A DNA stretch of 64,000 nt from contig JAZAYU010000005.1 of assembly GCA_038501625.1 (NCBI GenBank), forward strand, positions 5,580,001 to 5,644,000, written 5' to 3'. The stretch is from Corbicula japonica. Taxonomy: Eukaryota > Mollusca > Bivalvia > Venerida > Cyrenidae. The stretch's first letter is position 1. Each line of letters opens with the position of its first letter. A program made the translations under genes and the position numbers. Positions 1 to 64,000 of the stretch are shown piece by piece. The notes under the pieces were generated by a model that saw only the letters and a program-made list of their open reading frames with translations, ran no database searches and was not told where the DNA came from.

Positions 1-720
1 TGACTAATAACACCAAGATCAAAATCGTATAGGCCTTAAATTATTGTAATGGAATTAAAGACCGTATATCTAGTTTGTTTAGATGCTTGCAGAAATTTTA
101 ATTATTTTATGACACAAACTCCGACATTTTACGAACGTAAATGTAAAATAAATATTAAACCACTAACCATCATGAACATATTCCATAATTTATAAATTAA
201 ATCCTAATTTGTCTCCAGTGTAATATTTCAGTATTGTTGCATCATCAACCAACTTAAACCAGCTATAGAAATGACAAATGTCACGTACACACTTCTTGTA
301 GATCAAACGATTTCATAGCAGAGCCGACAAAACATCACAGTCTCTATACCAGCCGACATTTTTCTTTGAAGTCGCATTTCACTGACAGATATTATCGCTG
401 TTTACCTCTAGTCAAAAATACTACCTCTATGAAATTAACAGGAAGGCAGATCAAAGCAAAATGTACATCAATGAACTACCGACAGGTTTTAAAACATGAC
501 TAGGAATAATTTTTTGTTTCTTTCTGAATTGTGCGGATTATGTGATAATTATAGAGACAATCGAATTTAGTAATGGATCAATGATAAAATTAAACAGTAA
601 GTATGCATTCACATGTTTGCCCCGGGCTGTTAAAGTGTTATCTGTCACTGGGAAAGGTGTTAAAACACGTTTGTTTTAGGGGAAAATGTGTGCGTCATTT
701 GTGTACATGTTACAATTGTG
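1..720. other. No gene recognised
   Basis: AT-rich DNA with no supported coding or repeat structure visible by eye. Confidence 0.5.
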
Positions 721-729
721 ACATTCGGT

Positions 730-865
730 TTCGATCTTTTTTACCACCCAAGAAGAATGAACAAACATATACATTGTATATGTACAAAAAATTGGGATCC
801 ACGGACCAAGCGCGATATATTGGATATCGCGATATAACGGATCGCGATATAACGGAGTTGCAGTG
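730..865 (-). mobile_element. Fragment of the CACTGCAACTCC element
   Basis: Inverted copy of the terminal ~135 bp of the 932-bp element at 57507-58438. It ends GGAGTTGCAGTG followed by TA at 866-867. Confidence 0.8.
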
Positions 866-867
866 TA

Positions 868-1152
868 TTAGGTCCGTGCCGATGACAAGATGAGCAGAAC
901 AGCTCAACACATTCTCTGAATTGTCAAGCTAAAAAGCAATTATATAAATAATTTTTACAAACAAAACCCACAAAATTACCAAATTCTCTCGCCCAAATGT
1001 TGGATGTATACATCAAGCAATGAATGATACATTAAGCAATCAATGTTAACAGAACATTTTCTTTGAGGGATCGAGAGAATTCCAAACAAATCAAAGTGAT
1101 CGGAACTAATGAATGCTGGATGATCATTGAAAATATTTTTAACTGTAAATAT
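868..1152. other. No gene recognised
   Basis: AT-rich, no recognisable feature. Confidence 0.4.
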
Positions 1153-1262
1153 TCCAACTATCTCAAATATCTGATTGGCTGCAATCAAGACATGTCTCCA
1201 TTTCAGCCAATCAGATTCTTGAGCTTTGAGTCTAGTCACCATTCTCAGTTTTATAATCTTGG
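1153..1262. mobile_element. Fold-back element, decayed
   Basis: Shares CTGATTGGCTG / CAGCCAATCAGA arms and the outer CTCAGTTTTATAA end with the better copies at 30970, 35791 and 35985. Confidence 0.6.
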
Positions 1263-2009
1263 GACAGAGAGCACAGACAACAGACCTAACATGTGACAGA
1301 CACAGACATAACATACAACCTACACATAATCACAGACATTGACAGACACCAAGGCAATGATTGCAGGTAACAGGTCACTTTGGTGAAAAAGAAAAGTAGT
1401 ATTACAATGTCTTGTTTAAAGCTTGTGAAAACATTCTGGACAAAACTGATTACAATAGCTCCCCTTGATCCTTCAGCTCAGGTGAGCTCAACGTTACAGT
1501 TTATTCATAAAGTAATCTCAGTCTAACAAAATTTATACATAGTGCAACATATATAAAATCATGTGAAGTAGTCATCTTGAAATCCAAATGGCAAGTTTTA
1601 AATTACATGTATTTGTAGTATCAAGGTGGCATATAAACTTCCAAGAACATTTTAACAAGAACATAAATTCACTTTCTTTTTTCTCGTAAGATCTATACAT
1701 GTATACCTTTTCTTTATGAAATTCCCTTTGCTTTTAATTCAGCATTTTCCCTTGCAACAATCATACAAAGCTTGAACTGTTGTGCCTGTTAAATTATATC
1801 GCTGTATAAAGCATTACCACTGAAATTTTAATATACCCTTTCATTACAAATTTGATTTTATTTCTCTAAAAGATGTTTTTAGTTGCACTTTAGGGTGTGT
1901 ACCCTTATTCATATACATACTTTTGTAGATGATCACTTCACATGTTTTATATTATTATTTTATATAAAGTAGTTATATATTGTACAAAGTGGCTTATAAA
2001 TTTGTTATT
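1263..2009. other. No gene recognised
   Basis: AT-rich DNA without a supported ORF or repeat. Confidence 0.4.
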
Positions 2010-2247
2010 AACCCTTCTTCCATATACATGCCTTTTTTGTGTGGGCAAACAGTGTAGATCCAGACCAGCCGGCACATTTGATCCGTCTAATCAGGATCTG
2101 CACTGTTTGCTTTTTGGTCAGAAATAACCTAATAAATAAAAAAGAATACAGTGCAGATCCAGATCAGACAGCACATCTGTTCCAGCTGATCTGGATCTAC
2201 ACTCATCACAAATGAGATAAAATGCATATATATGGAGTAAAGGATTA
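2010..2247. mobile_element. TTAA double-hairpin MITE copy
   Basis: Left end AACCCTTCTTCCAT, right end TATGGAGTAAAGGATT, two GATC-rich hairpins joined by an RTTATTTCTGACCAAAA-type spacer (here inverted). Confidence 0.85.
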
Positions 2248-2300
2248 ACAGATATGATCAGAATACTGTGAAATAATTACTATTTGTAGGGGATTACCTA

Positions 2301-2473
2301 GTGAAACCCCTCTATAATGGACACCCTAAAGGACTGAGGGCAAGTGTCCTTAATAGCGGGTTGTCCTTTATTGTGAGTTTAAATCAAGAAGAGAACATGT
2401 CTGTTCTTTAAAAAATCGCCCATAATACCAGTGTGCCCGTAATATCGAGTGTCTGTAATGAGGGGTTTTACTG
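2301..2473. mobile_element. Mariner-like MITE, GTGAAACCCCTC ends
   Basis: Terminal inverted repeats GTGAAACCCCTCTATAATGG and its complement near GTAATGAGGGGTTTTACTG, flanked by TA on both sides. It is ~173 bp with no transposase. Confidence 0.7.
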
Positions 2474-2489
2474 TATTTCGAATGTATTA

Positions 2490-2556
2490 GTCAAATCAGA
2501 TCAGCCGGCACATCTCCTCAATATCATCAGGGTCTACACTGTTTGATATTCTGTTT
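2490..2556. mobile_element. Double-hairpin MITE remnant (one arm)
   Basis: Retains AGATCAGCCGGCACATC and ATCAGGGTCTACACTGTTTG only. Confidence 0.6.
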
Positions 2557-2940
2557 CTAAATTCTGGTAATAAATTTCATGAAATCTTTAAAAATTAAAA
2601 CTGCTCACTGAACCAATTGACTGACCCAAATAGACAAGCAGTTGAGTCTATTACATAAATCAGAAGGTATAGGGTTCATTTCCTAGGTAGCTTTCAAGAC
2701 TGGACAGAATGTGATATAGATTGTTCCTACATAATTTAAGTCATTTTCTTTACATCATTTTTAATCAAAATGGTTGATATGGTTTTGATTTTAGACAATA
2801 AATACAACACTGAAACCCAGATAAAGGCCCAAATTTTTGTAAAATCAGATCATTTTTACTGTATGATCAATAAATTCTAATAAACTAGTTTGAAGGATTT
2901 TTAGGATACTATAAATCCTCAATTATCATACAATTTATTT

Positions 2941-4450
2941 GCTATCAGCTAACAATACCTATTTCCCAAAGCTTCCCACTCAAGTTTGAAGTTTAAGGAA
3001 AATATCACATTTCTCCCTAATGATAAAATATCCTATTTCTAAAGCTTTCATTTTGGCCCAGGATTGGTTTCAAAATCAAGACTGAATGCTGCGCAAACAG
3101 ATAAATTTGTAAAATAATTTGACAATTTAAAACTAATTAATTTTTTGAATATTTTCATATCTAGGTCTGCTAAAGAGTTATCCTCTGTAGTCCACGGGCC
3201 AGTAACACTTGCGAAGCCAACCTTCCTCCGTTGCCGTCATTGGAAAAGTCGCCGCAACTTCAACCGACTAGTTCAAAATCTGGGTACATACAGATCGGAT
3301 GTAACAGACATAGATAATCATCTTGACATTTTGCATTTGTTTTTAAGAGATTTGAAATATCTAGGTCCATTATTTTTGGTTTCCTCTGTAGTCCACGGGC
3401 CAGTAACAGTTGCGAAGCCAACCCTCCTCCGTTGCCGTCATTGGATAGGTTGCCGCAACATCAACCAACTAGTTCAAAATCTGGGTACATACAGATCGAG
3501 AGTAATGGACATAGAATATTTTTCACATTGAACTTTCTATTGTTAAAACAGGAGCAATTAATTCTAATATTTTTATTATCTGTCTGCTAACAACTACTAT
3601 TTCCCAAAACTAACTGCCCACTTTCAAGATGGAAGTTTAAGGAAAGTATCACATTTCTCCCTAATGATAAAACATCTGTTTTTCCCAAAGCTAACTTCTC
3701 ACTCAAGTTTTAAGTTAAAGGAATGTATAACATTTCGCCCTAATGATAAAATATCCTATTTTCTAAAGCTTTTATTTTGGCTTAGGATAGGTTTCAAAAA
3801 CAAGACTGAATGCTGTGCAAACAGATAAATTTAAAAAAAAAATTTACAATTTAAAACTAATTAAGTTTTTGAATATTTTCATATCTAGGTCTGCTTAAAG
3901 AAATATCCTCTGTAGTCCACGGGCCAGTAACACTTGCGAAGCCAACTCTCCTCCGTTGCCGTCATTGGAAAAGTCGCCGCAACTTCAACCGACTTGTTCA
4001 AAATCTGGGTACATACAGATCGGATGTAACAGACATAGATAATCATCTTGACATTTTGCAATTTTTAAAGAGATTTGAAATATCTAGGTCCATTATTTTT
4101 GGTCTCCTCTGTAGTCCACTGGCCAGTAACAGTTGCGAAGCCAACCCTCCTCCGTTGCTGTCATTGGATAGGTCGCCGCAACATCAACTGACAAGTTCAA
4201 AATCTGGGTACATACAGATCGAGAGTAATGGACATAGAATATTTTTCATATCCAACTTTCTATTGTTAAACCAGGAGCAATTAATTCTCATATTTTTATT
4301 ATCTGTCTGCTAGCAACCACTATTTCCCAAAGCTACATTCCCGCTTTCAAATGTAAGTTTAAGGAAGTATCGCATTTGTCCCTTATGATAAATATCCTAT
4401 TTCTCAAGCTTTTATTTTGGCCCAGGATTGGTGTCAAATGACTAGTTAAC
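2941..4450 (+). repeat. Tandem duplication (~0.73 kb unit) with inner repeats
   Basis: A block starting with a CTAATGATAAAATATCCTAT segment recurs ~726 bp later and partially a third time. Inside each unit a GC-richer ~85-bp segment (TCCTCTGTAGTCCACGGGCC ... GTCATTGG) occurs twice, so four copies start near 3180, 3383, 3906 and 4106. Frames through it are not conserved between copies, so no gene is called. Confidence 0.8.
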
Positions 4451-4734
4451 AGACATAGAAAACAAATTTGGTACATACAGATTAGAAAGAATGTTTGCCA
4501 AGAATCATGGGCGAGAACTTTACCTTATTTGTGAAGTTAAAATAAATCCTTAAGGATGCAAGTGCTGTAAAATTTATGACAACTAGCTATGACAGTTTCA
4601 ATGTAATATGGATTTTGAAAAGAGAGCAGCGAAGTGAGCGAAACCATAAAAATGAATCCCCCACAAATAGTAATGAATTCACAGTATTTATCACTGATCC
4701 TTGCATCAGTTTGTAAGAATCGCATAATTTTGTC

Positions 4735-4862
4735 ACAGAATCATACATCAGTTTGTCATGTAATCACACATCAGTTTGTCATAGAATCATACATCAGTTT
4801 GTCATGGAATCACACATCAGTTTGTCACGGAATCACACATCAGTTTGTCAAGGAATCATAAT
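4735..4862 (+). repeat. 23-bp minisatellite
   Basis: About five copies of CATCAGTTTGTCATGGAATC plus three bases, with single-base differences. Confidence 0.85.
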
Positions 4863-5120
4863 CATGTCTTTAGCCAAAGTTGTTCATCAGTTTTTATGAA
4901 ATAAACAGTCAAAGTGGCTGACCAAGAAAGCCACTCTCCAGTGAAAGGATGACCCTCTTCCATGGACAGGAACTGCTTTCAGCTGACCTAAAACAACAAA
5001 CATTAATTATATCAAGAATTCATGATTAGTGGAAAATCATTTTTGGTGCAGATTAAATTGTACTTTGCAATCTATTCAAATACACAGCAGAAAAAGACTG
5101 AAAACTAATTTTAAGCAAGT

Positions 5121-5735
5121 CCTTCCTCTACCTCAAGATGCAAGTCCTTCCTCTACCTCAAGATGCAAGTCCTTCCTCTACCTCAAGATGCAAGTCCATT
5201 CTCTACCTCAAGATGCAAGTCCTTCCTCTACTTTAAGATGCAAGTCCTTCCTCTACCCCGAGATGCAAGTCCTTCCTCTTCCACATGATGCAAGTCCTTC
5301 CTCTACCTCAAGATGCAAGTCCATTCTCTACCTCAAGCTGCAAGTCCTTCCTCTACCTTAAGATGCAAGTCCTTCCTCTACCTCAAGATGCAAGTCCTTC
5401 CTCTACATCAAGATGCAAGTCCTTCCTCTACCTCAAGATGCAAGTCCTTCCTCTACCTCAAGATGCAAGTCCATTCTCTACCTCAAGATGCAAGTCCTTC
5501 CTCTACCTTAAGATGCAAGTCCTTTGTCTACCTCAAGATGCAAGTCCTTCCTCTACTTTAAGATGCAAGTCCTTCCTCTACTTTAAGATGCAAGTCCTTC
5601 CTCTACCCCGTGATGCAAGTCCTTCCTCTTCCACATGATGCAAGTCCATTCTCTACCTCAAGATGCAAGTCCATTCTCTACCTCAAGATGCAAAAGTCTT
5701 TCTTCTACCTCAAGATACAAGTCTTTCTATGTTTA
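5121..5735 (+). repeat. 25-bp minisatellite
   Basis: About 24 copies of CCTTCCTCTACCTCAAGATG-CAAGT. The overlapping reading frames here are caused by the 75-bp (3 x 25) recurrence of the same codons. Confidence 0.93.
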
Positions 5736-5837
5736 TTTTTGTTAACATTTGTCATATTCAAGTTAATAGTTGTTATATACCTGAGCTTAAGATATAACTG
5801 AATACAGGATACCATATTTATATCTTTAGCTTCTGAT

Positions 5838-5912
5838 TGGTCAGTCTGGAGAATGAGCTCAGTATCAACCAATCAGCTGCTCAGAATTTTAGACTGGTTA
5901 CAGTCGAAACCC
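5838..5912. mobile_element. Fold-back element, decayed
   Basis: CTTCTGATTGGTCAG ... CAACCAATCAGCTGCTCAG arms, related to the fold-back family at 35791. Confidence 0.55.
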
Positions 5913-6138
5913 AAGGTCATGAAAAGGGAATAGTTAAACCTTCAGTCATGCAATTTTTATTTTGTAATTTCATTTATCATATTTGAGACTGTGCAAGCAT
6001 ATTTTTACCTCAGAGTAACTGGTAAATTTTGCAGGAATGACATCAGTAAACTTGGTCACCACCAGTGAAACCAGTAAGTGTATTTCAGACAGTCAGTCAT
6101 CTCACCTATTTTTATGCTTTTTATCTTCGTAAACACTT

Positions 6139-6377
6139 AACCCTTTCCTCCATAGATACACCTTTATTGATAGGGCGAACAGTTTACATCCAGATCAGTT
6201 GGCACATCCGTGCTGTCTGATCAGGATCTAAACTGTTTGCTATTAGATTCATTAGGTTATTTATGACCAAAATGTGACCAGTGCAGATCCTGATCAGAGG
6301 GCACAGATGTGCTGGCTGATCTGGATCTACACTGATCGCACATGCATAAAAATGCATATAATATGGAGGAAAGGGTT
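6139..6377. mobile_element. TTAA double-hairpin MITE copy
   Basis: Complete: TTAACCCTTTCCTCCATAGA to ATGGAGGAAAGGGTTTA. Both hairpins are recognisable. Confidence 0.93.
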
Positions 6378-6417
6378 TAGATGCAGACATTTAAAACAGA
6401 CTTTGAAAATATACAAA

Positions 6418-6692
6418 ACTAGATGACTCCTCGGACACTGACGCCCCCACTTCTTTAACAACATTTGTAATAACAAAGGGCCATAACTCTGGTACAAATG
6501 GTAGCAAGAAAAAAAAATTGTACAATCATCTACACATCCTGCTTGATTATCTGTGCAAGTTTGAAAGAAATATGTTCAATACTCAATAGGTAAGGATTTG
6601 CTGCCACAAGACCTGGGAGACATAACTATGTATGGATGGACTGACGTACGGATGAGTGCAACTCCATATGCCTCCCACTTCATGGGAGCATA
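6418..6692 (+). mobile_element. Hairpin-ended non-autonomous element (GCATAAAA family)
   Basis: Begins ACTAGATGACTCCTCGGACA, ends in the hairpin CTCCCA-CTTCA-TGGGAG followed by CATAAAA. Shares an internal CATCCTGCTTGATTATCTGT segment with copies at 9797, 25800 and 54234. Confidence 0.8.
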
Positions 6693-6919
6693 AAAAAAGA
6701 AATTTCTACCTCAACAGCCTTTATGACAGTAACAGTCCGGTGTTTTCCCACATCTACGGATCTGGTCAGCATCAGCCAACATCAAGCCAGCTGTAAAATT
6801 GTAAATGAAAGCATTAAAAATGGAGAATCTAACCAAGTTTTAATTTCATACAAGTTTCGAAAAAAATGGAAGCACAACCCTCAATTAAACTTAATAATTA
6901 ATTTTAAAATTAATTTTTT

Positions 6920-7158
6920 AACCCTTTCCTCCATAGATACACCTTTATTGCATGGACGAACAGTTAAGATCCAGATCAGCCGGCACATCCATGCCGTCTG
7001 ATCAGGATCTGCACTTGCCGCATTTTGGTCAGAAATAACCTAATGAATCAAAAAGCGAACAGTTTAGATCCTGATCAGACGGCACAGATGTGCCGGCTGA
7101 TCTGGATCTAAACTGTTTACCCATGCAATAAAAGGTGTATCTATGGAGGAAAGGGTTA
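6920..7158. mobile_element. TTAA double-hairpin MITE copy
   Basis: Complete, flanked by TTAA on both sides; GCCGGCACATC and GATGTGCCGGC arms are well preserved. Confidence 0.93.
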
Positions 7159-7777
7159 ATAAGTTTTGTTTGAAATAATGAAAGGTCCTTTTTATAACAT
7201 GCATCAAATTTTAAAAAAAGGACTTAAATAATTTTTTTGTAAGTTAAGATGGTGATCAATAATAAAATCTTTGAATTGAATTTATGCTTTGTAGGTAAAG
7301 CTACCAACATAAACAATCTAAGTTAACATGTTTTTGGAAGAGTTACGGGTCTTGTTGTAAAAGACTTAAAAGACTGAAAACCATTTAAGTTTGAATTTAA
7401 TCACTCAAGTAATATTAAAAATATAGGCCAAAAACTGTAGTCTTGGCCTAAAAGTGAGTAAAAGGGGCTAATACCTTAAAATTCCCTTTAAATGCTCCTT
7501 CCCTAATAAATGCCCCTATGTCATGTTTTAGGGGAAAAAAATAGAAAATCCATATTTACTATACAATATTCTTCAGAATCTTATCTGAAAATAAAAAAAA
7601 TTAATATAAATGATATGCACATCACTTTAAAAAAATTTAATAGACCTGTGGGCATTTTAAAAAATTTGTACGGTAGGTGAAAGAGTTTCGTCATCTAAGT
7701 GTAATAACTGCAAATCCTAATTTCAATGGCACTTGTTCTGTTTTTGCACTAAGGTTATGACCTGTGTTATCCTTATT
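7159..7777. other. No gene recognised
   Basis: AT-rich DNA, no supported ORF. Confidence 0.4.
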
Positions 7778-7998
7778 AACCCTTTCCTTGCTAGGGCAAA
7801 CAGTTTAGATCCAGATCTGCCAGCACATCCATGCCATCTGATCAGGATCTAAACTGTTCGCTCTTTGATTTGTTGGGTTATTTCTGACCTAAATGAAACC
7901 AGTGCAGATCCAGATCAGACGGCATAGATGTGCTGGCTGACCTGGATCTACACTGGTCACACATGAATAAAAAGGTGTATATATGGAGGAAAGGGTTA
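7778..7998. mobile_element. TTAA double-hairpin MITE copy, left end shortened
   Basis: TTAACCCTTTCCTTGCTAGGG to GGAGGAAAGGGTTAA. About 18 bp of the left terminal segment is missing, but both hairpins remain. Confidence 0.9.
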
Positions 7999-8040
7999 AG
8001 CTAAGATGTTGGACATCTTCAGTGTAATGTGGGAAACAGA

Positions 8041-9068
8041 AAAAATACACATAAAGACCTCCCTAAATTACAATATAAACCAACTGCATGAGAACAGTAA
8101 AACCCAACATAAAGACCTCCCTAAATTTCAATATAAACCAACTGCATGAGAACAGTAAAACCCAACATAAAGACCTCCCTAAATTTCAATATAAACCAAC
8201 TGCATGAGAACAGTAAAACCCAACATAAAGACCTCCCTAAATTTCAATATAAACCAACTGCATGAGAACAGTAAAACCCAACATAAAGACCTCCCTAAAT
8301 TTCAATATAAACCAACTGCATGAGAACAGTAAAACCCAACATAAAGACCTCCCTAAATTTCAATATAAACCAACTGCATGAGAACAGTAAAACCCAACAT
8401 AAAGACCTCCCTAAATTTCAATATAAACCAACTGCATGAGAACAGTAAAACCCAACATAAAGACCTCCCTAAATTTCAATATAAACCAACTGCATGAGAA
8501 CAGTAAAACCCAACATAAAGACCTCCCTAAATTTCAATATAAACCAACTGCATGAGAACAGTAAAACCCAACATAAAGACCTCCCTAAATTTCAATATAA
8601 ACCAACTGCATGAGAACAGCAAAACCCCACATAAAGACCTCCCTAAATTACAATATAAACCAACTGCATGAGAACAGCAAAACCCCACATAAAGACCTCC
8701 CTAAATTTCAATATAAACCATCTGCATGAGAACAGTAAAACCCAACATAAAGACCTCCCTAAATTTCAATATAAACCAACTGCATGAGAACATTAAAACC
8801 CAACATAAAGACCTCCCTAAATTTCAATATAAACCAACTGCATGAGAACAGTAAAACCCAACAAAGACCTCCCTAAATTTCAATATAAACCAACTGCATG
8901 AGAACAGTAAAACCCAACATAAAGACCTCCCTAAATTTCAATACAAACCAACTGCATGAGAACAGTAAAACCCAACATAAAGACCTCCCTAAATTTCAAT
9001 ATAAACCAACTGCATAAGAACAGTAAAACGCCACATACAGACAATCTTTAATTTCAATATAAACCAAC
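8041..9068 (+). repeat. 58-bp minisatellite
   Basis: About 18 copies of a 58-bp unit (CATAAAGACCTCCCTAAATT ... GAGAACAGTAAAACCCAA). Units from 8108 to about 8620 are almost identical, a sign of recent expansion. 58 is not a multiple of three and stops occur in all frames. Confidence 0.96.
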
Positions 9069-9795
9069 TGCATGAGAACAGTAAAACCCCTATTGAAGAC
9101 CACCATTAATTTCAATACCAACTTCATAAGAACAGTAAAACGCCTAATGAAGACCACCCTTTATTTCAATACCAACTTCATAAGAACAGTAAAACCCCTA
9201 ATGAAGACCACCCTTAATTTCAATACCAACTTCATAAGAACAGTAAAACCCCTAATGAAAACCACCCTTAATTTCATTACCAACTTCATAAGAACAGTAA
9301 AACCCCTAATGAAGACCACCCTTAATTTCAATACCAACTTCATAAGAACAGTAAAAGCCCTAATGAAGACCACCCTTAATTTCAATACCAACTTCATAAG
9401 AACAGTAAAACCCCTAATGAAAACCACCCTTAATTTCATTACCAACTTCATAAGAACAGTAAAATGCCTAATGAAGACCACCCTTAATTTCAATACCAAC
9501 TTCATAAGAACAGTAAAACCCCTAATGAAGACCACCCTTAATTTCAATACCAACTTCATAAGAACAGTAAAACCCCTAATGAAGACCACCCTTAATTTCA
9601 ATACTAACTTCATAAGAACAGTAAAACCCCTAATGAAGACCACCATTAATTTCAATACCAACTTCATAAGAACAGTAAAACCCCTAATGAAGACCACCCT
9701 TGATTTCAATACCAACTTCATAAGAACAGTAAAACCCCTAATGAAGACCACCCTTAATTTCAATACTAACTTCATAAGAACAGTAAAACCCCACT
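9069..9795 (+). repeat. 54-bp minisatellite derived from the 58-bp unit
   Basis: About 13 units of 54 bp (AGAACAGTAAAACCCCTAAT ... CAATACCAACTTCAT), 4 bp shorter than the units before. Because 54 is 18 codons, both strands stay open, giving spurious 278- and 204-codon frames. Confidence 0.95.
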
Positions 9796-9796
9796 T

Positions 9797-10180
9797 AACT
9801 AGATTCTGTCCTCATGACACTGCTGCAACAACATTTGTAACAAAATTGTTTTTCAGGTATAAATATCATGACAAGCAAATGAGGAGTAAGTGCCACAAAG
9901 TTTTATGACTTACATAAACTCTTGTAAAAATGGTTGCAAGACAAATTCTTTTACAACATCTACACATTTTGTCTGTGCAAGTTTGAAAGAAATCCACCAA
10001 ATAGTAAATAGTTAATAGAAGTTCATGCCAAAAAATTTTATTACTGAAATTAACAAAGGGCCATTACTCTGGTAAAAAATATTTGGAGGTAAAAATCTCT
10101 TCTAAATGATCATCTAAACATCCTGCTTGATCATCTGTGCAGGTTTGAAAGTAATCCAACTTAAAGTAAATCGGTTGATC
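9797..10180 (+). mobile_element. GCATAAAA-family element, left part (split by the LTR element)
   Basis: Starts ACTAGATTCTGTCCTCATGA and is collinear with the copy at 54234 up to the GATC at 10177; the rest continues at 19253. Confidence 0.8.
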
Positions 10181-10958
10181 TGTGACCGTTGGTCGGTGGC
10201 CACTAGACGAATGTCCAAGCTTATTAAGTCTATTTGGGGGGGGGAACTGGCTCAAGCGGCGCAGCCACCGTTTGGGTCTCTTGGTCACGAGCTCAATCCT
10301 GTCCCCAACTATTTACTGGGAACAGGTGAATCAGAATCATAACTCCATTTGTAAGTTCTAAATTCCTTTTTAATTCTGGTGGACTTATCAATATTCAAAG
10401 TTATTATAATATAAAATTTCCAATGTAACACAATGATGAACACATCTAAAACAAGCACCAAATTCACAATGAAGGCGTTTGTATGACTTTACTTGTCGAA
10501 AACTTTCTTAAGACTGAAGATACATTCTAAAATTGATATTAAGGTTTTCTTAGACAAATCCCTAAAACATAAATTAACCAATGAAAATTTAAAAGAAAGT
10601 AACGTATTATCCAATGAAAAGTTATGTTACAACAAAGTGAAACCCTTAGCTCAATTTGGAGAGTTTACTTAACAATTTCTTAAGGCTTCACACTTAATCA
10701 ACAAAATATGCAGAATTGTTTATACAGCAAAGACTAAGTGCAAGCTGCTAAAATCCTAAGCAGCTTGACTTATTTAAATCTTCTTTGATAAGATGTTAAC
10801 TTAAAAACATTTAATACCTTACTTAAATTAAGATGTTAAGTAACAAATTTCAAAATAGCTAAAATCAATGAATAAGAATTTCTATATTTTAAAATTTAAA
10901 ATAATTAAATTTCAAAATTATGCAATAAAGAGTTTATTGCCTGAAATACTTGGTTACA
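10181..10958 (-). repeat. 3' LTR of the Ty3/Gypsy element
   Basis: 778 bp, same ends as the right-hand copy. The plus strand starts TGTGACCGTTGG and ends CTTGGTTACA. Confidence 0.95.
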
Positions 10959-10972
10959 CTTTACCTCTCCTT
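10959..10972 (-). other. Polypurine tract candidate
   Basis: Minus strand AAGGAGAGGTAAAG directly abuts the 3' LTR. It is purine-only except for one T, as expected for the plus-strand primer of reverse transcription. Confidence 0.7.
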
Positions 10973-12571
10973 GAAAAAATGATTGTCCTCAATCATGAAA
11001 TATATATATATTTTGACATTTGTTAAAACATAATGCAATAGAAATAACACAAACATTCAGATACAATCCATTCAGTTTTGCCGGCCTAATACACACACAA
11101 ACATACATGATAGATTCATACATTATATATAATTTTATGTTGTTGTTTTTTTTACATTTTTTTTATGACTTTGCTGTTTATTTACAAAGTTAGCACTAAT
11201 TCAAAGTCTTCTTTTCTTTAGGATATGCAATTAATATCATATGGTAATATCTTTTAAGTTATATACAAGAGCTCTATAATATTGATATGATATGATCATG
11301 AAGAAATAGCATTTAACTTTTCATCTTCTATAAGATGACTGTATATCTTGTCTGATAAAAGTACATTTCAGTAGAAAACATTGTTAATGTCTGAATTGAG
11401 ACAAAATAATAACACAATAATAAAGTTAAAATGCAACAACAATTTCATAGAATTGCAGTCTTCATAACACATATATTTGTATACTTGCTGGCTTTATCTT
11501 AAGTATGGAATGTAACTTAAACTAATAAGCCTTGTGATTATTTAATCACAAATAATTATTCATATGCTTGATGCAACTGTATCTATGGTTAGATCTGTAG
11601 TATAACGTTATTAAACTGTCATTTGATCTACCACAAGAGTATAGTTTTATGCTTCTTTGGCACTGTAGTTTTATTCATATGCATTTTTGCATTTGGTGAT
11701 GAAACTGTCCGATGTGACTGACTTAAGTATGTCATGTGACTTTAAAGTCTTCAGTCACATTAAGTATAGTTTTGTGTGAATCACTTTGTTCACTACACTT
11801 TTCCACTATATTTTTATGTATCATATTTAAGATTTGTTTTGTGTCCGACATTCAGTATGTAATATAACTTGAATATTGTCTTCACAAGCGAATATAATTT
11901 TCTTCAAATCTGAAGAATTCTCATAAATATTTATTCGAGTAGGACGTTAAGTATGGGAATGTAACATTTTTCATCTGTCCTCCCGTGTTCTAAGTTAACA
12001 CTTTTCTGTAAAATGTCACAAATTTCTGTGCTTCAATAATTATTCAATTTTCACATTTATGTGCTTTAATTTCATTTTATTCACTTTTTCTGCTAAATGT
12101 CACAAATTTCTGTGCTTCAATAATTATTCATTTTTCTTGTAAAATGTCACATTTATGTGCTTTGATTTTATTTAATTCACACTTGTATTATGGTAATGTG
12201 AAATATTCAACATTTAGTGGGACATTGTTCCACCCAATTGAAAACAGTTGTATTTGAATTATATACTTTCATAATCAAATATTTTGTCATGAACAGCAAT
12301 CATATTTTTTTTTAAAGTCTTTTGTTTAAACACAAGTTACAGATTCCACTTTAAAGGAAAACCAATGTTTCTTTAAATAAATAAAATTGTAATATTTACT
12401 GTGCAAAACACTATTACTTGTTTACAACAAATAAAATCTGCAAAAATTGACAACCTTAAGTGTGTGCTGAAATACAGACCTGAACAAATAATATTTTTCT
12501 GCTAGATCTAGATCTAAAGTAAGCATGTTAATCTGTAAGCTCAAAACAAAAATTTAACTTGTAATACCAGT
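10973..12571 (-). other. Noncoding 3' region of the retrotransposon
   Basis: 1.6 kb between the pol stop and the polypurine tract. It is AT-rich with no env-like or other ORF. Short internal duplications occur around 12005-12170 (AAAATGTCACAAATTTCTGTG-like segments). Confidence 0.6.
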
Positions 12572-15500
12572 TTACTTTTTCTTATTTGATTTAAAAATTT
12601 TACCAGGCTGGCTGATCTTGGCAGCAATTCTATACAAAAGTTGCCTAACACACTTGATTGGGGCCTGAGAAAATGGAAGCCAGATAGGTTCACGAGAGTC
12701 AACAAGAAAGACTTTGAAGAAAGTAGAATCTAGAGGGTTTGTTTCATCATTTGTGATGACAGCTCTGATCATTTTTGCTTCTACTGGCTGTCCATCATCA
12801 AGTAGAGCAGTTTTACTCTGCCAGTTTTCATAGTCTACTTGTTGTAGGCAGTCAAACAGTGAATTTAGGTATGGCTGCATTTGCTTTTTCCTCTCTGATA
12901 TTTTAAAGGGAACTCCACAAGTTGATGTTACAGGGTGAAAACCAGGTTGATGATGATAGATTTCTTGATTTGATAGGTCATAAGTTTCCCTGTAACCTGT
13001 CATAAAAGGTTTTGTACTGGTTGGCTTTACAAAGTTGACATTTGGTGGCAACCTATCAAAGAATTTATGATTTTGTAGAGGGCGCTTTCTTTTTCTGCCT
13101 GACATGGTCCTATTGACGTGGTATTCTCTGATGAAAACATCAGGAATAGTGGTAGCGTACTCCCATGTGCTGGGTTTTGTAGAATCCTTCCATTTTATCC
13201 TATAATAGAGTGTGTCTTTGTTCCTTTTGGAAGTTATGATTTTGTCTATGTCTTCTGTTTTGAATTTTTGTGTAGTGGGTGTATTTGGTAGTTGTGAATT
13301 TTGATCGTTTGAAGTTGATGGCTCTTGAAGCTGTGTGTTGGGTGTTTGATTGCTTTGAGTGGGTTCTTGTGAATTGTGATTGTGTTGTTGCTGCTGCTGA
13401 TTTGATTGCTGCTGATTGTTTTGTTGTTGTTGCTGCTGAGTGTCTGTTTGTTGCTGTTGCTGAATGTTTGGTTGTGCTTGAGCAGTTTGATTATCAGTGT
13501 TAGTGTTTTTGGACTTTTTGGGCCTAGCTTTAAATTTTGGGTTTGCTGGCTGCTTACCACGTGATGTTGAGGGTTCTTGCTGTGGAGCTGGATTTGGGAT
13601 TTCTTCCTCCAAGGGTATCTCTTCAGCATTTAAGGGTTCCTCCAGGTGTTCATAACCTGGCGGTGGATTTGTTGGCCTGTCATTGGGGTCAAAGTATGGT
13701 TTAAGGCGTGTGGCATTGACCAAAACTTTAACCTCTTTGTTGTCACTGCAACGCCTTAGTTTGAAGGTGTTGTTGGGACCGGTTACCACTATATAATACG
13801 GTCCTACCCATTTCCTGTGCAGTTTGGGAGCCATGCCAGGAGGTACTTTTGTACAGTACAGCCATACCCTGTCGGCAGGTCTGTACTTAGTTTCCTGACT
13901 CCTTTTGTCATACTGCTGTTTGTATTTGTCTTGTGCAGTTTTGATGTTTTCAGCAGCTATTTTCCTAGAAATGTCTAAATTTTGAAGAACTTGGGCCAAA
14001 TGAGTTTTGAAGGAAGCAGAAAGAGTAGATTTGGGAGTAAGAGAAGTGTTTATAGGAAGACGCATTTCTCTGCCAAAGAGTAAAAAGAAAGGAGAGTGAA
14101 GAGTTGATTGGGTAGCAGGGGTCATCCGATAAGCCATCATGATAGAGGGAAGTAGTTCTGGCCAATCATCCTGCTGTCCCTTACAGTAGAGTCTAAGTGA
14201 CTGAAGGATCACACTGTTCATTCTCTCTACAGAGCCATTAAGTAAGGGCCGGTAGGAACTGGTATAGAACCGTGTGATCTGAAATAGCTCACAGAGAGCT
14301 TTCACGAGCTTTGACAAAAACTGCTGTCCTCTGTCTGACACAAGGACATTAGGGGCTCCATAGCGGCATATTACTTCTCGAAAGAGCACAGCTGCAACTT
14401 CGGTGGCTTCCTGTGTGCGAAGAGGGAATGCTTCACACCACTTGGAATAGCTGTCAACTACAAGAAGGACATATTTGTACTTATCCTTTGTAGTAGGGAG
14501 ACCTCCTAAAATGTCTATATGCCAACGTTGAAACAAGTCAACAATAGGCATGGGTTGTAGAGGTGGCGGTTTGCCATGAATGTCACGTTTTACTCTCTGA
14601 CATTCTTCACAGGACTGTATATATTTCTGACAGTCTCCAAACATGGACGGCCAATAATATTTTTGCCGTAATGCTGCATAGGTTCTTTCAAATCCTTGGT
14701 GCATGCCACCAGCTAAGCTGTCATGATAGGATTTTAATAAATCATCCCTTAAAATTGAGGGCACACACACCTGAGTAATAAGTTTTTCATCCTTGGGGAT
14801 TCCTTTTGTTCTTGGTGTGTACAAATGTAATAATACACCCAAGTCCGAAATTTCATACTGTTCTGATTCTGCAACTATTAATTTTGATTTCTTGAGATCA
14901 TCTGGTAATTCTTTCTGTAATTTATATTTAATGATATTTTTGTAAAATTCATCCTCTCTTTGTAAAAATATTAAATCCATGTTCTGTTTAATGGGGTCAT
15001 CAGTATTTACTGAGCCCTGCTGTTCCAAGTCTTCATCTTCATTGTTTGGTGCTGTCTCAGTGCAAGCAGTGGCTGGTGCTACAGATGGAGTGAGAACTTG
15101 CTCATGACTGTAAACAAGTGTTACAGCAGCCAGTTCATTAGACTGTTGGTCTGAGAGCTGACATACTGCTTCACTTGTGTCATTTAGTTCTGTGCCACTT
15201 TTCTCTTTGACCTCAGTGTAGGGGCGACGAGAGAGTCCATCTGCGTTACCGTTAGCTTGAGAAGCCTTGTGAACTATCTCGAAATTGTACCCTTGTAATG
15301 AGAGTGCCCATCTTCCGAGACGTCCTTGGCAATTCTTTATTTGCTTTAGCCACTTCACAGAAACATTATCTGTGTACACTGTAAAGAAGCTGTTGGCAAG
15401 GTATGGTCTGAAATGTGACACAGCTTCAACCAATGCCAACCCCTCCTTATCAGTGATGTGCCATCTTGTTTCATGGCCATGTAAAGCTCTTCCGCCATAT

Positions 15501-17515
15501 GCAATAGGGTGCTCCAAACCTTCATCATCCAGTTGGGACAGTACATAACCAATAGAATGATCAGAGCTGTCGGTTGCAAGAATGAAAGGTCTATCGAATT
15601 TAGGGAAAGCAAGAATAGGAGCAGAAGTAAGAGCTTTTTTAAGAGTGTTAAATGAGTCTTCACATTCTTGTGTCCATACAAATTTTGCATCTTTCTTCAG
15701 AAGTGCATTTAATGGTCCAGATATTTTAGCATATGATTTTATAAATTTCCTGTAGTATGAAGTCATGCCTAGAAATGACTTGATATGTTTGGCAGTCTTT
15801 GGGCGTGGATATTCATCTATTGCCTGAGTTTTCTGTGGGTTAACTTTTATTCCATGTTTAGAAATTATATGTCCTAGGTACTCGATTTCCTTGGTGGCGA
15901 ATTTACATTTGGTGGGTTGGAGGGTGAGATTTGCAGAGCGTAGATTAGAAAAGACTTGAGATAGATCAGAAAGATGTTGGTCAAAGTTGCGACTGAAGAC
16001 CAAGATGTCGTCAACATAGACCAAAGCTATTTTCCAATTGAGATTCTTGAGCACTTTACTCATTAAGTTCTGAAAAGTTAACGGACTGTTCATAAGGCCA
16101 AATGGGAGGCGAGTCCAAGAATAAACAGACTGATGAGTGACAAAAGCAGATTTGTGAGCAGTCTCTGGATCAAGGGGAACTTGCCAGAAACCACTCTTTA
16201 GATCAAGAACAGAGAATACCTCCGCTTTCGCATCGGCGATAGTGTCAAAGATATCAGAGATGTGAGGAATAGGGAAAGAGATAGGTTCAGTGACTTTATT
16301 AAGTTCTCGGTAATCAACCGCAAATCTCCATTCACCATTTTTCTTTTTCACGAGTACCACAGGACTGTTCCAAGGAGAGTCTGACTCCTCAATGAAACCA
16401 TTATCCAGCAAGTCTTTAACCTGGCGCTCAGTTTCTCTGCGCATTTCAGGACTTTGCCGGTAGGGAGCCTTTTTGATAGGCTTATTGTCCCCAGTTTCAA
16501 TTCTATGGGAGTGCAGATGAGTAACTCCTAACTCAGAAAAATCTTTGGCAAAAGAACTTCTGTTTTTGCCAATGAAGATAAGGAGTTTTCTCTTTTGGTC
16601 TGTGGTGAGATCACTGTCATCTAGATTGATGCCTAGGTCTTCAGCAATGTCAATGTATTGCTGATCAGAGAGAATTTCAGCATTTATAGAATTCACAGAT
16701 TCAGAATGTTCAGGCACTTGAGTCATTTCATGATCAGTAACCTGTTTGATAGTAGAGAAGTTTATTTCAGAAAGGACAGAAACTCGAGTATTAGGTTTAA
16801 GATAGATAGGAAGAGCAGTAGGATTCATCAGCCGGTAGTGAACTTTGCCATCTAACACTGTGGATAAGCATTTGCCTCCTGCCAGTTCATCTTTGGCCAA
16901 GTGTTGTGGTGGCTCACACAGCACAATGTCTCCATCCTTGAATTTCTTAGTTTTCAAGGGTAATAGAAATTCAGAATGAGGTGGAATAACATGAGAAGAA
17001 AGAGTTTTGCCAAAGTCAGTTTTAGATAGGTCATCAGAAATTAGAGAAATTGTGATAGGCTGATCTTTCTGGAAAGAAATAGAATTTGTCTGAAAGTTCA
17101 GCTGAATGCCTTCTTTTTGCATGAAGTCACGACCAATAATAATGGGTTCGTGCAGCTTAGGAAAGACATGGAAAGTGTGTTCAAAGGGGAAACCATCAAT
17201 AAGAAAGGTAAGAGTGATGGTCCCTAGCACAGAATGAATCTCACCACATACACCATAGACATGTAAAATAGTAGCACTATCATATTGGGGATTTTTATGT
17301 AATTTCTGCACAATTTTCTCACTAATGCAAGATATGCCAGCACCCGAATCAAAAAGAGACCTGTACTGTTGATTCTCAATTTGAATATAGGCTTTAGAAT
17401 GTTTATCTAAAGAGGAAACTAAAGAGATAGAGGGTTTGACCTCACAATCATGAGTAATGCTAGAGCACTGTTGTTTAGAGCACTGCCAAGGAGCCTGATA
17501 CTTAGACGGAGCCAT
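12572..17515 (-). CDS. pol: Retrotransposon Pol polyprotein (PR-RT-RNaseH-IN-chromodomain)
   Basis: 1,647 codons, uninterrupted. Order of domains: aspartic protease with FDSGAG at 55-60; reverse transcriptase ~350-530 with VLDLKSG (D438) and YVDD (500-503); RNase H ~640-760 with LATDSS (D649) and YTDN (D716); integrase with zinc finger H931, H939, C969, C972 and catalytic D1001, D1061, E1097 (35 residues between the last two); a GPY-type motif KWVGPYYIV at ~1235; a Gln-rich linker 1340-1380; a chromodomain-like segment ~1421-1463 (YYRIKWKDS, STWEYA); a basic patch GRKRKRP; then ~170 residues I do not recognise. This order (RT before IN) is that of Ty3/Gypsy elements. Gag is absent and the frame opens ~50 residues before the protease. 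Intact motifs suggest recent activity. Confidence 0.96.
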   Translation of the reverse strand: MAPSKYQAPWQCSKQQCSSITHDCEVKPSISLVSSLDKHSKAYIQIENQQYRSLFDSGAGISCISEKIVQKLHKNPQYDSATILHVYGVCGEIHSVLGTITLTFLIDGFPFEHTFHVFPKLHEPIIIGRDFMQKEGIQLNFQTNSISFQKDQPITISLISDDLSKTDFGKTLSSHVIPPHSEFLLPLKTKKFKDGDIVLCEPPQHLAKDELAGGKCLSTVLDGKVHYRLMNPTALPIYLKPNTRVSVLSEINFSTIKQVTDHEMTQVPEHSESVNSINAEILSDQQYIDIAEDLGINLDDSDLTTDQKRKLLIFIGKNRSSFAKDFSELGVTHLHSHRIETGDNKPIKKAPYRQSPEMRRETERQVKDLLDNGFIEESDSPWNSPVVLVKKKNGEWRFAVDYRELNKVTEPISFPIPHISDIFDTIADAKAEVFSVLDLKSGFWQVPLDPETAHKSAFVTHQSVYSWTRLPFGLMNSPLTFQNLMSKVLKNLNWKIALVYVDDILVFSRNFDQHLSDLSQVFSNLRSANLTLQPTKCKFATKEIEYLGHIISKHGIKVNPQKTQAIDEYPRPKTAKHIKSFLGMTSYYRKFIKSYAKISGPLNALLKKDAKFVWTQECEDSFNTLKKALTSAPILAFPKFDRPFILATDSSDHSIGYVLSQLDDEGLEHPIAYGGRALHGHETRWHITDKEGLALVEAVSHFRPYLANSFFTVYTDNVSVKWLKQIKNCQGRLGRWALSLQGYNFEIVHKASQANGNADGLSRRPYTEVKEKSGTELNDTSEAVCQLSDQQSNELAAVTLVYSHEQVLTPSVAPATACTETAPNNEDEDLEQQGSVNTDDPIKQNMDLIFLQREDEFYKNIIKYKLQKELPDDLKKSKLIVAESEQYEISDLGVLLHLYTPRTKGIPKDEKLITQVCVPSILRDDLLKSYHDSLAGGMHQGFERTYAALRQKYYWPSMFGDCQKYIQSCEECQRVKRDIHGKPPPLQPMPIVDLFQRWHIDILGGLPTTKDKYKYVLLVVDSYSKWCEAFPLRTQEATEVAAVLFREVICRYGAPNVLVSDRGQQFLSKLVKALCELFQITRFYTSSYRPLLNGSVERMNSVILQSLRLYCKGQQDDWPELLPSIMMAYRMTPATQSTLHSPFFLLFGREMRLPINTSLTPKSTLSASFKTHLAQVLQNLDISRKIAAENIKTAQDKYKQQYDKRSQETKYRPADRVWLYCTKVPPGMAPKLHRKWVGPYYIVVTGPNNTFKLRRCSDNKEVKVLVNATRLKPYFDPNDRPTNPPPGYEHLEEPLNAEEIPLEEEIPNPAPQQEPSTSRGKQPANPKFKARPKKSKNTNTDNQTAQAQPNIQQQQQTDTQQQQQQNNQQQSNQQQQQHNHNSQEPTQSNQTPNTQLQEPSTSNDQNSQLPNTPTTQKFKTEDIDKIITSKRNKDTLYYRIKWKDSTKPSTWEYATTIPDVFIREYHVNRTMSGRKRKRPLQNHKFFDRLPPNVNFVKPTSTKPFMTGYRETYDLSNQEIYHHQPGFHPVTSTCGVPFKISERKKQMQPYLNSLFDCLQQVDYENWQSKTALLDDGQPVEAKMIRAVITNDETNPLDSTFFKVFLVDSREPIWLPFSQAPIKCVRQLLYRIAAKISQPGKIFKSNKKK

Positions 17516-18470
17516 TTTATCAAAAGCACTTAAAATTCAATAGTAACTGAATAAATAAATTGTATTTAACCAATAATAAATATACTGTAAAATCAGTAAA
17601 ACTAACTTTTATCTGGTAAGTGAAAATAACCTTTCAAAATATATGTCTGTTACCAGCTATGTAAATTTAAGTATTGCCTATAATTATTTTTACAAATTTG
17701 CAAAACAAAATTACTTCCAGCACTTAAAAGGTGTCTTTTTATTTTCAATTTTAAGTTAAAACAATCTGTATGAAAATTACTATAATTTAATAAATATTGT
17801 AAAGGTTATACTGAAATAAATAATTTAGGTAACAATAATTTACAAATTTATAAAGGCTTGTAATTTTAACTCAAAACCTAAGTTATAAAATAAATACTAT
17901 TAGGAGAATCTGTAAAATGTGTAAATGCTGTTCTATATTAAATAAATAAATAAATTTGATTTTAACAACTGTTTGCAATATAGGCAAAACAATATAGCAC
18001 TAAATGTTGAAACTTCACTTACCAACAACTTTAATTTAGGTTCAAAGCACAGTTTTCACTTTGGCATCTTCTTTCTTTACTTCTTCTGTGTACCTGGCTC
18101 TGGTGTTGGCTTCAGGGATTCTGTTTTCTGCTTCTATAATGATTATATAGCTCCTAGGTTACCCTTCTTGGTTACATGATTTTAGCATCTCTGGCTTTTT
18201 ATTGAACTTAATGTCAATGTTTTACACTTTGCTCCTCAGCTTTTCGTTTTATAACTGCTCAATATATAACTTCTTGGATAATTTCTTCAAGAAATGTTCA
18301 TAACTTCTGGCATCAGCATACATAATCATTTGTACTTATGGCAAACTTCAAGCACCTCTGTACCGTATTTGGTTTAAGTCCACTTCTGTGATTTACCCAG
18401 TTTTATGAGTTTAATTCACTTTCTGTTAGTGAAATCGATTCGATACCACGAGATTCTCTCACCACAAAGC
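17516..18470 (-). other. Leader between 5' LTR and pol; no gag found
   Basis: 955 bp of AT-rich DNA with runs such as repeated AATA. No minus-strand frame of useful length and no CCHC zinc-knuckle signature were found, although this is where gag should lie. Confidence 0.7.
18445..18470 (-). other. Primer-binding-site region, tRNA not identified
   Basis: On the minus strand, six bases after the 5' LTR comes TGGTGAGAGAATCTCG, and further on a second TGGTATCGAATCG. TGG is the hallmark of a site pairing with a tRNA CCA end. Neither stretch could be matched to a particular tRNA by eye. Confidence 0.35.
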
Positions 18471-19248
18471 TGTGACCGTTGGTCGGTGGCCACTAGACGA
18501 ATGTCCGAGCTTATTAAGTCTATTTGGGGGAAAACTGGCTCAAGCGGCGCAGCCACCGTTTGGGTCTCTTGGTCACGAGCTCAATCCTGTCCCCAACTAT
18601 TTACTGGGAACAGGTGAATCAGAATCATAACTCCATTTGTAAGTTCTAAATTCCTTTTTAATTCTGGTGGACTTATCAATATTCAAAGTTATTATAATAT
18701 AAAATTTCCAATGTAACACAATGATGAACACATCTAAAGACAAGCACCAAATTCACAATGAAGGCGTTTGTATGACTTTACTTGTCGAAAACTTTCTTAA
18801 GACTGAAGATACATTCTAAAATTGATATTAAGGTTTTCTAAGACAAAACCCTAAAACATAAATTAACCAATGAAAATTTAAAAGAAAGTAACATATTATC
18901 CAATGAAAAGTTATGTTACAAAATATGTGAAACCCTTAGCTCAATTTGGAGAGTTTACTTAACAATTTCTTAAGGCTTCACACTTAATCAACAAAATATG
19001 CTGAATTGTTTATACAGCAAAGACCAAGTGCAAGCTGCTAAAATCCTAAGCAGCTTGACTTAATTAAATCTTCTTTGTTAAGATGATAACTTAAAAACAT
19101 TTAATACCTTACTTAAATTAAGATGTTAAGTAACAAATTTCAAAATAGCTAAAATCAATGAATAAGAATTTCTATATTTTAAAATTTAAAATAATTAAAT
19201 TTCAAAATTATGCAATAAAGAGTTTATTGCCTGAAATACTTGGTTACA
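18471..19248 (-). repeat. 5' LTR of the Ty3/Gypsy element
   Basis: 778 bp. On the minus strand it begins TGTAACCAAG and ends CGGTCACA, giving the TG...CA ends with imperfect TGTRACC inverted termini. It is nearly identical to 10181-10958. The differences include the G-run near 18520 and several single substitutions. Confidence 0.95.
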
Positions 19249-19340
19249 GATCCCTTCAGATTTGAAGGATGTACGTACATACTGTTGGACGTATGGAAAA
19301 GTGCAACTCTATATGCATCCCACATCATCAGGGCATAAAA
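19249..19340 (+). mobile_element. GCATAAAA-family element, right part
   Basis: Continues the element interrupted at 10180: GTGCAACTCTATATGCATCC ... GGGCATAAAA. The first four bases, GATC, are the retroelement's target duplication. Confidence 0.8.
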
Positions 19341-19374
19341 ACTATGCAGAATGTTCAATATTTAACGAATAAAT

Positions 19375-19470
19375 GAAAACAGTAAAACCCCTCATAAAGA
19401 CTCCATGAAGGTTCATAAAGACTACCCTGAATTTTCGATATATAGTAATTGCCTATATACAGTAAAACTG
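19375..19470 (+). repeat. Short stretch of the ~58-bp minisatellite
   Basis: AACAGTAAAACCCCTCATAA and a second ACAGTAAAACTG unit lie between two transposons; they look like the continuation of the 8-9.8 kb array. Confidence 0.75.
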
Positions 19471-20557
19471 AACAAGAGTGCCAAACTGACACAAAATACA
19501 CCCGTCAAAATGCTGATCATCAAAGTTGCGTAACGATCTGATGAAAATTATTTGACTTGGAGAGCAGTTACCGCTAATTCAGTATTTTGGACAATTCAAG
19601 GGCCATAATTCAGGAGTGCCAGGGGGGATTCGGCAGGTTATAGAACTTGGTCGAGATATTATGCCCACCAACATATTCACCAAGTTTGATAAAGACCGGA
19701 TGAAAACTCTTTGACTTAGAGAGCAGAAACAGTAATTTTGGACAATTCAAGGGCCATAATTCAGGAGTGCCAGGGGGGATTCGGCAGGTTATAGAACTTG
19801 GTCGAGATATTATGCCCACCAACATATTCACCAAGTTTGATAAAGACCGGATGAAAACTCTTTGACTTAAAGAGCGGAAACAGTAATTTTGGACAATTCA
19901 AGGGCCATAATTCAGGAGTGCCTGGGGGGATTGGGCAGGTTATAGAACTTGGTCGAGATATTATGCCCACCAACATATTCACCAAGTTTGATAAAGACCG
20001 GATGAAAACTCTTTGACTTAGAGAGCGTAAACCCTTATTTTGGACAATTCAAGGGCCATAATTCAGGAGTGCATGGGGGGATTTGGCCGGTTATAGAACT
20101 TGGTCGAGATATTATGCCCACCAACATATTCACCAAGTTTGATAAAGACCGGATGAAAACTCTTTGACTTGGAGAGCGTAAACCCTTATTTTGGACAATT
20201 CAAGGGCCATAATTCAGGAGTGCCTGGGGGGATTTGGCTGGTTATAGAACTTGGTCGAGATATTATGCCCACCAACATATTCACCAAGTTTGATAAAGAC
20301 CGGATGAAAACTCTGACTTAGAGAGCGGAAACAGTAATTTTGGACAATTCAAGGGCCAGAATTCAGGAACGCCTGGGGGGATTTGGCTGGTTATAGAACT
20401 TGGTCGAGATATTATGCCCACCAACAAATTCACCAAGTTTGATAAAGACCGGATGAAAACTCTTTGACTTAGAGAGCGGAAACCATGTGGACGCCGCCCG
20501 CCTGCCCGCCCGCGGTAGGTGTTCCCATAATACGTCTGTTTTTCAAACGCGCGTAAG
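19471..20557 (+). mobile_element. Helitron-like element with 151-bp core repeat
   Basis: Starts AACAAGAGTGCCAAACTGAC. The core is about six 151-bp units (GGACAATTCAAGGGCCATAA, CACCAAGTTTGATAAAGACC). It ends in a GC-rich stretch and CCCATAATACGTCTG-TTTTTCAAACGCGCGT, a decayed hairpin. No coding sequence. Confidence 0.75.
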
Positions 20558-22925
20558 AATGACTACCTTGAATGTCCGATTTATACCAACTGCATGAGTA
20601 CAGCAAAACCTCTGATAAAGACTTTCCTGAATGTTTAATAAATACAAAGTGCTCAAGTACAGTTATACCTTTCATAAAGACTACCCTTAATGTTCAATAT
20701 ATACAAACTGCATGAGCACAGTAAAATCCCTCATAAAGACTACCCTTAATGTTCAATATCTATGAACTGCACAAGTACAGTAAAACTTTTTATAAAGACT
20801 ACCCTGAATGTTCAATATATACAAACTGCGCAAGTACAGTAAAACATCTCATAAAGACTACCCTAAATGTTCAATATTTATGAACTGCACAAGTACAGTA
20901 AAACTTTTTTTAAGACTACCCTGAATGTTCAATAAATACAAAATGCTTAAGTACAGTAAAACCTCTCATAAAGACTACCCTGAATGTTCAATATATACAA
21001 ACTGCGCAAGTACAGTAAAACCTCTCATAACGACCGTGAATGTTCAATATCTATGAATCGCACAAGTGCAGTAAAGCCTCTTGTAAAGACTACCCTGAAT
21101 GTTCAATATATTCGAACTGCCATGTACAGTTTAACCTCTCATTAAGACTACCCATAATGTTCAATATCTATGAATTGCATGAATACAGTTAAACTTTTCA
21201 TAAATACTACCCGCAATGTTCAATATATACTTCCCTGAATGTTCAAAATATATGAACTGCCTAAGTACAGTAAAACTTTTCATAAAGACTAACATGAATG
21301 TTCAATATCTATGAACGGCACAAGTACAATAAAACCTTCCATAAAGACTTCCCTGAATGTTCAATACATTTGTACTGCACAAGTACAATAAAACTTCTCA
21401 TAAAGAATGCCTCGAATGTTTAATATACACCAACTTCATGAGTACAATAAAACCCCTCATAAAGACTACACTGAATGTTTAATATATACAAACTGCTTAA
21501 ATACAGTTAAACCTCTCATAATGACTGCCCTAAATGTTACATATCTATGAATTGCATGAGTACAGTAAAACCTTTCATAAATACTACCCTAAATGTGAAA
21601 TATATACTCACCGCCCAAGTACAGTTAAACCCCTTATATAGACGTCCCTAAATGTTCAATATATATGAACTACCCAAGTAAAGTAAAACCATTCACAAAG
21701 ACTACCCTAAATGTTCAATATCTATGAACTGCACAGTAAAACCTTTCAAAAAGACTACCCTGAATGTTCAATAAATACAAACTGCTTAAGTACAGTAAAA
21801 CCTCTCATTAAGACTACCCTGAATATTCAATATCTAAGAGATGCACAAGTACAGTAAAACCTTTCATAAAGACAACCCTAAATTAAATATCTTTGTACTG
21901 CACAAGTACAGTAAAACCTTTCATAAAGACTACCCCGAATGTTCAATATCTATGAACTGAAAGAGTGCAGGAAAACCTTTCATAAAGACTACCCTAAATT
22001 CAATATCTATGAACTGCACAAGTGCAGTAAAACCATTCATAAAGACTACCCTAAATGTTCAATATCTATGAACTGCACAAGTACAGTAAAGCCTTTCATA
22101 AAGACTACCCTGAATGTTCAATTTATACAAACTGCTTAAGTACAGTAAAACCTCTCATTAAGACTACCCTGAATGTTCAATATCTTAGAGATGCACAAGT
22201 ACAGTAAAACCTTTCATAATGACTACCCCAAATGTTCAATATCTATGAACTGCAAGAGTGCAGTAAAACCTTTCATAAAGACTACCCTAAATTCAATATC
22301 TATGAACTGCACAAGTGCAGTAAAACCTTTCATAAAGACTACCCTGAATGTTAAATATCTATGAACTGCACTAGTACAGTAAAACCTCTTATAAAGATTA
22401 CCCTGAATAATAAATTTATACAAACTGCAAAGGTACAGTAAAATCCCTCATTAAGATTCCCCTGAATGTTCAATATATACGAACTGCATGAGTACAGTAA
22501 AAGCCCTCATAAAAACTATCCTGGATGTTCAATATAGACCAACTGCATGAGTACAATAAAACCTCTCATAAATATAACCCTAAATGTTCAATATACACCA
22601 ATTAAATGAGTACAGTTAAACCTCTCAAAGACTACCCTGAATGATCAATATAGACCAATTGCACAGGAACAGTATATCCCCTAATAAATATAACCCTGAA
22701 TGTTCAATATACACCAATTAAATATGTACAGTTAAACCTCTCATAAATACTTCCATGGATGTTCAAAATTTACCAACTGCATGAGTACACTAAAACTGCT
22801 CATAAATACTTCAATATAGACCAACTGTATTAGTACAGTATAACATCTCTTTAATACTACCTTAAACATTGAATATCAACTGCATGAATACAGTAAAACC
22901 TCTCAAAAATACTACCCTGGATGTT
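20558..22925 (+). repeat. Diverged ~58-60-bp minisatellite
   Basis: About 39 units with ACAGTAAAACCTCTCATAAA, GACTACCCTGAATGTTCAAT and a short ATACAAACTGC linker. They are much more diverged than the units at 8-9 kb. Small frames such as that near 21939 are by-products. Confidence 0.92.
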
Positions 22926-23407
22926 CAATGTTGAACATGATGCTGTAATCACCTTAATCTGTATACCAGGTTTCATTAACATTCTTTTTTACTTTTTGAG
23001 TTATTAAGTCTTAGACCACATAGTGAATAATATAAGATCATGCAAAATTCTCATTTTGATTTTTTCAATGCATACCAAATTTCGTGAAAAAACCTGAATA
23101 CATCAAGTTACTTAAGTATTAAGGGTTTTTCTATTTTTAGTAACAGTACCTGAACTATGGCCAAAAAAATTAATCAAAACACAGTGTTGATCCTGACCTA
23201 TATGGAGTTAAGGGTGAATATGTCTTTGAACTAAAATCCTAATAGAAAATTTTGACATGCATATCAATTCTATTATGTTGCTGGAATGACCACTTTATTT
23301 CAAAAGCATTCTGGAAATGAACAGACTGTCCTATATTTGAGACCTAACAACATTAAAGTTTTACTCAGCAAATTAAATCTTTTAAGTTTTGTTTTGGGGT
23401 AATTTTT
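22926..23407. other. No gene recognised
   Basis: AT-rich DNA after the minisatellite; nothing supported. Confidence 0.4.
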
Positions 23408-23480
23408 TACCAAGCAGTGACTAGTGTAAATTCTGATTTGCACAGATGCTGATCTGGATCTACACTTGTTGCAGTTGGAT
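23408..23480. mobile_element. Double-hairpin MITE remnant
   Basis: Single arm with GATGCTGATCTGGATCTACA. Confidence 0.55.
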
Positions 23481-23499
23481 TTAAGCCAGATCAAGGGAG

Positions 23500-23565
23500 A
23501 AATAGTAGTTTAGGGGTAGAGTGACTGACTCCAGATCTAGAGACTAGGTTTGAATCCCACCTGGA
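23500..23565 (+). repeat. tRNA-like (SINE head) sequence
   Basis: A-box-like TAGTTTAGGGGTAGAGTG at 23505-23522 and B-box GGTTTGAATCCC at 23548-23559, spaced as in a tRNA gene. No good acceptor stem, so a SINE or tRNA relic is more likely than a working tRNA. Confidence 0.6.
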
Positions 23566-24439
23566 ATGAGTCCCCAATCCACATTCAGCATGAATACTGG
23601 TTTCAAACCAGGAACCTGTCATCGAGCATGATTAAAAGAAGTGGGAATAACTTTCAACAGTTTCAGAATCAATATAAGATAAGTAAGTTTAAACTAAACT
23701 ACCGGTAAGCCAGATCAACAGAGTAAGGGGATAACACAAACAAAACTTTTCTTACCATTGCTCTAAAGGTTGACATTCCATGACAATGTCTGCTCCCTGG
23801 ACACCTGTTGGTTCTGCAAATCACAGTTCATCAACCAAATGGCACTTTGACCGATTTCTGTAATAAAACAGGAAAAAATGACTTGTTGGAGAATAAAATG
23901 TATGTACAGTTCAATTATGAAGACTTGGAACTGAAATGACTTTGTAGATAAAAGAAAGGAATGTTCTTGCAAGCAAACATTTTAGTAAATATTCATAATG
24001 ACATGAGAGATCTAAATTCTGTCACACTTTCAAAGCTGACTATAAATAGTATGTAAATTAAAAGTTTGTACACCAGAACACATGCAAGCTTTAACCTTAT
24101 ATTCTAAGCTGAAAAAGGGAAAAATTTGATCAAAATGGAAGTTTGAGTTAAGGTTCTTGGCATTTCCACTTGGGATATGATGGCAAACAAGTGTTCCAAG
24201 TTTGAAAGCTGTAATATAGTACTTTGTAGATACGTAGGTTGCATCAAATTAGAGTTAAAGGTAAAGCAATGTGTTTTGTGAAAGGCTATTAATTACTTTA
24301 AGTATTTACCTTTTAATGTGAATGTATCTATCTTCAGCTTCTGTAACTGTAGATCTTGGACAGTAAATTGGTGTGAAAAAGATCTAGAGCATGTACAGTG
24401 GTGTAATGTTGTCCCCCAGTAAGTGCACATGTGTGAAGT
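23566..24439. other. No gene recognised
   Basis: AT-rich DNA leading into the 30-bp repeat; no supported ORF. Confidence 0.4.
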
Positions 24440-25070
24440 AGATACAGATCAGATGCACTGGTGTGAAGTATATTATTGGAGATCCATTATATAAACATTT
24501 GGGGAAAATAGATCCAGATCAAATTTGTGTTAAGTAGATTTAGTCCTAGCACACTGGTGTAAAACAGATCCAGTCTAGGCATGTTGATGTGAAGTAGATC
24601 CAGTCCTGGCACATTTGTGTGAAGTAGATCCAGTCCTGGAACATTTGTGTGAAGTAGATCCAGTCCAGGAACATTTGTGTGAAGTAGATCCAGTCCTGGA
24701 ACATTTGTGTGAAGTAGATCCAGTGCTGGCACATTTGTGTGAAGTAGATCCATTCCTGGAACATTTGTGTGAAGTAGATCCAGTCCTGGAACATTTGTGT
24801 GAAGTAGATCCATTCCTGGAACATTTGTGTGAAGTAGATCCAGTCCTGGAACATTTGTGTGAAGTAGATCCAGTCCTGGAACATTTGTGTGAAGTAGATC
24901 CAGTCCAAGTACATTGGTGTTTCCTAGATCCAGTCCAGACACAATGGTGTGCAGTAGATCCAGTCCAGATACACTGGTAGAAAATAGATCCTGAACATGT
25001 TTCTTGGTGTGAAGTAGATCTAGAACAAAAACAATGGTGTTCAGTAGATCTAGGACAGGAACATTGGTTT
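24440..25070 (+). repeat. 30-bp minisatellite
   Basis: About 21 units of GTGTGAAGTAGATCCAGTCC-TGGAACATTT. The centre (24600-24900) is nearly perfect and the edges are decayed. 30 bp is ten codons, which keeps several frames open on both strands; none is a gene. Confidence 0.95.
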
Positions 25071-25263
25071 AAAGTATGATGCTTTTTCCAGTGGACTGAT
25101 TCTGCCTGTTGCAAGTGTTCATGAGGTCTTGAAGATCACCCCATCAGTAATACACTACTCATACAGACAATAGTGTGAACTGTGACCACCTGCAATTGAA
25201 AATGACAATAATAATTTGTTTTGTTCACTTATGGAATAAGATGTCAAAGCTTTATTTTTACTT

Positions 25264-25504
25264 AACCCTTTCCTCCATAGATACACCTTTCCTGCATGGG
25301 CAAACAGTTTAGATCCAGATCAGCCGGCACATCTGTGCCATCTGATCAGGATCTAAACTGTTCGCTTTTTGATTTGTTAAGTTATTTCTGACCAAAATGC
25401 GACCAGTGCAGATCCTGATCCTGAAACAGCACGGATGTGCCAGCTGATCTGGATCTTAACTGTTCGCCCATGCAATAAAAGTGTGTCTATGGAGGAAATG
25501 GTTA
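25264..25504. mobile_element. TTAA double-hairpin MITE copy
   Basis: Complete: TTAACCCTTTCCTCCATAGA to GGAGGAAATGGTTAA. Confidence 0.92.
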
Positions 25505-25799
25505 AAATGTTTTTCATTTATCCAAGTCTCAAATGTTATGGTAGACACTTCTAAAGAAGAGACTACCGCTTTTATTTAGTCTTCTGCTTTAGGAGGAAGA
25601 AGGAGTCTCCGCTTTTGTTGAGTCTCCCGGTTAATGTGGGAGACTGCTGCTTATGTGCAGCACAAGGTCTTTAAATTTGTGGAGTGTAAACTGTGTTTTT
25701 ACATAAAATAAAACATCTCCTTTGTCTGTATAGATTTTCAAAAGACATAACACAAACAAGCCTAAATAGATCATGAAAAATACAGAACCATATACTTGA

Positions 25800-25994
25800 A
25801 AACCGTTTGCTGCCACAAGATTTTATTACTGAAATTAACAGAAATTGCCACTTGATGCGATGTTCTAGATATCCTGCTTGATCATCTGTACAAGTTTGAG
25901 AGAAATCCACCCGATAGTTATTTAAGATTTGGACATATTTATGGACGTACCAACTAGTGCAACTCTAATGCCTCCAACTTAGTAAGGGCATAAA
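25800..25994 (+). mobile_element. GCATAAAA-family element, 5' truncated
   Basis: CATCCTGCTTGATCATCTGT ... GTGCAACTCTAATGCCTCCA ... GGGCATAAAA; the left third is missing. Confidence 0.7.
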
Positions 25995-26371
25995 AATTAC
26001 TATGTTTACTTACAGGTCTATGGGTTATGTCACCACATAACACTTGTATTGTAGTCAACTGTTTAGTCTGCATGTCTTCAATCCTGTATGTCAGTAATAT
26101 CCAGTGCACACTTCCTGAAAATTAAATGTAGATTATATGCAAACAAATGTTAGCAGTGTAACAAATTTTATGTCCACCATTAACCTTTTATCCCCCAATT
26201 TTGTATCACAAACTTGTTTTTGTTGGATTATAGGCCAGTTCGAGCCCAATTAACTATGCTCAACAAGGGCTTTTTTATATATACAATGGTTGCTAAGACA
26301 GATATCAAGAGTCAGCAACAAAATTAGCCAATGCACGTTCAGGCCAGTTCATTCATTGTACGTGTATATTT

Positions 26372-26572
26372 AACCCTTTCCTTCATAAATACGCATTTTT
26401 ATGCATGTGTTACCAGTGTAGATCCAGATCAGCAGGCACATCTGTGCCATCTGATTAGGATCTGCACTGGTCGCATTTTGGTTTGAAATAACCTAACAAA
26501 TCAAAAATCAGACGGCATGGATGTGTTGGGTGATCTGGATCTACACTGTTCGCCCATGCAATAATAATGATT
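26372..26572. mobile_element. Double-hairpin MITE copy, right end lost
   Basis: Left end TTAACCCTTTCCTTCAT intact; after the second hairpin the GGAAAGGG end is missing. Confidence 0.8.
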
Positions 26573-26600
26573 TGTAAAATTTAATCATTTGATTAAACAG

Positions 26601-26665
26601 TAAACAGTGTAGACCCTGATCAAACTGTGGATGTTCAGGATGAAATTGGTCTACACTGGTTATGA
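26601..26665. mobile_element. Double-hairpin MITE remnant
   Basis: AACAGTGTAGACCCTGATCA ... GTCTACACTGGTTATG; one arm. Confidence 0.6.
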
Positions 26666-26749
26666 TAAAACTGAAATCACTTTGAATTTTTTTTAAGAAG
26701 GCTACTGCATTAATTTTTGTTAATTAGTTCAAACATCTTAACCTGTTAA

Positions 26750-26925
26750 CTATTTACTCTATGGCTGTTATCCCGTGGGGGAGAACAGTGTAGATCCAGA
26801 TCAACTGGCATAGCTGTGCTATCTGATCAAGATCTATACTGTTTGCATTTAGATTCATTAGGTTGTTTCTGACAAAGAAGCCACCAGTGTTTATACAGAT
26901 CAGATGGCATGAATGTTATGACTGG
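26750..26925. mobile_element. Double-hairpin MITE copy, decayed
   Basis: Left hairpin GTGTAGATCCAGATCAACTG with its partner, the typical spacer, and a decayed right arm. Confidence 0.65.
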
Positions 26926-27039
26926 TTAGTCACTAAGGAAGCAGTCATCATGCATGACTAAGCAACACAAGCATGGGTAATGTAAAATGGGTATTAGTTT
27001 TGCTACCTATTTGCCCTAAAAACGTTTTGGTCAACAAAC

Positions 27040-27290
27040 CCCTAACCTTTAGCAAGGGGTCCTGGATTCAAGTTTTACGCTTTTACAATGGACCAAGGTT
27101 CAAGACCCTGCCTGACTGCACTTTTACAATGGACCAAGGTTCAAGTCCCTGACTGCACTTTTCTAATGGACCAAGGTTCAAGTCCCAGCCTGACTGTACT
27201 TTTACAATGGTTAAAGGTTCAAGTCCCAGCCTGACTACACTTTTACAATGGACCAAGGTTCAAGTCCCAGCCTGACTGCACTTCTTTTTC
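27040..27290 (+). repeat. ~41-bp minisatellite carrying B-box-like motifs
   Basis: Five to six units of TTTTACAATGGACCAAGGTT-CAAGTCCCAGCCTGACTGCAC. Each contains GGTTCAAGTCC, a good match to the RNA polymerase III B box. Just before it, GCAAGGGGTCCTGGATTCAA looks like the 3' half of a tRNA-like sequence. Confidence 0.75.
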
Positions 27291-28244
27291 ACTTTGTTAA
27301 GGACCTTGGCTGCAGTTGAACCTACTAAAATAGTGCATCTTTCATCCTGTTATAGTGGTGCTGGCCTTCAAGTCCCAGGCTGACTGCACACTGTGGACAA
27401 TGGTCAATCAGAACTCAGCATACAAATAATTTCTTTAATAAGAATCAGTAACTTCTGAAACTAACTTAAAAGTTAACTTTTACAACATGTAAATTTATAT
27501 TATTTCTTTAAAATTTTAAATTGACTTACTTTCACATCAAAATGGGTAACAGCCATGTAAAGCACTCTAAATGGACAAAGGTGTGTAAAGGACTCTATCA
27601 CCTGGCCAAAACTTCACTTCACATGTCCCCAAGGCATGCTGTCCTTGCATTTTTTCCCTCCTAAATTCTTACATGATTGAACTGTGGCTCACATGTTAAT
27701 CCTTATTCACAGATGAACGCCCTTCTTTTGTTGAAAATTTGAATGAAATCCCGATAGGCAATACTATTCATTTATGATGTTGTGACAATGACATCACTAT
27801 ACAATATCATTGCTAATAGATCTGAAATGTGATTGGGATAAATGCAAAAAGATTCTACCTGCTTCTTTATTTTATATCACTAGGAACCTTTTCTGCTTTC
27901 ATCTAACAAATTTCTTTCCCATTATTATCTTAAATATACACTACAATAAAAGTACTGTTAGATTTTACCATTTAAGGCAATAAGTGAAACATAGATTTCT
28001 AAATAAAAGGGAATTTCTTGGTTAAAAAGGACTCATGAGTGAAATCAATCTTGAATAAAATAAATTGTAACAAAACTTAAATTAAATGTTTGAATGTTAA
28101 AATAAAAACAAAATTTATGTCACCATCATATGACAAATCTCCTAATTTTAAGATACTTAAACAAAATGTTTGAAGGTTGAAAAGAAAAAAACAACATCTA
28201 AGGTCAAATCTGCTCAAATAATTGTTTTATGATTGGATGCTCAT
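27291..28244. other. No gene recognised
   Basis: AT-rich; nothing supported. Confidence 0.4.
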
Positions 28245-28460
28245 TAACCCTTTATTCAATAGAAACAAATTTAATCGCAGGGGGTAACAGTGTAGATCCA
28301 GATCAGCCAGCACATCTGTGCTGTCAAATCAGGATCTACATCGTTTGCTTTTAGATTCATTATGTTATTTCTGACCAAGAAGCAACAAGTGTAGATCTAG
28401 GATCAGATGGCACAGATGAGCTGGCTGATCTGGATCTACACTGGTTGCATACATCATAAA
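28245..28460. mobile_element. Double-hairpin MITE copy
   Basis: TTAACCCTTTATTCAATAG left end and two hairpins; the right end is not recognisable. Confidence 0.75.
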
Positions 28461-28789
28461 TATTTAAACAATCATTACTTACTTGAATATTTGTTTCAAT
28501 AATCATCCCTTGCTGAAAGATTCATCTCAAAAAGGAATCTCTTACTTAAGGATTTGTCTTACAAAAAATCATAATACTTTGGATTAATATAAGTCTAAGG
28601 GATGTAAATACAGAAGTTGTGGAGTTTTTTCTCCAAGCAGCTGTTTTCTTATTATTTCATAATTGGTAAAAATAAAAACACAATAAATTAAATAAATAAT
28701 AGAATAAAAATAAATTCAAACACTTCAAATTTAAATTAATACATTAAATTAAGGTTTGGCTAAAATCATCACTTAGTAGCACTTGCAGA

Positions 28790-28975
28790 TTCCAAGGGAA
28801 GTAACTGCAAACGTTGTAGAGGTGTATGTGTCCAAGGGAAGTAACTGCAAAGTTGTAGAGGTGTATGTGTCCAAGGGAAGTAACTGCAAAAGTTGTAGCT
28901 GTTTATAAGTCCAAGGGAAGTAACTGCAAACGTTGTAAAGGTTTATAAGTCCAAGGGAAGTAAATGCAAAAACTG
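28790..28975 (+). repeat. ~40-bp minisatellite
   Basis: Five units containing CCAAGGGAAGTAACTGCAAA followed by a GTTGTA-rich part. Confidence 0.8.
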
Positions 28976-29448
28976 TACATGTTTTTCATGCAGCTGTTTT
29001 TGATTATTTGATAATTTGGAAATAAATATTTAAAAAAAAATTAATAGAATAAAATGAAATATAACAAAAATAAAAGTTAAATAAACAAACTAAAAATAAA
29101 CAAAAAAACAAATAGCAAAGTCTTTTGTCAGTCAAAGGAAGCAACTGCAGTTTCTACAGTAAGTATGTAAATAAATACAGATATTTATACTTGATTAAAA
29201 TACCATATTAATCACCAAGTTTGACAGTCTTTGATTTAGTAACCAAAAGTGTCATTTCATACCGGAATCCATTTCTAGCAGTTGCCATGGAGACATCTTG
29301 GTTTATAAAATACACAAACTGTACTCACCATTGCCTAGTTCCAATTGTAAAGTGATCCAATTTCAAAATCCTGTTTAGAACACTAAATGAAGCACATTTT
29401 ACATATTTACAAATTAACCCTTTTCTCTATGGTATTGTACAATTATTT

Positions 29449-29576
29449 ACTTATTAGCTGGGAAATATGCTGTGATATTGACCTAAAAATCGTTATTGAC
29501 CGAGGCGATAGCCGAGGTCAATAACGATTTTTGCGGTCAATATCAACAGCATATTTCCCAGCTAATAAGTAAATAA
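29449..29576. repeat. Long near-perfect palindrome
   Basis: TTATTAGCTGGGAAATATGC ... GACCGAGGCGATAGCCGAGGTC ... and the reverse complement to TAAGTAAATA. The arms are ~55 bp with a very short centre. They also hold CGTTATTGACC / GGTCAATAACG. Confidence 0.85.
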
Positions 29577-29583
29577 ACTGTTT

Positions 29584-29900
29584 TATTACATGAACTATAA
29601 ATAGTTATGTTTTAGAAATCTTCAATTAAGACTAATTTCAAGTGGACTCCGTGCGGCTTATCAAGCTAATTTGAACGATAAATGGCGCGAAATATAACGT
29701 CAACGGAAACGCGACGTAAATGACGTCATTAAAATAACTCTTATTACATAAACTATAAATAATATAAAAGATGGAAACTTTCGCATTCTATTTATAGACA
29801 GGTCAATATCAGCGAAAGCGGGTCAATATCTAGATTTATTGACTCGGTTATTTTGGGGGTGTGACCAATCGCGTTGCGTCTATTTATAGTTCATGTAATA
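29584..29900. mobile_element. MITE with TATTACATGAACTATAAAT ends
   Basis: ~317 bp with terminal inverted repeats TATTACATGAACTATAAAT / ATTTATAGTTCATGTAATA. It appears, with the palindrome just before it, to sit inside an old double-hairpin copy that starts at 29416 and resumes near 29910. Confidence 0.7.
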
Positions 29901-29992
29901 AATAGGAGATATGCCATGGGTTATCACTGTAGATCCAGATCTTATTTGTTTGCTTTTAGATAGTGTTTGACCACTACACAATGCTGCTTATC

Positions 29993-30229
29993 CGTTAACT
30001 CTATATATACATCTTTTATCACATTGGTGACCAGTGTAGATCCAGATCAGCTGGCAAAAACATGCCATCTGATCAAGATCTACAATGTTGGCTTATTTAT
30101 TTATTAGGCTATTTCTGACCAAAAAACAAACAGTGCAGATCTAGATCAGATGGTATGGATGTGAGAAATGATCTGGATCTACACTGGTTTCCTGTGCGAT
30201 AAAATACTTATATAAGGAGCTAAGGGATA
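29993..30229. mobile_element. Double-hairpin MITE copy
   Basis: CCGTTAACTCTATATATACA to AAGGAGCTAAGGGA; both hairpins present but diverged. Confidence 0.75.
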
Positions 30230-30836
30230 TAAGGATATATATAGGTGAGTGGAAGCTGCAACTTTCTCATGTTTGGACTAATATCATTGCAATTATCCAG
30301 TTTTTGCAGAGGGACTGACTGACATACAGACAGACGGATGTCCTAACTAATGGATATTTATGTGGCTACCCCTTTTTTATACATAATTATGTATCTTATG
30401 TTCTTTAAGCCGCCAAAGAGAAAATTTAGTCATGAATGGGACTGACAAGTATTTACAATTATCTATTGTTCTCATAGCCCCTTTAAAAGTGTCTATTAAT
30501 TAGCACAGACAGATGGATGGGTCAGACAGACGGAGGATAAACCCTAAGACTCCTTCGATACAGGGTCAGGGAACTAATAAAATTTATTTATAGTACATGT
30601 ATAAGGATAAAAACCATAAACAATATTAATGTTTGTTTTGAAATTTATTACAAAAATGATCTACAAAATAAAGATAAAGCAAATGTTCTGCATTTTTACA
30701 TGATCAATAGCACAACACAATTAAAGATTTTCCGTATCACTCAAATATATAATATCTTACTAAAAATAGAAAATAGAGGTATTACAGTTTAATATGGATA
30801 CAACTGCAAGAATAAAGAAGAATATTTAACAGTTTT

Positions 30837-31252
30837 CTCCACAGAATGGAAATTAATCCCATGGATGAACAGTGTAGATCCACATAAGCTGGCACATCAA
30901 TGCTGTTTGATTAAGATCTACACTGTTTGCTTTTTGATTCATTTGGTTATTTCTTTAAAATAATAATCCAGTGCCCAAGGTTATAAAACTGAGCATGGAA
31001 ACCAGTCTCAAATCTCAAGCATCTGATTGGCTGAAATGGCGACCAGTCGCCATTTCAGCCAACCAGATGCTTGAGATTTGAGACTGGTTTACAATCTCAG
31101 CTTTATAACCTTCAGCCCAGTTTATATCCAGATAAGCTCGCACATCTATTACAACAGTGTAGATTCAGACCAAACAGCAAAGATGTAACAGCTGATCTGG
31201 ATCTACATTGGTCACCATCTGATAAAAGATGTATCCATGGAGAAAAGTGTTA
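30837..31252. mobile_element. Double-hairpin MITE copy split by a fold-back element
   Basis: First hairpin at 30865-30930, insertion at ~30970-31119, second hairpin at ~31150-31225, right end GGAGAAAAGTGTTAA. Confidence 0.8.
30970..31119. mobile_element. Fold-back element, near-perfect palindrome
   Basis: ~150 bp: AGTGCCCAAGGTTATAAAAC, ATCTGATTGGCTGAAATGGC and the reverse complement, ending CTTTATAACCTTCAGCCCA. No coding capacity. Confidence 0.88.
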
Positions 31253-31949
31253 AATAAAAATACTTAGGTATATTTTAATATCACTTAAAAGCAACTTTTA
31301 AAAAATAGTGTTTCAACTTATGTATACAGAAAAGAACATGATAGAAGAAATTTGTATCAAAATGCTAAAAGCTGATAAACACTTTTACAATTGTGAGAAG
31401 AGACTTTTTGCGAACTCCAAAGAAAAGTTACCGGTAGGTAGTTTTTCACAGTACACTGAATTCTGTTGTATGTTTTCATTCATCATAAGTATTCGGGCTT
31501 AGCATTTAAATATTAACATTTTTACATGATCAAGATACATGTATTTGAAAATAATAAAACATTTGCAAAACAAATTGATTTGACAATAGTTATCTCCCTT
31601 ATTAAACTAAATCAACATTTAAATAAGGGTCATAACTTCTGTTGAATTTGCAGTAGAATATAAATGATGAAGGCATGTAATCATTCAAACACTTTTTTGT
31701 TAAAGTACAAATGAAAAATCAAAATCAAAATTCTGATAAAATTGTCTGTCAAGGCAGTGGTAAGGGGAAATAACTGCTGCAAAGTGTATTGAGTTTTCTC
31801 TTTTTTAGAGCATTTTCTTCTTTAATCTCAGTCCATTCTTTTGGAAGCACTTGCAAAGTTATGCTAAAAATACATTTCATTCAAACTGTTTGAAAAAAAT
31901 ATTCTAAAATATTCTATCTGAACACTATCATTATGAGCAAAGCATACTA
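31253..31949. other. No gene recognised
   Basis: AT-rich; a 64-codon frame at 31308 has no recognisable feature. Confidence 0.4.
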
Positions 31950-32096
31950 GGCTCCAATAAAACTGAGACTGGAACCAGTCTCAAAATGCTAGCTTGTGAT
32001 TGGTTGGCATCAAGACAGAAATCATTTTCAACCAATCAGATGCATCAAAATGATGAAAAGTCTCCAATCTTGCACCCGGCTCTCAGTCATTTATGG
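31950..32096. mobile_element. Fold-back element, diverged
   Basis: AAAACTGAGACTGGAACCAG, GTGATTGGTTGG and CAACCAATCAGATGC arms. Confidence 0.65.
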
Positions 32097-32531
32097 AGAA
32101 CAAGAAATGTAATTGAGCCAAACAATTACTTTTTTTGTTGTTATTTTTTCTAAAGAAATCAAGATTAATGCTTTACAATTTTCTGGAAAATACTGATTTC
32201 TGTTGTGTTTCTTTTCAAATTAACAGATTTTGTTCATTACTATTTTTACAAATAAATTTCTATATAATTTTCCATGTTACCACACCATGTCATGGTAAAA
32301 ATATTGCAATTTGAAAACCAATAACAAAATGTTATATTGGTGTGAAAAAGTGTGTAGCAACAAATCGTTAGCAAACAAAAACACAGAAATTAGCAAAAAG
32401 CAATCCCTTGCAAACAAAAATTTTCATTAGTTTTATAATTCCAATCATGGATTTAAACGTCTACATGTTGGATATTATTTATCAGGAAAAATCTTAAGAA
32501 AATCGGTTGCAATATCATTATGAAACAATAT

Positions 32532-32770
32532 AACCCTTTCTTCCATAGAAACACGTTTACAGCGAGGGCAAACAGTTTAGATCAAGACCAGCCGGCACAT
32601 CTGTGCCGTCTGATCAGGATCTAAACTGTTCGCTTTTTGATTCTTTAGGTTATTTCTGACCAAAATGCGACAAGTGCAGATCCTGATCAGACGGCACGCA
32701 TGTGCCGACTGATGTGGATCTACACTGGTCGCACATGCGTAAAAATGCGTATTAATGTAGGAAAGGGTTA
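32532..32770. mobile_element. TTAA double-hairpin MITE copy
   Basis: AACCCTTTCTTCCATAGA to GTAGGAAAGGGTTAA; arms GCCGGCACATCTGTGCCGTC intact. Confidence 0.93.
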
Positions 32771-32978
32771 AAAAAAAAAAGGACTTTGTCCACCTATCCA
32801 AAATTATGCTTCTTTTGATACCAGCTATATAAGAAAGTTTAAAAAGCTAATGGCTATAAAACAATATGTTATAAATGTTGTGCTTTTAGTAAGTGATGAT
32901 AATCCCTTAACTCCATGGATATAACTTTTATACGACATGGGATCACTGTACCAATTAGTCTAGACAAGATTGGTCTGA

Positions 32979-34131
32979 TCCCTTTCCTCCACAGAAACAC
33001 CCATACATGCCAAGTCTCACGCCGTGAGGTTAAAACTCACGGAATTTCACCCACCCTCACGGTCTAACGGATAAAAACAAAAAACTCACGTTTTTTTGTT
33101 AATTTCTATTAAAAAAAAATTGTCATCTGCAGTGCAAATTTTCAATCATCAATGTCTCCAAAAAGTCTGAGGATCGCCGAAATGAAAGCGCTTGATTGAC
33201 AGAGATTATTGGAAATTATGACATTTTGTTTATTTCATCTACTCCAATTACCCTGGGGCAATGGATTAACATCCTATGTTAGATAAGGTGTTATTCAATT
33301 ATCTTTTCTTATTAATTGATATGTTTACTCAAACATCTTTATGTCTCAGCTGGGGTACAATTTTAATGCAAGTGTTACAGTTTTCGGCTACGGATGGGTA
33401 AACCTCTAAGGGCATTACTTTGAAGGTGTTAATTGTCAAGAGTTTTGGTTTTAATTGGCATGTTGAAGCATTAATCCAAGGTGAATAAAAACAAGATTTG
33501 TCAAATTTTTGGGCCCTTCTGGGACGCTTTATGTAAAGCTACAAGAATAATTTTGATGCAACTCCAGACTTTCATCATAAATGCCAATTCAGTAATTGCA
33601 TTTAGTGGATAGCTAATGGCTTGAATATTATGAACTTTCAGTGGACATTTTTAAAATAAATGAGGCATAAAGATTTTAGTCACAAATATTTTATTTGATT
33701 TAAAAAAATGTGTTTAATTGTCTTGTTACTTCATTAAAGTAATGTAACTGACTGTTGACTACTTTTAATAAAAAAGGTAAAGGTATATAAGAACATTTAA
33801 AATATACCATGTTTCGACACGCTTTAGAAAATCTCACTTATTTTTGCTCAAATCTCACTTAAAAATGTCACCAGTCTCACTTAATTTTTTTTCGACACCT
33901 GGCATGTATGAACACCTTTATTGCTTAGGGGAACAGTTTAGATCCAGATCAGCCAACACATCTGTGCCACTTGATCAGGATCTAAACTGTTTGCTTTTTT
34001 ATTCATTAGGTTATTTCTGACCAAACTGAGACCAGTTCAGATCCTGATCAGACGGCACGGATGTGCCAGGTGATCTGGATCTACACTGGTCGCACTTGCG
34101 TAAAAAGGCGTTTATATGAAGTGAAGAGTTT
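32979..34131. mobile_element. Double-hairpin MITE split by a 909-bp insertion
   Basis: Left tip CCCTTTCCTCCACAGAAACACC up to 33001, resuming AACACCTTTATTGCTTAGGG at 33911 and running through both hairpins to GAAGAGTTTA. Confidence 0.88.
33002..33910. mobile_element. 909-bp element with CATACATGCCA ends
   Basis: Perfect 11-bp inverted termini CATACATGCCA / TGGCATGTATG, flanked by a 6-bp direct repeat AACACC (32996-33001 and 33911-33916). It contains several CTCACGG / CTCACTT motifs near both ends. No ORF of note, so non-autonomous; superfamily not determined. Confidence 0.85.
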
Positions 34132-34159
34132 ATCAATCAGCACATATTTGTAAACAGAT

Positions 34160-34341
34160 CTAGACACATATGTGTAGACATTTCTGGATCTGCACTATCA
34201 GTTTATCAGTCAGAAATAATCTAATACATTATTAAAAGTGAAAAGTGCAGATCCTGGTTGGATTTCAAACAATTACAACCTGATCTGGATCTACAATGTT
34301 TGCCCAGGGAAAAAATTATATCCGTTGCAGAAAAGAGTTAT
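34160..34341. mobile_element. Double-hairpin MITE, strongly decayed
   Basis: CAGATCTAGACACATATGTG ... GATCTGGATCTACAATGTTT. Confidence 0.6.
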
Positions 34342-34557
34342 CTGACAAAAACAATCTACATTCTAAGAGATAAATGCTAATGTGGTATCTTTTTTCAATG
34401 GCACAAAAAATTACGCAAATGCAGGAAAATAACAAAATTCACTTGCGTAGCTTAAGTTGACTAGAACCACCGTCATGGCAACACAGACTTTGGTTAATTA
34501 GTTAGTAAACAAAAACCAGTAAGTTGTAAAGCACTTAATTCAAAACAAATTTAATTG

Positions 34558-34793
34558 AACCCTACTCCATATATCAACCTTTTTACGCATGTGCAAACGG
34601 TGTAGATCCAGATCAGCCAGCAAATCTGTGCTATCTGATCAGGTTATGCAATGTTCGCTTTTTGGTCAGAAATAACCTAGTAAATCAAAAAGTGAACAGA
34701 GCAGATCCTGATCAGATGGCAGAGATGTTCTGGCTGAACTGGATCTGCACTGCTCGCCATGCCATAAAGATGAGTATATGGAGCTAAGGGTTA
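34558..34793. mobile_element. Double-hairpin MITE copy
   Basis: AACCCTACTCCATATATCAA to GGAGCTAAGGGTTAA. Confidence 0.85.
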
Positions 34794-35062
34794 AGATTGT
34801 CTCTTAAAACAAAACCTTACAAAATTTATTTCAACTATTCGCAATAATGATGCTAACATAGTGGGGGAACCACATATTCAACTGTAATCTCTAAACTAAA
34901 ATAAAATTCATGGAAAACAATTATAAATTGAAAATAAAATCCAGATTATGTGTTAATCAATCAGAAAACCTGAAAAAAAAACAAAGGACAATCCAGTTCA
35001 AAACACAACACAAAATTGATATAAATAACAGTGCAATATTTGATGCAAATAAAAAGTCATTT

Positions 35063-35171
35063 TAACCCTTTGGTCTTTGGATATAATTTTCATCACATGT
35101 GCAACTGATGTAGATCTAGATTTTCAGTGGGTGCACATGGGATATGAGCTGTATCCATTGAGAAAGGGTCA
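35063..35171. mobile_element. Double-hairpin MITE, internally deleted
   Basis: Keeps AACCCTTTGGTC and GAGAAAGGGT ends, with little of the hairpins. Confidence 0.6.
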
Positions 35172-35328
35172 AGCAAAAAATATTAGTATTGTTGTCTAAT
35201 CCTCTTTCTTCTTTATGGTAAATTTCTAGATTAACTCATTTTTTACATATAACATAAAATAAATGTCACAGTTTCAATTAAGTAAAAATAAAGATCAGTA
35301 ATTAAATTCAACCATGTAATTAAATTTT

Positions 35329-35560
35329 ACCCTTTTCTACATATATATGCATTTCATACCAGTTTAGATCCAGATCAGCCGCCAGCACATATGTGCCATC
35401 TGATCTGGATCTACACTGTTTGCCTCTTGGTCAGGAATAATTTCATGGATCTAAAAGCAAACAGTTCTGATCCTGATCAGAAAGCATGGATGTGTTTGCT
35501 GATCTGGATCTAAACTGTTCGCCCATGTGATGAAATTCATATCTATTCAGTAAAGGGTTA
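35329..35560. mobile_element. Double-hairpin MITE copy
   Basis: ACCCTTTTCTACATATAT to CAGTAAAGGGTTAA with both arms. Confidence 0.82.
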
Positions 35561-35790
35561 ACCATGTAAATAAAGACCAGTAATTAAATTCAGTCAATGT
35601 ATATAAACACTGGTTAAATTCAGTATCTCAACATCCACAAAATAAATAACAAATATAAACTTTACAACAACAAATATACAGACTAGCTGTGAACACAAAT
35701 TTTCTACAATAAAGATTATGATATAGAAGAATGTAAACATCAACAAAATCTGAAAAAAAAGGTTTCTTTAACCCTTTACTCCATATATAC

Positions 35791-35940
35791 AGTGCCCAAG
35801 GTTATAAAACTGAGCATGGAAACCAGTCTCAAATCTCAAGCATTTGATTGGCTGAAATTGCGACCAGTCACCATTTCAGCCAATCAGATGCTTGAGATTT
35901 GAGACTGGTTTCCAAACTCAGCTTTATAACCTTCAGCCCA
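35791..35940. mobile_element. Fold-back element
   Basis: Near-perfect palindrome, same family and length as 30970-31119, centre GGCTGAAATTGCGACCAGTC. Confidence 0.88.
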
Positions 35941-35984
35941 GGTTTATCACATGTGTGAACAGTGTAGATCAAGATCAGATACAT

Positions 35985-36138
35985 CAGGGCTGAAGGTTAT
36001 AAAGCTGAGATTGGAAACCAGTCTCAAATCTCAAGCATCTGATTGGCTGAAATGGCGACTGGTCGCCATTTCAGCCAATCAGATGCTTGAGATTTGAGAC
36101 TGGTTTTCCATGCTCAGTTTTATTACCTTGGGCACTGT
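35985..36138. mobile_element. Fold-back element, opposite orientation
   Basis: Starts with the CAGGGCTGAAGG end and finishes CCTTGGGCACTG, so it is inverted relative to the copy 45 bp away. Confidence 0.88.
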
Positions 36139-36268
36139 ACTATCTGATCAGGATCTACAATGTTCACTTATTGTTAGAACAAATGAATCTAAAAGCAAAC
36201 AGTGTAAATCTTGATAAGATGGCACAGATGTGCTGGCATGTCTGGATCTACACTCTTCACACATTAAA

Positions 36269-36403
36269 GGGTGCAAGTTAGGAATTCTGAAAAACCTGAA
36301 ATCCTGAAAATTCGTCAATTTATATAGGGAAAATAAAGAAAATCTACCATTTTTAGACACACAAAAACCTGAATTTCAGGCATACGCCTGAAAACTTGTA
36401 CCC
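36269..36403. mobile_element. Short insertion with GGGTGCAAGTT ends
   Basis: 135 bp, termini GGGTGCAAGTT / AACTTGTACCC, inside the right end of the double-hairpin copy. Confidence 0.6.
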
Positions 36404-36555
36404 ATGCTGAGTGACATACCAAAAAAGTGCTATTTATAGAGTAAAGGGTTAAAGTCTGCATTTGCCGTGCACCCTGCTAGGAGATTCGGTTTCATTTTAG
36501 TTTTATATTTTTTAACTCAGTTCATATTCAGATTTCTGTCAACTTTTAATCCTTT

Positions 36556-36794
36556 AACCCTTTCCTCCATAGACACACCTTTATTGTGTGGGCGAACAGA
36601 TTAGATCCAAAGCAGCTGGCACATCAGTGCCCTCTGATCAGGGTCTAAACTGTTCGCTTTTTGATTCATTAGCTTATTTCTGACCAAAATGTGACAAGTG
36701 CAGATCTTGATCAGACAGCACAGATGTGCCGGCTGATCTGGATCTACACTGGTCGCACATGTGTAAAAATGTGTATTTATGGAGGAATGGGTTA
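36556..36794. mobile_element. TTAA double-hairpin MITE copy
   Basis: TTTAACCCTTTCCTCCATAG to GGAGGAATGGGTTAA. Confidence 0.92.
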
Positions 36795-37267
36795 AACAAG
36801 ATTACAACACTTTTCACATAAAACAAAAACACAGTTACATTACAAAAATACTGTACCATATTTGAGATTTTTCTGTTTAATTTCACTCTACCGTGAAATA
36901 ATTTATATACATAGGATTAAATTTCGTGGATTTCATAGACAGATGCATCCGTGAATTTATAACCACCACGAAATAAGGAAATGAATTTTAAAAATAGATT
37001 AGAAAATTGAGACCCATAGATTTAAGAAATCAAAAAAAATGTCTTATGGAAAAAAAACATAACTTGTAAAAAATCGACTCCAAAGACAATTATTCCCCAG
37101 GTTAAAAGGACGGCTAAGGAGATATGCATAACTTAAAAATGTTTATTATTAGACAACGGTAATTTGGCAATGTTTACATTGGCGTGTTTACATTGACGTT
37201 ACATGTCAACAATGAAATAATATTTTAATCATTGTTTAATACAAAGCGTAAAGCTCCCAATACTTGT

Positions 37268-37362
37268 CACATTAGCCGAGTGGTCTAAGACGCAGTCAGT
37301 AAATCACTTGAAAATGCAATGGTGGCAACGTTGTTATAGGTTGTAGGTTCGAAACATGATTT
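37268..37362 (+). repeat. tRNA-Ser-like relic
   Basis: TTAGCCGAGTGGTCTAAGAC (A box), CACTTGAAAATG resembling a Ser(TGA) anticodon loop, a long variable arm and TAGGTTCGAAAC (B box). Stems are poorly paired, so it is a relic or SINE head. Confidence 0.55.
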
Positions 37363-37496
37363 TTGTTTACATTTTTTAAATACTTTTTACACAATAATTA
37401 TATCCGCCATAAGCAATATACTTTGCTTATACTTTGAAATGACTGCAGTAAAACTTAAAAAAATAAATCTTAAATATTTCCTTTACAGCCGTGTGT

Positions 37497-37578
37497 CAGT
37501 GTGAATCGAACCCATGTCAAAAAAAGTTAGGCATATGGCAGTCGGATGCGTTAACCACTGAGCTATCAGGGAGATGTG
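37497..37578 (-). repeat. tRNA-like relic
   Basis: Minus strand CTGATAGCTCAGTGGTTAAC (A box) and GGGTTCGATTCAC (B box) around an expanded loop with a T-run. Confidence 0.55.
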
Positions 37579-37742
37579 ATATAAAAAGGCAAAAAAGCCG
37601 TTTTAACGTGTAAATTTGCCTTAACCCGTGTTTACATTCTATAAATAATTGTAAACATAGCCAAATTAGCTTGGTCGACCTATAGTAAGTTTGTTTGATA
37701 ATAGTAAGCTTCCTGACATATTTTATCATATTGTCAACTTAG

Positions 37743-37995
37743 TGTCACAGTACAATCTAGTCACTATCTGGAGGGAAGATGTGTAAGCGAACAGAAAGCT
37801 TGGTCGGGAGAGCACTCGCCCTGTAAGCTAGGATTCCTAGGTTCGACTCCTGGTCTGGCTGCACATACTTTCTCACCCAGTAACATTTGGGGCCAATTGG
37901 GGACCATGATAGCTAGCCTGTTTTGCCACCAGCGTGTAATTGCAATTTAAATACACGTTACTCTTTGGAATTCGATGACGAATTTCCAAATTTGA
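37743..37995 (+). repeat. tRNA-derived SINE, first of a tandem pair
   Basis: GTCACAGTACAATCTAGTCA leader, A box TTGGTCGGGAGAGCAC, B box GGTTCGACTCC at 37840-37850, then CTGGTCTGGCTGCACA and a unique tail. Confidence 0.75.
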
Positions 37996-37997
37996 GG

Positions 37998-38135
37998 TGA
38001 TGTATGTCACGGTACAAATCAAGTCACTACCTGGGCAGAAGATGTGTTAGGTGATGGATAGCCCGGTCGGGAGAGCCCTCGCCCTGTAAGTGAGGGGTTC
38101 CGGGTTCGAGTCCCGGTCTGGCTGCACATTTTTTC
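37998..38135 (+). repeat. tRNA-derived SINE, second of a tandem pair
   Basis: Same leader (GTCACGGTACAAATCAAGTC), then GGATAGCCCGGTCGGGAGAG, anticodon arm CTCGC-CCTGTAA-GTGAG (a Thr(TGT)-like loop), B box GGTTCGAGTCC at 38103-38113 inside a perfect CCGGG/CCCGG T arm. It is the better-preserved tRNA fold of the two. Confidence 0.75.
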
Positions 38136-38775
38136 TCAGCATGTGACATTAGTACAAAAACAATGTAAAGAATATTGAAAAAAGAAGGATTTATACCATT
38201 TTTGCGCTGAGGTGACATTATAAGCCAAGATGAACAAAAGATTAACAATTTAAATATATTACTCATTTTTATAATTAAAACAATAAGACCATTATCACAA
38301 ACAAAACTAGATATGCAATATGAAAAATATGTTGATATGACTGATTAGGCACAAAAACAACCTAAAATGATAATCTGTGAAAACTAGAAAGTCAAAATGT
38401 TGGTAAATGTTTTGTGTTAGAATAAGACACTTCAAGATAAAGAAATACATGAAAAATGCAGATTCAAACCACTGTAGAGTCATTATATTTTGCAAGGCTG
38501 AATTTTTATGCAATTGCTTCAAATGACATTTTTGGGTGGACATAAATTTGCGCAGTTTAATTATTGTTATAAAATAAGCCATTTTATGGTTAAATTTTGC
38601 TTAGGTTAAATTTCATGTTGATTTGACTTAGCACAAAACAGATGAAAATTTAACCCTCGTGACAGTAAAAATCATTTTTGTTATCAATACCTTTGTTTTC
38701 CAAACATTTTAGATTTTTATCAATCTGATACATTTAAGTGTCAAATCTGGAATTTCTGTATTACTTCCCCTGCAT
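38136..38775. other. No gene recognised
   Basis: AT-rich; a 91-codon minus-strand frame at 38307-38582 has no recognisable domain. Confidence 0.4.
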
Positions 38776-39014
38776 AACCCTTTCCTCCACAGATACACCT
38801 TTATTGCGTGGGCGAACAGTTGAGATCCTGATCAGCTGGCACACCCCTGCCGTCTGATCAGGATCTAAACTTGTTTGCTTTTTGATTCATTAGTTATTTC
38901 TGACCAAAATGGGACCAGTGCAGATATTGATCAGACAGCACAGATGTGCCGGCTGATCTGGATTTACACTGGTCGCATATGTGTAAAAATGGGTATATAT
39001 GGAGGAAAGGGTTA
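38776..39014. mobile_element. TTAA double-hairpin MITE copy
   Basis: AACCCTTTCCTCCACAGATA to TGGAGGAAAGGGTTAA. Confidence 0.92.
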
Positions 39015-39145
39015 AACCTTTACTCCATTGGACATGGCTGTTATATCATGGCTGAACAGTGAAAATCCAGATCAACTGGCATATCCGTGCCAGCTGAATT
39101 GGAACTACACTGTTCACACATTTAGTTAAAATAGAGTAAGTGTTA
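39015..39145. mobile_element. Single-hairpin derivative of the MITE
   Basis: AACCTTTACTCCATTGG, one hairpin, AGAGTAAGTGTTAA. It directly abuts the preceding copy and shares its TTAA region. Confidence 0.7.
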
Positions 39146-39345
39146 AGAAATTTTAAAAAATTTTAAAATGCAAAAACTTGACAAAAATTAAATTTTATCA
39201 TACATTGATATGAATAATAACTATATTCTATGACATTCATAAGTAGAAATATACAAAGTGATCTATTACTACCTGAAATTTGGCAAATAATGTCATGTTT
39301 AGCTCAATACACCAATCTGCTCTGAACACTTGGGTAGTTTGGATT

Positions 39346-39550
39346 TAACCCTTTACGCCATATATATGCATTTTATTGCATGTGTAGATCCAGATTATCC
39401 AGCAAATCCATGCTATGTGATCCGGATCTACACTGGTCATCCTTTGGTCAGAGATAACCTAATGACTGAAATGTGAACATTGCAGATCCTGGTCAGATAG
39501 CACAGATGTGCCATCCGATCTGGATCTACACTGTTCCCCATGGGATAACA
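39346..39550. mobile_element. Double-hairpin MITE copy, right end lost
   Basis: AACCCTTTACGCCATATATA; both hairpins present. Confidence 0.75.
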
Positions 39551-39668
39551 GTCTAACAGATGATAGTTGGTTAACTGGCAAGGCCAAAATGTTTACATTT
39601 TAGGCCAACAATATTATTTTTCAACAAGCAAGCATACACACCTTTTCATTTAAAAAACCAAAAACCAA

Positions 39669-40258
39669 TTAACCTTTTTCTCCATCCATTTGCCTTTTAT
39701 AGCAAGGGCGACCAGTGTAGATCCAGATCAGCCACCATATGAGTGATGATAGATCAGGATCGACACTAGTCAGTCTGATTTATTTGGTTAATTATGAGGC
39801 ACGCCACGGGAAAAGGTACCTTCGGTCATTTTTTGTGTTATTTTTGTTGTTATTATATTTAGAAAGAACTTTCGAATTTCTATTATTTTCTCATAACAAA
39901 ACTGTGATTTTGTTACACATTTTGACAATAAAATGTTATTTTTACCGCGAATTGCCTAATAATTAATGTCGTCTGCTCAACTTTATGACGTCGTTTCAAG
40001 GATTGACGTCAACTACCCGAAGGTACCTTTTCCCGTGGCGTGCCTCTTATTATCTAACCAAGAAGCAAAAGTGTAGATCCAGATTAGACTGCAAAGATGT
40101 GCTGTCTGATCTGGATCTACAATGTTCAATTCCTGGTCAGAAATAACTTAATGAATCTTAAAGCAAACAGTGTAGATCCTGCTCAGATGGCACAAATATA
40201 CACACTGATCGGGATCTACATTCTTCACACATGCGACAAATGTGGAATAAAGAGTTTA
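39669..40258. mobile_element. Double-hairpin MITE split by a GAGGCACGCC element
   Basis: AACCTTTTTCTCCATCC at the left; interrupted at 39796-40046 within the spacer; continues with TCTAACCAAGAAGC and the second hairpin. Confidence 0.8.
39796..40046. mobile_element. MITE with GAGGCACGCCACGGG ends
   Basis: 251 bp, ~30-bp terminal inverted repeats (GAGGCACGCCACGGGAAAAG then GTACCTTCGG), flanked by TTAT on both sides. Noncoding. A second member is at 53516-53766. Confidence 0.85.
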
Positions 40259-41330
40259 TTACGCTATTTTACAAACGCAATGGAACTGAAACAAAATGGC
40301 ACCAATAACTTTCCAAGGTGATGAACCACATGATGAAAATAATTGCCAAACCAAAATAAATTGTTGAAAAAAAATTAATTGATAAGTTTGACCATTCAGC
40401 CTTTAAAATGTCCACAGAGATTTGGTAATTTCTTGTACATAAAAATATCTGTCGTATCCGATGCGCGAATAATACAAGTATTTCTGAACAAAAAAAGATA
40501 ACTGGCAAATTTTTATCTCAATATTTCAAACACCTACTTCCCCACCTTATTTCCAAGCTCTCTCAAATGAAGAAAACACGAAAAAAACAACACTTAATTT
40601 TCTAGCTTATTCTAATGAGTCAAACCCACATTAAAATAACTTCAACAACAACAACACAAAACATGTTGATGTAATTTGGAATTCATGATGTAAATTGTCT
40701 CCTTGAAGCATAGGCTATAAATAGAAATGTATGCAATTTTATGTGTGTATTGTAATATACACACAATTTGTGTTTAACTGATATGCCTAAATAAAAGACA
40801 ACTTTAGTTTAATACACAAAAACTGATTATGTCATACTCAAAATCTTAGCACTGCAAACACTCCGATACAATGGTTACAACCTGCATACAAAACAATCTT
40901 CACAGTACCCATTTATAATGACCTCATACCACAGGAAATGATGTCATACAAAACATAGTACCCTGGTATAATAACATCTTTTTCACAGGAAGTGATGTCA
41001 TATAAAAACCCATCATAATACTAAGCACCCAACTTCTATCAATGTATAGCTTTGTGAGTGACTGCTCTTTATAGATTTTGTCTTTAATGACATCATTATT
41101 ACAGTAAGTGATGTCGTGGAACAACAGAAAATAAAAATAGTTAAGTGTTCTCATAGCACTATGGTAACATAAAATGAACCCTGTTTTAAATTCCATTTTT
41201 TATTTATCTAACCTGTGCTAAAGACCACATGCCTCAAACACCACTTGCGGATAAAGAAAACATTGTATTTGCCACACACTGATTGAAAGAATAAGTTTAA
41301 CTGTAAGCAAAGACCAAGTGGTGGGCCTTT
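40259..41330. other. No gene recognised
   Basis: Downstream of the cotransporter stop. Three to four copies of a GGAAGTGATGTCAT-type motif lie at 40935-41115. Confidence 0.45.
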
Positions 41331-41561
41331 AACCCTTTCCTCTATAGTTTCACCTTTATTGCATGGGCGAACAGCGTAGATCCAAATCAGGAGGCACATC
41401 TGTGTCGTCTGATCAGGATCTAAACTGTTCGCTTTTTGATTCGTAAGGTTATTTCTGACCAACATGTGACAAGTGCAGATCCTGATCAGACGGCATGGAT
41501 GTGTCGGCTGATCTGGATCTACACTGGTGGCACACACGTGAAAATGCGTATTTATGGTTAA
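41331..41561. mobile_element. Double-hairpin MITE copy near the KCC 3' end
   Basis: TTTAACCCTTTCCTCTATAG to TTTATGGTTAA. It carries the first minus-strand AATAAA found downstream of the cotransporter stop codon (41355-41360). Confidence 0.88.
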
Positions 41562-41956
41562 AGTCGACCTTATGCTTTTTTGCAAGACTGGTCTTTAAAG
41601 ACAGGTTTGACTGTATGCACTGTTCATAAAATAAGAACATTCAAGTTTACTGAAATATTTGACTGAAGTTCACAGCCATGTAAGTCATGAACCAAGATGA
41701 CAAGATCAAAAACGACAGATCTAAATCAAATGATGTCATGAAATTTTCTCCATCATTTACAACATCTTTTTTTAAAAAGTTGATGAAAATTTGATGACAT
41801 CATAATCCTAACCTCACCAGTTTATGTTCACAAAATCTAGTGGTATCTTAACAAAATTACACATAAACTGATTACATCATAAACAAAGTACACATTCAGT
41901 TGATGTCTAACACAAACTGATGACATCATGGAAATGGTACACAGAAGATGATGACA

Positions 41957-42048
41957 TCATGAGTATATGGTGATGACCTCACTGCCACTGCCTCTAACCA
42001 TCAACACTTTTTCTAAACCCTCAGTCAATACCTCAAGGAATTCCATAT
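41957..42048 (-). CDS. KCC last coding exon
   Basis: 92 bp with acceptor TACTAG. Completes Tyr, then [20 protein letters not shown], then GSEVITIYS and TGA. Too short for an ORF scan, but unmistakable as the KCC carboxyl terminus ([34 protein letters not shown], here with SGS for GGR). The 3' UTR should continue to lower coordinates; the first minus-strand AATAAA after the stop that I found is at 41355-41360, inside a transposon copy. Confidence 0.95.
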
Positions 42049-45000
42049 CTAGTAAGTGTTAAGGAAGTTCACTGCAAATTTCATAATTTCTACTTTTCCT
42101 TTTTTTTAACAATGTTTGACATTGTCATGAAAATGGCCAATTGAGACATTAGCATTTTAGTGCTACTCCAAAAACCATCCCAATGACCTTTAACCTTTAG
42201 CCCCATCAGATATATCATCGGCAAACTTAAGGGGTTACCAATAGATCAATTAGTGGAAAAACAATTTGTTACTGGGAATATTAACCACTTTTTAGGGTAG
42301 ACCATCTTAATTAAAAACCATTCTGTCTGATCTGGATCTAAACTGTTCATTTCTTGGCCACAAATAACCAAACTTAAATACTGTAGATCCTGATCAGATT
42401 GCACAAACATGCTGGATGGCCTGGATCACCATTGTCACTTGACTGTTTCACTGCGCATGTCTGTACTTTATCAGACAAGCAGACAGTAGTAAACCAATTT
42501 TGTCTGGTGATTATAGTCGCCAGAGAATCCTTAGCGAACTTCAGTTATCTTTCCTTGAGGTTTAAAATAGGCGGTATTCCCCGCGCTTACAAGTACATTC
42601 TGCAGGAGATTAACAACAACAGTTAGTGTTAGATTTAAAAATACAACGGACTAAGAGTCATATTACAAGATGTATGTTTACCATTATCCCAACAGGGTTG
42701 CTGATAGCAATTTGATGCCACTTCAATGTCGGTCTCTGATTTATTGCCATTAATATGTTAGGAATGCATACTATGCTGAGATATTTATCTGTATCTGTAT
42801 TGTTACGACGCTTGTAACCACTGCTGGCGTAGTGCGGCGTGGGTTTCAATGTTAACCCTTTGAGTTGCACAAAATTTACTGCACAATGTTTGTCATATCC
42901 TGCCTTTCAGTGCGATGTTTACACCTTCTAGATGCTGGTTTAATAAAGTATAAGCTGTACCTCTTCTTTTCTTTATCACAAATGGTTTATATTTACTCTT
43001 TATTCATGTCAAGTTTTATGATGAATTATTGTAATGAGCAATAGGGCTAGTTGATAAGAAGCTGGAGAGAAAATTTTAAAATAGATACAAAAAACAGGCG
43101 TGACGTAATTCAGCAGCCAATCAGAGGCCTCTAGTTTTTGGTTTACAACAGTCGTTTATTTTCTGATAACGACGGAGAAAGAGTCTACATTGTCACACGT
43201 AGGATAAAACCTGTATCCCAAGGAGTTTCACAGGAGGTTTAGTGGGGTTGCTCGAACCTGCCTTTTGGGCAGAAATATTTTAAAAATTTCATGGGAATTT
43301 GGCCAGAAAGATGGAAATTATCATGTTAATACTATAAGACTGCCCTTAACGAAACCCCCTTTCTGAAAATCTTGCATGTGATAGAAGTTTGATAGTCAAT
43401 TGTCTGAAATAGAAACATAAACATTACACTGCACTCTCTTCATGTCCCCTAAAATGAAACAGTAACAGACACAAAAAGGATACAGTTGAGTTCTCCGGCC
43501 TCGTGTTTGGGCGGAGCAGGCAGATTTAATATCACAAGTTTGGCTTCATGGGATTTCTGGATAATCACTTCATTCAGACGTACAGCGGTATGCATTCTGC
43601 GTACATTCTTGCTGTCCCTGTAATTGACAGAAAATAATTTCGAGTTACAATTCATGTTAATTCAAATAGCCATGATCACTTTTTAACCCTTCACTCCACA
43701 GACATGAGTTTAACCCTTTCCTCTATAGATACACCTTTATTGCTAGGGCGAACAGTTTAGATCCAGATCAGCCGACACATCCGTGCCGTCTGATCAGGAT
43801 CTAAACTGTTCGCTCTTTGATTCATTAGGTTATTTCTGACCAAAATGTGACCAGTGTAGATCCTGATCAGACGGCATGGTTATGCCGGCTGATCTGGATC
43901 TGCACTGGTCGCACATGCGTAAAAATGCGTATATATCAAGGAAAGGGTTAATGGCATGGATGAACAATGCAGATTAAGATCAGTTTGCCAATCCCTGCAG
44001 TCTGATTAGGATACTGTTTGCTATTTGATTAATAAGGTTATTTCTGGCCAAGAGGTGAACAGTGTAGATCCAGATCAGATGTCCTAGAAAATGGCTAAAC
44101 ACTGTTTCCAAAGACGATAAAACCTATATACATGGATTAAAGAAATAGACTACAGGTTTTTCTTGCATACCGGATAAGTATTTCCATGTGATTTAGCAAT
44201 TTAGAAAATAAGGTTTGCTTTAACATCAATATTTTAGCGTATGGAAACAAAATTATGTTGGTATACATATACACAAATGTTATGAACAGTGAAAGGTATG
44301 TAAGAAAAAGTATCTTGCATGAGACATAGAAAAATCTGTCACCTCGGGTGAACTGTTTTGGCCGGCACTCGGCAGCGCCTCGTTCCCGCAAAACAGTTCA
44401 CACTTGTTGACAGATTTTTACATCTTCACCTTACACTAATGCAAGATACTTATATGTTTAGCCATAACTATGTTGTTAATGGAAGTGTATACTGAATGTT
44501 ATAATAAAAAGCAAAGTTACGTTTAATGATGAGTTTCATAGCAAGAGATTTTAAACAAGAGGGCCATAATGGCCCTATATCGCTCACCTGAGTACAAAAG
44601 TACTCTCTGCTTGTGGTTTCAGACAAGAAGATTTTTAAAGTTTTGCCTATACAAGTCTATGTAAAATGAAGTGACCCCTGGGGCGGGGCCAATTTTGACC
44701 CCAGGGAAATCATTTGAACAATCTTTGTAGAGTTCCAATAGAGGATGATAAATGCCAAATATCTAAGCTCTAGGCCTTGTGGTTTCAGACAAGAAGATTT
44801 TTAAAGTTTTGCCTATACAAGTCTATATAAAATGAAGTGACCCCTGGGGCGGGGCCAATTTTGACCACAGGGAAATCATTTGAACAATCTTTGTAGAGTT
44901 CCACTAGAGAGTGCTAAATGCCAAATATCTAAGCTCTAGGCCTTGTGGTTTCAGACAAGAAGATTTTTAAAGTTTTTCCTATATAAGTCTATGTAAAATG

Positions 45001-48000
45001 AAGTGACCCCTGGGGTGGGGCCAATTTTGACCCCAGGGAAATAATTTGAACAATCTTTGTAGAGTTCCACTAGAGGATGCTAAATGCCAAATATCTAAGC
45101 CGTAGGCCTTGTGGTTTCAGACAAGAAGATTTTTAAAGTTTTTCCTATACAAGTCTTTATAAAATGAAGTGACCCCTGGGGCGGGGCCAATTTAGACCCC
45201 TGGGAAATAATTTGAACAATCTTTGTAGAGTTCCACTAGAGGATGCTAAATGCCAAATATCTAAGCTCTAGGCCTTGTGGTTTCAGACAAGAAGATTTTT
45301 AAAGTTTTACCTATATAAGTCTATGTAAAATGAAGTGACCCCTGGGGCGGGGCCAATTTTGACCCCAGGGAAATTATTTGAACAATCATTGTAGAGTTCC
45401 ACTAGAGGGTGCTAAATGCCAAATATCTAAACTCTAGGCCTTGTGGTTTCAGACAAGAAGATTTTTAAAGTTTTTCCTATACAAGTCTTTATAAAATGAA
45501 GTGACCCCTGGGGCGGGGCCAATTTAGACCCCTGGGGAATAATTTGAACAATCTTTGTAGAGTTCCACTAGAGGATGCTAAATGCCAAATATCTAAGCTC
45601 TAGGCCTTGTGGTTTCAGACAAGAAGATTTTTAAAGTTTTTCCTATATAAGTCTATGCAAAATGAAGTGACCCCTGGGGCGGGGCCAATTTTGACCCCAG
45701 GGAAATCATTTGAACAATCTTTGTAGAGTTCCACTAGAGGTTTCAAAATGCCAAATATCTAAGCTCTAGGCCTTGTGGTTTCAGACAAGAAGATTTTTAA
45801 AGTTTTTCCTATATAAGTCTATGCAAAATGAAGTGACCCCTGGGGCGGGGCCAATTTTGACCCCAGGGGAATAATTTGAACAATCTTTGTAGAGTTCCAC
45901 TAGAGGATGCTAAATGCCAAATATCTAAGCTCTAGGCCTTGTGGTTTCAGACAAGAAGATTTTTAAAGTTTTGCCTATATAAGTCTATGTAAAATGAAGT
46001 GACCCCTGGGGCCGGGCCAATTTTGACCCCTGGGAAATAATTTGAACAATCTTTGTAGAGTTCCACTAGAGGATGCTAAATGCCAAATATCTAAGCTCTA
46101 GGCCTTGTGGTTTCAGACAAGAAGATTTTTAAAGTTTTTCCTATATAAGTCTATGTAAAATGAAGTGACCCCTGGGGCGGGGCAAATTTTGACCCCAGGG
46201 AAATCATTTGAACAAACTTTGTAGAGTTCCACTAGAGGATGCTAAATGCCAAATATCTAAGCTCTAGGTCTTGTGGTTTCAGACAAGAAGATTTTTAAAG
46301 TTTTTCCTTTCGGTTGCCATGGCAACCAGAGTTCTGCATGGAATTGATTTCTTTGAACAACTTTGGAAGAGCTTCATGCAAGGAACATCCGTGGCAAGTT
46401 TCTTCAAAATTGGCCAAGCCGTTTCAGAGAAGAAGTCGTTTGAAGAAAAAGTTGACGACGGACGGACGGACGCACGGACGACGGACATCAGGCGATCACA
46501 AAAGCTCACCATGAGCACTTCGTGCTCAGGTGAGCTAAAAAAGCGAACAGTGCAGATCCTGATCAGATTGTTTGGATGTGCCGGCTGATCTGGATCTACA
46601 CTGTTCGCCCATGCAAAAAGTTGTGTATATGGATGAAAGGGTTAATATAGTCTGAACATTTTGTGAATGTACTTCAAATTTGTTGTTGTTGTTGTTGTTG
46701 CTTTACTTACAAATTTGAACAAAATATTCACAAAAGCCCATGTTCAGTGCTATAAATTACAAATGATTATTTCATAGAATATGTCAAAATTTACCCTATA
46801 AAAACTTCCAGAGCAAAGTTCTTAATATTGCATAACACAGATCTAAGCAGGAAAGTTCAGTAGGTCATTTAATATGACCAGCAACCAGAGCATTGAACTC
46901 CATAATGCATTCTTATACATCTTAATATAGCTGAAGACAGGTAGAACTATTGAAATTTTGTCACTTAAAATTTTCACTCTGCTACTAAAATTTTTGTTTC
47001 AAATTTTATCACTGAACAACCAGTGAATGAATTGTTCAGGAAAGATTGAATTTTTAGATGGTATAAAGTTTGTGCCAAAATCTGGTTGATAACTATAGAA
47101 AATCAAAGGTTAAAAACAGAATTTAAAAGAAAAAAATTTTGAAAACCCCAGGGCGGGGCCCCTGGGCAATTCAAGAACATGATTTTAATAATTTGAGTAG
47201 AGATCATTAATATCAATATTCATACCAAATTTGATGACAATCAGATAAAAAATGTGACCTCTATTGCATTAACAAAATTTTTGCTTTAATCTGACCTAGT
47301 GACCTAGTTTTTGACCCAAGATGACCCAGTTTCAATAGGGGTCATCACACCACCAAGAGAAACATTCTGACCAAGTTTGATGAAAATCGGTTGAAAACTG
47401 TGGCCTCTATCGCGTTAACAAAGAAAATGTTGACGGACGACGGACGACGGACGACGGACATCTGGTGCCCCTCTGATCACAATAGCTCACTCAGAGCCTT
47501 CGGCTCTGGTGAGCTAAAAAGACAGAGCGCTCAACTATTCAATTTGCCCGGGTGAGTAAGGTAGCTCCTTTATTCTTCCAATAGTGTAGCTCAAAATTCT
47601 AAGTACATACTCAAGGTACATACGCCAACCAAATTTCTCTGAAACATCATTAAATATTACAAAATGTACATACGGTTTAATATCTAGGACATTTTTGTTG
47701 ATTGCCTGTGCCATTAGTTTCATAGGTACCCCCTGCTTGTTGAAGCCAGGTGAAAATGTGTACTGGTTCCTGTCTGACAACTTTTCTTCATCTGTTGTTG
47801 TCTCGCCACCATCCACATCTTCTATCGTCACTGAAATAAAGTAAAACAAATTTTTTTTTTATCTTGCCTATATTTACTCCACAGGATACTGTGGTAGATC
47901 TATCATTAAATTTCTCACAGTTTAAAATTTAGCTTATTTTGCGCTGTAACAAATGCTTGAATTAAAACCTTATTGAAATTAAGCCATGTGATAGCCTATC

Positions 48001-51000
48001 CTAAAATAATAATACAGTTGCCGGAATTTTAACCCACTTGAATAATTCAATTGCTACTATTGCACGAAAATTCACCCCGCGAAATTAAACATCAGCACAG
48101 TATATCCCGTGGATGACCAGTGTAGATTCACATTCTGATCCCTATCTACACTGCTTCTTAGTCACAATAAAAATAATGAATCCAAAAGCAAATCTTAAAA
48201 ATTCCTGAACTGTCTGCATTGCTGTCGCTGTAATAAACATTTTTTTTTCATATTTCAAAGTTTCAGTCAAACATACTGCTAGCTTTAAGATTATTAACTG
48301 AGTATGGAAACCAGTCATAGATCTCAAGCTTCTGATTGGTCAGTTTTGAGACTTTGCTTAATTTCAACCAATCAGATTACTCAGTTTTATAGCCCTGGTA
48401 CCTGGCTTAAGCCTGTCTCACACAGAACACGGTTGGGCATACAGTTCCAATACGGTATACTCGGTTATACCTGGGTTGACTGGTACGAGTATTGAACACC
48501 AACTGTGCCTGGGGATGAGTTAGTACGATTTAGACTTGAATGTAGCAAAAATATGTACAAACAAAGCAAGGATATACTCAGTCAAGCAAGGTTTGTCATG
48601 GTTTGAACACGATTTGCAACCGATTTTCATACGATTGTTGTACGGTTCCAAGTATGGTCTAGTACTGTCTGTTACGGCCTAGTACAATATAACACGACTT
48701 TTACTCATTTAACTGGACATTTACAGGGTTTACATAGTATTACGGTCCCACAGACTTTTGTTTGAGTTATATTTCATACGTTTTATATACGATATTGACA
48801 CGGTTGAGCTCACTAGTGGAGTGGACTTCATGTGCGGTTGTATATACGGTCTCGTACGGTCTCACACGGTCTTGTACGATCGCTAATACAATCATACACG
48901 GACATGGCATCCGTGCCAGTTTTTTTAAAGTTTTAAAAATCATACATGGCTTTCATGGATACACTCGAACGGCCCTAGTGTAACACTGATAAGGCCATGG
49001 TTGGTTCGGTTGTATGTACGGTTTACATGGGTGGCCAACCGTATAAGCCGTGTGTTCTGTGTGAGACAGGCTTTAGCTGCTTCACAGAGTGTGTTCCATA
49101 TCCTTGTAAGTACTTGTTGTGTGGACAGCCTGACTGTAGTTCTTCCATGTAATTTTAAAATACTTTGTTAATCCTCACTTCCATAAATGCAATGTTTGTG
49201 TGTGCAAACAGTGTAAGTCCAGATCAGCCAGGACATCTGTGCCATCTGATCAGGATCTACACTGTTTGCTTTTTGATTTATTAGGTTATTTCTGACCAAA
49301 AAGCAAACAGTGCAAATCCTGATCAGATGGCACAGCTGTGCCCGCTGATCTGGATCTACACTGTTTGTTCATGTGCTTAAAGCCATATATTTGGGTGAAA
49401 GTGTTAAATCAAAGTCCTTTCAATTTGAAATTGAGCACATCCCAGGAAAATAATATAATAAAGAAATTACAATAGTATATTACTTTCTAATACACACTTT
49501 GTCTAAATAATGTTATTTTTATCATAAATTGCATTATTTCCATCAAATACAGTCAACCAAGATCATAACACTGTGAGTGGAGACCAGTCTCTAACTTTGC
49601 TCGCTGACTGGTCTCCATTCTCAGTTCTATGATCGTGGAAAAAAAACCCATCATAGTTTTCACTCAAAACTTCATAAAAAATTCCATCTAAACCTTTAAA
49701 CATATATTAGCAACATCAAGATACAAAATACCTTTTGCAATATTTAACTACAACCAACTGCTACAACAAAAAGAGAGCAAAATCTCGGCCCAAGATCATC
49801 AAACTGAGACATTGGAAACCAGTTTCCGATCTTTAGCTTCTGATTGGTTGAAATTGAGACCAGTCTCCAAATGAGCCAATCAAAATCTTAAGTTTACAGA
49901 CTGGTTTCCGACTTCACAATAAATTTTATGAACTTGGGACCAGTCATGAAATCAGCAGACAACAGTGACAGAATGCAAAAGACAGTATTACTCTTCAAAA
50001 ATGGAGGTTTTTGAGTACTGTAAAATGATAAAACTTTCATGTGGTACTAACTTTCGTGAATTTCAAGGTCTTATCAAATCACGAAAAACAACCACCAAAT
50101 AAAGAATTGAACACAAGAATAGTTTAGAAAATTAAGATCCGTGAATTTAAGAACACATGAAATTGTGTCTAATGAAAACAGAAAACCACGAAATTTCATT
50201 ACTTCAAATATAAATGCATCCGGAAGTTTTGAAAACAGTTTTTTTTTTCTATTTAGCTGATTTCATCCCTGAAAAGAGGAATTGTTTGATGTGCATAGGG
50301 TACATATACATTATAGCCTTGTAACGGAAAATGTGTGCCGACAACATACAACAAGAGGGTCCAAGGGACCCTGGGTCGCTCACCTGCGAACATCTGTTCA
50401 ATGGTTTGGACAAAAATTAAGACCACTAGAGTGCGTACAAACTTTTTCTATAATTTGACCTAGTGACCTAGATTTCAAGGTCACATGACCCAGTTTGGAA
50501 CTTGACCAAGATATCATCGAGATAAACATTCTGACCAAGTTTGAAGAAGATCACATCAAAATTAAGACCGCTAGAGTGCGGACAAGCTTTTTCTACAATT
50601 AGACCTAGTGACCTAAATTTCAAGGTTACATGACTCAGTTTCGAACATGACCTAGATATTATTGGAATAAACATTCTGACCAAGTTTGAAGAAGATCTGA
50701 AAATAATTACGACCACTAGAGTGCTAACAAGCTTTTTCTATAATTTGACCTAGTGACCTAAATTTCAAAGTCACATGACCCAGTTTCGAACTTGACCTAG
50801 ATATCATTGGGATAAACATTCTGACCAAGTTTGAAGAAGATTAGACTAAAATTACGAATACTTGAGTGCGGACAAGCTTTTTCTATAATTTGACCTAGTG
50901 ACCTAGATTTCAAGGTCACATGATCCAGTTTCAAACTAGACCTAGATATCATTGGAATAAACATTCTGACCAAGTTTGAAGAAGAACGGACCAAAATTAC

Positions 51001-54000
51001 AACCGCTAGAAAGCAGACTAGCTTTCTTTTAATTTGGCCTAGTGACCTAGTTCTAAGGGTCACATGACCCAGTTACGAACTTGACCTAGATATCATTAAG
51101 ATAAACATTCTGTTCAAGTTTAAAGAAGATTGCACTAAAATTAAGACTGCTAGATTGCGGACAAGCTTTTTCTATAATTTGACCCAGTGACCTAGATTTC
51201 AAGGTCATATGACCCAGTTTCGAACTTGACCTAGATATCATTGAGATAAACATTCTGACCAAGTTTGAAGAAGATCGCATCAAAATTGAGACCGCTAGAG
51301 TGCGGACAAGCTTTTTCTATAATTTGACCTAGTGACCTAAATTTCAAGGTTACATGACCCAGTTTCGAACATGACCTAGATATTATTGGGATAAACATTC
51401 TGACCAAGTTTGAAGAATATCTGACCAAAATTACAACCACTAGAGTGCGGACAAGCTTTTTCTATAATTTGAACTAAAGACCTAGATTTCAAGGTCACAT
51501 GACCCAGATTCGAACTTGACCTAGATATCATTGGGATAAACATTCTGACTAAGTTTGAAGAAGATCGGACCAAAATTACAACCACTAGAGTGCGGACAAG
51601 CTTTTTCTATAATTTGACCTAGTGACCTAGATTTCAAGGTCACATGACCCAGTTTCCAACTTGACCTAGATATCATTGGGATTAACATTCTGACCAAGTT
51701 TAAAGAAGAACGGACCAAAATTACAACCGCTAGAGTGCAGACAAGCTTTTCCTTTAATTTGACCTAGTGACCTAGTTTTAAGGGTCACATGACCCAGTAA
51801 AGAACTTGACCTAAATATCATTAAGATAAACATTCTGACCAAGTTTAAAGAAGATTGCACCAAAATTACGACCACTAGAGTGCGGACAAGCTTTTTCTAT
51901 AATTTGACCTAGTGACCTAGATTTCAAGGTCACATGACCCAGTTTTGAACTTGACCTAGATATTATTGGGATAAACATTCTGACCAAGTTTGAAGAAGAT
52001 CGAACCAAAATTACGACCACTAGAGTGCGGACAAGCTTTTTCTATAATTTGACCTAGTGACCTAGATTTCACAGTCACATGACCCAGTTTCGAACTTGAC
52101 CTAGATATCATTGGGATAAACATTCTGACCAAGTTTGAAGAAGAACGGATCAAAATTACAACCGCTAGAGTGCAGACAAGCTTTTTCTTTAATTTGACCT
52201 AGTGACCTAGTTTTAAGGGTCACATGACCCAGTTTCGAACTTGACCTAGATATCATTGAGATAAACATTCTGACCAAGTTTGAAGAAGATTGGACCAAAA
52301 TTCTGTCCGCTAGAGTGCGGACAACAATTGTGAACGGACGGACGGACGGACGTCCGTTCTTACGAACGTCATTTATGTGGCTACTCTATTGTCCTCTCTA
52401 TTGTTCTTTTAGCCACATAAAAGAAAAAATTAGCCACGTAACAGAACGGAATGAATAGAATTTACCGTTACCATTGTTCTCATAGCCACATAAATGGCGT
52501 GGCGTAAGCACGGACGGACGGACGGACGACGGACGAACCCCCCTCACAAAAGCTCACCCTGTCACTACGTGACAGGTGAGCTAAAAACATAACATCTAGG
52601 GACAAAACAGGATTCTGGAATGAAACAAAATCTCTTGTATCGCATTGCATACTGTAATTTTCTAACATTGCTCTTGGGTTACTCACAGGTTTAAATACCG
52701 TATATTTTAAAATGGATAAAATAGGTAATGATGGATTTTTGATAAAGAGATTTTGCTGCACTATGGGGGAATATGTAAAACCAGTCCTGTTTAAAGAAAA
52801 AAACTGGTTTTCCCATTAAAGTCCTGTTACACTCACAAGGAGAATGTTCATGTGTGTTATCTACGTTCACTGAAATTGAAAACATTATAAAGTTACTAAT
52901 AGTAAGTCCAGCTTGGTATTTGACCCTTTACTCTAAAGATATACATTTATTGCATGTGTCAACTGTGTTGATCCAGATCAGCCAGCATGTCTGTGCTGTT
53001 TGATCAGGATCTGCACTGTTTGCTTTTCTGTCAGAAATAACCTCATGGATCTAACACAAACTAGTGCAGATTCTGATCAGACAGCATGGATGTACCGGCT
53101 GATCTGGATCTACACTGGTCACCCTTGCGATAAAAGTTGTATATATGGATTACCGTCATTGTCTGAATATAAGCCGCACTTTTTTTCCAGAATTTGGCAG
53201 TAAAACGTTGGGGGTGCGGCTAATACACAGGTTTGGCTGCTTATACATTGCGTTAAGCCATTTTCATCTGTTCCATCAGGTTTAGGGGGATGCGGCTTAT
53301 ATATGAGTGCGGCTTATATTCGAACAATGACGGTAAAGGCATGTGCAACCACTGTAGATCTAGATCAGCCTGCCAATCCATGCAGTGTGACCAGGATCTT
53401 TACAGTTTGATTCTCAGTCAAAAATAATTTAATAAATCTAAAAGAGACTGTTTATAGACCTTGATCAGACTGCACAGATGTGGATCCGGATCTAGATTAG
53501 TTGCACTTGGAATATGGGGCGCGTCACGGGAATAGGTACCTTCGGACAGTTGACGTCAATCTTTAAAATGACGTCATAAATTTGAACAGACGACATTGTT
53601 TATTATGCATTTCGCGGTAAAAATACCATTTTATTGTCAAAATGTGTAACAAAATCACATTTTAGTCATAATAAATTGATTTATAGTTGTAAGTTCTATC
53701 TAAATTTAGTAAAAACTAAAATATCACTAAAATGACCAAAGGTACCTTTTCCCCGTGATGTGCCCCCATTTAAGCCATATCCATTCAGTAAGAGGTTAAA
53801 GATAGCTGATTACAGAAACTTATAGTAATTTTGTACGTCGTATTTCTAGCAGGTAAACTACATTTAACCAATGATTTATCTACACTTCTGGTATAATATA
53901 TCATTTTCACTTCATTTTATGATTTTCCCATTAATATCATTTTCACTTCATTTTATGATTTTCCCATTAAAATGTGACCATGCCTTTGGAAACCAATGAG

Positions 54001-57000
54001 ATTTAAGCAAGTGGTATGAGTGGTAAAACCATACTTAAGTACTTAAGAGTAGATATCGTGAAACTGCTTCTCTCCCAGTTCTTATTTTAGATTATAGTTT
54101 AGCAAATTGTTCAACTGTTGCTTTATGATGTTGACATGATGCCCCCAAGTTTTATTTTGGCAAGATGAAATAAACTTAAGTAAAATCATCAAGCTTCCAT
54201 ACTCCACACTATCTGTACATTTTAAGCTCAAACTAGACTGTGTCCTCTGGACACTGATGCCCCCACTGCTTCAACAACATTTGTAACAAAGCACCATAAC
54301 TCGTGTAAAAATGGTTGCAGGAAAAATCTTTTCTTTATGAACATCAACACATCCTGCTTGATCATCTGTGCAAGTTTGAAAGAAATCCACCTGACAGTAA
54401 ATAAGGAGTTGATGCCACAAGATTGGGGGGACGTGAAAACGGACAGATGTAAGCAAGAGTACAACTCTAAATGTCTCACACTTTGTGAGGGCATAAGAAA
54501 GTTTCAAACATGACAAACATTATACTAAAAGTGTCAGTTATTGCTTGACATGAGTCATGTATTTTCATACCGTACAAAATATTTACAGTCATTTATAACC
54601 TCAGCACAAGCTACAGAAAGCTGCCAGTCTTTTGCATATTTCGAGATGGGGTTTTCATACATGGTGTCAAACAAAAAAATATTTTACTTTTTTTATTTAT
54701 GTCAGGGTGGAAAAAATTCAGTTGGGTATAAAAGGAGGGTTGGTCAGGCTTCAGGCAACTAACAAATTTATTAATGCCCTACCTGAAAATTTTAAGCACA
54801 AACAAATTTCCAACATGAGGACTGGTATACCTTTAGTTGACAAAAGTTAAGTGTACTACATGTACCTCCTTAGCACCTAATACTGACCAGGGCTTTTCAT
54901 CAGAATTAATTGGGCCTTTCAAATTGGGAAATTTATGCGTGATAATTGTTTAGTTTGGGAAAACCAAGTTCATTAAAAGATGGGTACTCGTTAATAAAGT
55001 TAATAAATTTGAGTAGTAATAAGTATTTTCAACTAAAATAAACTTAATAGTTTAAAGCACTTTATTTTTCAGACTTCAATTTTCAAACTCCTCTCAGATG
55101 ATTTTGATCCATATTGGACATCTTACCTAGCATTTTGGGAAGATTATCTGCCACAGTTGGTAAAAAAATACTATGATTTTGGATTGGGAAGTGGACTTAT
55201 ACAGGCCTCTGTTATATAACTTGAGGATGAAAAGCCCTGCTGACAGTGTACTGTATTTTTTGACAGTCATCTACTTCCAGACAGTCGCATCCATTTACAG
55301 AGCATATACTACAGAAAAAAAAAGAATTTACCTTTAACATCACTGAGAGCACCATGACTATTATCCACAATAGTTTGAGGTTGCACAACTTTCCCGAGCC
55401 TCATGTTCTTCAACATTTCTGTTCGTTGTTCCATCATTAACGTCCGTTCATACGTGTACGCAGTAATGTCACTATCAGCCTGAAAAATTGCACAACAAGT
55501 ATACATCCAGTGTAGATCCAGATCAGCTGGAACACATGTCATCTGATCTGGATCTACACTGATCTGATCTACACTGTTTGCTGCTAAATCAGAAATTATC
55601 TAATAAATATAAAGGCGAACATTATAGATCCAGTAAACAGTGTAGATCCAGATCATACAATACAGATGTGCTGGCTAATCTGGATCTACACTGATTGCCT
55701 ATGCAATAAAGTCTAACAGCAATAATATTGCTTACAAATGTAAGTAGACACAAATAGAAATGTTTAAATCATGTGCTGTGATATTTATCCCTTTCCTCCA
55801 TATATAAACCTCACCAGTTATGAAACTTGTCCTGATATTTGCTATTCTAACGCACTAAATAAATTTCGAGCAATCTGATTGGTCAGATGGCGAAAATTTG
55901 CGACCGTTAAATTCCTTGTTTACTGTCGTTTGATGTTGACGTCATTTCCTGTTATGACAAACAATCCTGAAGAAGGCATTATGGCCGAATCGTCGATGTA
56001 ATAAAAAATGTTGAAGTTTTGACCTCTATTTGTGATTTATTTAACTTTTTTACTGTCGGTAATCTCACCGACGTATGGATAATCGGGTTCCCTTGGGTAA
56101 TACCGTACCATTGTTTACTATACGGATAAATAGAACATGGTACCTGTTTAACGTATGGAATGAGGCCCGATTGAGGGTAGTATGGAAGAGCGTTAGAATA
56201 GGAATAACCATGCCGTAATTTTGAAGTTTGCGACAGTATACACAGATTTTAATGGTCGCAAATATTTTTAACGGCGAAGGATAAATAGAACATGGTACCT
56301 GTTTAACGTATGGAATGAGGCCCGATTGAGGGTAGTATGGAAGAGCGTTAGAATAGGAATAACCATGCCGTAATTTTGAAGTTTGCGACGGTATACACAG
56401 ATTTTAATGGTCTTAAATCATTTTAACGGCTCAGGCTGCGCCTTCGCCGTTAAAAATATTTGCGACCATTAAAATCTGTGTATACTGTCGCAAACTTCAA
56501 AATTACGGCATGGTTATTCCTATATTGTGATGTCAGAAAACTATGTAAAGTTTCAAAGCTTTACCCTGAATGGTTTCTTAGCCTGATCACCCGCCCAATG
56601 ACATAATCCAAAGAAAACCTGGTTAATTAATAAACTGACATCACCTACCATTTCAACCACCTCTACATCAGCCTGTATTCTGAGCTGATACATGAATTTC
56701 TGTAGATCATTCTTCATTTGTATCGTATTGTCTTCAAGCTCTGATGATCTGATGTAAGCAAATAATTTATACAATGCAAATACAGGTATCCAACCCCAGT
56801 TTTCTCTTGCTGAGGAAGAGTTACCTATCTTGCATCAAATTTTAGCCCTGAGTGCTCAGAAATAAACCAGGAATGCATTTAAAAAAATCAATCATTTTCC
56901 TCTTGTTCTTAGGCAAATCAACAAAAAGAAGGATTCTTGCTTTATAAAAATCTGTTTTCTTAGATATTTTTAGAATTTTGGAGTGTTTCCTATATTCAGA

Positions 57001-60000
57001 AAGAATGCAAGTTTTCGGAGGGTTTGCTTAATGAACATAATATAACTTTGTTATGATTTTCAACTATATATTCCAACAGGTTAGACTGTGTAGACAAAAT
57101 GTAAAACAAAATCACCATTTAGATGTGAGAAAATTTTATAAAATTTGTTAGTTTTTCAAATACATTAACAACTAAAATGTCAGAATTTATTACCAAAGAT
57201 TCCTCTTCATGTGACATCCGCCATTGTACACTGTAGAACTGGTTTTATTCGCGTAAGTTTTATTTTCCCTTATATTTGCGAATCGCTTACTTCGTAAATT
57301 CATTAATACCGCAAATATATTTATGATGAGTTTCCATTTTTCCGACAATAAGTATATCAGAAAATAAGCAACTTAAAATAGAACTGTTAATCACTCGAAA
57401 CGCAACATATATTTCCTTTTTCGCCAGCTTTCATTTATTTGATTTAATCATTTAATAAATTTGGCAAAACATATTAACCACTAAAGATGTCGCGAATTCA
57501 TAAATACACTGCAACTCCGTTATATCGAGATCCGTTATATCGCGATATCCAATATATCGCGCTTGGTCCGTGGATCCCAATTTTTTGTATGTTTACAATG
57601 TATATGTTTGTTCATTCTTCGAGTGGTAAAAAAGATCAAATGATTAAATCAACGTTGGTGACAAATTCACGAAATGCACGCTTTTTCCGTGTCGTATTAT
57701 GTCATTATCGGCAAAGGCTGTTTATTACATTTTGTATGCAGGGTTTAAGAGCCGATGTACACGTTCACCAGCAGATACAATTTAACATCAAACGTACGAA
57801 AATAGATGAAAGTTTTTTTACAATTCTGTTGCTTCTGATTTGACATGAAACCCCCTTTGTGACGAACAATAGGTGCGAAAAACACCAAGCTAATACTTTT
57901 TGGCAGAATTTTGTTCACGAGACAAACCGCAAATTAGCGTCAAATAATGCAAGTTGCTAACCATAATAGGCATGAGCAGGAAACGTCAAAACAGTTTGTT
58001 GTTTTGACATTACCTGCTCATCGACATATCAAGCTGGTAAACGACGGACGATGACGAACTAACATCGCCGACCATGACCGACCAACAGATCGTCGATCAG
58101 TTGAAAGTAGCGAAAACAATAATACCACCGTTGGAAATTGATGATGGCGATCTTTGTTTTGAACATTAATTAATTTCTTTTTATTAAAAATAAAACTTAA
58201 TAAATTATATTAAAAAAGTTGCTTTGAAAACATTTGTCCAGCACGGAACGTACTCCCTGATGTACCCGTAAATTTGACGGCGTGTTAATTACGCAACACC
58301 GCGATATACATGCATCTGACAGCAAAAACAAATGAATTCTCCTTGTTTTAGTGCGATTATTTACTTATATCGCGCTCCGTTTATATCGCGGTTGGCGGGC
58401 TTGGACCCTGAGATCCGCGATATAATGGAGTTGCAGTGTACGCAAATAAGGAAAATAACTGATTTTTTACAATAATTGCGAAAATTTGACCTCGCCAAAT
58501 TAAAATGTTTTAGAGTAATCTCAAAGGATACGAGCAACAGTGAAAATCCTCAGTTTACAATTCCGCCAGGTTTTGTGCTGTTTTAACAAAAATGGTAACA
58601 ACATGAGCAGTCCTCCATCGTGTACGATCCACCAAATATCTATCGTGCCTTTCATCTTCTCCGAACTGCTCGGGAAATTGTTAACTCCCTTGATAACAAG
58701 TAACGCCATCTGTCCAGCTGTGATATTGTTAACTGTCTCTAAAATATTAAAAAAAAATTTTTTTCTATGATACAATTTGTTTACTTAGTGCAATAACAGT
58801 ACAGTGAAACCTGCCCTAGCAGCCACCTGCGAATAGCAACCACCTGTCTTAAACAGCCAGTTTGAATATGACCTAAACTGACATTTTGTTCTCATTTCTT
58901 TACTGTCTTTAACATTCACCTGTCTTCAGCAGCCACTTTTTGTCACTCCCTTGGGTGGCTGCTTAAGACAGGTTTGACTGTATATCTCCTTGATATTTTA
59001 AAGGTACTTGTACCGTTTTTGCACTAAGTTGATGATGCAATATTAATTTTGGCAGAACTGTTCGAATATAAGCCGCACTCATATATAAGCTGCAACCCCC
59101 TAAACCTGATGGAACAGATGAAAATGGCTTAACGCAATGTATAAGCAGCCAAACCTGTGTATTAGCCGCACCCCCAATGTTTTACTGCCAAATTCTGGAA
59201 AAAAAGTGCGGCTTATATTCAGACAAAGACGGTAATTGAAAACCCTTCACTCCATATATACAACTTTTACTGTATGTGCCAACACTGTAGATCCTGATTA
59301 GGCGACACATTCATGCCGTCTAATCTGAATCAACAATGGTCACTTCTTGGTGAGAAATAACCTTATGAATTAAAAGCAAACAGTGCAGACCCTGATCAAC
59401 CATTTTTTAGATGGTACCTATGTATAATCTACATTGGTTGCACTCGTGATAAAACCAATTTTTTTTTAACCCTTTCCTGGATATATACGCATTTTTATGC
59501 GTGTGCGACCAGTGTAGATCCAGATCAGCCAGCACATCCATGCCATCTGATCATGATCTGCACTGGTTGCTTTTTGGTCAGAAATAACCTTATAAATCAA
59601 GTAGCGAACAGTGCAGATCCTGATCAGACGGCACGGAAGTGCCAGCTGAACTGGATCTACACTCTTTCCCCATTCCATAAAGGTGTGTTTATGGAGGAAA
59701 GGGATAAAGTAAAGGGTTAAGGTGATATATGTTTGCAACAAATATGGATTACAAATGTACAATAATTGTCCAACAATGTCAAATTAAACATATCTTACCT
59801 AAGAACACTTTGTAGCTTCTCTCATCAGTGTTGTGCCTCCATCCGTAAGGCCAGCCCAGCATGACTGTATTGTGCCGCAAGCCTCCGAGACCAGAATTCT
59901 GTACTCTAAAATGTTAATTATATGAAATGATTCATACACATAGGTATAGGTAAAAAATTGTGTGGACTTTTCTTTCATTAAAAACAATTTTATGATTTTT

Positions 60001-62198
60001 TAATTAAGGGTATGAGTTTTATTTTAAAATTGTCAGAAATCAATTATTCTTGCACACTGATTATGTATTTTCGCATGTTTATCAAAAGGTATTTGACACT
60101 ATTATTTGTGTTTTCATTTAGAAAATAAGACTAGCTAATGTCAACACTTAATTGCATGGAAACAAAGTTTAGATGGTATGGTATACAAACATACCCAAAT
60201 GAATGATAAAAAGTATGCAAGAAAAAGTATCTTGAAACTGACATTGAGTTAAGATAAGCAAGACATTTGGTTAAGAAAGAAAAATTTGTCGGGTGAACTG
60301 TTTTGGCAAGAACCCGTCAGAACATCATTACTTTGTTCCCACAAAAACACAAAACCCTTTCCTCCATATAAACACCTTGATGGCATGGGCGAACAGTGTA
60401 GATCCAGATCAGGATCTGCACTGTTTGCCTTTTTATTTATTACGTTATTTCTGACAAAAAAAAGCGAATAGTGCAGATGCTAATCAAAGGCTAAATGTGC
60501 CGGTTGATCTGGATCTGCACTGGTGGCACATGTGTAAAAATGTGTATATAAGATGGAAAGGGTTTAACATCAGTGACAGATTTTTCCATCTTCACCCAAC
60601 ACTCATGCAAGATACTTCCAGCACTAGGGGACACGTTGTCAACTTACAAATGGCAGAGTCCTGTTGTAACGTTTTCAGCTACAACAACATCGGGGAATCC
60701 TTTCACACCTGTTTGGTCTATAACCTTTTGGAGATTCTGAAATGTTTAAGCAAAACAATTTTACCTGTTACTCCGAAATAAACAACTTAATTAGTCATGG
60801 AAGAATAGAGTAGATCTAGATCAGCCAGCATGTTCATGCCATCTTATCAGGATCTACACCTTTTGTTTTTTTAATTCATTTGGTTATTTCTGACCAAGAA
60901 GTGATCAGTGCAGATCATGATTAGATGTGCTGGCTGATCTGGATGAACATTGTTCACTCATGGAAAACAGCCATACGTCATGGAGTAAAATGTTAAAAAC
61001 ACGGGATGTGTGTGCTGTAACTATTAAACAGACTATAGAACAATGATCTAGAAAGTTGTTTTACATTACCTGTTTAGCCGCCTGGGAATCAGCGTATCGC
61101 TCCTTCCATTTACCTTCTAGTACACTGGTTACTAGGGTCAGACCCTTACCTGCAAGTACACGTAGAAAAACCTGCAAGTCTTGTTCATTATTAACCAATC
61201 TACTTTTGTCATCTCTCACTCCAAAATGTTTAAAATCATCAAAAAGATATGAGAAAAATAGTGTGTAACTGTAATTTCTTTCAAATAAAGATTAACCCCT
61301 CATTAACACCAACTTAAGACCACCCCTTTAATATGACCAGTCTTCCCTTTTCAATTTCCCTTGTAACAGATTTGTACTATTTCCTACCCCAGAATTAACA
61401 CCACACCACTATTACTGGTAAAACACCTTTTTTTCTAGAGTTAGTCTTAACCCTTTCCTCAATATATAAGCCTTTATGGTTGAAAACTGTAGATCCAGAT
61501 CAGGCAGCACATCATTCTGTGCCATCTGATCTGGAACTGCAGTTTTCTTCTTGATTTATTTAGAGCTGGCACATAATTCTGTGCCATCTGATCAGGAACT
61601 GCAGATTCCTTCTTGATTTATTTAGAAAATAAGACTAGCTAATCTCAACACTTAATTGCATGGAAACAAAGTTTAGATGGTATGGTAAACATATATACCC
61701 AAATGAATAATAAAAAGTATGCAAGAAAAAGTATCCCAGTGAACAGTGCAGATCCTGATCAGATAGCATGGTAAGTGTAAAAAGACATAAACAGTCAAAC
61801 CTGCCTTAGCAGCCACCTGCGAATAGCAACCACCTGTCTTTAACAGCCAGTTTGAACATGTCGTAAGCAGACATTTTGTTGTCATTTTATCCTGTCTTTA
61901 ACAGCCACCTGTGTAGAGCAGCTACTTTTTGTGTCTTCCTTGGGTGGCTGCTAAAGACAGGTGTGATTGTATATGGGGAAAGGGTTTATAGAGGGTATTA
62001 ACTGTACAGCTAAAAATATCATCCACGAAACCTTTTCCTGAGACATGCAAATAATGACCAGTTTAGGAAGTTCATGTATAAGGGAGTAAGCATCATAAAA
62101 TATACCAACCAGCTTTTAGTTGTGCAGCAAATTCCACCATTTTTGTATATTTGGGCTGCAGTTGATCATCAAGCTTAAAGAGCACTAACACCTGAGGT
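41957..62198 (-). CDS. K-Cl cotransporter (SLC12A4-7 type), C-terminal part, 10 exons
   Basis: Electroneutral K+/Cl- symporter of the plasma membrane; the exons here encode only its cytoplasmic C-terminal regulatory domain, about 397 residues, the last third of a protein that is usually ~1,100 long. Joining ten minus-strand exons with AG/GT borders gives one open frame with matching splice phases and KCC-diagnostic segments in order: [120 protein letters not shown] and the terminal EVITIYS then stop. The MHTAV threonine corresponds to the WNK-SPAK/OSR1-controlled site of vertebrate KCCs (T1007 in KCC2). No frameshift or internal stop was seen. The membrane domain and N terminus are not in the window, and I found no further exon between 62.2 and 64 kb. 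Which vertebrate paralogue it is closest to cannot be decided here. Confidence 0.95.
42321..42440. mobile_element. Double-hairpin MITE remnant in KCC intron
   Basis: GTCTGATCTGGATCTAAACT and CTGTAGATCCTGATCAGATT. Confidence 0.6.
43484..43617 (-). CDS. KCC exon i (RRMHTAV regulatory site)
   Basis: 134 bp, acceptor ATTACAG, donor GTATCC. 44 codons: [20 protein letters not shown], then [20 protein letters not shown], then GELN, plus one base of Tyr. Near-identical to the KCC motif [20 protein letters not shown], with the phosphoregulated Thr present. Confidence 0.96.
43685..44135. mobile_element. Old double-hairpin MITE containing a younger copy
   Basis: AACCCTTCACTCCACAGACA at 43685, interrupted at a TTAA, then resumes TGGCATGGATGAACAATGCA at 43951. 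Removing the inner copy and one TTAA restores a collinear element. Confidence 0.88.
43712..43950. mobile_element. TTAA double-hairpin MITE copy, nested
   Basis: Complete: TTAACCCTTTCCTCTATAGA to CAAGGAAAGGGTTAA, inserted in the older copy 43685-44135. Confidence 0.95.
44215..44465. mobile_element. Fold-back MITE (AAGTATCTTGCAT family)
   Basis: AAAAAGTATCTTGCATGAGA ... AAAAATCTGTC and complementary GACAGATTTTTACATC ... ATGCAAGATACTT. The centre holds GTGAACTGTTTTG / CAAAACAGTTCAC. Further members at 60140-60616 and 61625-61735. Confidence 0.7.
44555..46538 (+). mobile_element. Helitron-like element with 166-bp core repeat
   Basis: 5' end ACAAGAGGGCCATAATGGCCC, which is a 15-bp hairpin, then CGCTCACCTGAG. 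The core is ten 166-bp units (starts at 44610, 44776, 44942, 45108 ... 46270; GTGGTTTCAGACAAGAAGAT, AAATGAAGTGACCCCTGGGG). A unique tail with GACGGACGGACG is followed by AGCTCACC, hairpin TGAGCAC-TTC-GTGCTCA (46512-46528), GGTGAGCTAAAA. No transposase: non-autonomous. Confidence 0.85.
46539..46645. mobile_element. Right half of a double-hairpin MITE
   Basis: AAGCGAACAGTGCAGATCCT to GGATGAAAGGGTTAA. It begins exactly where the Helitron-like element ends; the left half is not found on the other side. Confidence 0.85.
46646..47094. other. No gene recognised (KCC intron)
   Basis: Includes a short (GTT)n run at 46682-46700. Confidence 0.5.
47095..47520 (+). mobile_element. Helitron-like element, 5' truncated
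   Basis: Ends GACGACGGACGACGGACATC ... AGCTCACT, hairpin CAGAGCC-TTC-GGCTCTG (47492-47508), GTGAGCTAAAAA. Contains one CCAAGTTTGATGAAAATCGG-type segment of the core. Confidence 0.8.
47674..47830 (-). CDS. KCC exon h (variable linker)
   Basis: 157 bp, acceptor TTTCAG, donor GTATGT. 51 codons starting [20 protein letters not shown], then [14 protein letters not shown], ending NVLDIK plus CC of Pro. The acidic first part is poorly conserved. The end, [13 protein letters not shown] after joining, aligns with the MKPDxxNVRRMH block of known KCCs. The Thr in QYTFSP lies where vertebrate KCCs carry the other regulatory Thr (T906 in KCC2); that assignment is an inference. The 7.5-kb intron before it could hide small cassette exons. 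Confidence 0.88.
48104..48200. mobile_element. Double-hairpin MITE remnant
   Basis: CCCGTGGATGACCAGTGTAG and TATCTACACTGCTTC. Confidence 0.5.
48297..48398. mobile_element. Fold-back element, diverged
   Basis: ACTGAGTATGGAAACCAGTC ... CAACCAATCAGATTACTCAG. Confidence 0.65.
48410..49072. mobile_element. 663-bp element with TTA target duplication
   Basis: Inverted termini AGCCTGTCTCACACAGAACA / TGTTCTGTGTGAGACAGGCT, flanked by TTA at 48407-48409 and 49073-49075, as in PIF/Harbinger-type insertions. The body is packed with short TACGGT/ACGGTC motifs on both strands (for example 48840-48890). No transposase. Confidence 0.85.
49171..49406. mobile_element. Double-hairpin MITE copy in KCC intron
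   Basis: AATCCTCACTTCCATAAATG to GGGTGAAAGTGTTAA. Confidence 0.82.
49556..49641. mobile_element. Fold-back element, short
   Basis: AAGATCATAACACTGTGAGT ... GGAGACCAGTC / GACTGGTCTCC ... CTATGATCGTGG. Confidence 0.65.
49783..49943. mobile_element. Fold-back element, diverged
   Basis: CCCAAGATCATCAAACTGAG ... TGATTGGTTGAAATTGAGAC ... ACTTGGGAC. Confidence 0.65.
50351..52585 (+). mobile_element. Helitron-like element with 145-bp core repeat
   Basis: 5' end ACAAGAGGGTCCAAGGGACCC with hairpin GGGTCC-AAG-GGACCC (50357-50371), then CGCTCACCTG. About 13 units of 145 bp follow (GACCACTAGAGTGCGGACAA, TTTGACCTAGTGACCTAG, ACATTCTGACCAAGTTTGAA). The tail has GGACGGACGGACG, then AGCTCACC, hairpin CTGTCAC-TAC-GTGACAG (52559-52575), GTGAGCTAAAAA. 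The ladder of ~65-codon minus-strand frames is produced by the repeat. Confidence 0.87.
52366..52515. mobile_element. Fold-back element inside the Helitron-like tail
   Basis: ACGTCATTTATGTGGCTA and TAGCCACATAAATGGCGT as inverted arms, with further AGCCACATAAA repeats between. Confidence 0.6.
52921..53152. mobile_element. Double-hairpin MITE copy, right end interrupted
   Basis: GACCCTTTACTCTAAAGATA to TATATATGGAT, where a CCGTCATTGT element is inserted. Confidence 0.78.
53153..53333. mobile_element. MITE with CCGTCATTGT ends
   Basis: 181 bp. Inverted ends CCGTCATTGTCTGAATATAA / TTATATTCGAACAATGACGG flanked by TA. Contains GCGGCTAATACACAGG. A second copy, inverted, is at ~59053-59233. Confidence 0.85.
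53336..53800. mobile_element. Double-hairpin MITE copy split by a GAGGCACGCC-family element
   Basis: GGCATGTGCAACCACTGTAG ... interrupted at 53516-53766 ... AGCCATATCCATTCAGTAAG, AGGTTAA. Confidence 0.7.
53516..53766. mobile_element. MITE with GGGGCGCGTCACGGG ends
   Basis: 251 bp, same length and family as 39796-40046 (AATAGGTACCTTCGG / AAAGGTACCTTTTCCCCGTG), also inserted in a double-hairpin copy. Confidence 0.82.
54234..54497 (+). mobile_element. GCATAAAA-family hairpin-ended element
   Basis: TAGACTGTGTCCTCTGGACA ... ATCCTGCTTGATCATCTGTG ... hairpin CTCACA-CTT-TGTGAG, GGCATAAG. Full length (~264 bp). Confidence 0.8.
54498..55331. other. No gene recognised (KCC intron)
   Basis: AT-rich intron DNA; 73-codon frames near 54541-54850 show no domain. 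Confidence 0.45.
55332..55479 (-). CDS. KCC exon g ([12 protein letters not shown])
   Basis: 148 bp, acceptor TTTCAG, donor GTAAAT. 49 codons: [20 protein letters not shown], then [20 protein letters not shown], then SHGALSDVK, plus one base of Val. Equivalent to [20 protein letters not shown] in vertebrates. After the MRLGK part the sequence enters the family's variable linker. Confidence 0.95.
55506..55712. mobile_element. Double-hairpin MITE, decayed, next to exon g
   Basis: CCAGTGTAGATCCAGATCAG ... CTGGCTAATCTGGATCTACA; starts ~27 bp upstream of the exon's acceptor. Confidence 0.7.
55813..56525. mobile_element. Complex fold-back element with internal duplication
   Basis: A ~155-bp block (AACATGGTACCTGTTTAACG ... 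GTATACACAGATTTTAATGG) occurs at ~56132 and again at ~56288, then its reverse complement at ~56435-56522. The left portion includes GAAGAAGGCATTATGGCCGA. It begins just after the tip of a double-hairpin copy (55788-55812). Confidence 0.65.
56649..56740 (-). CDS. KCC exon f
   Basis: 92 bp, acceptor ATCAG, donor GTAGGT. Completes Gln, then 30 codons: [20 protein letters not shown] then [10 protein letters not shown]. Matches QLEDNSIQMKKDL...LRIEAEVEVVEM of vertebrate KCCs. Ends in phase 0. Confidence 0.95.
57507..58438. mobile_element. 932-bp element with CACTGCAACTCC ends
   Basis: Termini CACTGCAACTCCGTTATATC / GATATAATGGAGTTGCAGTG, flanked by TA (57505-57506, 58439-58440), typical of Tc1/mariner/pogo insertions. 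Many ATATCGCG motifs lie near both ends. The 118-codon frame starting before the element is not a transposase, so it is non-autonomous. It sits in an older repeat (57231-57505 and 58441-58515) whose ends share CGCAAATAAGGAAAATAA-like sequence. Confidence 0.87.
58532..58738 (-). CDS. KCC exon e ([11 protein letters not shown] core)
   Basis: 207 bp, the longest exon here; acceptor TTTTAG, donor GTATCC. 68 complete codons from [17 protein letters not shown] through [20 protein letters not shown] to [30 protein letters not shown] and PFLLKQHK are among the most conserved strings of KCC/NKCC cytosolic domains. Starts with two bases of Glu and ends with the first base of Gln. Confidence 0.96.
58803..58979. 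mobile_element. Mariner-like MITE, CAGTGAAACCTGCC ends
   Basis: CAGTGAAACCTGCCCTAGCA ... CTTAAGACAGGTTTGACTG flanked by TA. Inner AGCAGCCACC / GGTGGCTGCT arms. A relative is at 61793-61970. Confidence 0.8.
59053..59233. mobile_element. MITE with CCGTCATTGT ends (inverted copy)
   Basis: Same family as 53153-53333 read in the other direction: CGAATATAAGCCGCACTCAT ... CTTATATTCAGACAAAGACGG then TA. Confidence 0.8.
59242..59721. mobile_element. Old double-hairpin MITE containing a younger copy
   Basis: ACCCTTCACTCCATATATAC with both hairpins, interrupted near 59467, and closing AGTAAAGGGTTAA at 59709-59721. Confidence 0.8.
59467..59707. mobile_element. TTAA double-hairpin MITE copy, nested
   Basis: TTAACCCTTTCCTGGATATA to GGAGGAAAGGGATAA inside the right end of the older copy. 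Confidence 0.9.
59799..59905 (-). CDS. KCC exon d
   Basis: 107 bp. The acceptor is the TAG ending at 59906, not the CAG six bases further in: only the former keeps the phase and gives [18 protein letters not shown], matching HLIQSAGLGGLKHN in known KCCs. Continues [19 protein letters not shown] and ends with one base of Glu before GTAAGA. Confidence 0.93.
60140..60616. mobile_element. AAGTATCTTGCAT-family MITE split by a double-hairpin copy
   Basis: GCATGGAAACAAAGTTTAGA ... GTGAACTGTTTTGGC, interrupted at 60354-60567, then GTGACAGATTTTTCCATCTT ... ATGCAAGATACTT. Collinear with 44215-44465. Confidence 0.72.
60354..60567. mobile_element. Double-hairpin MITE copy, left hairpin shortened
   Basis: AACCCTTTCCTCCATATAAA; the first hairpin lost its centre (GATCCAGATCAGGATCTGCA); ends AAGATGGAAAGGGTTTAA. 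Confidence 0.85.
60648..60736 (-). CDS. KCC exon c
   Basis: 89 bp, acceptor TTTCAG, donor GTAAGT. 29 codons from [20 protein letters not shown] to GLCH plus TT of a Leu codon. It corresponds to the KCC segment around KTKGFCQLVVSS...HL. A plus-strand reading of the same stretch has no meaning. Confidence 0.9.
60803..60994. mobile_element. Double-hairpin MITE, decayed
   Basis: GTAGATCTAGATCAGCCAGC ... GGAGTAAAATGTTAA between KCC exons b and c. Confidence 0.65.
61070..61149 (-). CDS. KCC exon b
   Basis: 80 bp, acceptor TTGCAG, donor GTAATG. Two bases complete the split Gly, then 26 codons: [14 protein letters not shown], followed by [12 protein letters not shown]. It matches the AGKGLTIVGSVLEG block of KCCs. 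Ends in phase 0. Confidence 0.93.
61449..61987. mobile_element. Double-hairpin MITE with nested insertions
   Basis: AACCCTTTCCTCAATATATA at the left and GGGGAAAGGGTTT at the right. A local duplication of GCTGGCACAT... at 61565 is followed by a fragment of the AAGTATCTTGCAT family (61625-61735) and a mariner-like MITE (61793-61970). Confidence 0.7.
61793..61970. mobile_element. Mariner-like MITE, CAGTCAAACCTGCC ends
   Basis: CAGTCAAACCTGCCTTAGCA ... GCTAAAGACAGGTGTGATTG, followed by TA. Same family as 58803-58979. Confidence 0.8.
62110..62198 (-). CDS. KCC exon a (first in window)
   Basis: 89 bp, acceptor TTCAG, donor GTTGGT. Begins with the last base of an Arg codon, then 29 codons from [11 protein letters not shown] to FAAQLKA and one base of Gly. 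This matches the start of the KCC cytosolic domain (RPQxLVLxKLD). The preceding exon should end in two bases of an Arg codon and lies outside the window. Confidence 0.93.
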
Positions 62199-62344
62199 CT
62201 GAAGCAGAATTGATTAAGAGAAATATAAGCAACGGTTGAGTTAGTTTTGGCGACTGTTAGTATTCGGAACCTGTTATTCCACAGATATTTCTTACTCTGG
62301 TATCATTAGGATGGGTATTGCCAGGAAAAATGACATTGCGCTAT

Positions 62345-62584
62345 TATCCCTTTCCTGTATAGATACACCTATATTGCTAGGGCGAACAGTTTAGATCCAG
62401 ATCAGCCGGCACATCCATGCCGTCTGATCAGGATCTAAACTGTTCGCTTTTTGATTCATTAGGTTATTTCTGAACAAAATGCGACCAGTGCAGATCCTGA
62501 TCAGACGGCACGGATGTGCCGGCTGATCTGGATCTACACTGGTCGCACATGCGTAAAAATGCGTATATATCAAGGAAAGGGTTA
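62345..62584. mobile_element. TTAA double-hairpin MITE copy, well preserved
   Basis: TCCCTTTCCTGTATAGATAC to CAAGGAAAGGGTTAA; both arms close to the consensus (GCCGGCACATCCATGCCGTC, GACGGCACGGATGTGCCGGC). Confidence 0.95.
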
Positions 62585-62825
62585 AACTATTCCAATATAC
62601 TGAAATATATTGCAGTTGTTTATAACTGATAAAGTAACATGCATTAGCACTGAACTAGGTCAACTTTTTTTGTGTCAATAACATTTTGTGACTTTCAATA
62701 ATCAGGTGGAAATACATTTTAATTTAAAGATAAATGGATCAATATCATTGTAAATAAATTTGATTGTGAAGATTCTTAATAAAGATGACTTGATTATGTT
62801 CAAATTACATAAAGTAGGTTTCATT

Positions 62826-63072
62826 TAACCCTTTCCTTCATATATTTATTCATGCATTTTTATGCATGTGTGACCAGTGTAGATCCAGATCAGCTGGCAC
62901 ATCCATGTCATCTGATCAGCATCTGCACTAGTTGCATTTTGGTTAGAAATAACCTAACGAAACAAATAGGGAAGAGTTTAAATCCTGATCACAAGACACA
63001 GATGTGCCGGCTGATCTTGATCTAAACTGTTTGCCCATGCAATACAGGTTTATCTATAAAGGATAGGGTTAA
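62826..63072. mobile_element. TTAA double-hairpin MITE copy
   Basis: TTTAACCCTTTCCTTCATAT to AAGGATAGGGTTAA. Confidence 0.88.
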
Positions 63073-63261
63073 AACAAACACCAGTATTTGAAAATCATAA
63101 CCTACGTACTGCAGTATATCGCCAACCCCTAGGTATAATTATATTTTGCAAGGGTTTAAAATGTTCACTTATTTAACCTGAAATATAATGCCAGTGAAAT
63201 TTAAGTACACGCATAAATGCTATTTATATCTCCTGCATTAAAATCTGGCATTGTGTAATTA

Positions 63262-63474
63262 AACCCTTTCCTGTATAGATACACCTTTATTGCTTGGGCG
63301 AACAGTTTAGATCCAGATCAGCCGGCACATCCGTGCCGTCTGATCAGGATCTAAACTGTTTGCTTTTTGAGTCATTAGGTTATTTCTGACCAAAATGCAC
63401 TGATGTGCAGGCTGATTTGGATCTACACTGGTCGCACATGCGTAAAAATCCGTATCTATACAGGAAAGGGTTAA
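63262..63474. mobile_element. TTAA double-hairpin MITE copy, right hairpin deleted in part
   Basis: AACCCTTTCCTGTATAGATA to ACAGGAAAGGGTTAA. About 26 bp of the second hairpin (between AAAATGC and ACTGATGTGC) is missing. Confidence 0.92.
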
Positions 63475-63489
63475 TGATACAATGTACAT

Positions 63490-63620
63490 CCCATTATAGC
63501 CACCCAGTGTAGATCTAGATCAGCCTGCAGTGTGACAAGGATCCACACTTTTTATTTTTCTGCATTATGAATCTGAAAGTGACTCGAAAATGTAAACATT
63601 TAAATTACATGTGTAACAAG
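63490..63620. mobile_element. Double-hairpin MITE remnant
   Basis: CCAGTGTAGATCTAGATCAG ... AAGGATCCACACTTTTTATT. Confidence 0.5.
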
Positions 63621-63629
63621 GGTTAAGAA

Positions 63630-63715
63630 AAATCCACGCCTGAAACACGGATTGAACCCAGGACCCCTTGCATGCTAGTCTGATGCTCTACCATGTCAAT
63701 ACAAAAGCTAGCTCC
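63630..63715 (-). repeat. tRNA-Ala-like SINE head or relic
   Basis: Minus strand GACATGGTAGAGCATCAGAC, a TAGCATG loop (AGC anticodon-like), then GGGGTCCTGGGTTCAATCCG. Its GCAAGGGGTCCTGG segment also occurs at 27055. Confidence 0.6.
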
Positions 63716-64000
63716 ATGGCAAGATAGTACAAGTGCGGAACTAACTCAACCGTAGCCAGGTTACACATGTATTTAGTAAATATCATTTCTGTGGATGTGT
63801 TTGATGAAGACATGTGTATACAGCTCATCCTGGTGACAGAGATTTTTTTCAAGTTGCATGAAGAGTGTAAAATAGATTTAGTTCAAATTGTGTGAAGAAT
63901 ATTACACTTTTCCTTCATCCATTGTTAGAATGTTATTGAGAAAACTGAGTCTACACTTGTTTCTATATACCCCCTCAAACTTTTTTGTGGGGGTATAAAA
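63716..64000. other. No gene recognised; hairpin-ended repeat tail at the edge
   Basis: The last bases, CCCCCTCAAACTTTTTTGTG then GGGGTATAAAA, resemble the hairpin-plus-ATAAAA end of the GCATAAAA family. Confidence 0.4.

Follow-up and report, generated by a model that had tools for sequence, protein, structure and literature searches.

Closest described systems

CMITE, a repeat of Acropora corals, is the closest published case to the MITE analysed here, which was found in a 64,000-nucleotide stretch of Corbicula japonica DNA, referred to below as the window. Like the Corbicula MITE, CMITE is of the piggyBac type, with TTAA duplications and several families that carry CCCTTTCC tips (PMC2872659). 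The two also share an internal region that is better conserved than the terminal inverted repeats (TIRs) and is common to families with different TIRs (PMC2872659). A role of this internal region in transposition was suspected by the authors of that work, who left the question open (PMC2872659). The coral element is ~100 bp long, compared with 234 bp in Corbicula, and a twin-hairpin layout is not described for it (PMC2872659). Its 60-bp internal consensus has no strong fold (z -0.5) and reaches a local score of 8 against the Corbicula MITE, with a shuffled mean of 10.0 and 194 of 200 shuffles scoring at least as high. Local alignment against shuffles thus gave no sign that the two interiors are homologous.

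Pokey and its MITE form mPok, from Daphnia, provide a second comparison. They belong to the piggyBac superfamily, and they resemble the Corbicula element in having MITEs beside autonomous elements and a nearly equal spectrum of TTAA, TTAT and ATAA target sites, which for Pokey is reported as TTAA 88.13, TTAT 5.93, ATAA 5.09 and CTAA 0.85% (PMC3849761). Unlike the Corbicula MITE, they also insert at one site in 28S rDNA, and the passages of that report cited here mention no twin hairpins (PMC3849761). For piggyBac in the mouse genome, a TTAA share of 93% is given (PMC3983033). The ends of piggyBac and piggyBat carry imperfect palindromes close to the tip, again as in the Corbicula MITE, and these are described as being bound by paired C-terminal zinc domains (PMC11707139). 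Such palindromes measure 12-19 bp and sit no more than about 120 bp from the tip (PMC11707139), whereas those of the Corbicula MITE, which start 34 bp from the tip, are far longer at 66-68 bp. Kolobok, a superfamily that also uses TTAA, serves as an outside comparison (PMC6004289, PMC9587614).

No published account of the Corbicula MITE was recognised among the PMC titles listed, and the nine titles listed for two 12-base strings from its core look unrelated. The superfamily, the target and the conserved interior are already known from CMITE.

Anatomy of the element

The 234-bp non-coding element at window positions 62348-62581 is confirmed as a MITE. It is short, bears TIRs, belongs to a family of high and uniform copy number, and has no transposase gene, for which 234 bp is too short. 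Its parts are as follows.

62344..62347, no strand: TTAT, left target-site duplication (in this family, TTAT and ATAA can replace TTAA as the 4-bp target site)
62348..62581, + strand: complete MITE of 234 bp; its tip, with GT at positions 10-11, assigns it to the youngest subfamily
62348..62361, + strand: left terminal inverted repeat, CCCTTTCCTGTATA
62382..62447, + strand: left imperfect hairpin, 66 bp, from an inverted-repeat search
62448..62479, + strand: spacer, 32 bp (AGGTTATTTCTGAAC in this copy, AGGTTATTTCTGACC in the consensus)
62480..62547, + strand: right imperfect hairpin, 68 bp, which repeats the left one in inverted orientation, from an inverted-repeat search
62568..62581, - strand: right terminal inverted repeat, from an inverted-repeat search
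62582..62585, no strand: TTAA, right target-site duplication, its last base unlike that of the left duplication

This layout is a single inverted duplication. Two halves of ~100 bp, inverted copies of each other, flank the ~32-bp spacer, and each consists of a ~14-bp tip, a ~20-bp subterminal part and an imperfect hairpin of 66 or 68 bp. When the left half is compared with the reverse-complemented right half in the majority consensus of each subfamily, 88 of 102 columns agree in the old, 89 in the middle and 85 in the young one. The window copy has the ends CCCTTTCC and GGAAAGGG, with TTAT at its left and TTAA at its right. Its local hairpins have arms of 30 nt (93% complementary) and 32 nt (91%), while the halves pair with each other through 72-nt arms (90%) and the termini through 23 nt (83%). 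The sequence-only reading had described a palindrome of two palindromes, and both levels of pairing were recovered at this locus. Its view that a 13-nt spacer is the sole non-palindromic part did not hold, as the unpaired middle comprises ~32 nt.

Both hairpins fold far more strongly than shuffled sequence under DNA parameters. The left one, in the middle-subfamily consensus, reaches -31.8 kcal/mol against -6.7 for shuffles (z -12.4), and the right consensus hairpin has a z of -12.9. Local and whole-element pairing, proposed as coexisting, do both occur, with one correction: the whole palindrome is the more complete of the two because each half retains identical internal mismatches. In the oldest consensus, it amounts to -101.1 kcal/mol, compared with -66.3 kcal/mol for short-span structures (DNA parameters). 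These mismatches recur from copy to copy: in the left hairpin, 85 of 90 copies have A-A and 79 of 89 have C-T; in the right, 72 of 87 have T-T and 75 of 84 have A-G. Total length is likewise stable, being 234 in 43 of 90 sampled copies.

A shorter derivative was also encountered. At positions 572-714 of locus L052 lies a 143-bp form with a single hairpin and intact TTAA ends, adjoining a match to a piggyBac transposase; locus L053 is 99.6% alike to L052 across 4.3 kb.

Copy number and genomic setting

The window contains 28 occurrences of the terminal motif CCCTTTCC, where 1.24 would be expected. BLAST matches merge into 41 MITE loci, and arm matches form 44 clusters (140 matches; reversed window, 1). 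The initial estimate of about 45 copies in 64 kb agrees with these counts, truncated copies included.

The genome examined comprises 1,069,688,145 bases in 1,630 contigs. The exact 15-mer of the consensus spacer, AGGTTATTTCTGACC, is present 31,191 times (control 3), a stem pattern that either hairpin can satisfy matches 44,153 times (control 0), and a full-length pattern has 11,241 matches, a few of them overlapping (control 0). Counting whole and partial copies, the family has tens of thousands of members or more. Its density in the window is several times the genome average, with 10 exact spacers vs 1.9 and six full-length patterns vs 0.7.

Other repeats and genes share the window. An open frame of 1654 aa at 12572-17536 (-) resembles, by eye, a Gypsy-type retrotransposon polyprotein, and tandem arrays lie at 8049-9798, 20561-22810, 44610-46308 and 50408-52324, with units of about 58, 59, 166 and 145 bp. 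Two tRNA matches on a common strand (37789-37861 and 38052-38125) are at or just above the Rfam threshold, and ARAGORN reports only the second. A foldback element of another type, with CACGCCACGGGAAAAGGTACC ends, is inserted in a MITE copy at about 39797-40048; the odd ends seen near these positions belong to it, and a second end-type MITE family in the window was consequently rejected.

Sampled copies, target sites and subfamilies

Variation within the family was assessed in 90 copies, all on contig C1, drawn from 100 listed full-length pattern matches of the 11,241. Thirty were taken as loci and 60 were others; the pattern left out flanks and arms and required CCCTT. Ten places were omitted by hand: two overlapped one already chosen, five came from a near-identical group whose other members were retained, one nearly duplicated a neighbouring copy, and the last two were unusual at the left end. 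Only one pair of the 90 copies differs in three columns or fewer.

Identical 4-bp duplications border 56 of the 90 copies (TTAA 49, ATAA 4, TTAT 3), and in the other 34 the two duplications are not identical; mixed TTAT/TTAA pairs, such as that of the window copy, which donor overhangs carried over into the new site might produce, are few. TTAA, put forward as the target site, is therefore the main one (49 of 56) but not the exclusive one, since TTAT and ATAA are used too. This sample supersedes two smaller sets. A set of 39 copies (TTAA/TTAA 14, TTAT/TTAT 12, TTAT/TTAA 5, others 8) had suggested TTAT as the main target, an idea dropped when the set proved biased by a query beginning TAT; 20 copies found with an element-only query gave TTAA/TTAA 15, ATAA/ATAA 1 and others 4.

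Empty sites were sought with 149 joined flanks, in which the two sides are connected via one duplication. Among the rows listed, gap-free matches across the junction were obtained for L140, L096 and L013. The partner of L140 (TTAA) is a repeat of the window, and those of L096 (TTAA) and L013 (TTAT) are other MITE copies. Many further rows were gapped, mostly reflecting insertions into other MITE copies.

Tip and arm bases place 69 of the 90 copies in three subfamilies and 21 in none. With median distances from their consensus of 14.6%, 8.1% and 3.8%, the groups contain 16 old, 19 middle and 34 young copies. The young tips have changed, including a paired change at 10/224, where C-G is found in 41, G-C in 23 and G-A in 11 of the 90. 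As a separate observation, CpG sites in the MITE (L102-L191) decay far faster than others: in young copies, 67 of 407 have become TG or CA, which hints that these repeats are methylated in the germ line.

Superfamily and search for a partner

Mobilisation of the MITE by a piggyBac-type transposase is well supported by sequence features. A TIR start of CC[C/T]T is characteristic of the piggyBac superfamily (PMC2872659). The MITE has such a start, together with a 4-bp TTAA duplication and a TTAT/ATAA minority. All three subfamily consensuses begin with CCCTTT, although the sampling pattern itself demanded CCCTT; window copies found by BLAST likewise have CCCTT-like ends. The piggyBac transposase domain PF13843 has 96 matches in the same genome, many of them broken, and is found in 0 of 14 control genomes. 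The proposal that the element is piggyBac-mobilised stands on this combination of TTAA/TTAT/ATAA duplications, CCCTTT ends, empty-site matches and transposase matches.

Movement of the CCCTTTCCT-ended element by another TTAA superfamily, Kolobok or Sola3, is highly improbable. TTAA is duplicated by Kolobok too, and one of its lineages, KolobokP, is reported to be particularly abundant in bivalves (PMC9587614). The same source, in the part drawn on here, gives Kolobok termini as 5'-RR and YY-3' (PMC9587614), a form that the CCC...GGG ends of the MITE lack, and the share of TTAT and ATAA agrees with that reported for Pokey (PMC3849761).

No autonomous partner of the MITE was found among the roughly five transposase loci at which ends could be placed. 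These come from 30 of the 96 transposase matches, for which loci with flanks of ~1.5 kb were considered. Among these, C61 (5.6 kb) has the tip CCCTTTACCACAT at both sides and C381 (2.6 kb) the tip CACTTTCACTGCC at both sides. The tips of C237 are imperfect (CCCTTTCGCTGCCAA and a copy with one change), and its left TTAA is not clean; those of L064 (CCCTTATCACGAT, CCCTTATCATGCT) and L059 (CCCTTATTGTGCT, CCCTTTTCATGCT) are imperfectly paired. None of the approximately five loci carries the MITE tip CCCTTTCCTSNAYA, and the closest resemblance, between the old MITE tip and one tip of C61, covers 12 of 15 bases. Interior similarity to C61, C381 and C237 did not clearly exceed shuffled scores; of the twelve comparisons, one, that of the right MITE end with C381, gave a score equal to the highest among 40 shuffles. 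An autonomous element with matching ends, which the sequence-only reading proposed to look for, is thus absent among the few resolved ones, the nearest of which also has a dissimilar interior. A further candidate, the pair L055/L067 (99.4% alike over 1.9 kb), was rejected, having a boundary without TTAA and no second end that could be found.

Covariation of the arms

Considering all sites, restored pairs make up 176 of 1083 (16%) in the local hairpins and 120 of 1052 (11%) in the whole palindrome, compared with 3-7% in slid controls. This signal was set aside as evidence of compensation, being largely due to CpG decay. Outside CpG, the left hairpin has 54 restored cells of 292, of which 48 come from the pair 44/91 alone; the remaining six are within slid controls. 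The right hairpin has 32 of 298, against 0-18 of 235-292 when slid, and the whole palindrome 20 of 592, against 10-16 of 476-539. The anticipated excess of compensatory changes is therefore mostly missing outside CpG. What was seen is one linked double change on the left, a modest excess on the right and hardly any for the whole palindrome.

At pair 44/91, 57 of the 90 copies have T-A and 24 have G-C, and intermediates are few. Together with pair 45/90, its commonest states are TT/AA (52), GT/GC (13) and GT/AC (7). Between the old and middle consensuses, the only non-CpG differences in the arms are G44T, G90A and C91A, all in the left hairpin. With these three, the count of local pairs goes up from 56 to 57 and that of whole-palindrome pairs drops from 61 to 58; random triples do equally well locally in 0.9% of cases, in a test chosen after the changes had been seen. 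One clear local compensating event in the left hairpin is in line with either selection or templated correction.

Templated correction would keep the hairpins alike without selection, each arm serving as the template of its partner through quasi-palindrome correction, template switching or conversion between halves. The rise in local pairing at the expense of the whole palindrome and the scarcity of intermediates at 44/91 are what such repair would leave. As the sole explanation it is nevertheless quite unlikely. Since GT/AC occurs in seven copies, G90A is separable from the double change. Internal mismatches also persist, standard pairs being present in just 4% of copies at 52/83 and 6% at 59/76, and neither the left hairpin without 44/91 nor the whole palindrome departs far from its slid controls.

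A second repeat family with the same hairpins

A reading frame of the window that crosses a MITE copy matched 18 conceptual proteins. Two of these, P0016 and P0018, were picked by eye for containing both hairpin readings as in the MITE, with a different spacer and different ends; P0016 aligns with the window frame at 37 identical residues of 84. A search with P0018 returned 448 proteins at E <= 0.001. Among the 120 P0018 matches listed, 115 contain DPDQ, the reading of GATCCNGAYCAR, compared with 15 of 16 first-group proteins, and one contains the RNN of the MITE spacer, compared with 12 of 16. The order DPDQ..LIxI..DPDQ..LxWI, which can be read in one frame of all three MITE consensuses, appears in 43 of the 120 listed and in one of the 16. 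Beyond the second hairpin, the commonest reading of the second family is HAGRKPIMLVLS (12 among the 120 listed), which has many near variants and is unlike the MITE; a strict end motif is found in six of the 120 listed.

These conceptual translations, nearly all metagenomic, show a second repeat family with readings of the same two hairpins, beside another spacer and other ends. Its DNA was not found in viral_contigs or genome_contigs, and the core of the MITE family was not found in viral_contigs. Second-family end motifs were met in the window only as near matches in a tandem array and as a core string that the MITE nearly matches too.

Conservation of hairpins, spacer and ends

The hairpins diverge less than the spacer in every subfamily. 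Non-CpG divergence of the left and right hairpins is 0.009 and 0.018 in the young group (spacer 0.031), 0.040 and 0.050 in the middle group (0.094), and 0.087 and 0.104 in the old group (0.131). Subterminal parts diverge more than hairpins in all three. So do the tips, with the exception of the left tip in the middle subfamily (0.015, below the 0.040 and 0.050 of the hairpins). The claim that arms are better kept than the outer ends accordingly stands, in a sample whose pattern spared the arms, apart from this one tip.

Variants were further divided into those shared by at least two copies and singletons. A division over all three groups had given hairpins fewer shared variants than the spacer for young (p 0.004) and middle (p 9e-6) copies, no such deficit for old ones (p 0.11) and, in the middle group, no difference from the tips. 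It was set aside because recurrent changes mimic shared ones at 10% divergence, and was redone within the young group. The 34 young copies have shared variants per site-copy of 0.0036 in hairpins, 0.0134 in the spacer, 0.0295 in subterminal parts and 0.0882 in tips, and singletons of 0.0101, 0.0174, 0.0213 and 0.0110 in the same order; hairpin singletons are lower than those of the spacer (p 0.09) and of the subterminal parts (p 0.005). A larger young set of 87 copies consists of these 34 and 53 of 59 copies selected by similarity, six having been dropped for a length other than 234. It yields shared variants of 0.0031, 0.0335, 0.0297 and 0.0747 and singletons of 0.0062, 0.0068, 0.0105 and 0.0050, the subterminal singletons again exceeding those of hairpins (p 0.015).

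The size and shape of the hairpins could suggest a service to the host, or precursors of miRNA-like or siRNA molecules: the stems are near-perfect, 66-68 nt with a 4-nt loop, and stem and loop resemble a pre-miRNA in size. Such a function is very unlikely here, as hairpin singletons are about as common as those of the spacer in the 87 copies, so that insertions are not visibly guarded, and an Rfam search of the window matched two tRNAs only. In a survey of molluscs, evidence for the processing of long dsRNA is described as elusive (PMC12479628).

Because shared variants cluster at few sites, the site is the fair unit of comparison. By this measure, hairpins differ clearly from ends: 6 of 114 sites carry shared variants against 16 of 54 in the young group (p 3.3e-5), and 7 of 114 against 16 of 54 in all 90 copies (p 1.4e-4). 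Against all other sites, the figures are 6/112 vs 20/74 (young, p 5.2e-5) and 5/112 vs 17/74 (90 copies, p 2.8e-4), or 7/114 vs 19/76 (p 3.8e-4) when subfamily-defining sites are restored in the 90. Hairpins and spacer do not differ significantly, at 6/114 vs 4/22 in the young group (p 0.056) and 7/114 vs 3/22 in the 90 copies (p 0.20, also 0.18), which implies that fast-changing ends explain much of the contrast. The suggestion that the hairpins are kept for a purpose is thus borne out by their having fewer shared variants than the ends, and the contrast with the spacer is not significant by site.

These comparisons also bear on a piggyBac-type MITE whose hairpins have no role of their own and are the remains of an inverted duplication, a possible, if doubtful, account. 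Its ends would have changed quickly between bursts, for example in following the transposase, while the interior changed at the baseline rate. The site comparisons with the spacer (p 0.056, 0.20 and 0.18) favour it, as do the restriction of shared variants to few positions, mostly in tips and subterminal parts, and the somewhat lower hairpin singletons among the 34 young copies, which a cold spot would also produce. It is opposed by total non-CpG divergence, which is lower in hairpins than in the spacer in three of three subfamilies, and by the presence of both hairpins in the second family, beside a different spacer and different ends.

Proposed role of the hairpins

The reading given preference is a piggyBac-moved MITE whose hairpins are cis-acting sites, with copies that have good hairpins mainly being the ones that multiply; it is held tentatively, at a little under an even chance. 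The non-significant site test against the spacer lowered confidence in it. The MITE would be non-autonomous, with a piggyBac-type transposase supplied in trans. Each hairpin would act in cis as double-stranded palindromic DNA and, by analogy with the ends of piggyBac and piggyBat, would most likely be bound by the paired C-terminal zinc domains of the transposase. Multiplication would fall mainly to copies with good hairpins, and inserted copies would decay fairly evenly. Even decay is countered by singletons that are uneven between regions in the 34 young copies and, for the subterminal parts, also in the 87. A requirement for good hairpins that applies to source copies and not to inserted ones is supported relative to the ends and only suggested relative to the spacer. 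The hairpin pattern fits a role in mobilisation without proving one.

In this MITE, an internal part seems to vary less from burst to burst than the termini at which a transposase has to cut, a pattern that bears on why some MITEs attain tens of thousands of copies. A bolder reading, speculative and rather improbable at present, is that the twin hairpin serves as a cassette for amplification, portable between MITE families with unrelated ends and acting in cis independently of the tips. If so, this module would recruit or synapse the transposase, or act in replication, and it would be the module, not the TIR, that persists through successive bursts.
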